Both the position numbers and the translations under genes were made by a program. This document shows, one piece after another, positions 1 through 52,761 of a stretch of 52,761 nucleotides of DNA (positions are counted from its first letter, which is position 1; every line of letters starts with the position of its first letter). Below the pieces are notes generated by a model. That model worked only from the letters and a program-made list of their open reading frames with translations, had not been told where the DNA came from and did no database searches. The DNA is from Chloroherpetonaceae bacterium. GTDB lineage: Bacteria; Bacteroidota; Chlorobiia; Chlorobiales; Chloroherpetonaceae. The stretch spans positions 1-52,761 of the forward strand of contig JANQGG010000029.1 in assembly GCA_028277445.1 (NCBI GenBank), read 5' to 3'.

Positions 1-614
1 TTTCACATATCATTGATTTTAGAAGTTCATTTACTGCCAATCACTCTAGCGGTGTAGCTGCTTCGGCAAAATCCCTTGCTAAGTTAGTTGGTTTTTCGGA
101 GCGTGAGTGCAAAATGATGGAAATTGCAGGTTACCTTCACGATCTAGGTAAATTGGCTATTCCGGCAGAGCTTTTGGATAAAGAAGATCGGTTAACCCCT
201 ACAGAGTTTAACATTGTTAAAAAACATGTGTTTTATACCTACCGAGCTTTAGAGCGAATTGATGCTTTTGATACAATCAACACTTGGGCATCGTTTCATC
301 ATGAGCAATTGGATGGTAATGGCTACCCATTTCATCACAAAGCTAAAGATATTCCCCTGGGTTCACGAATTTTAGCTGTGGCAGATGTTTTAACAGCTTT
401 AATTGAAGATCGACCCTATCGAGAAGGATTACGTAGCGATGAGGCTTTAAAATTAATTCAGGGTATGGTTAAGTCTGGCGCTTTAGATGCTTATGTTGTG
501 GAAGTTTTAGCTAAGAATTTTGATCACATTAATAGTGAACGAAAAAGCGCTCAAATCAAATCAGCTAAATTGTATAATGATTTCTTTCATCAAAATATTT
601 TAAGCAGTATTTAG
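1..614 (+). CDS. HD-GYP domain phosphodiesterase, 3' part only
   Basis: The reading frame is open from base 3, so the gene starts before the window and only its C-terminal ~200 residues are seen. An HD-GYP domain is clear. An upstream NHSSGVA stretch holds the first conserved histidine, HDLGK is the HD dyad, and HHEQLDGNGYP is the GYP signature. Proteins of this family hydrolyse cyclic di-GMP in the cytoplasm through a binuclear metal centre, and all the metal ligands I can check are present. The N-terminal part, which would hold any sensor or receiver domain, is missing. The gene ends 394 bases before the next one, so no operon partner is visible. Whether this copy is active on c-di-GMP is inferred from the motifs. 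Confidence 0.9.
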   Translation, partial: SHIIDFRSSFTANHSSGVAASAKSLAKLVGFSERECKMMEIAGYLHDLGKLAIPAELLDKEDRLTPTEFNIVKKHVFYTYRALERIDAFDTINTWASFHHEQLDGNGYPFHHKAKDIPLGSRILAVADVLTALIEDRPYREGLRSDEALKLIQGMVKSGALDAYVVEVLAKNFDHINSERKSAQIKSAKLYNDFFHQNILSSI

Positions 615-1007
615 ACATGTCGGTTTAAGTATGTAATTTATATCCCAAACTTCACATAAACGGCATTTCACTTCATTGTAAGTTAATAATTTCTAAATCT
701 TGAATTGAGCAAGGAATTTTTTATATTACTACGTGGTTATTTAGTTGTTTAAATGTCGCAATAAACGTTTTGGCGTAAAATTGTTTTGACTGGATTTCTC
801 GTGGATCAAAATGGCGTTGCAAGCAAATATGCAATTAAATATGGATGTTAATGTCTGGCGATCACAGCTAAGAGTGATGTCTCAAAAAAGCAAAATATTT
901 TTAAATATTTATTAACATCATACAGTGATAAGTGAGAGGCAAAAGTTATAATTACTATCATTGAAAGGGCACTTGCAAATAATGTTAATAAAAATGAAAT
1001 AAAACAT
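615..1007. other. Intergenic region, no gene seen
   Basis: About 390 AT-rich bases separate the HD-GYP gene from the lipoprotein gene. I see no credible coding frame, RNA gene or strong hairpin. A promoter for the gene at 1008 is expected here, but no convincing -35/-10 or Bacteroidota-type -33/-7 pair stands out. Confidence 0.5.
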
Positions 1008-1646
1008 ATGAAGAAATCCATTTTAATTGCGGTGATCATGATGGCTGTGTCAATTGGATGCAGTTCCGAGAAAAAAAACGCGCAGATTGATCAAACCAAA
1101 GAAAACGTAACGAGTATTGAGTTGAGTGCTGAGGAAAAAGCAATGTACATGGAGAAAGCCAAGCAAATGGTTCAAATGACCATGAAAACCTTGGGCAGCA
1201 ATTTGATGTCAGCCTTAAAACAACAAGGAACACAGTATGCCGTTAATTTTTGTAAGCTAAACGCTGATCCATTGGTTGATTCGTTGCAAAAAGCGCACAA
1301 TGTAAAAATTCGCAGGGCAACCTTAAAACCCAGAAATCAAGCAAATAAAGCTGATTCTTTAGAAGAGGCCGTCATTGTGGCGTTCATGGAAAAAATCAAA
1401 CAGGGTGAAAGTAAATTAAAACCAATCTTAAGCAAAACAAGCTCGGGCAACGTTCATTTTTATGCGCCGATCAAAATACCGGCGCCAGTCTGTTTGAAAT
1501 GCCATGGCAAATTAGGCGAAACATTGGCTGAAGATGATTACAAAATTATCAAAGAGCTTTATCCTGAAGATAAAGCGATCGGTTACTCTAAAAACGAATT
1601 GCGCGGTATTTGGAATATAGCGTTTTCAAACCAGGAAGTAAATTAA
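1008..1646 (+). CDS. DUF3365 (Tll0287-like) haem-motif lipoprotein
   Basis: A 212-residue protein with a hydrophobic N-terminus ending SIGC (Cys18), a near-consensus lipobox, so probably a membrane-anchored periplasmic lipoprotein. A single CxxCH motif at residues 162-166 (CLKCH) predicts one covalently bound c-type haem. The spacing and flanks (FYAPIKIPAP before it, a HGKLGETL stretch after it) fit the DUF3365/Tll0287-like family, which is often found as a redox or haem-sensing module. It is the first gene of a co-directional group with an OsmC-like protein and a thioredoxin, so a role in redox handling is plausible but inferred. The ATG at 1008 is used because the signal peptide follows directly. 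No strong ribosome site is present. Confidence 0.8.
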   Translation: MKKSILIAVIMMAVSIGCSSEKKNAQIDQTKENVTSIELSAEEKAMYMEKAKQMVQMTMKTLGSNLMSALKQQGTQYAVNFCKLNADPLVDSLQKAHNVKIRRATLKPRNQANKADSLEEAVIVAFMEKIKQGESKLKPILSKTSSGNVHFYAPIKIPAPVCLKCHGKLGETLAEDDYKIIKELYPEDKAIGYSKNELRGIWNIAFSNQEVN

Positions 1647-1665
1647 GGATATAGGTAATTGACTT

Positions 1666-2082
1666 ATGAAAGCATCAATATCATACAGCGGTAAAATGCC
1701 ATTTGTTGGTAAAAGCGAGCGTGGCCACATCACCTATTTTGATACAAGCCCAAAACATGGCGGAACAGGTCAGCACGCAACCCCAATGGATGTGTTGTTG
1801 GAAGCGGTAGGTGCGTGTTCGGTATTCGATATTGTAGGCATCCTATCCAAAAAAAGAAAAACCATTGAAGCCTTGGATATTGATATTGATAGCCAAAGAG
1901 CTGAAGACTTTCCGAAAGTGTTTACTAAAATTCAATTGAATTATGTTTTAAAAAGTCCGAATGCCAGTCAGGACGATTTGGAAAAAGCCATAGACCTTTC
2001 CATGACAAAATACTGTAGCGTATCGGCGACATTAAAACGAAGTGGATGTGATGTAACATGGACAGCTAGAATTGATCACTAA
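1666..2082 (+). CDS. OsmC/Ohr-family protein
   Basis: A 138-residue protein of the OsmC/Ohr superfamily. The two reactive cysteines are at Cys51 (VGACSVFDI) and Cys117 (TKYCSVSATL), the usual spacing. The N-terminal half has the TPMDVLLEAVGAC helix start typical of the family. Such proteins reduce organic or fatty-acid hydroperoxides as homodimers in the cytoplasm using the cysteine pair. The sequence is closer to the general OsmC-like branch than to classical Ohr, so the substrate is open. It lies 19 bases after the haem lipoprotein and 30 before thioredoxin, which could be its reductant (inference). Confidence 0.88.
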   Translation: MKASISYSGKMPFVGKSERGHITYFDTSPKHGGTGQHATPMDVLLEAVGACSVFDIVGILSKKRKTIEALDIDIDSQRAEDFPKVFTKIQLNYVLKSPNASQDDLEKAIDLSMTKYCSVSATLKRSGCDVTWTARIDH

Positions 2083-2112
2083 TACAAATAAACTAAATAA
2101 ACGGAGAAGAAA

Positions 2113-2433
2113 ATGAGTACTGAAACACTGACAGAGTCATTCGATCAGTTAATTGAAAAAAGCGAGATACCTGTTTTTGTGGATTTTTGGGCTGAGTGGT
2201 GTGGCCCTTGCCGAATGATAGCGCCAACTATTAAACAACTTGCTGAAGAGTTAACCGGTAAAGTTCTTGTTATTAAAGTCAATGTTGATGAAAAACCAGA
2301 CATTGCCCAGGCGCATAATGTTCAAGGCATACCAACGCTGGCTATGTTTTATCAAGGAAAAGAAATCTGGCGTGCAGTTGGGGCTCTACCTTATGATAAT
2401 CTAAAACAGCAAGTTTTGGCAAATTTACCATAG
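2113..2433 (+). CDS. trxA: Thioredoxin
   Basis: A 106-residue single-domain thioredoxin with the WCGPC active site at residues 29-33 and the cis-proline at Pro74 in GIPTLAMF. There is no signal peptide, so it acts in the cytoplasm as a general disulfide reductase with thioredoxin reductase (not in this window). A good ribosome site (ACGGAG) lies about 8 bases before the ATG. It is the last gene before a strong terminator and probably shares a transcript with the OsmC-like protein. Confidence 0.93.
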   Translation: MSTETLTESFDQLIEKSEIPVFVDFWAEWCGPCRMIAPTIKQLAEELTGKVLVIKVNVDEKPDIAQAHNVQGIPTLAMFYQGKEIWRAVGALPYDNLKQQVLANLP

Positions 2434-2464
2434 AGAGTCAAAAAAAGATTGACATTTGATTTTT

Positions 2465-2510
2465 AAGAACCGTAAGGGAATTATTTTAATCTCTTACGGT
2501 TCTTTTTTTT
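2465..2510 (+). terminator. Rho-independent terminator after trxA
   Basis: A perfect 12-bp stem: AAGAACCGTAAG at 2465-2476 pairs with CTTACGGTTCTT at 2493-2504, with a 16-base loop, followed by a run of eight T ending at 2510. It lies 31 bases after the thioredoxin stop and before the separately transcribed UspA gene. Confidence 0.93.
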
Positions 2511-2568
2511 AAATTTGGTTGTATTTTTATACGATTGAAATAAAAAATACCAATTTGTCAGTAAGACT

Positions 2569-3030
2569 ATGATTACAATCAAAAAAATTCTCTGCCCCAC
2601 TGATTTTTCCGATGCGTCTAAAAATGCAATTCGTTATGCCAATGAATTCGCAAGAACAATGAACGCAGAAGTCATATTCATACATGTGGTTGAACCTCGG
2701 CCAATAACAACCGATATGTCGGTTGCCTATCTTCCCATTGAAACGGATTTGGAAAAAGCGGCTGAAGAAGATTTAACTGCGTTGCTTGAAGAAGAAAAGG
2801 ATAAAGGCATTTCAGCTGAAAAAATCGTGTTGGTAGGTCAACCTGCCGAAACCATTATTGAGCAGTCAAAAGTTTATGATGTGGATTTGATCATTCTTGG
2901 ATCGCATGGGAGAGCCGGACTGACACGTTTGCTCATGGGGAGTGTTGCTGAAGCGGTGCTTCGCAAATCGCCTTGCCCGGTTTTGATCATCAAAGCTGAA
3001 GAAAAAGAGTTTATTGATGATGAATCGTGA
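2569..3030 (+). CDS. Universal stress protein, UspA family
   Basis: A single 153-residue Usp domain starting MITIKKILCPTDFS. The ATP-binding signature G-x2-G-x9-G-S is intact: GSHG begins at residue 111 and GS is at 124-125. It is therefore likely to be the nucleotide-binding UspA type rather than the non-binding type. It is cytoplasmic and usually dimeric. It follows a terminator, so it is probably its own transcription unit. Its stop codon directly abuts the stop of the convergent Hpt gene, with no spacer for a terminator between them. Confidence 0.9.
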   Translation: MITIKKILCPTDFSDASKNAIRYANEFARTMNAEVIFIHVVEPRPITTDMSVAYLPIETDLEKAAEEDLTALLEEEKDKGISAEKIVLVGQPAETIIEQSKVYDVDLIILGSHGRAGLTRLLMGSVAEAVLRKSPCPVLIIKAEEKEFIDDES

Positions 3031-3351
3031 TCAATAATCGTATTTTTTATAGACAATTTCTATTCGGGAAAAATATGATTCCATCTCCGAAAGCAGGTTC
3101 TCAATAATCCGAATATCTTGATCCTTAGCCGCTAAGTTTAGTTTTAAGCCAATATCACTAATCTCTTCAAAACCATATCCCCCACCGGTGCCTTTTAAAT
3201 TATGACCAATAAACCGCACTGCTTCAAAATCCCGGGTCTTTAATGCTGCTTTAATTTCATCAATATTTTTATGAAAGGCTTCAATAAAATCAGGAACAAT
3301 ATCTTTGAAATCTTGATCAATATATACGACGGTTTTTTTTTGTTGGGTCAT
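3031..3351 (-). CDS. Histidine phosphotransfer (Hpt) domain protein
   Basis: A 106-residue stand-alone Hpt domain. The phospho-accepting histidine is His50 in the motif GHNLKGTGGGYGF, and the remainder is predicted helical as in a four-helix Hpt bundle. Such proteins relay phosphate between a hybrid histidine kinase and a response regulator. No kinase or regulator lies in the window, so its partners are unknown. It follows the Gfo/Idh/MocA gene by 22 bases on the same strand and may be co-transcribed, though no functional link is evident. Confidence 0.85.
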   Translation of the reverse strand: MTQQKKTVVYIDQDFKDIVPDFIEAFHKNIDEIKAALKTRDFEAVRFIGHNLKGTGGGYGFEEISDIGLKLNLAAKDQDIRIIENLLSEMESYFSRIEIVYKKYDY

Positions 3352-3373
3352 ACAAACAGTATTACAAATACAA

Positions 3374-4387
3374 TTAAGTAACCAAATCCAGCTTTATTTC
3401 TTCTTTAAGTTCAGCAGATTTATAAATGGCGTCAACAATTTGCATACGGTAAAGCGATTCATGGCCGGAAGCCATTAAAGGATAAAGCCCTTTAATAGCG
3501 CCGATAAAATGGTTTAATTCGTTGTAGTAAGAGCGTTTGTAAATATCTTCCATAGTTCCGATTTGCTCGGGTGTAACATTTACCAGGCTGCCATGAATTT
3601 TTTTGTTGAATTTTAACGGGTTAAATCGCGCCAAACCTTCTTTCCCATAAACGTTACAATAAAGCAAATCTTTATCGACTTCAAAATTCCATCCGCTTTC
3701 AATGGTGATGGCTTGTCCGGTGTCTAATTGCAAGATTGCTGTAGAAAAATCTTCAACCCCGCTTCTTGATTTATCGAAATTAATAGCAAGAACACTTGTG
3801 ACTTTAGGATAATCCAACAGCCAAAGTGATAAATCCAGTAAAACCAAGCCAAGATCCAGAAACACGCCACCGCCTGATAGAACTTTGCTGGAGCGCCAAC
3901 CCGATTCGGCCATTTGTTTTTGCAACCATCCGGATTTGATAAAAAAGATATCGCCAATTTCTCCACCTGCAATAAAACTTTTCAAAACAATGGCATCAGG
4001 GCGAAACCGTTGATTTAAACCAACCATGAGTTTAAGATCGTGGCCGTCCAATACATCCAATATTTGTTGGACTTCTTCAGCATTGCGCGCCAGTGGTTTT
4101 TCAACCAGGCAGTGCTTGCCCGCCTGTATGGCAGCAATCGTAATTTCAAGGTGCATATGGGTTGGCGTGGCAATAATCACCGCATCAAGATCATCTCGGC
4201 TGAGCAAATCGTTGTAATCAGCATAAACATGTTTGATGTGATATTTTTTGCTAATGTATTCGGCTTTTTTGTGTTCGGAGTCGCAAATTGCTACAATTTC
4301 AACATCCTTAAGCTTTTTAAGGTTGGGGAGATGCATGAGTTGCGATATCATGCCGAGACCAATAATTCCAATGTGAACTTTATCCAT
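3374..4387 (-). CDS. Gfo/Idh/MocA-family NAD(P)-dependent oxidoreductase
   Basis: A 337-residue protein with an N-terminal Rossmann fold (GIIGLGMIS near residue 7) and the family motif EKPLA at 96-100. The C-terminal half is the family's alpha/beta dimerisation and substrate domain. Members oxidise or reduce sugars, inositol, UDP-sugars or bile pigments with NAD(P). Nothing here fixes the substrate. The neighbours (Hpt downstream, AAA+/VWA pair upstream) are no help. There is a 90-base gap to the upstream ATPase gene. Confidence 0.87.
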   Translation of the reverse strand: MDKVHIGIIGLGMISQLMHLPNLKKLKDVEIVAICDSEHKKAEYISKKYHIKHVYADYNDLLSRDDLDAVIIATPTHMHLEITIAAIQAGKHCLVEKPLARNAEEVQQILDVLDGHDLKLMVGLNQRFRPDAIVLKSFIAGGEIGDIFFIKSGWLQKQMAESGWRSSKVLSGGGVFLDLGLVLLDLSLWLLDYPKVTSVLAINFDKSRSGVEDFSTAILQLDTGQAITIESGWNFEVDKDLLYCNVYGKEGLARFNPLKFNKKIHGSLVNVTPEQIGTMEDIYKRSYYNELNHFIGAIKGLYPLMASGHESLYRMQIVDAIYKSAELKEEIKLDLVT

Positions 4388-4477
4388 AATGTAATAGCTG
4401 TTTAAGCGAATGAACGTGAAACAATGTGTGAAGCAATAGCTGTAAGTTAATGAAGTTTTTTGGTTATGTATAACGAT

Positions 4478-5956
4478 TTAATCATAGCGGTTGCCGCCAA
4501 CACTGCTCATAATTTTTCCGATCATATCCGAGTACGAACGTGAGGATTCCAACAAATCTTTACCAAGCATGGAGTTTTGATGCAGGCCTTCTAAAATAAA
4601 TTCCATGGCTGTAGCCAATTCCGATTCGTTGCCAGGTTTCATGATTCCAGTAGCCGTTGTTTTTAGGGCTTGTACATTTAACAAGGCATTGAGATAATCC
4701 TTATAGTTCATATCATCATAGATTTCAATGTGATTTCCTTTTGAAAACCATGTCATGATGTCCGAATATGGATTATTCCCCTCGGTTTTGCGTGTTGGAT
4801 TTGGACAAAGTTGTTTAAAAACCTGATTGATGGCTTTGCCGATCAGGGCATGAGCCACATTCAAAGCGCCTTCCTGCTCGCCTTCATATACCAGTTCAAT
4901 TTTTCCGGTAATGGCCGGAATAGTGCAGAATATATCCGAAATGCGAACAGTGGTTTCGGTTTCATGATTTAAAATAGCACGTCGCTCAGCGCTACTTAGC
5001 AGGTTATCCATCGCTGAAATGGTAAGCCGAGTGGAAACACCGGATTTTTGATCAATGTACTCGCTTTTTCGGGCCTCAAACGAAATATGCTCAATGATTT
5101 CCTTAATATAGTCCGGGACTTTTACGATAACTTCCGAATGTCGTTCGTGCCACGCTTCCTGCTCGGTGATCTTTTTTCCGACATCAATGGATTTGGGATA
5201 ATGGGTAATAATTTGCGAATCAATCCGGTCTTTGAGCGGTGTTATAATATTTCCTCGGTTGGTGTAATCTTCAGGATTTGCGGTATAGACGATAAAAACA
5301 TCCAATGGAATTCGTACCTGGAAGCCACGGATTTGAATGTCCTTTTCCTGCATAATGTTTAAAAGCCCGACCTGAATTCTGGGTTGAAGGTCAGGCAACT
5401 CATTAATGGCAAATATGCCGCGATTGGATCGTGGAATAAGACCAAAATGGATGATATTTTCATCGGCGTAAGTAAGCCTTCGTGTGGCGGCCTTGATGGG
5501 ATCAATGTCGCCAATTAAGTCGGCAATGGTAACGTCGGGGGTGGCTAGTTTTTCGCTGTATCGCTCGCTTCGATGCACCCATTCAATATCGGTTTCATCC
5601 CCTTCATGCAGAATTTTTTCACGCCCGTATTTTGATAAGGGTTTAAACGGATCATCTTTGATTTCCGAGCCTTTTATAGCAGGAATGTATTCATCCAAAA
5701 GCTGACCAATGAGGCGGATCAGCTTGGTTTTGCCCTGGCCTCTTAAGCCAAGAAGAATAATATCATGCTTGGAGAGAAGGGCATTCTGCAATTGTGGAAT
5801 AACCGTTCGTTCGTAGCCAACAATACCGGGAAATAGCGTTTCGTTATTCCTGAGTTTAGAAATGAGATTATCCCTGATTTCATCTTTCACCGATCGGGTT
5901 TTATAACCTTTTTCTTTCAGGTCGCCCAAAGTTTTGGCATGTAATAGGTCGTGCAT
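4478..5956 (-). CDS. MoxR/ChlI-like AAA+ ATPase
   Basis: A 492-residue AAA+ protein of the magnesium-chelatase-I/MoxR type. Walker A is GLRGQGKT at residues 70-77. The Walker B region reads GIFAINELPDL around 180-190, where Asn stands in place of the usual Asp, followed by the insert helix and NIMQEKDIQIRG. The sensor region TANPEDYTNRG is near 225. It lies 30 bases downstream of a VWA-domain gene, the usual partner of such ATPases. Together they would form an AAA+/VWA remodelling machine like RavA-ViaA or ChlI-ChlD. The client is unknown, and the pair is distinct from chlI/chlD in the cobalamin cluster. Similar proteins are sometimes mislabelled as sigma-54 regulators. Confidence 0.85.
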   Translation of the reverse strand: MHDLLHAKTLGDLKEKGYKTRSVKDEIRDNLISKLRNNETLFPGIVGYERTVIPQLQNALLSKHDIILLGLRGQGKTKLIRLIGQLLDEYIPAIKGSEIKDDPFKPLSKYGREKILHEGDETDIEWVHRSERYSEKLATPDVTIADLIGDIDPIKAATRRLTYADENIIHFGLIPRSNRGIFAINELPDLQPRIQVGLLNIMQEKDIQIRGFQVRIPLDVFIVYTANPEDYTNRGNIITPLKDRIDSQIITHYPKSIDVGKKITEQEAWHERHSEVIVKVPDYIKEIIEHISFEARKSEYIDQKSGVSTRLTISAMDNLLSSAERRAILNHETETTVRISDIFCTIPAITGKIELVYEGEQEGALNVAHALIGKAINQVFKQLCPNPTRKTEGNNPYSDIMTWFSKGNHIEIYDDMNYKDYLNALLNVQALKTTATGIMKPGNESELATAMEFILEGLHQNSMLGKDLLESSRSYSDMIGKIMSSVGGNRYD

Positions 5957-5986
5957 GGTAAAATGTGTTAAGTGAGCGCAATAAAT

Positions 5987-7093
5987 TTAACGAACCGTTT
6001 TTCTTCGATTTCTGACATAATCCACCAAAATATATTCGCCAAGATTCTTCAGGCCGCTGTAATATGCGCGTCCCTGATTGGCTTCGGTTAATTCCTGAAC
6101 AAACCCTTTGAGATATGGATCGGATGTGACCATAAATGTGGTAATCAAAATTTTTTCCTTGCGGCAAATCATGGCTTCATCAAGCGTTTTATTGACAATT
6201 TTACGATCCAGTCCAAATGAATTTTTATAGACTTTTACCCCTTCGTGAATAGCCGAAGGTTTGCCATCGGTGATCATAAAAATTTGTTTATTGTTGGATT
6301 TTTTTCGCCTTAGGATGTTACGCGCCAGTTTAAGCCCGGCTTTGGTGTTGGTGTGGTAAGGACCTACGCCGATAAATGGCAGTTCCTGGAGCGAAATTTC
6401 CCAGGCTTCATCGCCAAACAGAATTAAGTTCAAATCGTCTTTTGGGTATCTGGTTGAGATTAATTCCGCTAAGGCCATTGCAACGGATTTGGCCGGAGTG
6501 ATCCGATCTTCCCCATAAAGGATCATCGAGTGTGAAATATCAATCATTAAAACGGTTGAGCACGATAGTTGATGCTCATTGCCATATACTTCAATATCAT
6601 CTTCATGAAGATTAAAATCATCCAACCCGCTTCTAAGCATGGCATTGTGAAGGGTGGATGTGTGATTCATGTATTGGAGGTTATCGCCAAACGACCATTT
6701 TTTAGATTCGGAGAGATTTTCCTGGGATTTTCCCATAAATGGTGATTTATGCTCACCCATGAATTGGTCTTTTTTTAGCGAAGTGAATATTTCATCAAGG
6801 GCATCCTGACGAATTTTTTTGGTAAGCTTTCCGGTGGCTTCCAGCGCATCTTTCTGAGCAGGGTCTTCTATGTAGCCTTCTTTTTTTAACCATTCAATAA
6901 AATCGCCCATGCCATCCTGGTTATCGCCAGTTAGGCCATGTTCTTTATCCAACTCGGTCATCCAGGCTAAAGCTTCGCCAACATCGCCTTTTGTGTGCAT
7001 CAAGAGCTGATTGAAGATTTTTAACAAATCGTCGAATGAGGATGATCCTTTTTTAAACTGATCCTCTTTCCATTCATTGAATTTGTAATCCAT
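5987..7093 (-). CDS. VWA-domain protein, partner of AAA+ ATPase
   Basis: A 368-residue protein with an N-terminal helical region and a C-terminal von Willebrand factor A domain. The MIDAS motif DISHS is at residues 185-189, followed by a mixed alpha/beta domain ending in a basic tail. I chose the ATG at 7093. The frame extends upstream to a TTG at 7162, but that adds a 23-residue extension lacking family character. It has no signal peptide or membrane segment, so it is cytoplasmic. It is the first gene of a two-gene unit with the MoxR/ChlI-like ATPase 30 bases downstream. In such pairs the VWA protein is the substrate adaptor. The specific target is not known. Confidence 0.83.
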   Translation of the reverse strand: MDYKFNEWKEDQFKKGSSSFDDLLKIFNQLLMHTKGDVGEALAWMTELDKEHGLTGDNQDGMGDFIEWLKKEGYIEDPAQKDALEATGKLTKKIRQDALDEIFTSLKKDQFMGEHKSPFMGKSQENLSESKKWSFGDNLQYMNHTSTLHNAMLRSGLDDFNLHEDDIEVYGNEHQLSCSTVLMIDISHSMILYGEDRITPAKSVAMALAELISTRYPKDDLNLILFGDEAWEISLQELPFIGVGPYHTNTKAGLKLARNILRRKKSNNKQIFMITDGKPSAIHEGVKVYKNSFGLDRKIVNKTLDEAMICRKEKILITTFMVTSDPYLKGFVQELTEANQGRAYYSGLKNLGEYILVDYVRNRRKTVR

Positions 7094-7237
7094 GCGCCTG
7101 AAATGAGTTGTATTAAATGGTAATAAAATGTAAACCGAACTGGGATGATAAAAATTTATCAACCGGAAGATTTATAAGTTGATTGGGGTTTGTAATAAAA
7201 AAACAATATATGTATATTTTCACCCTTTTGAAATTAG

Positions 7238-7311
7238 GGTGAGGTAGCTCAGTTGGTCAGAGCACAGGATTCATAACCCTGAGGTCGTGGGTTCAAATCC
7301 CACTCTCACCA
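7238..7311 (+). tRNA. tRNA-Met (CAT), elongator type
   Basis: The cloverleaf is complete. The acceptor stem GGTGAGG pairs with TCTCACC (one G-T), the D-arm is GCTC...GAGC, the anticodon loop TTCATAA has CAT at 7272-7274, and the T-arm is GTGGG-TTCAAAT-CCCAC. The first pair is G-C, unlike initiator tRNA. The discriminator is A, followed by CCC, so the 3' CCA is not fully encoded. The closing base pair of the anticodon stem is an A-C mismatch. tRNA-Ile2 (modified CAT) is the alternative but looks less likely. Confidence 0.93.
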
Positions 7312-7406
7312 CCCACTTTTGATGCAATTCTCCTTTTTCCACAAACGATTATTTCCATCAACCTGTTATTGGACTATATAATTTTGTGTCAATTAACAGC
7401 GCTAGT

Positions 7407-8117
7407 ATGGAATATATTTCGTCTGATGAGCGGGGTTTGACAAAGACCGGCTGGCTTAAAAGCTATCACAGTTTTACTTTTAATCGGTATCAAAATCCAA
7501 ACCGAGATAATTTTGGCCCGTTGGTGGTTTTGAACGATGATATTGTAGCGCCCGATTCGGGTTTTGATGTACATTCTCACCAAAATATGGAAATCATTAC
7601 CTATGTATTGGAAGGCCAGTTGGAGCATGAAGATAGTACGGGTGGAAAAGGGACATTAAAACCCGGCGATTTGCAATGCATGACGGCGGGTTCTGGTATC
7701 CGTCACTCTGAATTCAATCGCTCCAAAGATGAACCGGTTCATTTAATTCAGATATGGATTTACCCTTTGCTAATGAATTTACCGCCATCTTATCATGAAC
7801 TCCATCTTGAACCCGAAGGATATCACAATCGTTGGGTTGAAGTGGTGAGCAATATTCCGCAGCCCGACAAACTTAAAATTCACCAGGATGCCAGCCTTTC
7901 CATTTCTTCGCTTTTGCCTAAACGCAGTCTTGGCATTGAAAACAATTTCGGGCGTGGGAAGTTTTTGTTTGTCGTGAAAGGACATTTAGAAGCGAGCGAG
8001 ATCAAACTGCTCTCCGGCGATGGACTAGCGCTTACCCAAGAAGAATCGGCGAAGCTAGAAGCGAAAAGTCAAAGCGAGTTGCTTTTATTTGATGTTCCTT
8101 TGCCTCAGGCGGCTTGA
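7407..8117 (+). CDS. Pirin-family (YhhW-like) bicupin protein
   Basis: A 236-residue bicupin. The N-terminal cupin keeps the metal ligands of YhhW-type pirins: His56 and His58 (VHSHQNME), then His100 and Glu102 (GIRHSEF). Pirins of this type can act as quercetin dioxygenases or as redox/iron-linked regulators, and the in vivo role is usually unknown. I start at the ATG at 7407, which aligns with the normal N-terminus of the family. An in-frame GTG at 7386 would add seven residues. It stands alone between two tRNA genes. Confidence 0.88.
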   Translation: MEYISSDERGLTKTGWLKSYHSFTFNRYQNPNRDNFGPLVVLNDDIVAPDSGFDVHSHQNMEIITYVLEGQLEHEDSTGGKGTLKPGDLQCMTAGSGIRHSEFNRSKDEPVHLIQIWIYPLLMNLPPSYHELHLEPEGYHNRWVEVVSNIPQPDKLKIHQDASLSISSLLPKRSLGIENNFGRGKFLFVVKGHLEASEIKLLSGDGLALTQEESAKLEAKSQSELLLFDVPLPQAA

Positions 8118-8156
8118 TTTGGAAAACATCGAAGGGTAGAATAAATTTCCGGTGAT

Positions 8157-8229
8157 GCGGGCGTAACTAAGTTGGTAGAGTGTTTGCTTCCCAAGCAAAA
8201 TGTCGCGAGTTCGAGTCTCGTCGCCCGCT
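8157..8229 (+). tRNA. tRNA-Gly (CCC)
   Basis: The cloverleaf is complete. The acceptor stem GCGGGCG/CGCCCGC is perfect, as is the anticodon stem TTTGC/GCAAA with loop TTCCCAA, giving a CCC anticodon. The T-arm is GCGAG-TTCGAGT-CTCGT, and the discriminator is T. The D-stem opens with A-T rather than the usual G-C. CCA is not encoded. An integrase gene begins 172 bases downstream, so the 3' half of this tRNA is the likely attachment site of an integrative element. Confidence 0.93.
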
Positions 8230-8401
8230 CTAAGCCCTAAGTGCAAATAAAATAAACTTTTATAGATACTTTGTATTAACCTTGAAGCACCAAGAAACCA
8301 GAAAAATGTGATAAAAATCGCATTTTTCACCTATTTGGCGTAACTTTAGCGTAACTCAATTTTCCTCAACCTACTTTTATTAAATTTGGGAAGCACGCAC
8401 G
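8200..8401 (+). other. Candidate attachment site and integrase leader
   Basis: The region runs from the T-arm of tRNA-Gly to the integrase start. Tyrosine recombinases commonly integrate at the 3' end of tRNA genes, and here one lies immediately downstream in the same orientation. The non-coding part contains GCGTAACT twice (near 8339 and 8352), resembling GCGTAACT inside the tRNA at 8161, possibly integrase arm sites (weak). I searched the rest of the window for a second copy of the tRNA 3' end and found none, so the far attachment site lies outside the window or is lost. Confidence 0.45.
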
Positions 8402-9541
8402 TTGAATATCAAAATTATTGAGCATAAACAAAAAGACGGGTATATCTCTTTTAGGATTCGAATTGCTGTTGGGAAACAAAGAACCCAGCGTTTAGCAAAT
8501 TACGGGCAGGGGTTAAAATGTTTGGCAACTGATAATAAGAAACTGGAAACCTGCAGAAAACTTGTTGAGCTTGAAGTAGCTGAAATTGAACGGCAGGCAT
8601 ATACTAAGCAAGGTTCATTAACAAAACATCAGTTGCTTCAAACCAATGAACCAATGATCAAATATATCCAGAGGTTTATGCTTCATAAACCAATTACAGC
8701 AAGACGTAATTATGAGCATATGCTTGAAATGGTCAAAAAGTTTGATCAAACTTCATCAATAAGGGAAATGAATTTGGAGTGGTTGCAGCAGTTTATTGGA
8801 TTTATGAAAACAAAGGAGTTAAAACACATTACCATTAACAGCTATGTCAAACGTGTTATTTCGGTGATCCATTACGCAGTTGCAGAGCGAATCATTGACT
8901 TTTTTCCATTTAATGCTGTCCCAAAACTCAAAGTAGAAACAAAGGATATTCTTGGCCAGGTACTAACCAAAGAAGATTTATCTAAAATCCGTTCTATTAA
9001 ATCATCAGGATCATTCAATGCTAAAAAACCTGAAGAGAACGGTTTAAGTCAAAATGCAACACGAACCAGAGATGCTTTCTTATTTGCTTGTTATGTTCAA
9101 GGTCTTCGTGTAAGTGATGTGATTAATCTTAAACCTTGCGATATTCGACAAGGTATTACTGACTCGGTTTTAGTTAAAGTCCATCAAAAAACCAGCAAAT
9201 TAATCAAACAGGAAATCCCAAAACCTGCATATCAAATTCTGGAGCCATACCTCAAAGAAGGAAGAAAATCAAATGTTTTTGGATTAAGCGACCGGAAAAA
9301 CCTTGCAAAGCATATGAAAATTATTGCAAGACTTGCTAGTCTGGATAAAGACCTGACTTTCCATATGGCCCGAAAAACCTTTATCAACCTTTGTTTTGAA
9401 GCAGGGATGGATATTACCGAAGTGAGTAAACTATGTGGCGATACCATGCCTATTTTGGAGAAACACTATATTGCTTGGACCGATGCCCGGAACCGTGCAG
9501 CTGCTCAAAAGTGGGATAAGTTTTTAAGTTCAACCAATTAG
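8402..9541 (+). CDS. Tyrosine recombinase / phage-type integrase
   Basis: A 379-residue site-specific recombinase: N-terminal arm-binding region, SAM-like core-binding domain around 80-175, and C-terminal catalytic domain. Catalytic residues visible are Arg236 (GLRVSD), Lys263, His321-x-x-Arg324 (HMAR) and the nucleophile Tyr356 (KHYIAW). The usual His/Trp nine residues before the tyrosine is Asp347 (CGDT), a variation seen in some relatives. The start is TTG at 8402, with an in-frame stop at 8381 and no ATG nearby. It sits directly 3' of tRNA-Gly and converges with the HTH-Panacea gene. It would integrate and excise the element whose genes follow to about 13105. Confidence 0.9.
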   Translation: MNIKIIEHKQKDGYISFRIRIAVGKQRTQRLANYGQGLKCLATDNKKLETCRKLVELEVAEIERQAYTKQGSLTKHQLLQTNEPMIKYIQRFMLHKPITARRNYEHMLEMVKKFDQTSSIREMNLEWLQQFIGFMKTKELKHITINSYVKRVISVIHYAVAERIIDFFPFNAVPKLKVETKDILGQVLTKEDLSKIRSIKSSGSFNAKKPEENGLSQNATRTRDAFLFACYVQGLRVSDVINLKPCDIRQGITDSVLVKVHQKTSKLIKQEIPKPAYQILEPYLKEGRKSNVFGLSDRKNLAKHMKIIARLASLDKDLTFHMARKTFINLCFEAGMDITEVSKLCGDTMPILEKHYIAWTDARNRAAAQKWDKFLSSTN

Positions 9542-9638
9542 CAAATTATATCTTCAAGATACAAGATATCGCAAAATTCGTTCCTACAGAAAATTCAAAT
9601 AGATAAATTCCTCATTCGTTTAAATTCTTCGTTAATCT

Positions 9639-10322
9639 TCAAAACCTCACCACCTTATTTTCAGGCACTTGCTTCCAAACCTCATCTTGAACCATCCCAA
9701 TTAATTTCTTGGGTGCTTGCGCCAGGACAAAGCTGAGCGTTTGCTCCACCACAGAAATTTCTTCGGCTGTAAACTCTCCAAGAGGAGGGCATACGGGTAC
9801 ACTCAACGCCGCATTACCTTGTACCAGATACCCAAAGTTTTCCAGCCAAACTAAAGCCTGACCAAGGTGTTGGGCATCAATACCATCCTTTGTTTTCAGA
9901 TACGTTTCCCCGGCGAGTGTTTTTCCGAACTTCACCTTCATATTTCGGTCGGCAAAGTAGATCACCATGCCGAGCTTTTCTTTATTGAGTTTCGCACCGT
10001 ATCGAAACAGCACATACCACACCAGTTTTATAAACTTGTCATGATATAGCATTTCCGCATGAGGCTGGTATGACTTGGCATGGCAGCTATCTGCTTTAGT
10101 CTCCGGCATCCGTCCGGTTTTAATATAATCCACATCCGCGCCTAAAGCAGCCAGTTTCTGGCTCATCTTGGGCCCAATGGCTTGACGGCCCGAGAGATAG
10201 GGGGTAAGTCCCTGAAGGGAGATACTTAATTTCTTCGCTAAACTCGATGTGGATCCAAAATATTCTATCGCAAACTCCCTCAGCCGCCTGGCCTGAGGTG
10301 TGATTTTAGGTTTTTCGGGCAT
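9639..10322 (-). CDS. HTH-Panacea domain regulator/antitoxin-like protein
   Basis: A 227-residue protein. Residues 10-70 look like an XRE/lambda-repressor-type helix-turn-helix (STSSLAKKLSISLQGLTPYL). Residues 95-225 match the Panacea (DUF4065, SocA-like) fold, with FIKLVWYVLFRYGAKLNKEK, then IYFADRNMKVKFGKTLAG with the characteristic YFAD core. Panacea domains are known as antitoxin modules that neutralise varied toxins, often with an attached DNA-binding domain. Here no same-strand toxin gene is adjacent, and the gene is divergent from the element's early genes. It may therefore serve mainly as the element's repressor, or its toxin may be encoded elsewhere. The repressor role is inference. 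Confidence 0.7.
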   Translation of the reverse strand: MPEKPKITPQARRLREFAIEYFGSTSSLAKKLSISLQGLTPYLSGRQAIGPKMSQKLAALGADVDYIKTGRMPETKADSCHAKSYQPHAEMLYHDKFIKLVWYVLFRYGAKLNKEKLGMVIYFADRNMKVKFGKTLAGETYLKTKDGIDAQHLGQALVWLENFGYLVQGNAALSVPVCPPLGEFTAEEISVVEQTLSFVLAQAPKKLIGMVQDEVWKQVPENKVVRF

Positions 10323-10567
10323 GTATAATAGGTCAGTAAAAATATTTGTATATCATTTGCAATATGATATAAAATATCTTATTATAAAGATAAAATAATT
10401 TATGTTATAGTAACCAAATTTATCGAAGTTGACAAATAAATTGGCACAAAATTCACTCAAGTGCCAAAATTAATCCTTTAAAGTTCTTGATTTAAAACTA
10501 GCGGCCAGAGAGGTTTTCTTAGACTGAGAAACTAAAACCTGATCGTCCCCATCAACTAGCGGTCAAA
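10323..10567. promoter_or_regulatory. Divergent control region of the integrated element
   Basis: A 245-base AT-rich spacer between the HTH-Panacea gene and the forward genes. It contains a 7-bp inverted repeat (TTGGCAC 10441-10447, GTGCCAA 10461-10467), a candidate operator. A stem AGGTTTT 10511-10517 / AAAACCT 10534-10540 encloses a near-palindromic TTCTTAGACTGAGAA. A direct repeat AACTAGCGGYC occurs at 10496-10506 and 10554-10564, the second ending three bases before the next start codon. This is what a repressor-controlled lysogeny-style switch could look like, but no binding is shown. Confidence 0.5.
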
Positions 10568-10897
10568 ATGTCCAAAGGTTTTTTTAACATTAAACCCCTG
10601 AAATCCATGATCAAAAGAGATAAACAGCGGGCTTTAGAAGCTGTTCTGGAACGCAATCTTAAAAAATGGACCTGCACATGGACGCCATGGTCACAAGCCG
10701 CAAAACTTCTGGGCTATTCGGAGAGTACATTTAAACGCATGTTCCGTGAGTGCAAACTGCCTGTAACCTGCAGCTATTCCATTGATAAGGCAGGCAAACA
10801 ACATCCAAAAGCAGTACCTACTGAAGAACTCAATGCATATTTGGATAATCTGCAACAACGCCAGCCCATTCATCATAAATTATTAAACCAAATCTGA
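10568..10897 (+). CDS. Small helix-turn-helix protein of the element
   Basis: A 109-residue basic protein. The middle part (about residues 38-75, TPWSQAAKLLGYSESTFKRM) reads as a helix-turn-helix, and the end is helical. It resembles the excisionase/MerR-like HTH proteins found next to integrases in Bacteroidota elements, but I cannot assign it to a named family. It is the first forward gene after the divergent control region, six bases before the next gene, so it likely starts an operon reaching 13105. Confidence 0.6.
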   Translation: MSKGFFNIKPLKSMIKRDKQRALEAVLERNLKKWTCTWTPWSQAAKLLGYSESTFKRMFRECKLPVTCSYSIDKAGKQHPKAVPTEELNAYLDNLQQRQPIHHKLLNQI

Positions 10898-10903
10898 AGA
10901 CTC

Positions 10904-11584
10904 ATGCAAAAGAAGTTGATCAATCCAGCCTCGCTGGTCTTCAGTTGGTTTTCTGAAGTAGGCAAGTGGGGCTTTGTGGATACATTGGCCAATCGGACAG
11001 TTCTTTGTCATCATCCAATGCACATTATGGTTTTGGAAGTGCTGCATACCCTCAGAGGCTATAGCCATCAGCACCAATCTGGACTTTATGCCAACGAAGT
11101 TCGTTCTCTCAAACATCAGGTGCTATGTGTGAAAGCTTCCAATGGATCTGAAATCGCCTGCGGTCTGTATCACGATATAAAACCTCTCATAACAAAATCC
11201 GGTGCAGAGTATTATAAATCGGTTTATGCTATTCTCTTCAATCGAATGTTGGAACCAGGCTATGCCCAGATCATAAACATCAGGATGAATGATTTAGCCC
11301 TGAAATCCTGGCAAAAAGCAGCCATAATTCCGGGCAGGAATATCATTGTCCTCAAACCGGCCAAAGATCATGCGGCAATTGAAACAAGAGATGATTTTTA
11401 CTATAAGCCTCAAATCATCAAAAAGGGAAGTCGGGATGATCTCTACGTAGCCACTAGACCTCAACAGGAAAAACTCAAGGCCTACTTTACAGAGTATTTT
11501 AAACCGGCGAAACCTGAGCCTATGCATGCATTAGAAGCCGGGTTGGAGAGTCAAACTTTTCTAGAGAAAGATAAAACATCTTAA
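10904..11584 (+). CDS. Hypothetical protein of the integrated element
   Basis: A 226-residue protein I do not recognise. It has no signal peptide, membrane segment or cysteine motif. The N-terminal ~100 residues include a His-rich stretch (VLCHHPMHIMVLEVLHTL, then GYSHQHQSG). The centre (residues 105-165) looks alpha/beta, and the C-terminus is charged. It lies between an HTH gene and a DUF4373 replication gene, which suggests a role in element replication or DNA handling, but no fold can be named. The ATG at 10904 follows the previous stop by six bases. Confidence 0.55.
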   Translation: MQKKLINPASLVFSWFSEVGKWGFVDTLANRTVLCHHPMHIMVLEVLHTLRGYSHQHQSGLYANEVRSLKHQVLCVKASNGSEIACGLYHDIKPLITKSGAEYYKSVYAILFNRMLEPGYAQIINIRMNDLALKSWQKAAIIPGRNIIVLKPAKDHAAIETRDDFYYKPQIIKKGSRDDLYVATRPQQEKLKAYFTEYFKPAKPEPMHALEAGLESQTFLEKDKTS

Positions 11585-11631
11585 TAGGGATCATCCATTG
11601 ATTTCTTTCACCCTAAACCCTGAATGATGCC

Positions 11632-12582
11632 ATGGCCAGACCTACCAAAATCGGGTTGGATTATTTCAGTATCGATTGTATTCCAGATACAAAGCTAGAG
11701 CTGTTCATTCTTGAAAACGGGATGAAAGGTTATGGGATACTGATCACCATTTGGCAAATGATCTATTACAACGACGGCTATTACATCACCTACAATGATG
11801 ATTTAAGCCTCATGGTGAAAAAACGTACCTTAGAGGATACAGAAACCATCAATAATGTCATCAATAATGCAGTTAAACGTGGTCTTTTTGATGGTGATAT
11901 GTTGGAAAACTATGGGGTCCTCACCTCAGCAGGCATTCAAAAACGCTATTTCCCGGCCGCTCACCGCAAAAGAAAAATCCAGGTTATCTCTGAATACCTC
12001 TTAATTGATGTATCAGAATTCAAAAACATCATTTCTGCATGCATAAACCCGGTTAATGCTGGCAATAATCCAGTAAATGCTAACACAAATGCCACAAATG
12101 TAAACGTAGACGTAAACGTAAAAGAAAAAGAAGAACTTATTTTTCCAGCAGAAATACCCATTAATGAACACCTAAACACCCTGTTTAATAAGGAAGGAAA
12201 AAAGATGTTCTCAGAGGAATCTGGAGCATTTGCTGAATGGTTTTTAACATTAATGCCTGAAAGTCTTCATCCAACTAAAACAGATTTGCTGAACTGGGCA
12301 AAAGCCTATGATGAAATTCTTCAGCATTCGGGGCGAACCGATGAAGAAATCCGCAAGGTTTGCCGATGGGCCCGTGACCACCCGATATGGCGAGAGCATT
12401 TTCTAAACCCTAGAAAGCTCCTAACCAAAGACAACCAGGGTATCAGCTATTTCGACAAATTTCTCATTGGAATGAACAATCAGAATCAAAATAGCCATGA
12501 CAATAAACAGGGAAGTATCAGTGACAAACGAAAAGACATCTGTGCCCGATCTGTCGATCGGTTGCTTAGCGGCTTCATCTGA
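11632..12582 (+). CDS. DUF4373 (Lin1244/Lin1753-like) replication protein
   Basis: A 316-residue protein. Residues 1-95 match the DUF4373 / Lin1244-Lin1753 N-terminal domain (MARPTKIGLDYFSIDCIPD, then GMKGYGILITIWQMIYYNDG), a winged-helix domain found in DnaD-like replication initiators of phages and integrative elements. A low-complexity Asn/Val linker follows (residues ~140-165, PVNAG/PVNAN repeats), then a helical C-terminus that could recruit a helicase loader. It supports the view that 8402-13105 is a mobile-element core. Its last 86 bases overlap the start of the next frame. Confidence 0.75.
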   Translation: MARPTKIGLDYFSIDCIPDTKLELFILENGMKGYGILITIWQMIYYNDGYYITYNDDLSLMVKKRTLEDTETINNVINNAVKRGLFDGDMLENYGVLTSAGIQKRYFPAAHRKRKIQVISEYLLIDVSEFKNIISACINPVNAGNNPVNANTNATNVNVDVNVKEKEELIFPAEIPINEHLNTLFNKEGKKMFSEESGAFAEWFLTLMPESLHPTKTDLLNWAKAYDEILQHSGRTDEEIRKVCRWARDHPIWREHFLNPRKLLTKDNQGISYFDKFLIGMNNQNQNSHDNKQGSISDKRKDICARSVDRLLSGFI

Positions 12583-13105
12583 TCTGACTGAGCGCCAAAA
12601 ACTGATAACCTTGTGCGATCAAACAACCATCCGGCAATGGATTGAAGGGTTGCAGGTGCGCTTAGGGGTCTGGTATGAAGAAACGTTTAGCCACACCGCC
12701 CATGCCGCTGTAATGGCTGAAAACCTCATGACACGGTTTGCAAAGATGCTGGTCGTGCAAAGAATGAGCGAATATGAGCGTGAATGGATGGACTATTGGC
12801 TCATGCATCGAACAAAGGAGGATCTACGCTTCGAACGCAATATCTACAAACCCTTACCAAACGAACTGATCTGGAACGAACTTCTGAACCGGATTCGACA
12901 AAATTCTCAGCGGTTGAAAAATAATGAGCATACATTATTCAGCCAATCACAATCTAAAATTTTAACCAAACAAGATGTTCAAAATGCTTTAGATTCCGCA
13001 TTTTTTCATGATCTCGAACCAGAAATTCAGCAAAACCTTATTGATCATTGGAAACAAGAATTGGGTGTTCGTATTTTTGAAAACTTGTATGCTGAGAGAA
13101 TGTAG
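12497..13105 (+). CDS. Hypothetical protein overlapping the replication gene
   Basis: A 202-residue protein of unknown family, rich in Trp, Arg and Glu, predicted mostly helical, with no signal or membrane segment. It starts inside the replication gene in another frame (86-base overlap if the ATG at 12497 is used; a GTG at 12521 would shorten this). The overlap and shared direction suggest translational coupling with the DUF4373 protein. It is the last gene before the reverse-strand cobalamin cluster. Confidence 0.5.
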   Translation: MTINREVSVTNEKTSVPDLSIGCLAASSDLTERQKLITLCDQTTIRQWIEGLQVRLGVWYEETFSHTAHAAVMAENLMTRFAKMLVVQRMSEYEREWMDYWLMHRTKEDLRFERNIYKPLPNELIWNELLNRIRQNSQRLKNNEHTLFSQSQSKILTKQDVQNALDSAFFHDLEPEIQQNLIDHWKQELGVRIFENLYAERM

Positions 13106-13149
13106 ATTGTTTTAAAAGTATCACACAATTTCTAATAATTCTTGGGTCA

Positions 13150-13725
13150 TTACCCTTGCTTTTTTCGTTTATACAAAAACAATTGCCATTGTTCCTCTTG
13201 AAGTCCGGCCGAAGAGAGTTCCGCGCGGGCGAGCGCGAAAAACAAATCCGAGAGGCGATTGATGTAAGGCGGGATGGACTCTGGTACTTTGTCAATAGCC
13301 ATTAAGGAGACCAACCGTCGCTCAGCCCGTCGCATTTGCGTGCGAACCACATGACATAGCGAAGAAACCTCATTTCCGCCTGGCAGCAAAAAATAATCCG
13401 ATGGGGTAGCGGTGGCTTGCTCCAGTTCATCAATCCAATCTTCACAGAACCTTGCACCATCTATCGGCAGTGGATTGGGATTTTCTTTGGATGAGTTTGA
13501 TGGCCTAGCCAGGTGCGACATCACATTCATCATATCTTTTTGGATGCGCTGTAAATTAGATTGCCAGGGATGCTTATTCTCCAATTTTGCTCGCAAGAGA
13601 CCTATGGTGGCATTGACTTCATCAAAGGTGCCGTAGCACTCCACGCGGGTATCATCCTTTGGTACGCGTGAGCCGCCAAATAATCCCGTTGTTCCCGTAT
13701 CGCCTTTTTTGGTATAGATTTTCAT
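13150..13725 (-). CDS. pduO: Corrinoid adenosyltransferase, PduO type
   Basis: A 191-residue PduO-type ATP:cob(I)alamin adenosyltransferase. The N-terminal ATP-binding signature KKGDTGTTGLFGG is at residues 6-18, YGTFDEVNA at 31-39, and the C-terminal corrin-binding RTQMRRAERR near 128-137. It attaches the adenosyl ligand to cob(I)alamin or cob(I)yrinate, giving the coenzyme form used by later steps. It works as a trimer in the cytoplasm. It is the most promoter-distal gene of the reverse-strand cluster, 207 bases after cbiD with a small palindrome between, so it may have its own promoter. Confidence 0.92.
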   Translation of the reverse strand: MKIYTKKGDTGTTGLFGGSRVPKDDTRVECYGTFDEVNATIGLLRAKLENKHPWQSNLQRIQKDMMNVMSHLARPSNSSKENPNPLPIDGARFCEDWIDELEQATATPSDYFLLPGGNEVSSLCHVVRTQMRRAERRLVSLMAIDKVPESIPPYINRLSDLFFALARAELSSAGLQEEQWQLFLYKRKKQG

Positions 13726-13853
13726 ATTGGGTTAGATCAAATATGTTGTTTAAGCTTTTTTTTGATTTAGGATTTTTATCCCCTTGATTGATTCGAAATA
13801 TCATTCGTATGTAAATCGGAATTTTGGTCAATAGTTAAACGTAAAACTTCAGG

Positions 13854-13875
13854 ATGCCGGATCGGTGTCCGGCAT
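13854..13875. repeat. Short palindrome in the pduO-cbiD gap
   Basis: ATGCCGGA (13854-13861) pairs with TCCGGCAT (13868-13875) around a 6-base loop. There is no T-run, so it is not a standard terminator. It resembles the palindromic units found near 26505 and 30554 and may belong to the same dispersed-repeat class. The 13726-13932 gap shows nothing else of note. Confidence 0.6.
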
Positions 13876-13932
13876 GATAACTGATACTCCTTTACATGCT
13901 ACGTGATTTTTTACTCACAAAGCGCACAAAGA

Positions 13933-15036
13933 TTAGATGTTGGGATACCGAACCCACTCTCCAGAAAGATTCATCAAATAAAATGTGAGGCGCTTGTTAC
14001 CGGTTATGCGTCTGCAAACCTCATAACAGGTTTTTGCCAGTAGTTGATAAAACGGTTCATTTTGATTAAAGGGTATTAGATCGGCAATACCACGAACTAG
14101 TGTTAACTGTGTGATTTTATGGCATACCTCCCCGGAATAACCGGCTTCTTTGGCCATATCTGCAATAAAGGATTTATCAACAGCCACTTGCCGGCTGGAG
14201 GTTTCAAAATGCCCGGCAGCGAGTTTGGTAGCTTTGGCCAGCATCGCGCCCGCAACAATTTCCCGGCATTCCGTCGCTTTAGCTGCGCAAAGAAGCGCCT
14301 TACGAATCCAATTCCCGTAATGCACAAAACATAACTCCGGTAGATGTGCAAGCGCTTGTTTTAAAACTGCTTCACTTTTTGAGCCGGAGTTCAACACCAA
14401 GGTGCTGCAGCCGTTTTTGAACGCAATTTGAATGGATTGGTGAATGCTTTCCAGGTAGGCTTCTTCAGAGTAAGGTACCACAATGCCGCTCGTACCAAGG
14501 ATGGAAATCCCACCTTCAATGCCTAAACGTGGATTCAGGGTTTGCCGCGCAATCTCTTTCCCACCAGGCACCGAAATGGTGACTTCAACCCCGCATTCCA
14601 AGCTATGTGCTTTCAATAAATCCCCAACGTGCGATTGGATCATTTTTCGGGGCACCGGGTTTATGGCGGGTTCTCCCTTTTGAAGTTCATGTCCGTCTAT
14701 GGTGATTTTTCCAACTCCCTCGCCTTGTAAAAACAACACTTTTCCGGATGGGGTGTCATGATTTAACCGAACCGTGCTTAGAATGTCCATGCCGTTGGTA
14801 ATGTCGGGATCGTCACCGGCATCTTTCTTCACCGCGCAGGTTACCGAATCATGGGAGCGTTCAACCATTTTTACTTGAAAGCAAACCCCTTTACCGTTTG
14901 GTAATTGAATCTCAACATCATGAGGCGCCATGCCCGTTATGAGCGTTTCCAACGCTGCTTTGGTAGCGGCAGTGGCGCAGGCTCCGGTCGTAAACCCATA
15001 GCGCAGCAGTTTGTTTGGATTGGTTGAACGTGGCAT
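13933..15036 (-). CDS. cbiD: Cobalt-precorrin-5B C1-methyltransferase
   Basis: A 367-residue CbiD. It has the N-terminal RYGFTTGACATAATKAAL signature and the Gly-rich LGTSGIVVPYSEEAY region in the middle. CbiD methylates C1 of the ring in the early-cobalt (oxygen-independent) branch of corrin synthesis. Its presence, with CbiX and CbiG, marks that route. Its start overlaps the cobK stop by one base, implying translational coupling. It ends the tightly packed ring-synthesis run. Confidence 0.94.
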   Translation of the reverse strand: MPRSTNPNKLLRYGFTTGACATAATKAALETLITGMAPHDVEIQLPNGKGVCFQVKMVERSHDSVTCAVKKDAGDDPDITNGMDILSTVRLNHDTPSGKVLFLQGEGVGKITIDGHELQKGEPAINPVPRKMIQSHVGDLLKAHSLECGVEVTISVPGGKEIARQTLNPRLGIEGGISILGTSGIVVPYSEEAYLESIHQSIQIAFKNGCSTLVLNSGSKSEAVLKQALAHLPELCFVHYGNWIRKALLCAAKATECREIVAGAMLAKATKLAAGHFETSSRQVAVDKSFIADMAKEAGYSGEVCHKITQLTLVRGIADLIPFNQNEPFYQLLAKTCYEVCRRITGNKRLTFYLMNLSGEWVRYPNI

Positions 15037-15809
15037 TACGAGTAAAACTTATGAAATAAGTCTAAAAAATCGTGCTTATTCTGGACAATCTGAAATGAAG
15101 TCGGTACCGGTGGCCGTTCTATGATCACCAATGGAATTCTGCTTTGTTTGGCTGCCTGGATTTTCTGGGCCATAAATCCACTTGCCCCGCTTTCTTTGCT
15201 TAACAGGCAATCAATACCGTGTTTTCGGATGAGCTTCAGTTCATCCTCAACGCTGCCATTCGGGCGGAGCGGAAGGGTTTGTTCGGGTGGAAATCCCGAG
15301 GCTTTGGCAAGCTCTATGGAACGCGGTTGCGGTAAAATTCGAATAAGCATGGCGTGCTGCCTCCAATACGGTTTGAGTTTGGGGATACTTTGCACACCGG
15401 TAGTGGCCAGGACCAGCTTAGGGCGAAGCGTAGTTAAATAGGACATGGCCTCTTCAAACCCATGAACCTTATGAATAAATGGCTCCGATACTTGACAAAT
15501 GGATTGGGTATGGCTGAAATCCCGTTCAAAATGAAGCACCGGCAACATAAGCGCCTGACTGACCTCATTGATAGTTTCACGCAACGCACTGGCAAAGGGA
15601 TGCGCCGCATCTATAATCAAACGGATATGATGCTGCCGGCAAAATAAGTTGAGTTGCAGAGCATCTAAGGCACCGACTCGCTCGGTACAAAGGTCATACC
15701 CCAATGGCTTGCTTGGGGTTTTAGTGGAATAAAAAAAAGACGCGTTCAGCCCGTTCAGCATGCCAGCAATCCGCCGGCCTTCGGTAGTGCCGCCAAATAC
15801 CAAAATCAT
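15036..15809 (-). CDS. cobK: Precorrin-6A / cobalt-precorrin-6A reductase
   Basis: A 257-residue reductase with the N-terminal [14 protein letters not shown] motif of the CobK/CbiJ family, which reduces the C18-C19 double bond of (cobalt-)precorrin-6A with NADPH. In a pathway containing CbiD and CbiG the cobalt form is the likely substrate, so CbiJ would be the functional name. It overlaps the upstream cbiG-cobM by 4 bases and cbiD by 1 base. Confidence 0.93.
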
Positions 15810-17692
15810 GTTGTGCGCTCCGATTGGCTGGCCTCGCGAAAGCCATGTGAAAATGTGGGATCGTAAAGTTTGGATCGTTCACCCCGAGAAAGAATAGCTT
15901 CACCCACCACAATAAGCACCGTGCGTGTTTTGCCGCTTTCTTTAAGCAATTCGGCAAGATCGCTGAGCTTGCCTTGCCAAATCTTTTCATCTTTCCAGGT
16001 AAGTTTGTAGCAAACCGCAACGGGCGTATCCGGCGGATAATGTTCCAGGAGTTGAGTCTGAACCGTTTCCACCAATGAAGCGCTTAAGTAAATGCACATG
16101 GTGCTTTGCGATTGGGCCAGTTTCGAGAGCTCTTCTTTTTCGGGAACGGGTGTGCGGCCTGATCCGCGCGTTAAGATTATCGTCTGCATGCGTTCGGGGA
16201 TCGTAAATTCGGACTTTAGTTGTGCCGCAGCCGCCTGGAATGAGGAGACTCCCGGCACAATTTCGTAGCTCATTCGATGCTTATCAAAATAGCTCATTTG
16301 TTCCTGAATGGCACCATAAATGCAGGGATCGCCGGTGTGCAAGCGAACCACAAACTGGCCGTTATCGTAAAACCGCTTCATTAACTCGAATTGGTCTTCA
16401 AGACTTAAATCAGCCGAGCTTTTCACCAACGCGCCTTCGCGGGCGTAATGGGTGAGTTCTTGGGGTACCAGGCTTCCGGCGTAGAGCACCAAATCGGCTT
16501 CCTGGAGATAGGCTTTGCCTTTCAAAGTAATGAGTTCGGGATCGCCCGGTCCGGCGCCAACAATGGCAATATGGCCTTTTCGCGCAGTGTCTTTGAGCTG
16601 CGAGATCGCCAGGGTGTAATGCCTTGGGCTATCTTTCGGAAGCGTTTCAATAGTACATTTTTGCTTTTCAACCAACCAGCTTTCTTCACCGGCCAGACAT
16701 GCACACGCCGCTTCCGACACGCTATAAATGCCAATTTTTTTAAAGACCACATCAGATGGATTTGGTACCGATTGGATATGATTTAATTCATCATTTGAAA
16801 AGGTGTTGAACGGCACATTCAACGCTGTCGCCAGTTGTAAAAATGCCGGTTCAGAGGCTTTTAAATCGGCAGAGCCTAATGATTGAATAGCCGAAACCGC
16901 ATAGCCCAGGTTGTTGAAGTTTTGCTTAAACGATGTGATAAACTCATCTGGCGGGATGTTTTTTTCGCAGCCTAAACCCACACATAACACTTTCGGACGA
17001 TAAAAAAGCGTTGGCAGAGGCGGCGCATACAGTTTTGGTGTTACGGCAATAAAGAGATCATAACCGGAAAACTCAATGGAGTGATACGAGGTGTAGATAT
17101 CCACAAATTCCGGCTTGGTTTGAGCCAAGCGCCGGGTTTCTGGATCACGTGTTTCCAACAACAGCGCTGTTTTAGCGCAATCCACAAAGCCTGCCAGAAA
17201 AGCATTAAGGGTTTGAACCTCGCTTGTAAAGTGTGGCTCCAGCGTCCATCCACTTTCACGGCCAAGGATATCCAAGGCCCACAAACCCTGCACATCACTT
17301 GCTGTGGTGATGACGGGCGTAGCGCCTAAGAGCCGGGCAACCTCTTTGCATAGTTCATTTGCACCGCCCACATGACCGCTGAGCACTGATTGCACAAATT
17401 GCCCGTTTTCATCGCAGTTCAGCACGGCAGGATCGGTTTTTTTGCTTTCTAAAACCTCGGCAATGCTTCTTACGCAAATCCCCAAAGCGCCAATAAAAAT
17501 AAACGCCTGATAGGCTTGAAAATTGCTTTTGATAAAATCCTTGGTTGAAGAAATGAGCTCTGCGCCTTCAGCCACTCGGGCTGAAAAAAGCCGCACATCA
17601 CTTTCAGAATTTAATTTCAAAAGCGTATTTTGAAGCGTTTTGCCGAGTTCTATTCCTTTTTGGCTTGAAGCCAAGAGTGCAATGCGAGTCAT
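15806..17692 (-). CDS. CbiG-CobM fusion (5A hydrolase + C11-methyltransferase)
   Basis: A 628-residue two-enzyme fusion. Residues 1-365 are Cbi[11 protein letters not shown] at 106-115 and a C-terminal [10 protein letters not shown] at 238, the cobalt-precorrin-5A hydrolase that opens the delta-lactone. Residues 373-628 are a SAM-dependent tetrapyrrole methylase of the CobM/CbiF type ([17 protein letters not shown] near 376, [10 protein letters not shown] in the middle), which methylates C11. Fusing them joins two consecutive steps. It overlaps cobK by 4 bases and follows cobL by 12. Confidence 0.92.
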
Positions 17693-17704
17693 GTTGGATT
17701 TAAC

Positions 17705-18913
17705 TTAAATTTTTTCAGCGGTTAAAATGGTTATCGGATTGTGTGAGTTGAGACTTAGGTCTATGGGCTCAAGCACTTTATATCCACTGGCTTTTGCAAC
17801 AGTGTTAAATAACCTGGCATTTTCCGGCTTAACTGCATTGAGCACTACGCGGGCGCCTTGTTTCTGAAGAGGAACCAGGCGTTTAAAAATCTCCAGTAGT
17901 TTTCCACCATGCCCGCCAATAAAGGCAGCGTCGAGCGTAGCGTAAGGTTTGAGCGCCGTTTCGAGCTCAGCCGTCAGAAAATCCGCCATTATGACCTGAA
18001 TACCCGGTACTTTAAAGTTTTGGGTGTTTTCCCGGAAAATAGCTTCACATTCGGGTCGTTTTTCAAAAGCCGCAATCTGCAGGTGGGGGAAAAGCAGTCG
18101 AGCTTCAATTGAGACTGAGCCGGTGCAAAAGCCAATATCAAAAAAAGTGCTCGCTGAATGAAGATTCAATTGCGAAAGGCTCACCAACCGGAACGGCATT
18201 TTGGTGATCATATTCGGCCGGCCGGGCAGGCCCACAAACTGGTGTTCATTGATGCCAAAGTATCTTGTTGGCTCGGCAGTTTGCTTTAAGATCACGCAAT
18301 TCAAATCCTGGAAAGTTATTGTTGTGGCCTCTTCAATGGAGAGCGTGCGAATCTGCTCGTTCGGGCCGCCCAGCGCCTCGCCAACGATCATCTTATACTC
18401 GGAAAAGCCATAGGTTTGAAGTCTCCCGGCAATCTGTTGCGGGGTTTTTCGTTTATCAGTTAAAACACCGATCAAGGGTCTGGAGCGAAGTAATGCCTCA
18501 TCCAGTTCCTGCCAGGAGCGTCCAGTTACAGACGTGTTTTCCATGTTTTGATAAGCCAATCCCAAACGATGGGCCAAGAGTTGCAAGCTGTTAAACGTGG
18601 GGAAATATCGGTAATCGGCATTGGGAAAAGTGCGTTGCAAGGTGGCGCCAAAGCCATAAAACAATGGATCGCCTGAAGCAAACACCAATATCGGTTCCTG
18701 CGTGCCGTCTAATTGATGAAGCACGTCATCGATGGGCGCTTTAATGGTATACCATGTGTAGTCAAGAGGCAAGAGATGCTTTATCAATGCTTTGTGACGC
18801 GCGCCACCAGCAAACACCCGATGCGCCGCGATGGCCTGAATCACTTCGTTGGGAAACTGCGGCTCTGCGGCGTCGTTCAGGCCGACCAATGTAAAGTTGT
18901 GTTTAAACATCAC
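17705..18913 (-). CDS. cobL: Precorrin-6Y C5,15-methyltransferase (decarboxylating)
   Basis: A 402-residue CbiE-CbiT fusion, i.e. CobL. Residues 1-210 form the tetrapyrrole methylase CbiE (ASGDPLFYGFG near 79). Residues 225-402 are the class I methyltransferase CbiT, with the SAM site DIGFCTGSVSIE at 259-270, where the third Gly of the classic DIGxGTG motif is Cys. It methylates C5 and C15 and removes the ring-C acetate carboxyl. It overlaps cobJ-cobH by 11 bases. Confidence 0.92.
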   Translation of the reverse strand: MMFKHNFTLVGLNDAAEPQFPNEVIQAIAAHRVFAGGARHKALIKHLLPLDYTWYTIKAPIDDVLHQLDGTQEPILVFASGDPLFYGFGATLQRTFPNADYRYFPTFNSLQLLAHRLGLAYQNMENTSVTGRSWQELDEALLRSRPLIGVLTDKRKTPQQIAGRLQTYGFSEYKMIVGEALGGPNEQIRTLSIEEATTITFQDLNCVILKQTAEPTRYFGINEHQFVGLPGRPNMITKMPFRLVSLSQLNLHSASTFFDIGFCTGSVSIEARLLFPHLQIAAFEKRPECEAIFRENTQNFKVPGIQVIMADFLTAELETALKPYATLDAAFIGGHGGKLLEIFKRLVPLQKQGARVVLNAVKPENARLFNTVAKASGYKVLEPIDLSLNSHNPITILTAEKI

Positions 18914-20324
18914 GCCCCGGCATCATTTCGGCAGCATCAGCGTAGCTAAATGCGGCGTTAATTATCGTTGCAGCCACCGAGCTGCCACCTTTGCGTCCCT
19001 GGACTATGGCTTTGGGAATACCCGTAAGTGTTTTCAACCGCCATTTCGACTCTTCCACATTCACAAACCCAACCGGTGCGCCTACAATACCAACCGGCTT
19101 GGCCTTTCCTTTTCGGCACAGATCAACCAGTTCAATTAACGCGGTTGGGGCATTGCCGATCACATACAAGGCTTCGGGATGTTCTTTGGCTGCCAAACGA
19201 ATGCCGGCCTGGGTTCGGGTGATGCCTTGCTTTTCGGCCAGTTCCGCTACGCGCGGATCACCGAGGTAACATTTCACCTCGACCTGGTGGCGCGCTATGG
19301 CCGCTTTTCGCAAGCCTGAACTAACCATCGTTACATCCGTGATGATCGTTCCGCCGCCAGCCGTGAGATACTCATGCCAGGTTTTAATAGCGCCATCAGT
19401 GGCAAAAAAGAGCTTCTCGTATTCAAAATCAGCGGTGGTGTGAATGGTGTGAATCATAGCCCACAGGGCATCGGTGGGGTAGTTGTGGCTTGTTAGCTGG
19501 CCATAAATGGTTTGAAAACTTTCCTGCATGATGCTTTGCCCTAGCTTTAAGGCTTGTAATTCTTTTTGATCACGAAGCTGATAGCCACGTGGGGTGACCA
19601 TTTTTTTATGGGTGATATAGGATTGCGAGTTGCCTACAATCAAAAGGCTGAACATATCCACCATTTCGGGATCAATATCCCCAAGGGTTGTGAGCGAGAT
19701 CTCTTCATCACTGCGTGAAACCTGCCTTGCAATGATGACCGGTGTTTTGAGATCGCGGACCTCCAGGAAAAGTTCTTTAAACCGATAGAGTTGCCAAAAA
19801 CGGTTATTGCTTTTCGGGTTAAACACTGCCGTTACAAAATCAGCGCCAGCCGCAGCACGGATTCGTTTCTCGATGGTTTTCCAGGGGGTAAGCAAATCGG
19901 AAAGAGAAATGCTGCAAAAATCGTGGCCCAGCGGCGCCCCGCATTTGGCCGCGGCGGCTTGCATGGCGCTCACCCCCGGCAGAACGGATACCTCAACAGA
20001 GGTGGGTTGTTTTTTATCCCATAATTCCATGATCAACGGCGCCATCCCATAAATACCAGCATCGCCGGAGCTGATAACCGCCACCTGGTGGCCCTGTTTA
20101 GCCAGTTCAAAAGCTTTTTCAGCGCGTTCTGTTTCCTGCTTCATCCCGGTATCCACGCAAATGGCCTTGGGGGGGATTAAATTTGAAATCAAATCCATGT
20201 AATAGTTATAACCCACAACAGCCGAGGCACGCTCAAGTGCGGCTTTAACTTCCGGGGTGATCATGGCCTCGCTCCCGGGGCCCAGACCTAAAACAGTAAT
20301 TTTTCCGGCGTTGGTTTCGTTCAT
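18903..20324 (-). CDS. CobJ-CobH fusion (C17-methyltransferase + methylmutase)
   Basis: A 473-residue fusion. Residues 8-250 are the CobJ/CbiH C17-methyltransferase that contracts the ring (VLGLGPGSEAMITPE near 11, SSGDAGIYGMA at 85-95). Residues 265-473 are the precorrin-8X methylmutase CobH/CbiC, with the catalytic histidine probably His295 in IHTTADFE, and GNAPTALIEL and GAPVGFVN further on. The two steps are not consecutive in the pathway (3B to 4, and 8X to hydrogenobyrinate), so this fusion is not a simple relay. It is co-directional and 13 bases after cobI. Confidence 0.92.
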   Translation of the reverse strand: MNETNAGKITVLGLGPGSEAMITPEVKAALERASAVVGYNYYMDLISNLIPPKAICVDTGMKQETERAEKAFELAKQGHQVAVISSGDAGIYGMAPLIMELWDKKQPTSVEVSVLPGVSAMQAAAAKCGAPLGHDFCSISLSDLLTPWKTIEKRIRAAAGADFVTAVFNPKSNNRFWQLYRFKELFLEVRDLKTPVIIARQVSRSDEEISLTTLGDIDPEMVDMFSLLIVGNSQSYITHKKMVTPRGYQLRDQKELQALKLGQSIMQESFQTIYGQLTSHNYPTDALWAMIHTIHTTADFEYEKLFFATDGAIKTWHEYLTAGGGTIITDVTMVSSGLRKAAIARHQVEVKCYLGDPRVAELAEKQGITRTQAGIRLAAKEHPEALYVIGNAPTALIELVDLCRKGKAKPVGIVGAPVGFVNVEESKWRLKTLTGIPKAIVQGRKGGSSVAATIINAAFSYADAAEMMPGRDV

Positions 20325-20337
20325 TGGGTATCTTGGT

Positions 20338-21096
20338 TTATGGGCTCAATAAAATCAAAAGTGATAAATAGGGGATTTGGCGATGTTTCAGGACGTCAAG
20401 TTGCGTGGTAAAGAACGCATCCGGCGAGCCGATTTTTTCGGCATACACAAATGGTCTGTTTGTGTTCTCCAGGAATGGGGCCAACTCATTACGTATGGTT
20501 GAAAGCTTCATCACCACAATGGTTTCAAACCGCTCTAACTCTGCCTGGATATCTTTTAAGGAACTGAGTTGTGAAAAGATGGCGACGCTATCTTTTTGCG
20601 CAGCCAGTAGGATTTGAGCTTCGGCGCCGGCAGCAATAAATGCGGGCACACCGGCAATGAGTTCAACTGGTACGTTACTTGCCTGACATTTTTCCAGCAA
20701 GTAGCCAAAGGTGCTGTAAAAGCTGATATCGCCTTCTGCGCAAATCACCACATCCAGTCCGGCTTGGAAATCGGCACGGATCATCTCAAAATATTTATCG
20801 TAGGCTTGTTGGGCAAGCGAGCGATTTTTGTTCATGGGAATCATCATTTCGCACAATGTTTCGGGGTTCAAATCGTAGCTGTTAAGAATATCCAACGCAT
20901 AGCTGGCGCTTTGCCCCGAAGTAGAAACGCTTCCCGGATAATATATTTTTTGCGCTGTTTTCAAGCGGTTCAGGCCTTTAACGGTAATCAGTTCCGGATC
21001 GCCTGGTCCTAATGCAACACCGGTGATGCTGCCTTTATGTATTGCTGCGTGTTGAGTCAATTCTTTGATAATTACGTTTCTTGAAAAAATACTCAA
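20338..21096 (-). CDS. cobI: Precorrin-2 / cobalt-factor-II C20-methyltransferase
   Basis: A 252-residue SAM-dependent tetrapyrrole methylase of the CobI/CbiL type. [18 protein letters not shown] is near residue 24, and AEGDISFYSTFGYL marks the substrate region. It adds the C20 methyl that is later lost with ring contraction. With CbiX just upstream in the transcript, the likely substrate is cobalt-factor II. It lies 4 bases after cbiX and 13 before cobJ-cobH. Confidence 0.92.
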   Translation of the reverse strand: MSIFSRNVIIKELTQHAAIHKGSITGVALGPGDPELITVKGLNRLKTAQKIYYPGSVSTSGQSASYALDILNSYDLNPETLCEMMIPMNKNRSLAQQAYDKYFEMIRADFQAGLDVVICAEGDISFYSTFGYLLEKCQASNVPVELIAGVPAFIAAGAEAQILLAAQKDSVAIFSQLSSLKDIQAELERFETIVVMKLSTIRNELAPFLENTNRPFVYAEKIGSPDAFFTTQLDVLKHRQIPYLSLLILLSP

Positions 21097-21100
21097 TTAT

Positions 21101-21967
21101 TCAGTGATGATGATGCCCATGGTGATGGTGGCCATGTCCATGATCATGATTATGTGCATGATCGTGATGATGCGCAGCATGCGGATCAAATTCATCCATC
21201 AGGTTGATCTGGCCATGTTCCACCCGCTCAATGGCTTGTTCAACCGTTGTGCATAGCAGGTCGTGATTTCCCAGCGGCGGTGTAATAAAGACTTCTTTTG
21301 GTGAAAATGATTTAAATCTCTCGGTTGCCGCTTGAATGCGTTCTAAATACACCCCGCTAAAAAACGTGAGCGGTACAATAATGACTCGCGAGTGAGGTAA
21401 CCACTTAATCAATTGAAGGACATCTGAAATAGATGGCCAGGCCATACGGCTTATAAATCCGTACGTGGCAAATCCAAGCCGGGATTTTTCCCAGATAAGC
21501 CGAGTAAGCTTGGCTGCATCACCGTTTGCTTCGGCTACCGACGCACCGATTGGAGCAGCCAAAAGTAAGGTGTCTTTTTTATCATGATCTTCAAGCGCCG
21601 GGCACGTTTGCATAATCCGCTCTATGGCCAGATCCACAACCCTTTCAACCGGGCCCAGGAAACTACCCAAGCGAATGGTTAAACTGGGAAATTTCTTTTG
21701 GTACTCATGCATCATGCCCGGTATATCGTATTTCAGGTGCACCCCGGTAAAAAGTAGCAAGGGTTGGGCTACAATCTCCCGAACGCCTTGCTCGTATAGC
21801 TTTGCTATAGCTGTTTCGTAAGTGGGTTCGGAGAGTTCTAAAAAACCGCCTTCAATCAATTGATCGGGATGCCGTTTTTTTAAGGTCTCTACAAAGTTTA
21901 AAAATGCCTGAGCGCCTTCGGGACGTCGTGTGCCGTGGCCACAAATCAACCAAGCTTTTGGTATCAT
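21101..21967 (-). CDS. cbiX: Sirohydrochlorin cobaltochelatase, long form, His-tail
   Basis: A 288-residue long-form CbiX with two chelatase half-domains. The N-terminal half has the active-site GHGTRR (His11) and a downstream GVHLKYDIPGMM; the second half is degenerate. It inserts cobalt into sirohydrochlorin without ATP, the first step of the early-cobalt route. The C-terminus is an unusual tail in which 17 of the last 26 residues are His (with Asp, Gly, Ala and Asn), a plausible cobalt or nickel store. It overlaps cobA by 4 bases. Confidence 0.92.
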   Translation of the reverse strand: MIPKAWLICGHGTRRPEGAQAFLNFVETLKKRHPDQLIEGGFLELSEPTYETAIAKLYEQGVREIVAQPLLLFTGVHLKYDIPGMMHEYQKKFPSLTIRLGSFLGPVERVVDLAIERIMQTCPALEDHDKKDTLLLAAPIGASVAEANGDAAKLTRLIWEKSRLGFATYGFISRMAWPSISDVLQLIKWLPHSRVIIVPLTFFSGVYLERIQAATERFKSFSPKEVFITPPLGNHDLLCTTVEQAIERVEHGQINLMDEFDPHAAHHHDHAHNHDHGHGHHHHGHHHH

Positions 21968-22740
21968 ATCAAAGAAGATGTTGAGTTAGAATGCAATAAT
22001 AAATGTTCTACAGGTTTGGCATGCTCGCCGATCAGGAAAATTGCCGGTGTTTTTAACTCCTGTTGGGTTAAAGTTTCGCATATCGTTTCAAGCGTTCCGC
22101 AAATTAGGCTTTGATCAGGGTAAGAGACACGGGAAATTGCGCATATTGTAGTGGCTCCGCTAATGCCCGCCTCTTGCAAGCGCAAAACGATATTTTCTAA
22201 ATTTTTCAATCCCATGTAAAGCACCAAAGGGGAGCCGGATTTAATGAGTTCAGCAACGGCTTTCATGTGCTCAAAATCGTAGTTGGCAGTGTGCCCGGTA
22301 CAAAACAGCACCGATGTGGTTTTATGGCGTTCGGTGATGGGAACATGGCATAGATTCGCCGCTGCAATGCCCGCCGTAATGCCGGGAACCACTTCCACCT
22401 CCAGATCAGCTTCCAAAAGCGCACGGACTTCTTCAACACCTCTACCGAACATAAACGGATCGCCCGATTTAAGCCTTACGCAGGCCTTACCCGATTTGGC
22501 GTGTTCAATGAGCAACCGGTTAATATCGTTTTGACGCAAGGTTTGATCCTGCTTATCACCTAACCGTTTACCCACGTAAATTTTTTCAGCGTTTTTTGGA
22601 ATTAAAGCTAAAACCTCTTCGGATATCAGCGAATCATAAAGCACCACATCGGCAGCCTGGAGCCGTTTGAGTGCTTTTAAGGTGAGCAACTCCACATCAC
22701 CCGGCCCGGCGCCAATTAATGATACTTTTCGGTTAGGCAT
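21964..22740 (-). CDS. cobA: Uroporphyrinogen-III C-methyltransferase (SUMT)
   Basis: A 258-residue SUMT with VSLIGAGPGDVELLTLKAL at the N-terminus and RLKSGDPFMFGRGVEEV near residue 95. It makes precorrin-2 by methylating C2 and C7 of uroporphyrinogen III, feeding both sirohaem and corrin synthesis. It is a single domain without a fused CysG dehydrogenase, so precorrin-2 oxidation to sirohydrochlorin must be done elsewhere. Its stop overlaps the cbiX start by 4 bases, linking the two entry steps. Confidence 0.94.
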   Translation of the reverse strand: MPNRKVSLIGAGPGDVELLTLKALKRLQAADVVLYDSLISEEVLALIPKNAEKIYVGKRLGDKQDQTLRQNDINRLLIEHAKSGKACVRLKSGDPFMFGRGVEEVRALLEADLEVEVVPGITAGIAAANLCHVPITERHKTTSVLFCTGHTANYDFEHMKAVAELIKSGSPLVLYMGLKNLENIVLRLQEAGISGATTICAISRVSYPDQSLICGTLETICETLTQQELKTPAIFLIGEHAKPVEHLLLHSNSTSSLI

Positions 22741-22761
22741 AGTTCTCGACTGTATTTAGGT

Positions 22762-23643
22762 TTATTGGTTATCAGATTTTGAAAAAGAAAATGCGCTAGG
22801 CGTTAGCTGCCAGGCTTCTGGAATTTCTAGCATAAGCAGGGGATTAGGGTAAATAAATCGATAATTCAGCATTGACATCAATTTTCCACTGCTGATGACT
22901 TTTATGTCAGGTTTTTTGGCTCGCTCACTAAAATTTGGACTTGGTTGATGATTTAATTTAAAGGCTTTGGCGTAATATTGCCGGCGCATCGGATGCAATG
23001 GCGCGCAGGCGTTGAAAGTTTCACCCCAAATGTCTTTTTGTATGATCTGATACATGATCTCAATCGCATCATCGCGATGAATAATATTTAAGGGTTGATG
23101 CACATCACGTTTGAATCCCCGGTTTAACAAGCGAACGGGATGCCTCTCGTAGCCCACCAAACCACCAAATCGAACCACCGTTGTTTGAAATGTCTGACAA
23201 TTATTCAAAGTAAGTTCAGCCTGAAGCAACGCTTTGCCAGAGGGTGAAGTCGGATTTATTGCATCAGCTTCATAAATGGTTCTATCTAAAGCCGGATAAA
23301 CCGACGTTGAACTGATAAACAGAACCTGCTTTACGGTTGAGTGGCTTAACGCTTCAAGAATCGACTGGATTTGCGCATCGTAAAATGCTGTGTTGCTTTC
23401 AAGTATTTTGGGCGGCAAGCTGAGAACGAGGGTATCGCATTGGAAAAAGCGATCCAGTTCTTGGCCTGTGAGTTCCGGCTTCAACTCCAGCTTAATGCCT
23501 TGGATGCCAAGTTCATTCAGGCCCTGAAGGCTTTCTTTTGTTCGGGTTGAGCCGAAAACCTTGTAGCCACGGCTTATAAGTAATTGGCCCAAGGCCCGGC
23601 CAAGCCATCCACATCCTAAAATACTAACGGCGCTATTCATCAT
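22762..23643 (-). CDS. NAD(P)-binding SDR/epimerase, YeeZ-like
   Basis: A ~293-residue extended SDR-like protein with an N-terminal Rossmann motif (SILGCGWLGRAL), a GSTRT turn and an SSTSVYP motif that holds the usual Ser and Tyr. It resembles YeeZ-type NAD-dependent epimerases of unknown substrate. I start at ATG 23643, preceded by AGGAG ten bases away. The frame is open to 23676, inside cbiO. It lies between cbiO and cobA in the same direction, overlapping cbiO by 11 bases, so it is expressed with the cobalt and cobalamin genes. No known corrin step needs such an enzyme. A substrate role is open. Confidence 0.75.
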   Translation of the reverse strand: MMNSAVSILGCGWLGRALGQLLISRGYKVFGSTRTKESLQGLNELGIQGIKLELKPELTGQELDRFFQCDTLVLSLPPKILESNTAFYDAQIQSILEALSHSTVKQVLFISSTSVYPALDRTIYEADAINPTSPSGKALLQAELTLNNCQTFQTTVVRFGGLVGYERHPVRLLNRGFKRDVHQPLNIIHRDDAIEIMYQIIQKDIWGETFNACAPLHPMRRQYYAKAFKLNHQPSPNFSERAKKPDIKVISSGKLMSMLNYRFIYPNPLLMLEIPEAWQLTPSAFSFSKSDNQ

Positions 23644-24505
23644 GGGACAAATTCTCCTGAATTTTGATAAGCGCATGTTTCAATTCTTTGCGAGCTTCCG
23701 AAATCGTTAAGGCCAGCTCCTGGAACTCAAAGCCATCGTGAGTTTCTAATGTTTTCATCAGCTCCCCGATCCGGGTTAAACGAAGTCCGGCATTTTGGAG
23801 CATCTCGGTTTGGTGAAACATATCCTTTACAGTGCCCTGAAACAGCACCCGGCCTTCACTCAGCACAATCGCATTGTGGCACTGCATGGCTACCAGGTCT
23901 AAATCGTGGGTGGCCATAATCAGGGTCAGGCCAAGTTCGCGCGCTAAATTGGTAAGCAAAGCAATAATTTCGATTTCACCTTGCGGATCTAAACCTGAAG
24001 TCGGTTCATCCAGCAGCATCACATCAGGTTGCATGACTAAAACACCGGCAATGGCGATGCGTTTTTTTTGCCCGAAACTCAGCCAGTGAGTGGGTTTGTT
24101 TTGCAACGCGCTGATACCGGTTTTTTGCATGATGTCTTCCGCACGCCGGCGTATCTCGTTTTCCGGCAAGCCTAAGTTCATCAATCCAAATGAAATATCT
24201 TCAAACACACTGGCGGAAAACAGTTGGGTATCGGGTGATTGAAACACCATACCAACTTGCTTTCGAAGCGCTAAAAGATCTTTGGCTTGGTATGAAATTG
24301 ATTCGTTGTTAAATCGAACGGTGCCTGTCGAAGGTTTTAAAATGCCATTAAACGTCAAGAGCAGGGAAGACTTGCCGGCGCCATTTCCCCCTAAAATAGC
24401 CGTTGTTTTCCCTCGCTCAATTTCTACCGAAACATCCGACAAGGCAGTGGTGCCATCAGCGTAACAAATACTCAGGTTATGTGTGGATATAATTGATGAA
24501 CTCAT
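23633..24505 (-). CDS. cbiO: Cobalt ECF transporter ATPase
   Basis: A 290-residue ABC ATPase. Walker A is GGNGAGKS at 39-46, the Q-loop FQSPDTQLF near 88, the signature LSFGQKKR at 142-149 (LSFGQ is usual for CbiO), and Walker B LLDEPTSGLD from 164. It powers the CbiMNQO cobalt importer from the cytoplasmic face. A C-terminal extension of ~50 helical residues is present. It follows cbiQ by 24 bases. Nickel is a possible alternative substrate, but the cobalamin context favours cobalt. Confidence 0.93.
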   Translation of the reverse strand: MSSSIISTHNLSICYADGTTALSDVSVEIERGKTTAILGGNGAGKSSLLLTFNGILKPSTGTVRFNNESISYQAKDLLALRKQVGMVFQSPDTQLFSASVFEDISFGLMNLGLPENEIRRRAEDIMQKTGISALQNKPTHWLSFGQKKRIAIAGVLVMQPDVMLLDEPTSGLDPQGEIEIIALLTNLARELGLTLIMATHDLDLVAMQCHNAIVLSEGRVLFQGTVKDMFHQTEMLQNAGLRLTRIGELMKTLETHDGFEFQELALTISEARKELKHALIKIQENLSHDE

Positions 24506-24529
24506 TCAAAGTTGTTTAGCTAATCAACA

Positions 24530-25300
24530 TTAAGCTGTGAAATAAACTGAAATAATCAGGCTATAGAGCACAGCAGGCATTACAAATCCTAGTACCGGTG
24601 TTGACTGTGTTGTTGGGTTTAATACCGTAAGCTCTCCCTGGTAGCCTCTGGATTCCAACGCTGTAAATTGCTCCGAAGCCAGATGATGCGAGCGTACAAA
24701 CATCCGAAAGACTAATGTTGAAAACGAGCGATATCGGCTTTTTATGGTAGCGTTGCTTAAGCGTGAAACCTGCGCCGTATGGATGGTTTCAGCCGTTTCA
24801 ATCAGCAAAAAAATAAAGCGATACATCATGCTCATCAGTTCGCAAATCAGTTTTGGGACCTTTAATTGATAAAAAGTTCGAAGCAAATCGCCCAGCGGTG
24901 TGGTTAAGGCTAAAAAATACAAGCACGATACCGCAGCCAGTGCATTTAAGCCAATATGAAAGCTTTTATTTAAGCCATTGGGCGTTACGCCAAAATAAAA
25001 ACCAAACATGTTGATCCACCATGTAAAGGTTTCGTTTTCGGAAGACCATTCCACTAAAACGCCAAGAAGTCCAAGCGTTAAAAAAATAGCAGGCAGCGTC
25101 ATCAATTTCAGCCAAACCCAAAACGAGGTGCGCCCGAATCCAACCACTAACACGCACATGCTAAGTAGTATCACTATAGAGATGCTGGGGCGATTGACCC
25201 ATAAACCGAACAATAGTGGCGGAAAAGCAATAAAGAGCTTCTGAATCGGATGCAACGCTCTTAACTTTGAGCTGTATGCATAAGCATCCAAATTAAGCAT
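24530..25300 (-). CDS. cbiQ: Cobalt ECF transporter T component
   Basis: A 256-residue membrane protein with about five to six hydrophobic helices and the coupling motif region near QVSRLSNATIKSRYRS, followed by AxxEQFTALESRG, both typical of CbiQ/EcfT proteins. It couples CbiM to the CbiO ATPase. Its start overlaps the cbiN stop by 8 bases and its stop is 24 bases before cbiO, consistent with a cbiMNQO operon. Confidence 0.92.
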   Translation of the reverse strand: MLNLDAYAYSSKLRALHPIQKLFIAFPPLLFGLWVNRPSISIVILLSMCVLVVGFGRTSFWVWLKLMTLPAIFLTLGLLGVLVEWSSENETFTWWINMFGFYFGVTPNGLNKSFHIGLNALAAVSCLYFLALTTPLGDLLRTFYQLKVPKLICELMSMMYRFIFLLIETAETIHTAQVSRLSNATIKSRYRSFSTLVFRMFVRSHHLASEQFTALESRGYQGELTVLNPTTQSTPVLGFVMPAVLYSLIISVYFTA

Positions 25301-25598
25301 GGGTGTGATCCTTTGGTTTGTTTCGACCTTTTAAATATCCTAGCCCGTAGCCAATAATACCAGCGCCAATGGCTGCTTGTAGAGAAAACAGCATGCTTTC
25401 AATTTCACCGCTTGGCGGTTCCCACAACGGCTCAAACCAGGGTTCGTATTCCGGTTGGACTTCAGTTACCATTTCTTTAGCTTTGCCGTCAGCGCCGCCA
25501 AATTCAGCGTTTTTGTTAAACAATAGCGGGAAAATGGTAATCCCTATAACCATTGCAATCAGTAATAACGGTGTGATTATGTTTTTACTTTTCATCAT
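25293..25598 (-). CDS. cbiN: Cobalt transporter auxiliary protein CbiN
   Basis: A 101-residue protein with two membrane helices, one near residues 8-26 and one near 68-90, and between them the family motif (FGGADGKAKEM, then EPLWEPPSGEIESMLFSLQ). CbiN assists CbiM in cobalt loading. It overlaps cbiM by one base and cbiQ by eight. Two ATG codons in tandem (25598 and 25595) are possible starts. Confidence 0.93.
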   Translation of the reverse strand: MMKSKNIITPLLLIAMVIGITIFPLLFNKNAEFGGADGKAKEMVTEVQPEYEPWFEPLWEPPSGEIESMLFSLQAAIGAGIIGYGLGYLKGRNKPKDHTHA

Positions 25599-26338
25599 TA
25601 TCCCTCAGCCATTTCGAAATTAAGTTCTTGTAATTCGGGTTTACTGTAAGTTAAAAGGGCATTTAGAATCAAGACGGTTAGAAGGCCTTCAACCACAGCC
25701 AGCGGAATTTGAGTGAGTGCAAAAATGCTCATAAACTTTAGCGCTGAAGCCATCACGCCACCGTTTTCCGCTGGAAAAGCCAGCGCCAATTGCAAGGAGG
25801 TTGTGATATAAGTCATCAGGTTGCCTAGCGCTGCGCCCAAAAATGCGGCTACAGAAGTGTTTCCCGAAAACTGTTTTATAAGTTTATAGACGGCGTAAGT
25901 TACAATAGGGCCAACCACAGCCATTGAAACCGCATTGGCGCCTAAAGTTGTCAGTCCGCCATGAGCCATAAGCAATGCCTGAAATAAAAGCACAATACTT
26001 CCCAAAACACTCATCACCATTGGGCCAAAGAGAATGGCGCCCAACCCAACACCGGTGGGGTGAGAGCAGCTTCCGGTTACCGATGGCAGTTTAAGCGCCG
26101 AAAGTACAAATACAAAAGCGCCGGCCATTGCCAATAACAGCTTAAGTTTTGGACGGTTATTAACGGTTTTTTTAATTGCCAACAATCCGGCAATTTGAAA
26201 CGGCAAGGCCACGGCCCACCAGGCAATACTCCAACCCGGAGGGAGGAATCCTTCCATAATGTGCATGGCAAAAGCTTCGGCAGGTAAAACCATTACTAAC
26301 AAGCCTGCCAACAAGGTTAAAACGTTTTTTGATGTCAT
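25598..26338 (-). CDS. cbiM: Cobalt ECF transporter substrate-binding CbiM
   Basis: A 246-residue membrane protein. A cleavable signal (cut after AFA, residue 24) exposes an N-terminal [10 protein letters not shown], in which the second-position His is a metal ligand in characterised CbiM/NikM. Several further hydrophobic helices and the [18 protein letters not shown] segment match CbiM. It binds Co2+ at the outer face of the inner membrane. It is first in cbiMNQO, after a 405-base gap from cobN1 that holds palindromic repeats. Confidence 0.93.
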
Positions 26339-26743
26339 GGCATCTTAATTTTTAATCATGATTATACGACCCATCGAAACACTACGGTTTCTTGAATGCG
26401 TTTTAAGTTTTAAGCAAGTCATCGCAAGTCTGGCATTTTGAACGTCAAAAACACAACTAAGTAATGACGAATTCATTAATTTAAGTTCATCAACCAACCA
26501 GGTCATGCCTGCGCAAGCAGGCATCTATAGGCTCCTGCTTTCGCAGGAGCGACACACATTTAAAGTATTCCGTCATTGAAAACTTTATTAGGCATTTCTT
26601 TTTTCTCACCCCGGCCATCTCCCTTTGGGGGAAGATTTAGATGATGGCGAAAATTGATTTCTATTGACCACAAATCACCTGCATTCTAATCATATAAGCA
26701 TTTTAGCATTTAACAGAAAATGAATTTGGCAACATACTATGGG
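26339..26743. repeat. Gap with tandem palindromes between cobN1 and cbiM
   Basis: This 405-base spacer has no gene. It holds two consecutive hairpins: ATGCCTGC/GCAGGCAT (26505-26524, loop GCAA) and GCTCCTGC/GCAGGAGC (26531-26550, loop TTTC). A CTCACCCCGGCCATCTCCC-type fragment near 26606 resembles the edge of another dispersed repeat. The hairpins lack T-runs in the reverse direction, so they look like intergenic repeat units rather than a terminator, although they could stabilise the mRNA end. A promoter for cbiM may also lie here. No cobalamin riboswitch is seen. Confidence 0.7.
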
Positions 26744-29700
26744 TTATGATTTAACCTTCCGTGAAGGCGAAAGCTTCCACTCGTAATTCCATTTATCTAC
26801 ATCTTTTGCCGTTAAAATGTCAATATTACCCCCTTGATGCTCCTCTTTCACCTCGCCCATGATATCTTCCATATCGCCTTCGATCATCAGGGTGGCTTCC
26901 TGAATCTCTTGAAGCAGATCTTCAGGAGCCTGCCAAAGCTTACGAGCGTTGGCTTCCAGCAACCGACGGGTGATTTCCTCTAAAGCGTAAGGGTTGGCCT
27001 GTCGCAACCACGTCAGGTTATCTTTGTTTTGGATATACGTTTCAGCTACGCTGTCGAACACCCATTTTTCAACCTCATGGCTGGTGGCGCTCCATTTAAA
27101 CAAATTATTGACCTTGCTGGCCACGCCTTGAGCGCCCTGAAACCCATGTTTCTTTTGGTTTTCAATCCAGCGATCATTTAACAGTTTTGCATGCAATGAT
27201 CGGGCGATTTCATCTTTAAAATCACGAATATCGCTCTGGCCCGGTGTGTTGCTATCACCCCAGTATATTTTAGGGCCTTTGCCCGAAAGCGCGCGCGTGG
27301 CTGTAGCCATGCCTCCCTGAAACGAAGCATAACAACCGCAATCCAGCACATCATACTCGGCTGATGATTGCTTCATATAAGAGATATTAACTTTTTTGAG
27401 TTGTGAGGCAAACAGCGTTTGGGCCTTTTTTCCGAAGTTTTCATTTTCCCGGCCATAGGCATAGCCGCCCCAGTTGATGTAAGCTTCAGCCAAATCATTA
27501 TCATCTTCCCAGGCTGAAGCATCGAGCGCAAGTCCTATGCCAATGCCGTACGTGCCGGGTGCGGATGAAAAGACCCGAAACATAGCCAGGCGTTGAATGT
27601 CTGAGTCGCTCAGATCGCCGGCCACATCACGCTTTAACTCCTGGATTTGTTCCTCGGTATGTTTTTTGATAAAATTATAGTCAAGCGGTTCTTCCAACCG
27701 GCTGAGCATCACTACAGCTTTATCCAAAATCTGAATGAAATTCGGCACCATATCTCGCAAAATGCCACTGGTTTCGATGGTTACATCCACACGCGGCCGG
27801 GTTGTGAGTGTGCCTTCAATCATGGTTTGCAATTCTTCAAGCGCAATCGGTTGAATTTCTTTCACCCGTCCGGTGGATTCCCAAACCGGCTGCGCTCCCA
27901 TGAGGTATAAAATCTGTGAGAGCATCTCACCATCGGATTTAAATGCATCGGTGCTCCACAAACTCACGCCGATCTGCTCGGGGAACTGGCCTTCTTCGTT
28001 AAAATATTTTTGGAGCAACTTATCGGCCAAGGTTTTACCCACTTCCCAGGCGGCTTTGGTGGGCAAGGCTTGAATGTCGGTGGTAAAGAAATTTCTTCCG
28101 GTGGGCAAGGCCTCGGTTTTCCCGCGAGTTAATGAACCTGAGAGTCCCGGTTCAATGAACTCACCGTTCAATCCGCGCAATAGCTGATGAATTTCACGCT
28201 CGGTTTGATTTAAACGATCGGCCATTTTTTTGCACCATCGGTCCAACTCGGGCCAGTTTTTTCGGCAATAGTTAGCAGCATCGGAATCGGGTTGATATAA
28301 CAGTTCTGAAATCATCCAAATGGCTTTATCATAAGGCTCCAGGGCAATTTCAGGTGCGTATTGGGCCAGCTCTTCGATACCAGGCAAATCGTCCTGAAGG
28401 TGCATCAAGGTGGTAACGAGCATTTGCGCGATGGTTTCATTGGAAGGCGTTTTGCCAAACGTGTGCATACCTTCGGGGGCCAGTGAGCGTTTGATAAGTG
28501 TTAATTGGCGCGAAACAAAATCAGTTTTTTCTTCAATATGTTCCAACCCTTCCTCTTTGCCGAGAAACTTCAGCTTTTGCATCAGGGGCAACATGTCGTT
28601 TTTTAAAGCGTCTTTTCGGTTAAGTTCGCGCGCGGTATCGGCGCGCTGGTATTCTTCCAATAAAGATTCCAATTTTCGCAAGTCATCCGAAATTTCGGCA
28701 GGCCTGTAAGCCGGTGTTAGGTGATCCACAATTACCGCTCTGCCTCGGCGTTTGGCAATCACGCCTTCACCCGGAACATCCATGATATAAGGGTAGAAGT
28801 TGGGCAAGTCGCCAATGGAAATTTCTGAAAAACAGCGCGAAGAGAGCGCTGCGCGTTTTCCCGGTAAAAATTCCAACGCGCCTTCGGTGCCGAAATGAAT
28901 CACGGCATCGGAGGTTTTTTGAATATAATAATAGGTGCCCAGCCAGTGATGCGGCGGCGCCAGTTCGGGATCGTGCAAAATGCGGCACACTTCACCAGTG
29001 CATTTCGCCCCGTAACAGCCTCGTTTGGGCTGCGCCATAATTTTAATGTTGCCGAATTCCAAGCCCACTATCACAAGGTACGATTTGCCGTCTTGTTCAA
29101 TTACCATACCCTGACCTGGGAAGGGTTCCCAATCTTCAATCATTTTGGCCTGAACGGTTTTATCCAGTGTGTTGAAATAGGCCATGTATTCTGTTTCATC
29201 CATCAAATGCAAATAACCGCCTTTGCGAACAATTTCATCTACGGTTGTCCAGCGAAATTCCGAAATGGCTTTTTTATTCAGGATCATATCCAGAATGGCT
29301 TTACCATTTTCGGGAGCATTGCCGACATGGTATCCTTGAGCCTTCATGGCCTTCAGTACATCGGCCAGACTTTCAAAGGTATCCAGTCCGACGGCCATGC
29401 CGATGGTCGATTCCACTCCTTTACACGGGTTGTTGTGCAACACAATGGTGATTTTCTTTTCGCTGTTTGGCTTTTGTTGGAGCTTTAGCCAGCGTTTAAT
29501 GCGTTTGGCAACGAACGCAATGCGTTCAGGAATTGGCATAAATTCACGAAACGTGGTTTGCGCGTCGTACGAGGTTTTTGTGGCGGCAATCATGGTAGGT
29601 TCAATCACGCCGAACATTTCGGGTTGAACAAGCGAATGCACCAGGCTCATAGCGCTGAGGCCTTGCTTGTCTTCCAGCCACTCTTCTGGCGTGAGCATGT

Positions 29701-30505
29701 AATTTCGGATAAAATGCAGCACCGGCACATTCAACGCTTTAAGTACGGAGGTGTGCTCGGGTTGAGCCAGCAATCTGCCGGCCAGCATGTTTAAAATCAA
29801 GGCAGGCTGTTTTGGCAGACTCTTGAAAGTTTTGTACCAGGGGTACATGGCCTCCATGGTTTCCCTGGCAGGATTAATACTATCGCAAAATACGCTTACC
29901 GGCATCAAATTTTCGTGTTCCAACGTTTCAATCAGGGCATTGATATCAGCCAGATTTTCTTCGGCAATCTGGCCATAATAACAAATCAGGCCTATGGGGG
30001 TAAGATCGGCATGATGAGGCTTGTGCTTGGAATACCATGCCAAATAATCTTCATTGCTATGGAAAGGTTGCGGCGCATCAGGATGATACAGCCCGTGGGT
30101 TTGAACTTTTATGGGTAGTTCGGGCTCTACGACGGCGCCGGCTAAATGGGCCAAATATTTCAAGCCGTTTGTGTAATTTGCCATAGAGATGACTTTGAAA
30201 TACTCCCGAAGCACTTCTAATTCGGATTCGCTTAATGTTGAAAATTCCGCCGAAATGGTTGGAGAAAGCGCCGCACGATGAGAGATATTCATGATGGCAT
30301 CTGTGAGTTCTTCCAGAGCCGGGGTTTGCGAACTCATGTCGGTAACCAGCACATCAATCCCGTCTTCCAGGCAATCCGATTTAAGCTGGGCAAACTCACG
30401 TTGAGTGTAACGCTTAAATCCAATGCCCAGGGGTTCAACCTGTTTTGCAACCCGATCCCAAAGGCTTGAACTGTGTATGTTATTTAAAAATCCAATACGA
30501 ATCAT
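26744..30505 (-). CDS. cobN: CobN/ChlH-family chelatase large subunit (cobN1)
   Basis: A ~1253-residue CobN/magnesium-chelatase-H family protein at full family length. The active-site segment reads HFGTEGALEFLPGK, with His537 kept but Glu541 where CobN2 and the family have His (HG). The rest follows the family: the AKRRGRAVIVDHLTP region, and NPYALEEITRRLLEA near the C-terminus. I start at ATG 30505, which has AAGGAG six bases upstream. A longer frame to 30580 would run into a palindromic repeat. It lies downstream of chlI and chlD, which would supply the AAA+ motor. The metal and tetrapyrrole acted on are uncertain, so the cobN name is by family. Confidence 0.85.
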   Translation of the reverse strand: MIRIGFLNNIHSSSLWDRVAKQVEPLGIGFKRYTQREFAQLKSDCLEDGIDVLVTDMSSQTPALEELTDAIMNISHRAALSPTISAEFSTLSESELEVLREYFKVISMANYTNGLKYLAHLAGAVVEPELPIKVQTHGLYHPDAPQPFHSNEDYLAWYSKHKPHHADLTPIGLICYYGQIAEENLADINALIETLEHENLMPVSVFCDSINPARETMEAMYPWYKTFKSLPKQPALILNMLAGRLLAQPEHTSVLKALNVPVLHFIRNYMLTPEEWLEDKQGLSAMSLVHSLVQPEMFGVIEPTMIAATKTSYDAQTTFREFMPIPERIAFVAKRIKRWLKLQQKPNSEKKITIVLHNNPCKGVESTIGMAVGLDTFESLADVLKAMKAQGYHVGNAPENGKAILDMILNKKAISEFRWTTVDEIVRKGGYLHLMDETEYMAYFNTLDKTVQAKMIEDWEPFPGQGMVIEQDGKSYLVIVGLEFGNIKIMAQPKRGCYGAKCTGEVCRILHDPELAPPHHWLGTYYYIQKTSDAVIHFGTEGALEFLPGKRAALSSRCFSEISIGDLPNFYPYIMDVPGEGVIAKRRGRAVIVDHLTPAYRPAEISDDLRKLESLLEEYQRADTARELNRKDALKNDMLPLMQKLKFLGKEEGLEHIEEKTDFVSRQLTLIKRSLAPEGMHTFGKTPSNETIAQMLVTTLMHLQDDLPGIEELAQYAPEIALEPYDKAIWMISELLYQPDSDAANYCRKNWPELDRWCKKMADRLNQTEREIHQLLRGLNGEFIEPGLSGSLTRGKTEALPTGRNFFTTDIQALPTKAAWEVGKTLADKLLQKYFNEEGQFPEQIGVSLWSTDAFKSDGEMLSQILYLMGAQPVWESTGRVKEIQPIALEELQTMIEGTLTTRPRVDVTIETSGILRDMVPNFIQILDKAVVMLSRLEEPLDYNFIKKHTEEQIQELKRDVAGDLSDSDIQRLAMFRVFSSAPGTYGIGIGLALDASAWEDDNDLAEAYINWGGYAYGRENENFGKKAQTLFASQLKKVNISYMKQSSAEYDVLDCGCYASFQGGMATATRALSGKGPKIYWGDSNTPGQSDIRDFKDEIARSLHAKLLNDRWIENQKKHGFQGAQGVASKVNNLFKWSATSHEVEKWVFDSVAETYIQNKDNLTWLRQANPYALEEITRRLLEANARKLWQAPEDLLQEIQEATLMIEGDMEDIMGEVKEEHQGGNIDILTAKDVDKWNYEWKLSPSRKVKS

Positions 30506-30550
30506 GGTATTCTCCTTAAAATGTGTTGGTAAAGCGGCGCTAAACATTTC

Positions 30551-30578
30551 TGGATTCCGGCTCAAAGGCCGGAATGAC
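30551..30578. repeat. Palindrome upstream of cobN1
   Basis: ATTCCGGC (30554-30561) pairs with GCCGGAAT (30568-30575) around a 6-base loop. It lies 49 bases upstream of the cobN1 start. It is one of several palindromic units in this spacer. Confidence 0.65.
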
Positions 30579-30652
30579 ATGAGACATTTTCAAGTGTTTG
30601 TGTTCACCGTTAATAACGGATACATTTTGAGATTAAACACTTTTCCATTTTA

Positions 30653-30736
30653 GTCATTGCGATGAGCGAAGCGAAGAAGCAATCCATACATAAGTGATTG
30701 GATCGCCGCGCTTCCTTCGAAAGCTCGCGATGACGA
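30653..30736. repeat. Dispersed repeat, GTCATTGCGA...GATGACGA type
   Basis: An ~84-base unit with imperfect inverted ends (GTCATTGCGATGAGCGAAGC at the left, AGCTCGCGATGACGA at the right). Two similar units occur at 35766-35847 and 35876-35964, so this is a multi-copy palindromic element. It lies in the spacer between chlI and cobN1. Confidence 0.7.
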
Positions 30737-30749
30737 GTTAACCTTTTTT

Positions 30750-30824
30750 GGTCACCCTGAACTGGATTCAGGGCCTCAGACTTCGGCAAGAACGTGAGAT
30801 GCTGAAACATGTTCAGCATGACCA
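30750..30824. repeat. Second dispersed repeat, GGTCA...TGACC type
   Basis: A ~75-base unit with imperfect inverted ends GGTCACCCTGAAC and GTTCAGCATGACC (11 of 13 pairing). It is a different sequence class from the neighbouring repeat. With the units at 30554 and 30653 it makes most of the 30506-30930 spacer repeat DNA. I see no gene in that spacer. Confidence 0.65.
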
Positions 30825-30930
30825 GGTTTATTAATCGTCATTATCTATTTGTGTTTTTGGCTATTCACACCAAAAATTTCCGATTCGCGATGACTTTCTA
30901 TGTGTTTATTCATCATCTGTGTTAAACCCG

Positions 30931-31968
30931 TTAAACCTCGGCCGGTTTTTTGAGCATTTGGCCTACATCCATCACAATATCCTGCAACGGTTGGCGGCGC
31001 ACGCGATGCGGTAAGGCCAGTTCGGCAGCCTGATCGATATCTGCCGGTTCAACCTCGGTGCGGCCATGATAAGCCGCCAGGGTTTTAGCCGTTTTTAAAA
31101 TGATGATATCCCCTCGGTGGCCATCCACGCCAACTTCCAAACAATATTTTGCAATATCCAGCAAACGCTCGCGCGCGATTTGAACATTTGGGTATAAAAA
31201 CTCAGCACGCTTAATGCGCTTAACAAGTTTTTCTGTTTCAGATTTCCACGAGGCAATAAAGCTTTCGGACGTTTTTTCGAAATCGTAGCGGCGTTCCATA
31301 ATTTCTACCCGAAGGTTTGGATCGGCGATGCCTTCAATTTGCACGCAAAGGCCAAAGCGATCCAGAAGCTGCGGACGCAGTTCGCCTTCTTCAGGGTTCA
31401 TGGTGCCCACCAGCGTAAAACGTGCAGGATGGGAAAACGAAATGCCTTCGCGCTCGATGGTATTGACGCCCATCGCGGCGGAGTCGAGCAAAACATCCAC
31501 CACATGGTCGTCCAAGAGATTTACTTCATCCACATACAAAATCCCGCGATGCGCGCTGGCCAAAAGTCCGGGTTCGATGCGTTTTTCACCTTTCTTCAGG
31601 GCATGTTCCAAATCCAGGGTGCCTACCACGCGATCTTCGGTGGCGCCAACCGGCAGCTCAACCACGCGAACATGTTTTTTTTCAACCTCGAAATTTCCCG
31701 GGCTAATGCTTTCACCCACCACCGACATACACTCGCACATAACTTCTTCATCTTCCTGTGGCGAGAGATTAAACGGCAGGTCTTTAATCACTTCGATTTC
31801 TGGTAAAATGTCGGCCAGGGCTCTAACGGCAGTTGACTTTGCCGTGCCTTTTTCACCGCGAATTAAAACACCCGAAAGAGTCGGATTTATAATATTTAAG
31901 ATTAACGCCAGTTTCATTTTTTCCTGGCTTACAATGGCCACAAACGGATAAATGTGCTGCTTTTTCAT
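30931..31968 (-). CDS. chlI: Magnesium/cobalt-chelatase AAA+ subunit I (ChlI-like)
   Basis: A 345-residue AAA+ ATPase: Walker [10 protein letters not shown] at 38-46, Walker [13 protein letters not shown] near 144-155, and the sensor/DRFG stretch [16 protein letters not shown]. It forms the hexameric motor with the D subunit that drives metal insertion by the large CobN/ChlH subunit. Its start overlaps the chlD stop by 4 bases. The name is by homology; here the substrate subunit is CobN-type rather than BchH of chlorophyll synthesis. No chlorophyll genes are seen. Confidence 0.9.
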
Positions 31969-33980
31969 GCTATACTGTCTTTTACAATGCTTAAAAGTTG
32001 ATCGGATTTTAAATCGTCTATTTTGAAATACTCTGCCCTGAGCGTCGCTGAAATTTTTTGAGCCAGGCCAAAGGTCACGAGGCCCGATTCTTCGGTATCC
32101 ACCACGATATATCGGATTCGTGATTCCTGGGCGATTTTTTGAGCCACGTGATATACTTCGTTAAGCGGCTTCTGGTTGCCCATGGCATGATTAGCTTTGC
32201 CATCCGAAATGATGATCATAATCGGGCGGCCCGAAGGCTCTTTTAAAAGGTAGTTTTTGCAAATGTCGTACCCCTTAGCAAGCCCCATTGAAAACGGGGT
32301 ACGTCCGCCAACGGGTAAATCTTTCAACAGTTTACCGGCTAGTTCCACCGAAGAGGTGATAGGTAGATTTACCGTGGCTTCCTTTTTGCGGAATGAGACC
32401 ATCGCCACCTTATCACGCTTTTGATAGGCATCTAACAAGAGCGACATCACTGCGCCTTTCGAGGCCATCATTCTTCCGCGCGCGCCCATCGAGCCGCTGG
32501 CATCCACCAAAAAAAGAAGCAGATTACCTACGCGTTTTTCGCGGATTTTTTCATGAATGTCGCTTTCTTTTAATGCTACGGCCATGTCATTCGGGTTTTC
32601 GCGATAGCGTTGGTAAGGCGCGGCAGCGCGCAAGGTGGCGTCGAGCGCAATATCATCGTTGGTGCGTTTGGACGTGCTGCGAATGTAACGCCCTTGTTTT
32701 TGCGAGACTTTCGAGCGTGAGCGTCGCCCCGAACCGCGCCGTTTTTTGCGGTCTTTGGGTGTTTCAATTTTTTTGATCTTAAAGGTGGCGCCAATATCAA
32801 AGAGCTCATCCAGCACCTCTTGTTGGTTTTTTTCCGGTGCATTTTCTTCAGGCTTGGTCTCTTCTTCAGGCTCAGGCTGCGTTTGTGGTTGAGGCTCATC
32901 TGACGCATTTTCCTCTGTTGGCGGTTGCTGCTGTGCTTCTTCTTCAGGCTCTTGCGGTTCTTGCTCCGGAAGTTGCTGGTCTAATTGATCCTGATTTTGC
33001 TCCTGTTCGGATTGTTTTTTTTCCTCAGGTTCCGGCTCTTGTTGAGGTTCCTCAGGCGGCGGCGGAGCGGGATCGCGCCGGCGATGTGCAAGGGCATAGA
33101 ACGACACGGTTTTGATGTCTTCCACCGTAACTTCATTTCTGGCGTTATACGCTGCCAGCGCTTTGGCCGCTTGCTCAATCACCAAATCAGCACGGTGGCC
33201 GGCCACATTGTTTTCGCGGCACAACTCTGAAATAAACGAACGCAGATGCAGTGGAATCACCACTTCCGAAAACAGCTTTTTAGCGGTTTCTATCTTTCTT
33301 GCCAGGCGGGTGTTTTCTTCCTCGTATGCTGCTAGAAAGGCTTGTGGGTTTAAATCGTAGGCTTCGCGGCGCAAAATGAGCTCTACACGCAATTCGGGAT
33401 CTTGCTCTGAACTCACTTCCACGCATAAACCAAACCGATCCAGAAGTTGCGGGCGAAGTTCGCCTTCTTCAGGATTCATGGTGCCCACCAGAATAAATTC
33501 GGCCGGGTGGTGGAACGACATGCCTTCGCGCTCCACACGATTTTCGCCGCTAGCCGCTGAATCCAGGACAATGTCTACAATGTGGTCATCCAGCAAGTTG
33601 ACTTCATCGATGTACAAAATCCCCAAATGCGCTTTGGCCAATAGGCCGGGCTGAAATACACGAACCCCGGTTTTTATGGTTTGGTTGAAATCAATTCCAC
33701 CCACCACGCAATCTTCTGTGGCGTTTAATGGTAGGGTAACCACCGAAGGATGATGTTTTTCAAAAATCGGACTTTTTTGGCCGTGAAGCTCTACCAACGG
33801 CTCGGTTTCAACCTCTGGCAAGAGTTCGGTGAGCGCGCGCACCGCCGTAGATTTTGCCGTGCCTTTTTCACCACGGATCACCACGCCGCCAATTTTGGGG
33901 TTAATGGCGTTTAAAATCAAACAAAGTTTAAGCTCACTCTGACCGATAATAGCCGAAAATGGAAACACATGTTTATGCAT
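31965..33980 (-). CDS. chlD: Chelatase subunit D (ChlD-like, AAA+ and VWA)
   Basis: A 671-residue protein. Residues 1-300 are an AAA+ domain close to ChlI, with intact Walker A (GEKGTAKST, 37-45). A Pro/Glu/Gln-rich linker fills about 305-400, then a basic stretch. A C-terminal VWA domain carries MIDAS DASGS at residues 493-497. Subunit D bridges the ATPase ring and the CobN/ChlH subunit. It lies 8 bases after btuB1 and overlaps chlI by 4 bases. The intact nucleotide site is notable, since some ChlD proteins have lost it. Confidence 0.9.
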
Positions 33981-33988
33981 AAAATCCC

Positions 33989-35770
33989 TTAAAACTTATA
34001 ATTGAACCCTAACGCCCACTCCAATGGCGGCGCATCATAGCCATCGATGTAGAGATAGGTTTTATCAAACAAATTTTGAATGTCCAGATACATGCGCCCG
34101 AATCCAAGCTGATAATCGGCCCGGTAATTCATAATCCAGTAGGGCGACAGGGATTTTGAATTGTCGGAGCGGCTGTAGGTTCTGGAATCATACTTGAAAT
34201 AAAATGTCATACTCAGCGGTTTGAAAGGCTTTAGAACCACATCGCCGGTAATGCGGTGGAACGGTTTGGACGGCAGCCAATACCCGGTTTCTTCATTTTT
34301 GGCATGAAGGTAGATATATGCCGGTCGGAGTTCAATTTCAGGCGTGATTTGCCAGGATATCGAAGCATCGGCTCCTTTGTAAGTTACCCGTCCGAAGTTT
34401 TGATAGCGTCCCCAGCCTTCATTCTGAGTGACATACGTTATTCGGTTTGCAATGCGGCTGTAAAAACCCGAAAGCGTAGTGCGAAGGTTTTTGAGCAGCT
34501 TGAACTGAACGTTCATGTTCAGGTTGGTAGCTGTTTCCGGCTTCAAGTTTGGATTTGGCTTTGTGGATGAGGTTTCGTTATACCGTTGTTTAAACGTAGG
34601 GGTGTTGTTGGTACGGTTGATTGAGGCATCCACTTGAAGCCAGTCAAAACTTGTGCCGACTTTAAATTCAGGGTTAAATTCGTTGGGAAATTCGCTATAA
34701 AAATTTCCCCGTATCCCGAGTGAAAAATAGAGGGGTAGGGAAGTGATCTGAAACGATTTCAACGCGAACAACCATGAGCGCATTTCCGATTCGGAGTTAA
34801 ACTTTGAACCATTGGCCTCTTCCCACTCTAAACCGCTACCGAGGGTAAAAGCGCCGAATTGTCCCAAAGTGACAGGCATCATCAGCTTTTCGCCAAATCG
34901 CTGAGTTGTAAATGTATTATACAAACTGCGATCGGGATCGCGATTGATCGTTTCGTTCCAATCGAAATAAGTTCGGCTTTCCAGCTGATCGTAATCGATA
35001 CTTAAGAGCGCGGTAGCCATTTGATAGTCTTTCCGGGAATTTGGTGTGCGATACTCTGGCAATCCGCGCATGCCTTTTTCAATCGAGTTATAGCCCCCTG
35101 AAAGCCCAATTGAAAACTCTTCACTGGCATGAAAGATGGTTTTGGCATCCACACGCCACTGGGTTTTATCGTCATTAGTTGTAAAACCATCTTCCGACTC
35201 GTAACCGGCTGTGAGGCCTAACCCTATATTTTGTTGCTGTCCCTGAAGATTAAGCTTTAGTCGGGTATGCTCGAAACGGCCATAGAAACTTTCGGCATTT
35301 CCATTAAAGCGATTGATTTTTTTCGATGTGATCACAATTACGCCACCGCTGGTGTTATCGCCATAAATGGCGCTGCCTTTGTTTTTATAAATTTCAATGC
35401 GCTCAATGGTTTCCAATGAAATCATATCCCATTTTACCGCGCCGGCGCTGGTACTTTTGTCGTTGATAGGACGCCCATCCATGAATACCATAACATTTGA
35501 TGATCCCCTGATTGAAACGAACGTTTCCGAAGCTTTAATGCCGGGCACTCGGTTCAAGACATCATGAATGTTCATGACATTCATGGTTTCAATGTCGGTG
35601 GCCGAAATGATGATCTTATCGCCATTCTCCCGGGCCAGAACAGGTTTTAGGAACCCAGTGGCAAGGATTAACATGGCTGAAGTCAACACGTGTATCGAAA
35701 CAAAGCCATTGTATGTTAGGATCGTTCGCAAATTAATTTTGGTTTTGCATAGGTTTTTAAAACACGTCAT
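33989..35770 (-). CDS. TonB-dependent receptor, BtuB-like (btuB1)
   Basis: A ~593-residue outer-membrane receptor: a signal segment, a plug domain (IRGSSNVMVFMDGRPIND, then RIEIYKNKGSAIYGDNTSGG), and a 22-strand-type barrel ending in ALGFNYKF, with a terminal Phe as in outer-membrane proteins. By position between chelatase genes and corrinoid genes it likely imports a corrinoid or related tetrapyrrole. I start at ATG 35770. This start codon lies inside the arm of a dispersed repeat (35766-35847). A TTG at 35797 is less likely. Ligand not determined. Confidence 0.85.
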   Translation of the reverse strand: MTCFKNLCKTKINLRTILTYNGFVSIHVLTSAMLILATGFLKPVLARENGDKIIISATDIETMNVMNIHDVLNRVPGIKASETFVSIRGSSNVMVFMDGRPINDKSTSAGAVKWDMISLETIERIEIYKNKGSAIYGDNTSGGVIVITSKKINRFNGNAESFYGRFEHTRLKLNLQGQQQNIGLGLTAGYESEDGFTTNDDKTQWRVDAKTIFHASEEFSIGLSGGYNSIEKGMRGLPEYRTPNSRKDYQMATALLSIDYDQLESRTYFDWNETINRDPDRSLYNTFTTQRFGEKLMMPVTLGQFGAFTLGSGLEWEEANGSKFNSESEMRSWLFALKSFQITSLPLYFSLGIRGNFYSEFPNEFNPEFKVGTSFDWLQVDASINRTNNTPTFKQRYNETSSTKPNPNLKPETATNLNMNVQFKLLKNLRTTLSGFYSRIANRITYVTQNEGWGRYQNFGRVTYKGADASISWQITPEIELRPAYIYLHAKNEETGYWLPSKPFHRITGDVVLKPFKPLSMTFYFKYDSRTYSRSDNSKSLSPYWIMNYRADYQLGFGRMYLDIQNLFDKTYLYIDGYDAPPLEWALGFNYKF

Positions 35771-35847
35771 TGCGAGCTTCTGAAAGAAGCGTGGCAATCC
35801 AGTTCAAAATACATGGACTGCTTCGTCGCTTTGCTTCTCGCAGTGAC
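35766..35847. repeat. Dispersed repeat overlapping the btuB1 start
   Basis: An 82-base unit with inverted ends CGTCATTGCGAG and CTCGCAGTGAC. The CAT at 35768-35770 is the start codon of btuB1 on the other strand, so the repeat supplies the first codon and the upstream bases of that gene. It resembles the unit at 30653. Confidence 0.7.
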
Positions 35848-35875
35848 ATAAAAAGAACTAATAAATTACTGCTTA

Positions 35876-35964
35876 CGTCATCGCGAATGCCGAAAGGCAT
35901 GTGGCGATCCATGCTTCGACTACGCTCTGATGGATTGCTTCTTCGTTTCACTCATCGCAATGAC
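35876..35964. repeat. Dispersed repeat upstream of btuB1
   Basis: A second ~89-base unit of the same type, ends CGTCATCGCGAATGC and CATCGCAATGAC. With the adjoining unit it fills most of the 35771-36016 spacer between btuB1 and cobN2. No gene or promoter is recognised there. Confidence 0.7.
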
Positions 35965-36016
35965 CTTAAAGAATGAATGTTTCATGCTTGTTAGTTTTTC
36001 CCTGATCATAGATGCT

Positions 36017-39000
36017 TCAAACAGTTAAATCCTCGATTTTGCCTTCGGTTTCCAAATACTCTTCACGCAGTTTTTGATGCATCTCGTCGCTGGCATTCCA
36101 CATATCGCGGTTTATGGCTTCCAAAAGTTTATCTAAGATATTTTGATGAGCGTATGGATTAACTTCGCGCATCCACGCTTTCATTTCCTGATCCAAAGCG
36201 TATTTGTTGGCCACGCGTTCGTACATCCAATCATCTACCACTTCGGCGGTGGCATCCCATCCTAGGATGACATCCATCATTTTGGAAATATCCCCGGCGC
36301 CTTTATAGCCGTGTCGTTTCAGGCCATCGAGCCATTTTGGATTGAGCAATCGCGAACGGAATATGCGCTTGGCTTCTTCCTCGGTGGTGCGCATCTGAAC
36401 GCGTTTGGGATCGGAGCTATCGCCCATTAATGCGAACGGTTTCTGGCCGCGCACCACCTTAGAGGCTACTATTAAGCCGCCATAATAGTTGTAGTAGTCG
36501 GTGCAAGAGAACATATCGTACTCGCGAGAGTCTTCGTTTTTTACGGTTACATCCATACGCGAAAGCACCGTTTTAAAGGTCTTGGGCTTTTGCTTACCGT
36601 AACTGCCTTTGCCATATGCATGGGCAGAGTAGCGGATGTAGTTGGCGGCCAGATCGTCCTGCGTTTTCCAGTTTTTGGATTCAATCAGTTCTTCCACGCC
36701 TGCGCCATACGTGCCGGGTGGGCAACCGAATACGCGGAAAGTGGCTTCGCGCATGGCTTCGTCTTCAGTTAAACCATCTTTTTTATACGCTTCAAAATCA
36801 GCCCAAACATTGCGGCGTAGCATGTTAATTTCCGGCGGCTCATTGAGCGCCGAAACCATTTGAACCGCTTCATCAATTCGCTGAACCAACAAAGGGAAGG
36901 CGTCGCGGAAAAAACCTGAAATGCGAGGCATAACATCCAAGCGCGGCCATTTCAGTTCGTTAGATGGAATAATTTCTAATCCTTTAACATACCCGCTGCC
37001 TTCCTGCCAAACCGGCCGCACCCCCATTAAGTAGAGGATTTCGGCCAGGTCGTCGCCTTTGGAGCGCATGGTAGCGCCACCGTATAAAATAATGCCAATG
37101 CTTTCGGGGTATTTGCCCGATTCATCCAGGTAGCGTTGAACTAAAGCATCGCCCAGCCTTTGTCCCACTTCCCACGCACCGGGACTGGGGATTTTGTTGG
37201 GATCTACCGAGTAAAAATTGCGCCCGGTTGGCAGAATGTCGGCTTGCCCGCGGGTCGGCGCGCCTGAAGGTCCGGGACTGACAAACCGGCCCGAAAAAGC
37301 TTTCAAGCTGGCATCGGTTTCATCAGTAACCTTTTGAATATTGGGTACCAGTTCCTTTGCAATAAAACTGAGCACACGCTCTACCGGTGGGGTAATATCT
37401 TTGAATTGGTTTTGGGCATGTTGAATAGCTTCAACAGAAAAGTCACTCTCCCTTAAATGTGCCATAATCTCTAAGGCCCGTTCATGCGCCTGGCGTATGA
37501 GTTCGCCGCCTGATTTTTGCCCCTCATTAAACAGGGGTTTGCCTTTGTGTTCCAAAAGCACATCATAGTCGTATCCCCACGATTCCAGCAATGCTTCGCG
37601 AAGAGATGGAACTGACCCATTACTTATCCGAGTCATTTGTACCAACAGCTCGCTTAAGCGATCGCCTTCCGGGGATTGGCCTAAAATGTGAAGCCCATCG
37701 CTGATCATGGTATCAGACACATCATCCAGGTAAGCATGGAGTTTTTCCAGGAATGAGTCAAAATTGCCCAGAGCCTCTTCTTTGGTCATTTGAAGGTCTT
37801 TATCCAAATCGGCTTCCTGGGCTGCTTCCCATAGCATCGGGCGCAAGACTTCAAGCTTGCCGGGATCGCTGGATTTGGCTTCCTGGTAATCGCGAAGCAG
37901 GTTATCGGCTTTGGCCAGTTCTTCATACAAATCGGCATTGGTAAACACTGGCGTCAGGTGATCTACAATGCAGCAATATGAGCGGCGTTTGGCCTGCGTG
38001 CCTTCACTCGGATCGTTTATGATGTAAGGATACACATTCGGCAGGTCCAGGATAGAAAGATCCGGGTAGCATTCTTGGCTTAATCCCAGGGCTTTGCCCG
38101 GCAGCCACTCGAGCGAGCCGTGTTTGCCCACATGCATCACGGCATCGGCTTTGAATACATCGCGCACATAGTGGTAATACGCCAAATAATGGTGCGGCGG
38201 TGGAAGAATGGGATCGTGCAACAGTTGATCCATGCGCTCAATTTTTCCGCGCGAAGGTTGAATGGTGATGTATATGTTGCCGTTCATGAGTCCGGGGAAC
38301 AACAGTTTATCTTCATGCACAAACAAATCGCCGGGCATTTCGCCCCAGTCTTTCACCATGCTAGTTTTTACAGAACCGGGCAAGGCATCGTGCCAGGGCT
38401 GATACTGCGAGCGTTCGGCAGTGGCAACGGCGCGTTCAGCCAGTTTATCAGGGGGTAGCCAGCGGCGGTCGCAAGTCATTCTTTCCAGCAATTCATGGGC
38501 CAGGTCGTCGCCTTTCTCGTAAGTTTTTTCAACCGTATATCCTTCCTGTTTGAGTTGGATTAACATTTGATTGACGCTTTCAAAGCTATCCAATCCCACG
38601 GCGCAGCCAATCCGGTCGTTTCGTGGCGGGTTGTGATGGAACACAATGGCCAGTCGTTTTTCAGCATTGGGCTTGTGGCGCAACAGCGCCCATTTTTTCG
38701 CCAAAGCGACAACTTTTTCCATCCGATCATCAATCGGCATGTACTTGGTGAGCATGGCCCCGGTAAAGGCATCAATCTCGCGTTCTTCGCGTGAGCCCAC
38801 AGGAACCGTGATAAGCGCGCCATCAAACTCAGGCTGCGCTGCCGCGTAGCTTACTTCCATGGTACTCATGCCCTGCACGCTGTTTTTCCAAACTTCATAA
38901 GGCTGATTGGTGATCATGGCCTGCAAAACCGGGACATCCAGGCTTGGATACACATCCACGTAATCCGGGCAATTGAGCGTGAGTGAAAAAATCTGCGGGT

Positions 39001-39790
39001 TCAAAAGCACATCAATTCGCGATGAGCCATCCGGGTTTTTGAAAAACTGATCGCTTACAACATCAGCGCCTTTGTTGCCGCGCAGAGCATCTTTATAGCG
39101 GATATGAAAAATGCCAAGCGCGTTGGCGCCTTGCTTTTCAATTTCGCGGATCAGGGCATCCATGTGCGCCAGGTTGTTATTCACCCAATAGGTTTGGTTA
39201 AACCATAAGCCAATGGTGGGCTTTTGGGGATCGTAATGTGTTTGGAGATACCCCTCAACATCCGAAAAATCGGTGAAGTCGGGGTGATAAATCCCTTCGT
39301 GGGGTAATGGTTTGGGCGGATCTGCATCAAGCGATTCCTGGCAAATAATATTATGAAGGTAACAAAGGAGATGATAGTAATTCCAACTCCCGCCAAAACT
39401 CAGGTATTTATTGATTGTATCACCCTCGGATTTACCAAAGGTATCGGAATATTTTTGAGCCAGCGCAATGGCTTCTTCATCCCCGCCACCGGTTTGAATG
39501 TGGATGATGGGCGTGCATAAATGCTCATCGTGGCGTTTTTCCAAGGCGTCTATTAGCGCATCAAAGCCGGGAAACGAATTTTTCCCGCCATGCAAGGAAA
39601 TAATGACCATATCCGATGAGAGCGCTTTGCGGGCAAATTCGCGCTGCCTGGCCTCATCAAACAGTTGGGTTTGAGTGGATGCTACAACCTCAATTTGGTT
39701 TCCATCGGCGGTGTAGAGTTCAATGGCCTGACTCAGCGAGGGGATTTCCATACCCGTGGCGCTGTAGTAGCATAATTTATAAGCGGTCAT
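36017..39790 (-). CDS. cobN: Cobaltochelatase CobN, canonical paralogue (cobN2)
   Basis: A 1257-residue CobN with the full family architecture. The active-site segment is HVGKHGSLEWLPGK, His557 being the second His that cobN1 has replaced with Glu. AKRRSYCCIVDHLTP and PYAHQNILDKLLEAI follow. CobN is the ATP-dependent large subunit that inserts cobalt into hydrogenobyrinate diamide in the aerobic route, with an AAA+ motor (here chlI/chlD). In this genome cobalt is already inserted by CbiX, so its job may be different. It overlaps the radical SAM gene upstream by 4 bases (ATGA), so both are made together. HmuS of the Porphyromonas haem-uptake operon shows CobN homologues can act in tetrapyrrole uptake loci; here that is only a possibility. 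Confidence 0.88.
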   Translation of the reverse strand: MTAYKLCYYSATGMEIPSLSQAIELYTADGNQIEVVASTQTQLFDEARQREFARKALSSDMVIISLHGGKNSFPGFDALIDALEKRHDEHLCTPIIHIQTGGGDEEAIALAQKYSDTFGKSEGDTINKYLSFGGSWNYYHLLCYLHNIICQESLDADPPKPLPHEGIYHPDFTDFSDVEGYLQTHYDPQKPTIGLWFNQTYWVNNNLAHMDALIREIEKQGANALGIFHIRYKDALRGNKGADVVSDQFFKNPDGSSRIDVLLNPQIFSLTLNCPDYVDVYPSLDVPVLQAMITNQPYEVWKNSVQGMSTMEVSYAAAQPEFDGALITVPVGSREEREIDAFTGAMLTKYMPIDDRMEKVVALAKKWALLRHKPNAEKRLAIVFHHNPPRNDRIGCAVGLDSFESVNQMLIQLKQEGYTVEKTYEKGDDLAHELLERMTCDRRWLPPDKLAERAVATAERSQYQPWHDALPGSVKTSMVKDWGEMPGDLFVHEDKLLFPGLMNGNIYITIQPSRGKIERMDQLLHDPILPPPHHYLAYYHYVRDVFKADAVMHVGKHGSLEWLPGKALGLSQECYPDLSILDLPNVYPYIINDPSEGTQAKRRSYCCIVDHLTPVFTNADLYEELAKADNLLRDYQEAKSSDPGKLEVLRPMLWEAAQEADLDKDLQMTKEEALGNFDSFLEKLHAYLDDVSDTMISDGLHILGQSPEGDRLSELLVQMTRISNGSVPSLREALLESWGYDYDVLLEHKGKPLFNEGQKSGGELIRQAHERALEIMAHLRESDFSVEAIQHAQNQFKDITPPVERVLSFIAKELVPNIQKVTDETDASLKAFSGRFVSPGPSGAPTRGQADILPTGRNFYSVDPNKIPSPGAWEVGQRLGDALVQRYLDESGKYPESIGIILYGGATMRSKGDDLAEILYLMGVRPVWQEGSGYVKGLEIIPSNELKWPRLDVMPRISGFFRDAFPLLVQRIDEAVQMVSALNEPPEINMLRRNVWADFEAYKKDGLTEDEAMREATFRVFGCPPGTYGAGVEELIESKNWKTQDDLAANYIRYSAHAYGKGSYGKQKPKTFKTVLSRMDVTVKNEDSREYDMFSCTDYYNYYGGLIVASKVVRGQKPFALMGDSSDPKRVQMRTTEEEAKRIFRSRLLNPKWLDGLKRHGYKGAGDISKMMDVILGWDATAEVVDDWMYERVANKYALDQEMKAWMREVNPYAHQNILDKLLEAINRDMWNASDEMHQKLREEYLETEGKIEDLTV

Positions 39791-40827
39791 AATGCAATTC
39801 CTTCCGATAAAGTCAATTGTTGAGCGATACTACTTAGCAAGTGGCACTCCAATTGCCGGGCAGCATGAGGATTGTAATACGTTCTTGAGGGACACTTGCC
39901 CGGACAATTTTGTTCTAAACGGCAACCCCGGCAATGTTCAGTATCAGATTGAAAATCCGAAAGCTTCATCAGGTTTGTGTTGTCTGGCGCCGAAAGCGTG
40001 CCCAGCGAAAAGTTCGGATCGCCATAGGTTTGCGTGCAGGGATAGAGATCACCGCTTGGGCCAACTGCTAAGCTTTCACCGCTGCAAGCCTGGCAAAATG
40101 GTTTTGAGTGGGCAGGGCCTTGGGCATTTTTTACCTGCTGAAGTTCGCGAAGCTTTATCGGGGTTTGACGCCGGGCATTGACAAATTGCAATCGCGACAA
40201 AAGTGCAGGGATGGCATCAGATATTTGTTGTTTGGTTGGATAGTTCAAGTTGAACTGATGAGCAGCCCCTTTTTGAACGAGCATATCCAGCCCGATGCCA
40301 GTAGCATTTGGAAATGCGCCTAAAATCATGGGCAAATCCTGAATCGAAAGAATAGAGGCTTCGGAAATTACGGTGGTTAGATTGAACGCCACATCGTACT
40401 CCCGAAGCAACGCCATGCCCTGAAAGGTTTTTTGGCTCTGCCCCCGCAAATGTTTTTGCACCTCCGGTCCGCCATCGAGGCTTACACCCACCAATACCCG
40501 ATACGTTTTAAACGCTTCTGCCAGCTTTGGCGTAAGCAGCGTGGCATTGGTTTGTAGAGAAACGTATGCATTGGGATAATGCACGCGGATGTATGGTAGT
40601 AACCAAAGCAAGGTATCGGGTACGAGGGTCGGTTCACCGCCGGTGAGCTGAACATGAAAGGGATGGTTACCCTCACTACAAAGCTCTAGCGCTTTCTGGG
40701 CGGTTTTGCGGCTCATGTTGCCTTGCGCGCCTCTGGCGTGATGTTCATAACAATACTTGCACGATAAGTTGCACGCATCGGTAAGCATCAGCATCAGGTT
40801 TTTGGGTGTTATGCGTGAAGGGTTCAT
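39787..40827 (-). CDS. Radical SAM/SPASM-domain protein
   Basis: A 346-residue radical SAM enzyme. The N-terminal TIM-barrel motif CNLSCKYC puts the cluster ligands at Cys19, Cys23 and Cys26, with LTGGEPTL for SAM. The C-terminal SPASM part has eight cysteines (245, 248, 264, 299, 302, 308, 312, 328), enough for two auxiliary 4Fe-4S clusters. SPASM proteins mostly modify peptides or proteins. Overlaps of 4 bases with both neighbours (TIM-barrel gene and cobN2) leave no room for a precursor peptide in the coding run, so a small molecule or corrinoid substrate is possible. The reaction is unknown. Confidence 0.85.
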   Translation of the reverse strand: MNPSRITPKNLMLMLTDACNLSCKYCYEHHARGAQGNMSRKTAQKALELCSEGNHPFHVQLTGGEPTLVPDTLLWLLPYIRVHYPNAYVSLQTNATLLTPKLAEAFKTYRVLVGVSLDGGPEVQKHLRGQSQKTFQGMALLREYDVAFNLTTVISEASILSIQDLPMILGAFPNATGIGLDMLVQKGAAHQFNLNYPTKQQISDAIPALLSRLQFVNARRQTPIKLRELQQVKNAQGPAHSKPFCQACSGESLAVGPSGDLYPCTQTYGDPNFSLGTLSAPDNTNLMKLSDFQSDTEHCRGCRLEQNCPGKCPSRTYYNPHAARQLECHLLSSIAQQLTLSEGIAL

Positions 40828-41825
40828 CGAAGCGCCTCCTCTTGTTTAAATACAGAGGCCATTGCCTGTTTTTGCGACCTGATTTTGTGTTGCCACTCTT
40901 CAAGCGAGCGATAGGCAAACTCAAACACCACATGCTCCGGGTGAATGAGATCAAACAAGCCTGAAATGGCCTGATCTTCAAAAGCATTGTGCTGATCGAT
41001 CCGGCGAACATGCCTGGCAGCCACCGTGAGCTTTTCCCAAAAATCCAGGTTGCTCGCAAAGGTGTGTTTCTTGGTATCTTGAACATACTTACCCGAAAGG
41101 CTTTTGGTTAAATGCACCGCTTTGATGTGCTTTCTTTGATCTCCCAAAGCTTCAACTTGGTTCAGCAAATACCCAATGCCTTCTTGTTCCGACAGAAGCG
41201 CTTGGTTTTTATTTAGAATATGCCCGGTATCGAGCACAATGCCGGTTTTTGGATGCTTGGTTCGACTAAGCAGGTAATCAATTTCCCAGGCCTCGTCTAA
41301 CCGAAAATTACCCGGCCACCACAAGTTTTCATACAATACCCAGTTTTTATAGGGTGAGCGTTCCATTACCGTATTGATGACATCCACCGATAGATCCATC
41401 GTGGCCTTAATATCCCAAGGTGGGTTCCAGTTATAAACATATTCCAGTTCATAATGCACCGGGTGGAACACCACGTATGGCGCTTGAAACATGGCGGCCA
41501 GTTCCAATTGCTGCTGGTAATAGGCTATAATGGCCTCTTTATCCGAGCCGCCATAAAATTTTTCCAGGTTGTCTTGTGAGCCAAAAATAGAGTTTAGCTT
41601 TACCTTGTCGTTGCGCCAGATGGGGTCTAAAATGATAAAAAACCGCAGATGCAAACCTTTAACTAAATCCGTTGGAATAGACTTATAGGGATAGTCCATC
41701 CCAACCGGGTAAAGCTCAAAGCCATCAAACTCAAAGTTTGAGAGTAGGTCTTGCGCCGTATCCCAATTTTGGTTGATGATCTCCAGATCGGCGTGGTGCG
41801 TGCTAATGTTGAGTAAAATATTCAT
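40824..41825 (-). CDS. Xylose-isomerase/EndoIV-like TIM-barrel protein
   Basis: A 333-residue TIM barrel of the sugar-phosphate-isomerase / xylose-isomerase-like superfamily. Candidate metal ligands in the usual order are His121 (FHPVH), Glu166 (LYENLWW), Asp199 and His202 (VLDTGH), His238 (AVHLTKS) and Glu302 (VFEFAYRS). Members isomerise or epimerise sugars, act as endonucleases, or have specialised small-molecule roles. Substrate unknown here. It overlaps the downstream radical SAM gene by 4 bases and follows the nitrilase by 3. It lies in the block between cbiZ and cobN2, so it probably acts on a corrinoid-linked substrate (inference). Confidence 0.8.
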   Translation of the reverse strand: MNILLNISTHHADLEIINQNWDTAQDLLSNFEFDGFELYPVGMDYPYKSIPTDLVKGLHLRFFIILDPIWRNDKVKLNSIFGSQDNLEKFYGGSDKEAIIAYYQQQLELAAMFQAPYVVFHPVHYELEYVYNWNPPWDIKATMDLSVDVINTVMERSPYKNWVLYENLWWPGNFRLDEAWEIDYLLSRTKHPKTGIVLDTGHILNKNQALLSEQEGIGYLLNQVEALGDQRKHIKAVHLTKSLSGKYVQDTKKHTFASNLDFWEKLTVAARHVRRIDQHNAFEDQAISGLFDLIHPEHVVFEFAYRSLEEWQHKIRSQKQAMASVFKQEEALR

Positions 41826-41828
41826 CGG

Positions 41829-43406
41829 CTAGCTGAGTCTATTGGTTTTGGCATGTGCAACCGGATGATGGTTTCTGGCAACATCAGCGCTTTTTGAATC
41901 GGTTTGCAAAAGCAATTCAAAATCGTAGCGTTCGTGAAAACGCTTTTTACGTGACAATTCGGTTGAAGTAGACGCTGTGCAGGGGAGATCGGCTTCGGAG
42001 TGATATTCCTTCCAAGGGGCGTGTCCAATAGGCGATTCGGCAACAAACGCCAGATTTTCACCAGCCACGGCCACAATAACCTGCTCGATGGTTTTAGCAT
42101 CCAATGCAATATGCAATGATTCATCCAATCGGGTAGCGGGGCATACAATCAAGTCGCAACCAAGTTTTGCTGAGGCCATGGCAAATTCCGGGTGAATCAG
42201 TTCATGGGTAAAAGCCAGGGTAAGGCGTGCATTTTCTATATCAATCCATAAGGGCGTTTGATTCTCTATATGTTCAACACCTTGGTATGATATGGTTTGC
42301 CCCGAAGCATCGATAAACACAATTTTCAGGTCGCCTTCTAAGGAAGTCATACCAAAACAAAGATTGAGTTGGTGCGATTTGGCCAATACACCCATAGCAT
42401 TCAAATCCAAAGAAGCATCAAGCTTATACATTGGCATTAAGAGTAATCGTGGATTTTGGGTAGGTTTGAGCTTTTCAATGCTTGCTGTAATGGCAGGAAT
42501 GCTAAACTGAGGTAACGATGCTTGGGTAAAGGCCACAATATCAAGCGTGCCGGGTTTGGGCAGATTGTAATACGAGGTTAAGTCGTTGGCATAACGCATA
42601 TCCAGATACATATCGCCGTAGTGGTGCGGCTGGCGCGTTGCAAGCCAATTAGGTTCATTTTTTTTGATCCGGCCATTTTCGAGTGGCAATTTGGCGTAAA
42701 AGATGGCAGAGTCCCGGCTTTTTTCAGAAAGCAGGATTTCGCCGGTTGGAGAAAACACACAGGTTGAGGCCTCATGGCACGACATCGTAAGGTCTTCACC
42801 TCCTCGATTGGCTGCGGCTATAAACATATTGTTTTCAATAGCGCGTGCTTTCCAAACCAACTTGGGATCAAGGCTTAAAGCCGGCCAGTTGGAAGGCACA
42901 ATCAGCAGGTCAGCGCCTTTTAATGCCGTTGCGCGCGGAATAAGACCAAAATAAGAATCCGAACAGATCATGAGGCCAATTGTACCCCACGGTGTTGAAA
43001 AGGTGTTGTTTTGCATGGCTTCTCCGGGGCACGCCCACCGGGTTTCGGAAGTGATTTTTCGGTATAAACACAGCGTTTCACCGGATGGCGAAATGGCAAT
43101 GGCAGAGTTGTAAAAAATGGGAGAAGTGTCGTCGCGTTCGGCAAATCCCACAATTATATACACACCGCAAGTTTTAGCCAGGTCTTTGATGGCCAATATC
43201 GTTTCACCTTCTTTGGATTCGGTATAGGCTGAAATATCCTGGCGCGAACTGAAGCTGTAACCAGATAACGAAAGCTCCGGGGCAATAATGATATCAGCCC
43301 CCGATTCAGCGGCTTTTTGAGCATGGCTGAGCAGGGATTGACGGTTATGCGTCAAGTCTTTATGCTTAACGCTCAGATGCAGAAATCCTAGTGTTAATCT
43401 GTCCAT
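41829..43406 (-). CDS. Tandem carbon-nitrogen hydrolase (nitrilase), one domain dead
   Basis: A 525-residue protein with two nitrilase-like domains. The first (residues 1-245) has the catalytic triad: Glu44 (IAPELSLSGY), Lys117 (YRKITSE) and Cys148 (MICSDSYF). It is likely to hydrolyse an amide or nitrile. The second (290-480) keeps the fold but not the chemistry: the Glu position is Met326 (LMPMYKL) and the Cys position is Thr400 (LAFTHELIHPEF). The dead domain may be structural or regulatory. It overlaps cbiZ by 13 bases and lies 3 bases before the TIM-barrel gene. Amide hydrolysis on corrinoid side chains is a testable idea, not shown. Confidence 0.83.
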   Translation of the reverse strand: MDRLTLGFLHLSVKHKDLTHNRQSLLSHAQKAAESGADIIIAPELSLSGYSFSSRQDISAYTESKEGETILAIKDLAKTCGVYIIVGFAERDDTSPIFYNSAIAISPSGETLCLYRKITSETRWACPGEAMQNNTFSTPWGTIGLMICSDSYFGLIPRATALKGADLLIVPSNWPALSLDPKLVWKARAIENNMFIAAANRGGEDLTMSCHEASTCVFSPTGEILLSEKSRDSAIFYAKLPLENGRIKKNEPNWLATRQPHHYGDMYLDMRYANDLTSYYNLPKPGTLDIVAFTQASLPQFSIPAITASIEKLKPTQNPRLLLMPMYKLDASLDLNAMGVLAKSHQLNLCFGMTSLEGDLKIVFIDASGQTISYQGVEHIENQTPLWIDIENARLTLAFTHELIHPEFAMASAKLGCDLIVCPATRLDESLHIALDAKTIEQVIVAVAGENLAFVAESPIGHAPWKEYHSEADLPCTASTSTELSRKKRFHERYDFELLLQTDSKSADVARNHHPVAHAKTNRLS

Positions 43407-44569
43407 TTTTCAGTGTATCCAAGTGCACATGCGTTGTAAATAAATTCTAAAAACTCGCGATTTTCCAGACTGGGCGTTGATTCTGCCAAGCGTTCATAGT
43501 ATGCCCCAATCCTGTTGTTTTTGTCAGAAATCGCTGCACAGAGAAGCGCTGCTTGCCGGGTAAAAATTTCTTTCATGCAAGAGCGAGGTAAAATGCCCCA
43601 AACCATTTTATCGCGCAGATGAACCAATGCGCAGGCCGCAGCTACAGCCATAGGATCGCGATTGAATCCTTCAAAATTTTTAAGAAATACTTCTTTCGTG
43701 GCCTCAGGTAAGTTTTTGGCAATGCCGTCTTTGAGTGATTCAGCGCTCGCTCCGAACCGCTCCAGATGCCTTTTAATAGAGCGTTGGTTTTCCGGAGTCA
43801 GCGAATTTTGCAGGGCCAGTGTTTTACGAATCGCGCGGGAAACGCTTAACCCGATAAGCTCGCCCAATTTGGAATGTTTGCCAGAACTGGTCAGTGGCGG
43901 TTGGCCGGTTAATCGGCAGGCCAGGGCAATTTGATCGGTGCCAGTACCGGTAGCCAAGCCATCAGAATAGCGTGAATTCACGCCCAGTTCCTGCAATACT
44001 GCGGTTTTGGCTTCGGTTGCCGTAATAATGGCGCGAACCATAGCGCCTTTCGTAACTTCCTGACTGATCAATACCATCGTATTGATAGTGCCATGCGGCT
44101 CCCGGCCATTGGCGACCAAAGGTTCGTAAGCGCCTGCTTGTTCATACATCGAGGCCGGATCGCCGGCTCTTCCGGCATTGGTTTCAACGCCGCCGGTTGC
44201 AATGGCCACCACTTCCAAATCGCGAAATTGCTCGGTTTCTATGCAGGCATAATTCATGTTGGCTGCCGTGCCCAGCGAAACCGTGCGTTCAGGCAACGCG
44301 TGCGTTTTGCACAACGATTCTAAATAAAGCTCGGGCGTTTTGGCGATGGATTTTAGCGACGCACGATGGTGCGAGGCCGGTTCACACGACTGATGATTGA
44401 ACATACATTCGATATCGTCGTGCAGCCCGCCATTGGCCCGGCAGGTCGAGATCACCCGGTAAGGTGAGTTAAACGTGACGATCACGATTTTTTCGTTGCG
44501 ATGCACCTCGGCATCCCCAAATGTTCCTAAATGCATTTCACTGTTATCTTTTTTAAGCCAAATCATCAT
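43394..44569 (-). CDS. cbiZ: Adenosylcobinamide amidohydrolase CbiZ, extended
   Basis: A 391-residue CbiZ. Motifs seen are TNAGRAGD at 130-137, GTINTMVLIS from 160, TATEAKTAVL from 183, ATGTGTD at 206-212 and GKHSKLGELIG at 230-240. CbiZ cleaves the aminopropanol arm from adenosylcobinamide (or pseudo-corrinoids), giving adenosylcobyrate for rebuilding, a salvage and remodelling step. Beyond residue 250 there is an extra ~140-residue helical region, longer than the simple family domain. It sits between btuF2 and the nitrilase, directly after import genes, consistent with remodelling of imported corrinoid. Confidence 0.88.
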   Translation of the reverse strand: MMIWLKKDNSEMHLGTFGDAEVHRNEKIVIVTFNSPYRVISTCRANGGLHDDIECMFNHQSCEPASHHRASLKSIAKTPELYLESLCKTHALPERTVSLGTAANMNYACIETEQFRDLEVVAIATGGVETNAGRAGDPASMYEQAGAYEPLVANGREPHGTINTMVLISQEVTKGAMVRAIITATEAKTAVLQELGVNSRYSDGLATGTGTDQIALACRLTGQPPLTSSGKHSKLGELIGLSVSRAIRKTLALQNSLTPENQRSIKRHLERFGASAESLKDGIAKNLPEATKEVFLKNFEGFNRDPMAVAAACALVHLRDKMVWGILPRSCMKEIFTRQAALLCAAISDKNNRIGAYYERLAESTPSLENREFLEFIYNACALGYTEKWTD

Positions 44570-44572
44570 GCG

Positions 44573-45757
44573 CTATTTCAATTTTTGGTAATAGACCAGT
44601 TGATGGTTGGGTAATAGTTCGGGATGAAAAATTTTGATTAAATCAGCTAAAATGATATGCGGCTGGGCCATGCCGGTTTCCCAAAACCGGTTTCGCCCAT
44701 TGTGAAAAGTAGCTGCGTTATTATTGTAAACCCGTCCGGTTTTAACGGCTTTAAAAAATCTATAGCGTGTGTCTTGACCAATAAGATCAGATATGCGGGT
44801 GGTTTCCCATTGCGGATTGACCCAAAAATCGGCATTCATACCTATATTAATAGCAATTTCCAGACTGATGACATTTTCTTCGTACTGGCTTTTGGGTTCG
44901 AGGATGTAATTGGCGCCGGCATCCAACAAAAATTGCACGAACCATGCGCTTGAGCCGTGAGTGGTCCATGCGCCTTTCCGGTTATGCCCGACAATGACGC
45001 TGGGTTTGATGGGCGCATCAGCAACTGATTTTTGATAATTTTCATATTGGACTTTAATGCTATCGAAATACGCAGAGGCGCGCGTCTGCTCATGAAAAAA
45101 TTCCCCTAAAAATTTTATCCATTCCAGTGTGCCCAAGGGATGGGCTTCAAGATGGGCACAGATTAAACCAGGTTTAATACCCATTTGCTGGATTTTATCC
45201 TGCATATCAAATGCACCACCTGAGGCATAAATGAAGGCCATATCGGGCTTCGTATTCACTAAGGTTTCCATGTTGATACTTCGGCTGGTGCCTATGGCGG
45301 CAAGTTTGCCCTCATCCAACATGGTATGTATATGCTCATTTCCAACCCGCATTTTCCCGGATACTCCGACAAGGCCATCAAAATGGCCAAGGATATCAAT
45401 AAGAGTGACATGAAAACCACTGGCACAGGTGTAAGTACCAATCGGCGTACGCACAAGTTCATCGTAAGAAATACCATTCGGGACCGGGCTTTGTTTTGGA
45501 ACCAGTAAATAGGTATACCATAAGCCGCGTTGCCGGCCTACCGGCTTTACAATTTTAATTAACGTGCAGCCCCGGTTTAAATGCGTGATTGTAAATCGCT
45601 CTGCGTATTCCGGCTGAATTGTTTTACCGGATAAAGGCGCAAATGGCGCTGCATAAATGTTTGGGATAACAGGACTGAAAGAAAGCCCAAACACAAAACA
45701 GGACAACAGCAACGCCTTAAATTGCACCAAAATATTTTGTCGAGACAGGTGTTTCAA
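44573..45757 (-). CDS. Periplasmic corrinoid-binding protein (btuF2)
   Basis: A 394-residue class III (TroA/BtuF-like) periplasmic binding protein. A hydrophobic export signal spans residues ~10-36 and there is no lipobox Cys, so it is probably soluble in the periplasm. It shares its C-terminal layout with btuF1 (an AGANYILEPK segment, YYQKLK at the end versus FYRKLK), so the two are paralogues. It delivers corrinoid from the outer-membrane receptor to BtuCD. The gene lies 3 bases before cbiZ and 265 bases after btuB2. Substrate is inferred from the neighbourhood. Confidence 0.82.
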   Translation of the reverse strand: MKHLSRQNILVQFKALLLSCFVFGLSFSPVIPNIYAAPFAPLSGKTIQPEYAERFTITHLNRGCTLIKIVKPVGRQRGLWYTYLLVPKQSPVPNGISYDELVRTPIGTYTCASGFHVTLIDILGHFDGLVGVSGKMRVGNEHIHTMLDEGKLAAIGTSRSINMETLVNTKPDMAFIYASGGAFDMQDKIQQMGIKPGLICAHLEAHPLGTLEWIKFLGEFFHEQTRASAYFDSIKVQYENYQKSVADAPIKPSVIVGHNRKGAWTTHGSSAWFVQFLLDAGANYILEPKSQYEENVISLEIAINIGMNADFWVNPQWETTRISDLIGQDTRYRFFKAVKTGRVYNNNAATFHNGRNRFWETGMAQPHIILADLIKIFHPELLPNHQLVYYQKLK

Positions 45758-45949
45758 AGTTGGTTCAATTACGTTGAAAAGTCTTTGTTAGATCAATGTG
45801 TTATCTTTTGAAATTGATTGTTTCGCATCATTGTTGTAGCAGTTGCCATAGCAATGTATTGATCCACAGTCAGAGCTGCATTGGTTTTTAAATAGTTTGC
45901 GTATATGCTGAATCATAAAGTGTATTTCCATCGGTTCAATATTTTAAAG

Positions 45950-46006
45950 GCTTCTTCGAATGCCCTACCATTTAACCATGGCGAGAAGTAGCAGGGCAGA
46001 AGAAGC
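45950..46006 (-). terminator. Stem-loop after btuB2, possible attenuating terminator
   Basis: GCTTCTTC (45950-45957) and GCCCT (45962-45966) pair with AGGGC (45993-45997) and GAAGAAGC (45999-46006). The hairpin starts about 17 bases past the btuB2 stop in the reverse direction and is followed by CCTTTAAAATATT, which has only a short T-run. It may partly terminate or process the transcript before btuF2. The rest of the 265-base spacer shows no gene. Confidence 0.45.
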
Positions 46007-46022
46007 AACGGTTACAAATGGT

Positions 46023-48419
46023 TTAGAAATTCACGGCATATCTTACACCCACCGAGCGACCTGGCATGTTGTAGCCGTCTTTTTCGGTATAGTTTTCATC
46101 TAACATATTTTTTGAAAACACTGAAATCTGGCTTGAATGATTGATTTTCATAGTAACATTGGCATCAAAAACCAGCGCGGCCGGATGTGTTAGCTCAGTA
46201 TCGGTAAGCGTTGGACGGGCTTTGAGATAGGAACTGAACCAGTTACGCTCATAACGTTCGCCCATGTAACGGGCCGTGATCCGTGCACTTATAAAATTGT
46301 AGTCATCGTATTCAATGCCAAACGTGCCTCGGTTTTTGCGAACATATTGGAGATTGCTGGTTTGGTTATCCTCGGTTTCCTCGGCGACCAACTGATGTGT
46401 GAAATTGGCAAACAAGCGCAATGAGTAATCAAAGTCTTGAAGTGCGCCGAAATCGTAGGAGAGTTCAAATTCCAACCCTTGCAATTCGGCCTCATCCACA
46501 TTTATGAAGGTTTTATAATCGGATGTATCGGTACCGGAGATTTCGGTTCTACCAACCTCTTCAATGAAATTATCCCAAGCTGTGTTGAAATAGGTGACAT
46601 CGGCTCGGAATCCGCTGTTGGCATTGGAGTAAGTTAAACCCACATCGAATGTTACGCTGGATTGTGGATCAAGATCACTGTTTCCACGGGTTTCAACCCC
46701 AGAGTCACTCACATATTCACCTGCTTTTTGATAAGGATTTGGTGCTACAAACGCCCGGCCAGCGCTGGCATGCAATTTTAAATCTGGAATAAACCGATAT
46801 TGCACGCTAACACTGGGATTAAAGTTTGAATAAGTTTCAGTGTCGCTATCTAAAGCCGAATTATCGAAAAACGGCGTTTCTTTTAATTTGTAGCTGGTTA
46901 AATCCAGCCGACCGCCAACATTACCAATCAACCGGTTGTTTAAAAATGAGAGGGCTACATCTGTAAAAATCCCTAAAGTTGAAAGACGTTGGTTGGGACG
47001 GTAAGGCGCTTTTTCGGTGCTGTCGCTCGAATAGCTGTGTGCTTCCACATCGGCCAGGTTGTAATCCAGACCGGCGGTAATGCGCTGATCACCCAAAGCC
47101 AAAATATCTTGCAATTGGAAGCCTAACCATTGAGTTTGGCGGGTACTGGAGAAATAATCAACATCAATCGCTCTTTTATCTTTAGAATAGGACACCCTAA
47201 TAGAATCAACCTGATCATCAAAATATTTGTTTTCTTCCAATGCCCAGTAGGGTTTGAACTTAAAAGTATGATTTCCCATAACCCCATCCAGGGTTACATC
47301 AATGGTTTGGCGATCCACATTTTTTTGCCCATGTCCATAAACCGCCCATACCGAACCCGGTGTGCGCACACCATTGGCTTGATAGACTTCGCCACGCGCT
47401 TCTAATCGGAGATTTTCTTTAAGGTCGTAACCAAAGCGCAGGCTTGCCGAGTTTGTTGAGTAGCTGGTATTGCGCATGGTTTCAACATCTTGCACCAGCA
47501 ATTCCGGTTTCGGATCCGAAATCAAGGTGTTGCTGCCAATCTTGTAATCGTCGTTTTGATTATAGGTGCGGCCACCCAGATCAAAATCAAGCTGATCGGT
47601 CAATGAACCACCTGTATTAAATTTGCCATCCAGGGTATTAAAGCTGCTATAGCTGAACTCGGCATTTCCACTGATTTTTCCTTTTGATCGTTTGGTGATA
47701 AAGTTAATGGTACCGCCCATAGCCTGTGAGCCATACAATGCAGAACTTGGGCCTTTAATGACTTCCACACGCTCAATAGTGCTCATATCAATAGTGGCCA
47801 GGTTGGTAACACCCGCCGGACGCCCATCGATCAGGTAAGTGACATATTGATCCAAACCTGAAAATTTCGGTGTAAATCCACGAACCGACACCCCAGCCAA
47901 TACACCCGGGTATTCAATCAGATCCACGCCGGAGGTTTTCTTTAAGAGTTCGGTGGCATCTTTTGGCGCCAGCGCCCGAATATCTTCGGAGGTGACGATT
48001 TCAATTTTTCGAGGAATATCTTTTAATTTGCTTTGCGCGCGTGAGGCTTGCACCACAATTTCATCAGTCATGCGGTTTGTTGAATAAAGTTCCACGTTTA
48101 TAACGGTTCTCTCTCCGATATGCTTTATTTCGCGGCGATACCCCAAATAAGTTATCTCCAGCAATTTTGCCCCCGTTGGTATTGAAAGGCTGTATTCGCC
48201 TTTTTCGTTGGTGATTGTACCAAGCGAGGTGTCCTGTATTCGAACAGTGGCGCCAACAAGTGGCTCACTGGTTGTGGCGCTTTTCACTACGCCTGAAAGT
48301 ACCCTTTCTTGCGCTTTGGCGCCAAAAGGGATGAGCAAGAAGCATAAACCCAATATTATCAATCCAATCCTATCGGGTTTAAGTTTAAATAAATACGTTT
48401 GTTTTGTGGTTTGCTTCAC
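46023..48419 (-). CDS. btuB: TonB-dependent corrinoid receptor (btuB2)
   Basis: A 798-residue outer-membrane receptor. It has a signal peptide (to about residue 36, ending AKA), a carboxypeptidase-regulatory-like domain (LSGVVKSATTSEPLVGATV), a plug (SVRGFTPKF, then RVEVIKGPSSALYGSQAMGG), and a C-terminal barrel ending in AVNF. The start is GTG at 48419 with AAGGAG eight bases upstream. With riboswitch-preceded btuF1-C-D just upstream it is the likely cobalamin receptor. It is larger than btuB1, which lacks the N-terminal domain. Confidence 0.9.
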   Translation of the reverse strand: MKQTTKQTYLFKLKPDRIGLIILGLCFLLIPFGAKAQERVLSGVVKSATTSEPLVGATVRIQDTSLGTITNEKGEYSLSIPTGAKLLEITYLGYRREIKHIGERTVINVELYSTNRMTDEIVVQASRAQSKLKDIPRKIEIVTSEDIRALAPKDATELLKKTSGVDLIEYPGVLAGVSVRGFTPKFSGLDQYVTYLIDGRPAGVTNLATIDMSTIERVEVIKGPSSALYGSQAMGGTINFITKRSKGKISGNAEFSYSSFNTLDGKFNTGGSLTDQLDFDLGGRTYNQNDDYKIGSNTLISDPKPELLVQDVETMRNTSYSTNSASLRFGYDLKENLRLEARGEVYQANGVRTPGSVWAVYGHGQKNVDRQTIDVTLDGVMGNHTFKFKPYWALEENKYFDDQVDSIRVSYSKDKRAIDVDYFSSTRQTQWLGFQLQDILALGDQRITAGLDYNLADVEAHSYSSDSTEKAPYRPNQRLSTLGIFTDVALSFLNNRLIGNVGGRLDLTSYKLKETPFFDNSALDSDTETYSNFNPSVSVQYRFIPDLKLHASAGRAFVAPNPYQKAGEYVSDSGVETRGNSDLDPQSSVTFDVGLTYSNANSGFRADVTYFNTAWDNFIEEVGRTEISGTDTSDYKTFINVDEAELQGLEFELSYDFGALQDFDYSLRLFANFTHQLVAEETEDNQTSNLQYVRKNRGTFGIEYDDYNFISARITARYMGERYERNWFSSYLKARPTLTDTELTHPAALVFDANVTMKINHSSQISVFSKNMLDENYTEKDGYNMPGRSVGVRYAVNF

Positions 48420-48574
48420 AGGTTTAACTCCTTAATTAGTAATAGGTTATATGATGTTTAACTACGCGCCACATTAAGCCATTGTCACCCGCTGAATTAT
48501 CATTAGGCGACCAGTTGTTGCGCGCATGAATACGCTATGCGAATTGTGAAGCCGGCTTTAAAAAGAACAATTGA

Positions 48575-49660
48575 CTAGTCTGAAATTTTATGATTGGCTT
48601 GAATCGCCTCAATAAGCTCGGTAATACTTAGAAAATTTGTTTCGTTTTGTTCCGAGTCTGAATAATACCGCCAGGCATCCACGCCTAAATCGTTATTGAT
48701 TTCTACACGTGGAAGAATGGCTGTATCTTTAAGAACTTTAAATCCCATCCGCTCAAGAGCACGTTTGGTCCAAAGCGCTAAAGCGCCTTCGCCGATAAGG
48801 CCGAAAGTCCCTTTGGTGTGATAATGAATTTGAAAGGATCCTGTATTGCGGTCAAATTTGAACCCATGCCTGGCAAAGGCTTCTTCAAACCTGCCATTCA
48901 AAATTAGTTCTTCGGGCATGCCCGAAATAAGATCGCTTTTGTATTTTTTCTCATTTGATTTTATCACTTGCATCAGCCAGATTTTATCGGCGGCTTGCAA
49001 GGCCAAATCCAGCTCATGGGTTGACATCAAAATACTTTTGCATTTTTCATGCGTCAGTTTTCTTAAGAGCCTTATGATTTCTATTCGATTGGGTAAATCC
49101 AGATGGGCGGTAGGTTCATCCAGCAAAATAATCGGGGTATCCTGAGCAAGCGCTCTGGCAATCATGACCTTTTGGCGTTCGCCGTCGCTTAAATCGCTGA
49201 TGTGTGCGTTTAGAAAAGGCATGGTTCCGGTAATTTCAATGGCTTCCCGGACGATTTTTTCATCTTCCGCCGAAAGTTTGCCCATCCATCCGGTATAGGG
49301 TGAGCGGCCCAATGCCACCAGAGCATACACCGAAAGATTGCCTATGGAAATCCGATCAGTGAGAACAACGCTTAGGTTAAGCGCAATATCTTTTGCCGAC
49401 AATTTTGTGAGTGGCTTACCAAGCAATTCAACCCGACCTGAAAGCGGCGATTGAATGCCCGACATGGTTCGCATTAGGGTGGATTTGCCCGAACCGTTCG
49501 GTCCGAGTAGGCATACAAGTTCTCCCCGGTTTAAACTCAGGTTTAAATCCTTTGCAATTTCACTGATTCGGCCGTTGGTATTTTGACCAAAAAGCATTGC
49601 GTTTTTTTTATGACGATAGCCAATCGTGAGGTCTTTTATGTTTAAAACATCTGTTATCAT
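48575..49660 (-). CDS. btuD: Corrinoid ABC importer ATPase
   Basis: A 361-residue ABC ATPase: Walker A GPNGSGKST at 53-61, signature LSDGERQKVMIARAL, Walker B IILLDEPTAHLD. About 100 extra residues follow the ATPase core (including a GTFGLIGEGALALWTKRAL segment), more than in classical BtuD. It is coupled to btuC by a 4-base overlap. A 155-base spacer without a gene separates it from btuB2 downstream. Assignment to corrinoid rather than iron chelate import rests on the riboswitch and cluster. Confidence 0.87.
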   Translation of the reverse strand: MITDVLNIKDLTIGYRHKKNAMLFGQNTNGRISEIAKDLNLSLNRGELVCLLGPNGSGKSTLMRTMSGIQSPLSGRVELLGKPLTKLSAKDIALNLSVVLTDRISIGNLSVYALVALGRSPYTGWMGKLSAEDEKIVREAIEITGTMPFLNAHISDLSDGERQKVMIARALAQDTPIILLDEPTAHLDLPNRIEIIRLLRKLTHEKCKSILMSTHELDLALQAADKIWLMQVIKSNEKKYKSDLISGMPEELILNGRFEEAFARHGFKFDRNTGSFQIHYHTKGTFGLIGEGALALWTKRALERMGFKVLKDTAILPRVEINNDLGVDAWRYYSDSEQNETNFLSITELIEAIQANHKISD

Positions 49661-50805
49661 GAAAATGAAGCTTTAAGGTTACGGTTTTTCATGATAACCC
49701 AAATCACAATTGGCGATCCGACCAAAGCTGTAACTGCATTAATGGGAAGTGTGGTTTGGCTACCGGGTAATTGGGCGATAATATCACAAATCAGCATAAG
49801 CAGCGCGCCCATTAATGCAGAGCTTGGAATTAAAAACCGGTGGTCCGACGTGTTCAGGAGCGAGCGAGTTAAATGTGGAACGGCAATCCCGATAAATCCG
49901 ATTGGCCCGCAAAATCCGGTTACGCTACCGGCCAGGAGACTTGTAGCTAAAATGACGGTTATTCTCAGGTATGAAGTGCTCAAACCCATGCTTTTAGCGT
50001 AGTTTTCACCCAGAAGCATCACATTGAGGGATTTTGAAGCGATCATCGACAGAAACAATCCGGAAATCACAACAATGCTAAGCAAGAGCAGTTGATCTTC
50101 AATCACACCGCCCAGGCTGCCGAAAGTCCAAATCAAATAATCCTGTATTTCTTCAGGCGAGCTAAAGTATTGCCAAACACTGATGAGTGAAATGGTGACA
50201 TTGCCCACCATAATGCCTACAATCAGCAAAACAATATTATCCTTGATTTGCATGGAAATGCCCAAAATGATGAGCAAAACCAGCGCCGAACCCATTGTAG
50301 AGGCTAGAACGATCAGCCAACTACCGCTAATCCCGAGTTGTTTAATGGCAAAAGCATTGGTGGCTACACCTGAAGCCAGCATTACAATAGCCACGCCAAG
50401 GCTGGCCCCGGCAGTGATACCTAAAACCGAAGGTCCGGCAAGCGGATTACGAAACAGGGTTTGCATTTGAAGACCACCAACCGAAAGCGCTGCGCCGGCA
50501 AGAATCGCTGTAAAGCCTTTTGGCAAGCGAATGTACTCTATAATTTTTTGCCAGGCTATATTTTCATGTTCGTTGTGCCACAATATATTTACCACATCGC
50601 CAATGGGGATTTTTACCGAACCCAAGGCCAAATCAAAAACAAAAAACATCGCAACAGCAAGCCCCAACGATGCTATTAAACTAAATTTTGGCGCCAATCT
50701 CGGCCACTCATCATTGGGTAGCACAAGGTTCGGATGACCTTTTGGAGCAACATTGTCCTGTTTGCTCGCTTTTTCTGAAATTTGTTCCTGAACTAAATCG
50801 GGCAT
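49657..50805 (-). CDS. btuC: Corrinoid ABC importer permease
   Basis: A 382-residue FecCD/BtuC permease with about ten membrane helices. Typical segments are GAALSVGGLQMQTLFRNPLA, then PSVLGITAGASLG, and the coupling part FCGPIGFIGIAVPHLTRSL. About 45 hydrophilic residues precede the first helix, longer than usual. It lies 8 bases after btuF1 and overlaps btuD by 4. It forms the membrane channel for corrinoid import with BtuD and either BtuF. Confidence 0.9.
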   Translation of the reverse strand: MPDLVQEQISEKASKQDNVAPKGHPNLVLPNDEWPRLAPKFSLIASLGLAVAMFFVFDLALGSVKIPIGDVVNILWHNEHENIAWQKIIEYIRLPKGFTAILAGAALSVGGLQMQTLFRNPLAGPSVLGITAGASLGVAIVMLASGVATNAFAIKQLGISGSWLIVLASTMGSALVLLIILGISMQIKDNIVLLIVGIMVGNVTISLISVWQYFSSPEEIQDYLIWTFGSLGGVIEDQLLLLSIVVISGLFLSMIASKSLNVMLLGENYAKSMGLSTSYLRITVILATSLLAGSVTGFCGPIGFIGIAVPHLTRSLLNTSDHRFLIPSSALMGALLMLICDIIAQLPGSQTTLPINAVTALVGSPIVIWVIMKNRNLKASFS

Positions 50806-50813
50806 TACTTCCT

Positions 50814-52067
50814 TTATTTAAGCTTTCTATAAAAATGGTAGTCGCTATTTGAATCAAACAGTGATGAACGGATTTTGGGATGCAAAATGCGGATAAGATC
50901 TTCCAGTAACAGGTGCGGGCTTACCACGCCTTTTTCCCAGTAAGCATTCCCACCGTGGGCATTGAGTTGCTTATTGTTGTTAAACACAAGGTCGTTTTTA
51001 ACCGGTTGAAATTCGCTGTAGCGTTTATCAATCGCCAGAAGATCCGACATTGAAGTCACTGTACCGGTATTCAGCCAGTAATCGGCTTTTAATGCAATCG
51101 GAAACACAGTTTCAATGCTTAATTGAATGCTTCCGGTTACTTTTTTATTTTTCCAGTGATAGTCTCCACCGGCATCATAGATGAGCCGTGCCACATAACT
51201 ATCGCCACCGGGGATGAACCATGCGTCTTTTCTGGCTAAACCCGGCAAAACAGTAGGTTTGTGAGTAACGCTACCAGCCAATGCCGCCAGCTTTTTGTAT
51301 TTGGATTCAAGGTCTGAAAAAATGCGTGCCATTTGCTCTTCCTGATTGGTAAGAGCCGCAATGATTTTTGCCCATTCGGCTCTGCCAAGCGGGGATTGCT
51401 CTAACCATTCAGCTATGAGAAGCACGGGGATTTGAGCGTCAATCAGTGTTTTGTATCTGGCATATTGAATTGCTGGCAGAGCCGTAACCATCACCAAATC
51501 AGGATTGGTTTCCAGAATGATTTCCAGATTGGGGCTAAAGGCATTGCCAATTTCTGTGATCTTGCCATCAGAAATATGTCGTTGGATTTTCTCCGAGTTG
51601 ATTATTTTTGGATTCGATACACCTACCACCAAATCTTCCAGTTCCAGTAAGCTTAACAAGCCGATATGAGTGGTAGAAAAAATGCTCAGGCGTTCAACAG
51701 GGGTGTAAATTACTTGGTACTTTTTGTAGGCTAAGGGTACTGCTGCGCCTTTAGGCACGAGCGCATAATGTAGCGTATCGTTACGATCCTGAAGACCATT
51801 ATATATGGAAAGAATTTTTACACTATCCCGATAGGTAATGTTGAATCCTTTGGCATATTTGATCTCTTGTATAGCCTGGGAAGAATTAACAGAGGTAAAA
51901 CTCGTTGTAGATAATTTCTGCTTTTCGAGCGTAGTATTTTCATTTTTGCACCCAAAAAAGAAAACACAACAAATGAGTATGAAGAGTATGGATAAGGTGC
52001 GGAAAGGTTTTGAAAAGAACCCACCGCATCGATCTCCATCAAAAGGAGAAATAATGCAATTTTTCAT
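50814..52067 (-). CDS. btuF: Corrinoid-binding lipoprotein (btuF1)
   Basis: A ~417-residue class III binding protein. From the ATG at 52067 it has a hydrophobic stretch and a lipobox-like FFFGC, so it is a periplasmic lipoprotein. The binding domains resemble btuF2. The frame is open to a GTG at 52115, but that codon lies within the 3' strand of the riboswitch's closing stem, so I use 52067, 45 bases after the riboswitch. It is the first gene of the riboswitch-controlled run btuF1-btuC-btuD. Confidence 0.88.
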   Translation of the reverse strand: MKNCIISPFDGDRCGGFFSKPFRTLSILFILICCVFFFGCKNENTTLEKQKLSTTSFTSVNSSQAIQEIKYAKGFNITYRDSVKILSIYNGLQDRNDTLHYALVPKGAAVPLAYKKYQVIYTPVERLSIFSTTHIGLLSLLELEDLVVGVSNPKIINSEKIQRHISDGKITEIGNAFSPNLEIILETNPDLVMVTALPAIQYARYKTLIDAQIPVLLIAEWLEQSPLGRAEWAKIIAALTNQEEQMARIFSDLESKYKKLAALAGSVTHKPTVLPGLARKDAWFIPGGDSYVARLIYDAGGDYHWKNKKVTGSIQLSIETVFPIALKADYWLNTGTVTSMSDLLAIDKRYSEFQPVKNDLVFNNNKQLNAHGGNAYWEKGVVSPHLLLEDLIRILHPKIRSSLFDSNSDYHFYRKLK

Positions 52068-52111
52068 CTTAAATGCGCTTTTCACCTGAAGCTTTAATTG
52101 AAAATATGTCT

Positions 52112-52287
52112 TCACGGCAGGTCTTCTGACTTACCCGAATCTTAGCAACCTTCCCATTACAGAGTAACAGTGGTTATTTGCCAGATTGGCTCACAAACAA
52201 ATTGCTTTGTTTATGCGGGATTACAGCAGCAGGGACTGTTCCGGACTCTCACCGGATTCCCTATTAAGTTGCAAATGCAACGCCGTA
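52112..52287 (-). promoter_or_regulatory. Cobalamin riboswitch
   Basis: On the reverse strand the B12-box region reads TTAATAGGGAATCCGGTG, followed by ACCACTG and, near the 3' end, TCAGAAGACCTGCC, the hallmark order of the cobalamin aptamer. The closing stem pairs ACGGC near the 5' end (complement of 52282-52286) with GCCGT (complement of 52114-52118). It lies just upstream of btuF1 and should repress the import genes when adenosylcobalamin is plentiful. How far its control extends is unknown. Confidence 0.95.
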
Positions 52288-52515
52288 ATTGAGAATGATT
52301 ATAACTAATAGAATGTAACGTTCCAAATACTAAAATATTTTTTATCAAAAATCAGTTTAACTTTGGTTGAATGAATTTATGTTTGATTTGTTATGTAAGT
52401 GTATGAGAATATGTATTTGATTTTGGGTGATTGATCTTGCGTTTGATTTATATCATGTTTTATTGTTTTTTGGGTTGTTTTATTTCAAGGTGTTTTTTAT
52501 TGAACTAGTTATAAC
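52288..52515. other. Divergent promoter region between riboswitch and cobQ
   Basis: A very AT-rich 228-base spacer with several TTTGATTT-like words. Promoters for the riboswitch-led operon and for cobQ must lie here, but no exact -33/-7 pair is convincing. I see no second riboswitch on the forward strand, so cobQ may not be B12-controlled in the same way. Confidence 0.5.
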
Positions 52516-52761
52516 ATGATTACATTGCCATCCACTTCGCCTTCGTTAAAACCTCTTATGGTTGCAGGCACGTCGTCTGATGCCGGAAAGAGCCTTATTG
52601 CCGCCGGATTGTGCCGGATTTTTAAACAGGATGGATTTGAGCCGGCGCCGTTTAAAGCCCAAAACATGTCGCTGAACAGTTACGCCACGCCTGAAGGCTA
52701 TGAAATTGGACGGGCTCAAGCTGTGCAAGCCGAAGCAGCCAGCGTGCCGGCTCACACCGAT
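52516..52761 (+). CDS. cobQ: Cobyric acid synthase, 5' part only
   Basis: Only the first 82 codons are in the window. The N-terminus reads [20 protein letters not shown] (from residue 15), then [17 protein letters not shown] and [11 protein letters not shown], which are the P-loop-like and substrate-binding signature of CobQ. It amidates four side chains of adenosylcobyrinate a,c-diamide to cobyric acid with glutamine and ATP. It is divergent from the riboswitch operon. The remaining late genes (cobD, cobU, cobS, cobT) probably follow outside. Confidence 0.95.

Follow-up and report, generated by a model that had tools for sequence, protein, structure and literature searches.

The Gene Cluster and Its Surroundings

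The stretch of DNA analyzed here (the window) comprises 52,761 nucleotides from a Chloroherpetonaceae bacterium (Bacteroidota; Chlorobiia; GCA_028277445.1, contig JANQGG010000029.1, positions 1 to 52,761), and the parts of the cluster, from the riboswitch to cobN1, lie on its minus strand. Five open reading frames follow one another in a row, namely cbiZ, the genes for a tandem nitrilase, for a TIM-barrel protein and for a radical SAM (rSAM) protein, and cobN2, with spacings of -13, +3, -4, and -4, respectively, in agreement with an earlier note on this DNA, which had described five consecutive genes on one strand with such overlaps. The order nitrilase-TIM barrel-rSAM-cobN2 is seen again in several Chlorobiaceae genomes, hence chance alone does not account for the arrangement.

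The same note had placed the block 3' of riboswitch-led import genes, and a cobalamin riboswitch is indeed found as operon leader (52100..52302; Rfam RF00174, 98.4 bits), followed by SBP1-btuC-btuD-TBDT-SBP2. SBP1 (50814..52115; PF01497, 5.4e-20) is a BtuF-like substrate-binding protein and SBP2 (44573..45757; PF01497, 1.1e-19) is a second substrate-binding protein, while the BtuC-like permease (49657..50805; FecCD PF01032, 9.2e-73) has BtuC PRK03784 as its top NCBIfam match and the BtuD-like ATPase (48575..49660; ABC_tran, 4.2e-29) has the corrinoid ABC ATPase model PRK09536 as second-best match, both below cut-off. The TonB-dependent receptor (46023..48419; PF00593/PF07715) is probably a corrinoid or tetrapyrrole receptor and reaches 234 bits with the NCBIfam haemin model vs 119 bits with the B12 model, both below cut-off. 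This higher score for haem-receptor models than for BtuB counts against a corrinoid island.

Past position 36017, the cluster runs on with TBDT2-chlD-chlI-cobN1. TBDT2 (33989..35797; Plug PF07715, 2.6e-18), a second TonB-dependent receptor with a doubtful TTG start, stays beside cobN2 in relatives. An anaerobic cbi operon (13150-26338), which includes cbiX, lies after cobN1, and since CbiX is encoded in the window together with the anaerobic set cbiD, cbiG, cbiJ, and cbiC, cobalt enters early in this organism.

Probable Remodelling Enzymes

CbiZ, an adenosylcobinamide amidohydrolase (43394..44569), is recognized by PF01955 (2.7e-61, residues 33-247), with 207.3 bits for the domain against a curated cut-off of 27. 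The protein continues for ~140 amino acids beyond this domain, and a PDB sequence search with the C-terminal extension returned nothing meaningful.

The TIM barrel (40824..41825) belongs to the AP_endonuc_2 family (PF01261, 2.3e-13; 50.9 bits against a cut-off of 31.1), and its AlphaFold model (pLDDT 88.5) has IolE, endonuclease IV, and ketose epimerases as Foldseek matches, so that both sequence score and structure agree with the fold of CbiR, the cobamide phosphodiesterase of Akkermansia muciniphila (Mok et al., 2020; PMC7733943). Twelve homologs with identities as low as 23% all share residues E37, H59, H121, E166, D199, H202, H238, D277, H279, and E302, in keeping with the conserved His/Asp/Glu metal ligands of CbiR. 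An alignment-based scan of genome contigs led to Chlorobi, Ferrimonas, and Shewanella, while a scan with the single TIM protein gave no match. These homologs reside at cobamide-gene loci, that is, in the window, in Chlorobi relatives, and in cobU-cobC-cobS-cbiB operons of Ferrimonas and Shewanella, where they adjoin cobS, cbiB, cobU, cobO, and btuCD. No solved CbiR relative was found in PDB sequence searches. Assignment to MNIO/DUF692 was considered and rejected, as Pfam gives AP_endonuc_2 only. By homology and context, the TIM barrel is thus very probably CbiR, a phosphodiesterase already described for cobamide remodelling, rather than an unknown amidase-like enzyme.

Mok et al. (2020; PMC7733943) name Chlorobi among the carriers of CbiR and find cbiZ in nearly 20% of CbiR taxa. 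The claim that no described pathway uses the gene set is therefore too strong for cbiZ plus TIM barrel: with the probable CbiR next to CbiZ, the operon belongs to the known systems of cobamide remodelling. Its novelty lies in the accompanying nitrilase, rSAM protein, and CobN2.

Tandem Nitrilase and Radical SAM Protein

The tandem nitrilase-superfamily protein (41829..43406) matches PF00795 (CN_hydrolase, 1.7e-39) in its N-terminal half only, which is also the part spanned by the nearest solved structures. In an alignment of 8 orthologs, Glu44, Lys117, Glu121, and Cys148 are invariant, providing the Glu-Lys-Cys catalytic residues of the superfamily, while the C-terminal half is a degenerate nitrilase-like domain that lacks them. 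Removal of side-chain amides would be a conceivable activity of this protein.

The rSAM protein (39787..40827; PF04055, 2.2e-17) combines the CxxxCxxC motif (C19, C23, C26) with the C-terminal cysteines of a SPASM domain (C245, C264, C299, C302, C308, C312, C328), all invariant in 8 orthologs. Its nearest folds are anSME, ChlB, and CteB; the Foldseek match to anSME is full-length, with an underlying model of moderate confidence only (pLDDT 66.5). A RiPP cluster around the rSAM gene was rejected, as rSAM, cbiR, and cobN2 overlap in the window and a precursor gene therefore cannot fit between them, and in a Chloroherpeton-like relative (G087) only rSAM stands between SBP2 and cobN2. A tblastn search of a plasmid collection retrieved only generic nitrilase and SPASM relatives.

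Chelatase-Type Subunits

CobN2 (36017..39790), a cobaltochelatase-type large subunit (CobN-Mg_chel, E=0), passes the CobN equivalog cut-off of TIGR02257 (980 vs 822 bits) and keeps the HxGxHG active-site motif as HVG(K/T)HG in 7/7 sequences. It is closer to CobN than to ChlH or HmuS, its best solved relative being CobN 7c6o (741 bits), and carries four to six lineage-invariant cysteines that are missing from 15 reference proteins. Genes for ATPase partners are found nearby (30931-33980), namely a ChlD/ChlID-type subunit with AAA and VWA domains (31965..33980; 779.6 against a cut-off of 779.45 for TIGR02442, putative cobaltochelatase) and a ChlI-type AAA subunit (30931..31968; AAA_lid_2, Mg_chelatase; TIGR02442/TIGR02030 below cut-off). 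The divergent paralog CobN1 (26744..30580; PF02514), characterized by motif and Cys alignment, stays below the TIGR02257 cut-off (747 vs 822), has HFGTEG/HFGTSG in place of HxGxHG, the superfamily His being replaced by Glu/Ser, and carries an extra Cys motif in the form of a C-x4-C-x4-C insertion. In a correction to the earlier note, CobN2 is accompanied by its own ChlD/ChlI and by CobN1.

The invariant cysteines of CobN2, as well as the C-x4-C-x4-C insertion and the His loss of CobN1, leave room for a metal-exchange reading (discussed below); metal exchange would be a conceivable activity of CobN2. Instead of the HmuS motif LSLDHxxEFMGG, CobN2 has FSCTDYYNYYGG and CobN1 has LDCGCYAS..GG; an HmuS-like haem dechelatase was thus rejected for CobN2, with which neither motif nor score agrees. 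BchH/S/T was likewise rejected for CobN1 and CobN2, as three Mg-chelatase H paralogs sit elsewhere in the genome, and these score far above the BchH cut-off while CobN1 and CobN2 do not.

Two Modules and Their Distribution in Chlorobiia

In G087, the five-gene set still co-occurs but is divided between two loci, one with the order SBP-cbiZ-nit-cbiR-cbi and the other with importer-rSAM-cobN2-TBDT-chlD-chlI-cobN1, and both are led by a cobalamin riboswitch (L074 2069-2276 and L015 14256-14456). As each half has its own B12 riboswitch, the block consists of two modules of one regulon; its earlier description as one unit applies to the window and several relatives, in which the modules are joined, but not to G087. 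De novo cbi genes are placed between nit and cbiR in two further genomes (G049 and G027). The rSAM gene adjoins cobN2 even in the split island of G087, and in the window the two overlap.

A census of 98 Chlorobiia genomes found CbiR orthologs in 8 and rSAM orthologs (E<1e-77) in the same 8, while the tandem nitrilase and CbiZ both occur in these 8 and in G041, where a contig end cuts the set. CobN2 orthologs (E<=1e-300) are present in 7 of the 8 CbiR genomes, the contig of G049 ending after rSAM, and as a fragment in G015; CobN1 occurs in the same 7 genomes and in G015. All CbiR carriers fall within the 17 genomes with CbiD, i.e., with de novo corrin synthesis. Assuming independence and ignoring relatedness, two identical sets of 8 have p ~6e-12, and 8 within 17 has p ~1.5e-7. 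The genome search for the five-gene set with cbiZ, which the earlier note had proposed, thus revealed near-strict co-occurrence among the 98 genomes. The block is absent from 9 of the 17 CbiD-positive genomes, in 8 of which no CobN2 ortholog was found at E<=1e-300, the ninth (G015) having the fragment only; de novo producers can therefore do without the block. Since G015 (92% complete, fragmented assembly) has cobN2/cobN1 while CbiZ, CbiR, and rSAM were not detected, the link between the modules may be less than strict.

A Model for the Use of Imported Corrinoids

We consider it likely, with a probability of roughly 0.6, that the block is a B12-riboswitch island which combines the import and nucleotide-loop remodelling of foreign corrinoids with a late-type cobaltochelatase for imported corrinoids. 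This reading builds on gene content, near-strict co-occurrence, modularity, the shared riboswitch type, and the CbiZ and CobN2 family membership, and from these we infer all reaction steps as well as the roles of nitrilase, rSAM protein, and chelatase. The corrinoid role that the earlier note had proposed is retained for the block, in line with its import and cbi genes, the near-strict co-occurrence, and the B12 riboswitch that each module carries; the identity of the TIM barrel is revised.

Cobamides would be taken up via the TonB receptor, the SBPs, and BtuCD; CbiR would then hydrolyze the phosphoribosyl bond to cobinamide phosphate and an alpha-riboside, CbiZ would hydrolyze the aminopropanol amide to yield cobyric acid, and the preferred cobamide would be rebuilt by the cell. 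As CbiR and CbiZ would suffice for remodelling, the nitrilase, the rSAM protein, and the chelatase are not required by the model. The nitrilase belongs to the remodelling module and is probably an accessory amidohydrolase, whose substrate would be the liberated corrinoid or parts of it. The rSAM-CobN2-TBDT2-ChlD-ChlI-CobN1 set would represent a late-type cobaltochelatase coupled to uptake. As CbiX already serves de novo synthesis as an early chelatase, this set most likely (re-)inserts cobalt into corrinoids that are imported without metal or in damaged form. The SPASM rSAM protein probably modifies a protein partner, with CobN2 and CobN1 as first candidates, or else the corrinoid.

It is unlikely that the locus is plain CbiZ and CbiR remodelling next to an uptake module for tetrapyrroles or metals (rSAM-cobN2-TBDT2-chlID-cobN1) that has no relation to it, such as one with an HmuS-like dechelatase of haem or other metallo-tetrapyrroles. 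Such a module would fit the separate loci in G087, the haemin receptor models as best match of the TonB receptor, the seemingly lone chelatase part in G015, and the dechelation of haem by the CobN-like HmuS (PMC12583661), whereas the cobalamin riboswitches on both G087 loci, the co-occurrence of the modules in the same genomes, and the score of CobN2 above the CobN equivalog cut-off argue against it; moreover, CobN2 lacks the HmuS motif, and of the class I chelatases that have been solved with nearly complete chains, HmuS is its weakest relative. That CobN2-ChlD-ChlI is an ordinary late-insertion cobaltochelatase of de novo synthesis, with the other genes as regulatory or salvage add-ons, is very improbable: CobN2 passes TIGR02257 and ChlD barely reaches TIGR02442, yet CbiX, cbiD, cbiG, cbiJ, and cbiC are in the window, more than half of the CbiD-positive genomes (9/17) lack the block, with a CobN2 ortholog missing from 8 at E<=1e-300 and fragmentary in G015, and haloarchaea also have CobN next to an early-cobalt pathway, for which salvage was suggested (PMC8305020).

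In another reading, which we regard as highly unlikely, the rSAM protein and the nitrilase would travel with the island through chance co-transfer, and would make or tailor a peptide or lower ligand that has nothing to do with corrin handling. The rSAM protein stays next to cobN2 even where the island is split, SBP2, rSAM, and cobN2 have no intervening genes in G087, and 8/8 carriers keep rSAM and cobN2 as far as contigs reach (that of G049 ends before cobN2), although the rSAM protein is of the SPASM peptide/protein-maturase type, the island appears mobile and patchy across genera, and the counterpart genes of Ca. Chlorobium antarcticum are described as lying in low-coverage regions (PMC8620254). 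A corrin metal-exchange machine, in which CobN2, perhaps with a redox-active CobN1, would introduce, extract, or exchange the central metal of imported corrinoids, the rSAM protein would place a cysteine-based modification in a cysteine-rich cavity of CobN2/CobN1, and the nitrilase would take off side-chain amides to turn stripped corrinoids into chelatase substrates, is a decidedly doubtful reading; we know of no case of enzymatic cobalt removal from corrin.

Comparison With Known Systems

Under the favored corrinoid-island model, two enzyme families of cobamide remodelling come together in a single operon, and remodelling, nitrilase, rSAM protein, and late-type cobaltochelatase are near-strictly associated in genomes of early-cobalt organisms. 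A known recycling pathway is thereby extended by three partners, namely an amidase, a radical enzyme, and a metal-inserting subunit, and may hide new chemistry. The standing question of why CobN is retained alongside an early-cobalt pathway becomes testable; the same question exists for haloarchaea, where salvage was suggested without proof (PMC8305020).

The CbiR system of A. muciniphila likewise has an AP_endonuc_2 TIM barrel with His/Asp/Glu metal ligands among cobamide genes and transporters, while here cbiZ is adjacent or co-regulated and the tandem nitrilase, the rSAM protein, and the class I chelatase are added, partners that are not mentioned in the searched main text (PMC7733943). CbiZ remodelling and cobinamide salvage in archaea and Rhodobacter sphaeroides share a CbiZ domain far above cut-off beside B12 import genes, but the present CbiZ carries an unassigned stretch at its C-terminus and occurs together with CbiR and the nitrilase. 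The same type of cluster, with cbi genes, cbiZ, TonB/ABC import, cobN, and bchH/D/I, is reported for Ca. Chlorobium antarcticum (L032), with salvage and the insertion of cobalt as functions put forward there; the TIM barrel (CbiR), the nitrilase, the rSAM protein, and the class-wide co-occurrence are absent from the passages searched (PMC8620254). A related Chlorobium cluster was previously proposed for cobinamide/pseudocobalamin salvage. CobNST and haloarchaeal CobN-ChlID resemble the chelatase module in the CobN-like subunit, the ChlD/ChlI-type partners, and the early-cobalt pathway beside it (PMC8305020), and differ from it in TonB uptake, the rSAM protein, the second, divergent CobN, and the lineage cysteines of CobN2, which are found here. 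HmuS, from the same phylum, is likewise a large subunit of the CobN type whose operon serves TonB-linked uptake (PMC12583661); in contrast, CobN2 is without LSLDHxxEFMGG, pairs with ChlI/ChlD, and is controlled by a B12 riboswitch.

A probable CbiR-type remodelling enzyme in the block

The 3.42 Mb genome containing the window, itself one contig of 52,761 bases, is placed among the green sulfur bacteria and has three BchH-type paralogs; its closest relative among the compared genomes is G087, a complete genome of 3.29 Mb from the same family. As described in the earlier note, the block (36017-44569, minus strand) consists of five ORFs on one strand, the coordinates and spacings of which (-13, +3, -4 and -4) were reproduced, and which belong to the Pfam families CbiZ, CN_hydrolase, AP_endonuc_2, Radical_SAM and CobN. 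A cobalamin riboswitch (52100-52302, minus strand) heads SBP1-btuC-btuD-TBDT-SBP2 (SBP, substrate-binding protein; TBDT, TonB-dependent receptor) and then the block, which is followed 3' by a second TonB receptor (TBDT2), chlD, chlI and a second cobN (cobN1), and beyond these by cbiMNQO and an anaerobic cbi set with CbiX. The gaps flanking TBDT2-chlD-chlI (35798-36016 and 30581-30930) contain alike short repeat-like stretches (GCAATGAC/TCGCGAGC type, by eye), and the TTG start assigned to TBDT2 falls in one of them. The cbi operon includes an NAD-dependent epimerase/dehydratase-like gene (22762-23676, minus strand), with ~50% identity and an equivalent position in G087.

The Pfam family of the TIM barrel, its predicted fold (pLDDT 88.5; Foldseek top matches IolE and endonuclease IV) and its metal-ligand-type residues, which are invariant among homologs, fit CbiR, an assignment resting on family, residues, fold and context. 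CbiR is described as cutting the phosphoribosyl bond of cobamides to yield Cbi-P and α-ribazole, Chlorobi are named among its carriers, and cbiZ is reported in nearly 20% of CbiR taxa (Mok et al., 2020, PMC7733943). Homologs of the TIM barrel are flanked by cobS and cbiB in Ferrimonas, and adjoin cobS and cobO in Shewanella.

Two modules joined in one block

In G087 the set is carried at two loci, each headed by its own cobalamin riboswitch: at one, SBP-cbiZ-nit-cbiR with cbiM and further cbi genes behind it, and at the other, SBP1-btuC-btuD-TBDT-SBP2-rSAM-cobN2-TBDT2-chlD-chlI-cobN1. In G049 and G027 de novo cbi genes sit between nit and cbiR. Hence the block is where two modules meet, one for remodelling and one with the chelatase, which share a single type of regulation. 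The nitrilase, with a catalytic set intact in the N-terminal half and a degenerate C-terminal half, is kept with cbiZ and cbiR in G087 and is therefore assigned to remodelling, whereas the SPASM-type radical SAM protein (rSAM), whose nearest relatives are peptide and protein maturases (its predicted structure being of only moderate quality, pLDDT 66.5), is kept with cobN2 in G087 and is therefore assigned to the chelatase module. The C-terminal extension of CbiZ (43394-44569, minus strand; residues about 250-391) had no Pfam or PDB match.

Distribution across genomes

CbiR was found in 8 of 98 Chlorobiia genomes, exactly those with rSAM orthologs (E-value gap to the next match >50 orders of magnitude), and CbiZ and the tandem nitrilase occur in these eight and in G041, where the nitrilase gene is interrupted by a contig end. 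CobN2 is present in seven of the eight (in the eighth, G049, the contig stops just past rSAM) and as a fragment in G015; CobN1 occurs in the seven CobN2 genomes and G015. The short G015 contig C76 bears cobN2 and cobN1, and no CbiZ, CbiR or rSAM orthologs were detected elsewhere in this fragmented assembly. The chance figures for co-occurrence were computed without regard to relatedness, but the carriers are spread over two families and four genera amid many non-carriers. Among 394 sampled Bacteroidota genomes (known carriers included), no further carriers of rSAM, CbiR or full-length nitrilase were found. CbiD, a marker of de novo synthesis, is present in 17 of the 98 Chlorobiia genomes, including all eight CbiR carriers.

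A late-type chelatase

CobN2 (36017-39790, minus strand) scores above the CobN equivalog cut-off, retains the HxGxHG motif and is closest among solved relatives to CobN, then ChlH, then HmuS; ChlD just clears the 'putative cobaltochelatase' model. Since CbiX is present, de novo synthesis does not require a late chelatase. Haloarchaea have an equivalent redundancy, and salvage was proposed there (PMC8305020); a published speculation has both Chlorobaculum tepidum and Ca. Chlorobium antarcticum inserting cobalt into acquired cobalamin (PMC8620254).

Cysteines 396, 440, 606 and 1023 of CobN2 are invariant in seven orthologs, without counterpart in 15 reference proteins and unique to CobN2; C1096 is equally invariant, likewise missing from the reference proteins and common to CobN1, and C607 is lineage-invariant but not fully unique. 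Other reference groups have 0 or 1 columns of such group-invariant, otherwise absent cysteines, a comparison that was made after viewing the alignment and is hence a lead rather than a test. Several of the invariant CobN2 cysteines adjoin conserved chelatase motifs. In CobN1 (26744-30580, minus strand), a His invariant in the other compared CobN/BchH proteins is Glu or Ser in 6/6 aligned orthologs, and the invariant cysteines (C386, C1081, C1083 and a C522-x4-C527-x4-C532 insertion) are possibly a metal or Fe-S site.

Comparison with known cobamide remodelling

The earlier interpretation, in which the nitrilase, TIM barrel, rSAM and CobN2 act on imported corrinoids, is supported in part, as cobamide remodelling coupled to uptake, and is revised in that the TIM barrel is very probably CbiR and the block comprises two modules. 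The system is probably one of remodelling by CbiZ and CbiR, tied to uptake and a late-type cobaltochelatase, with two enzymes, the nitrilase and rSAM, in putative roles. Cobamide remodelling itself is known, and the variant here is the coupling of CbiZ and CbiR to uptake and a late-type cobaltochelatase.
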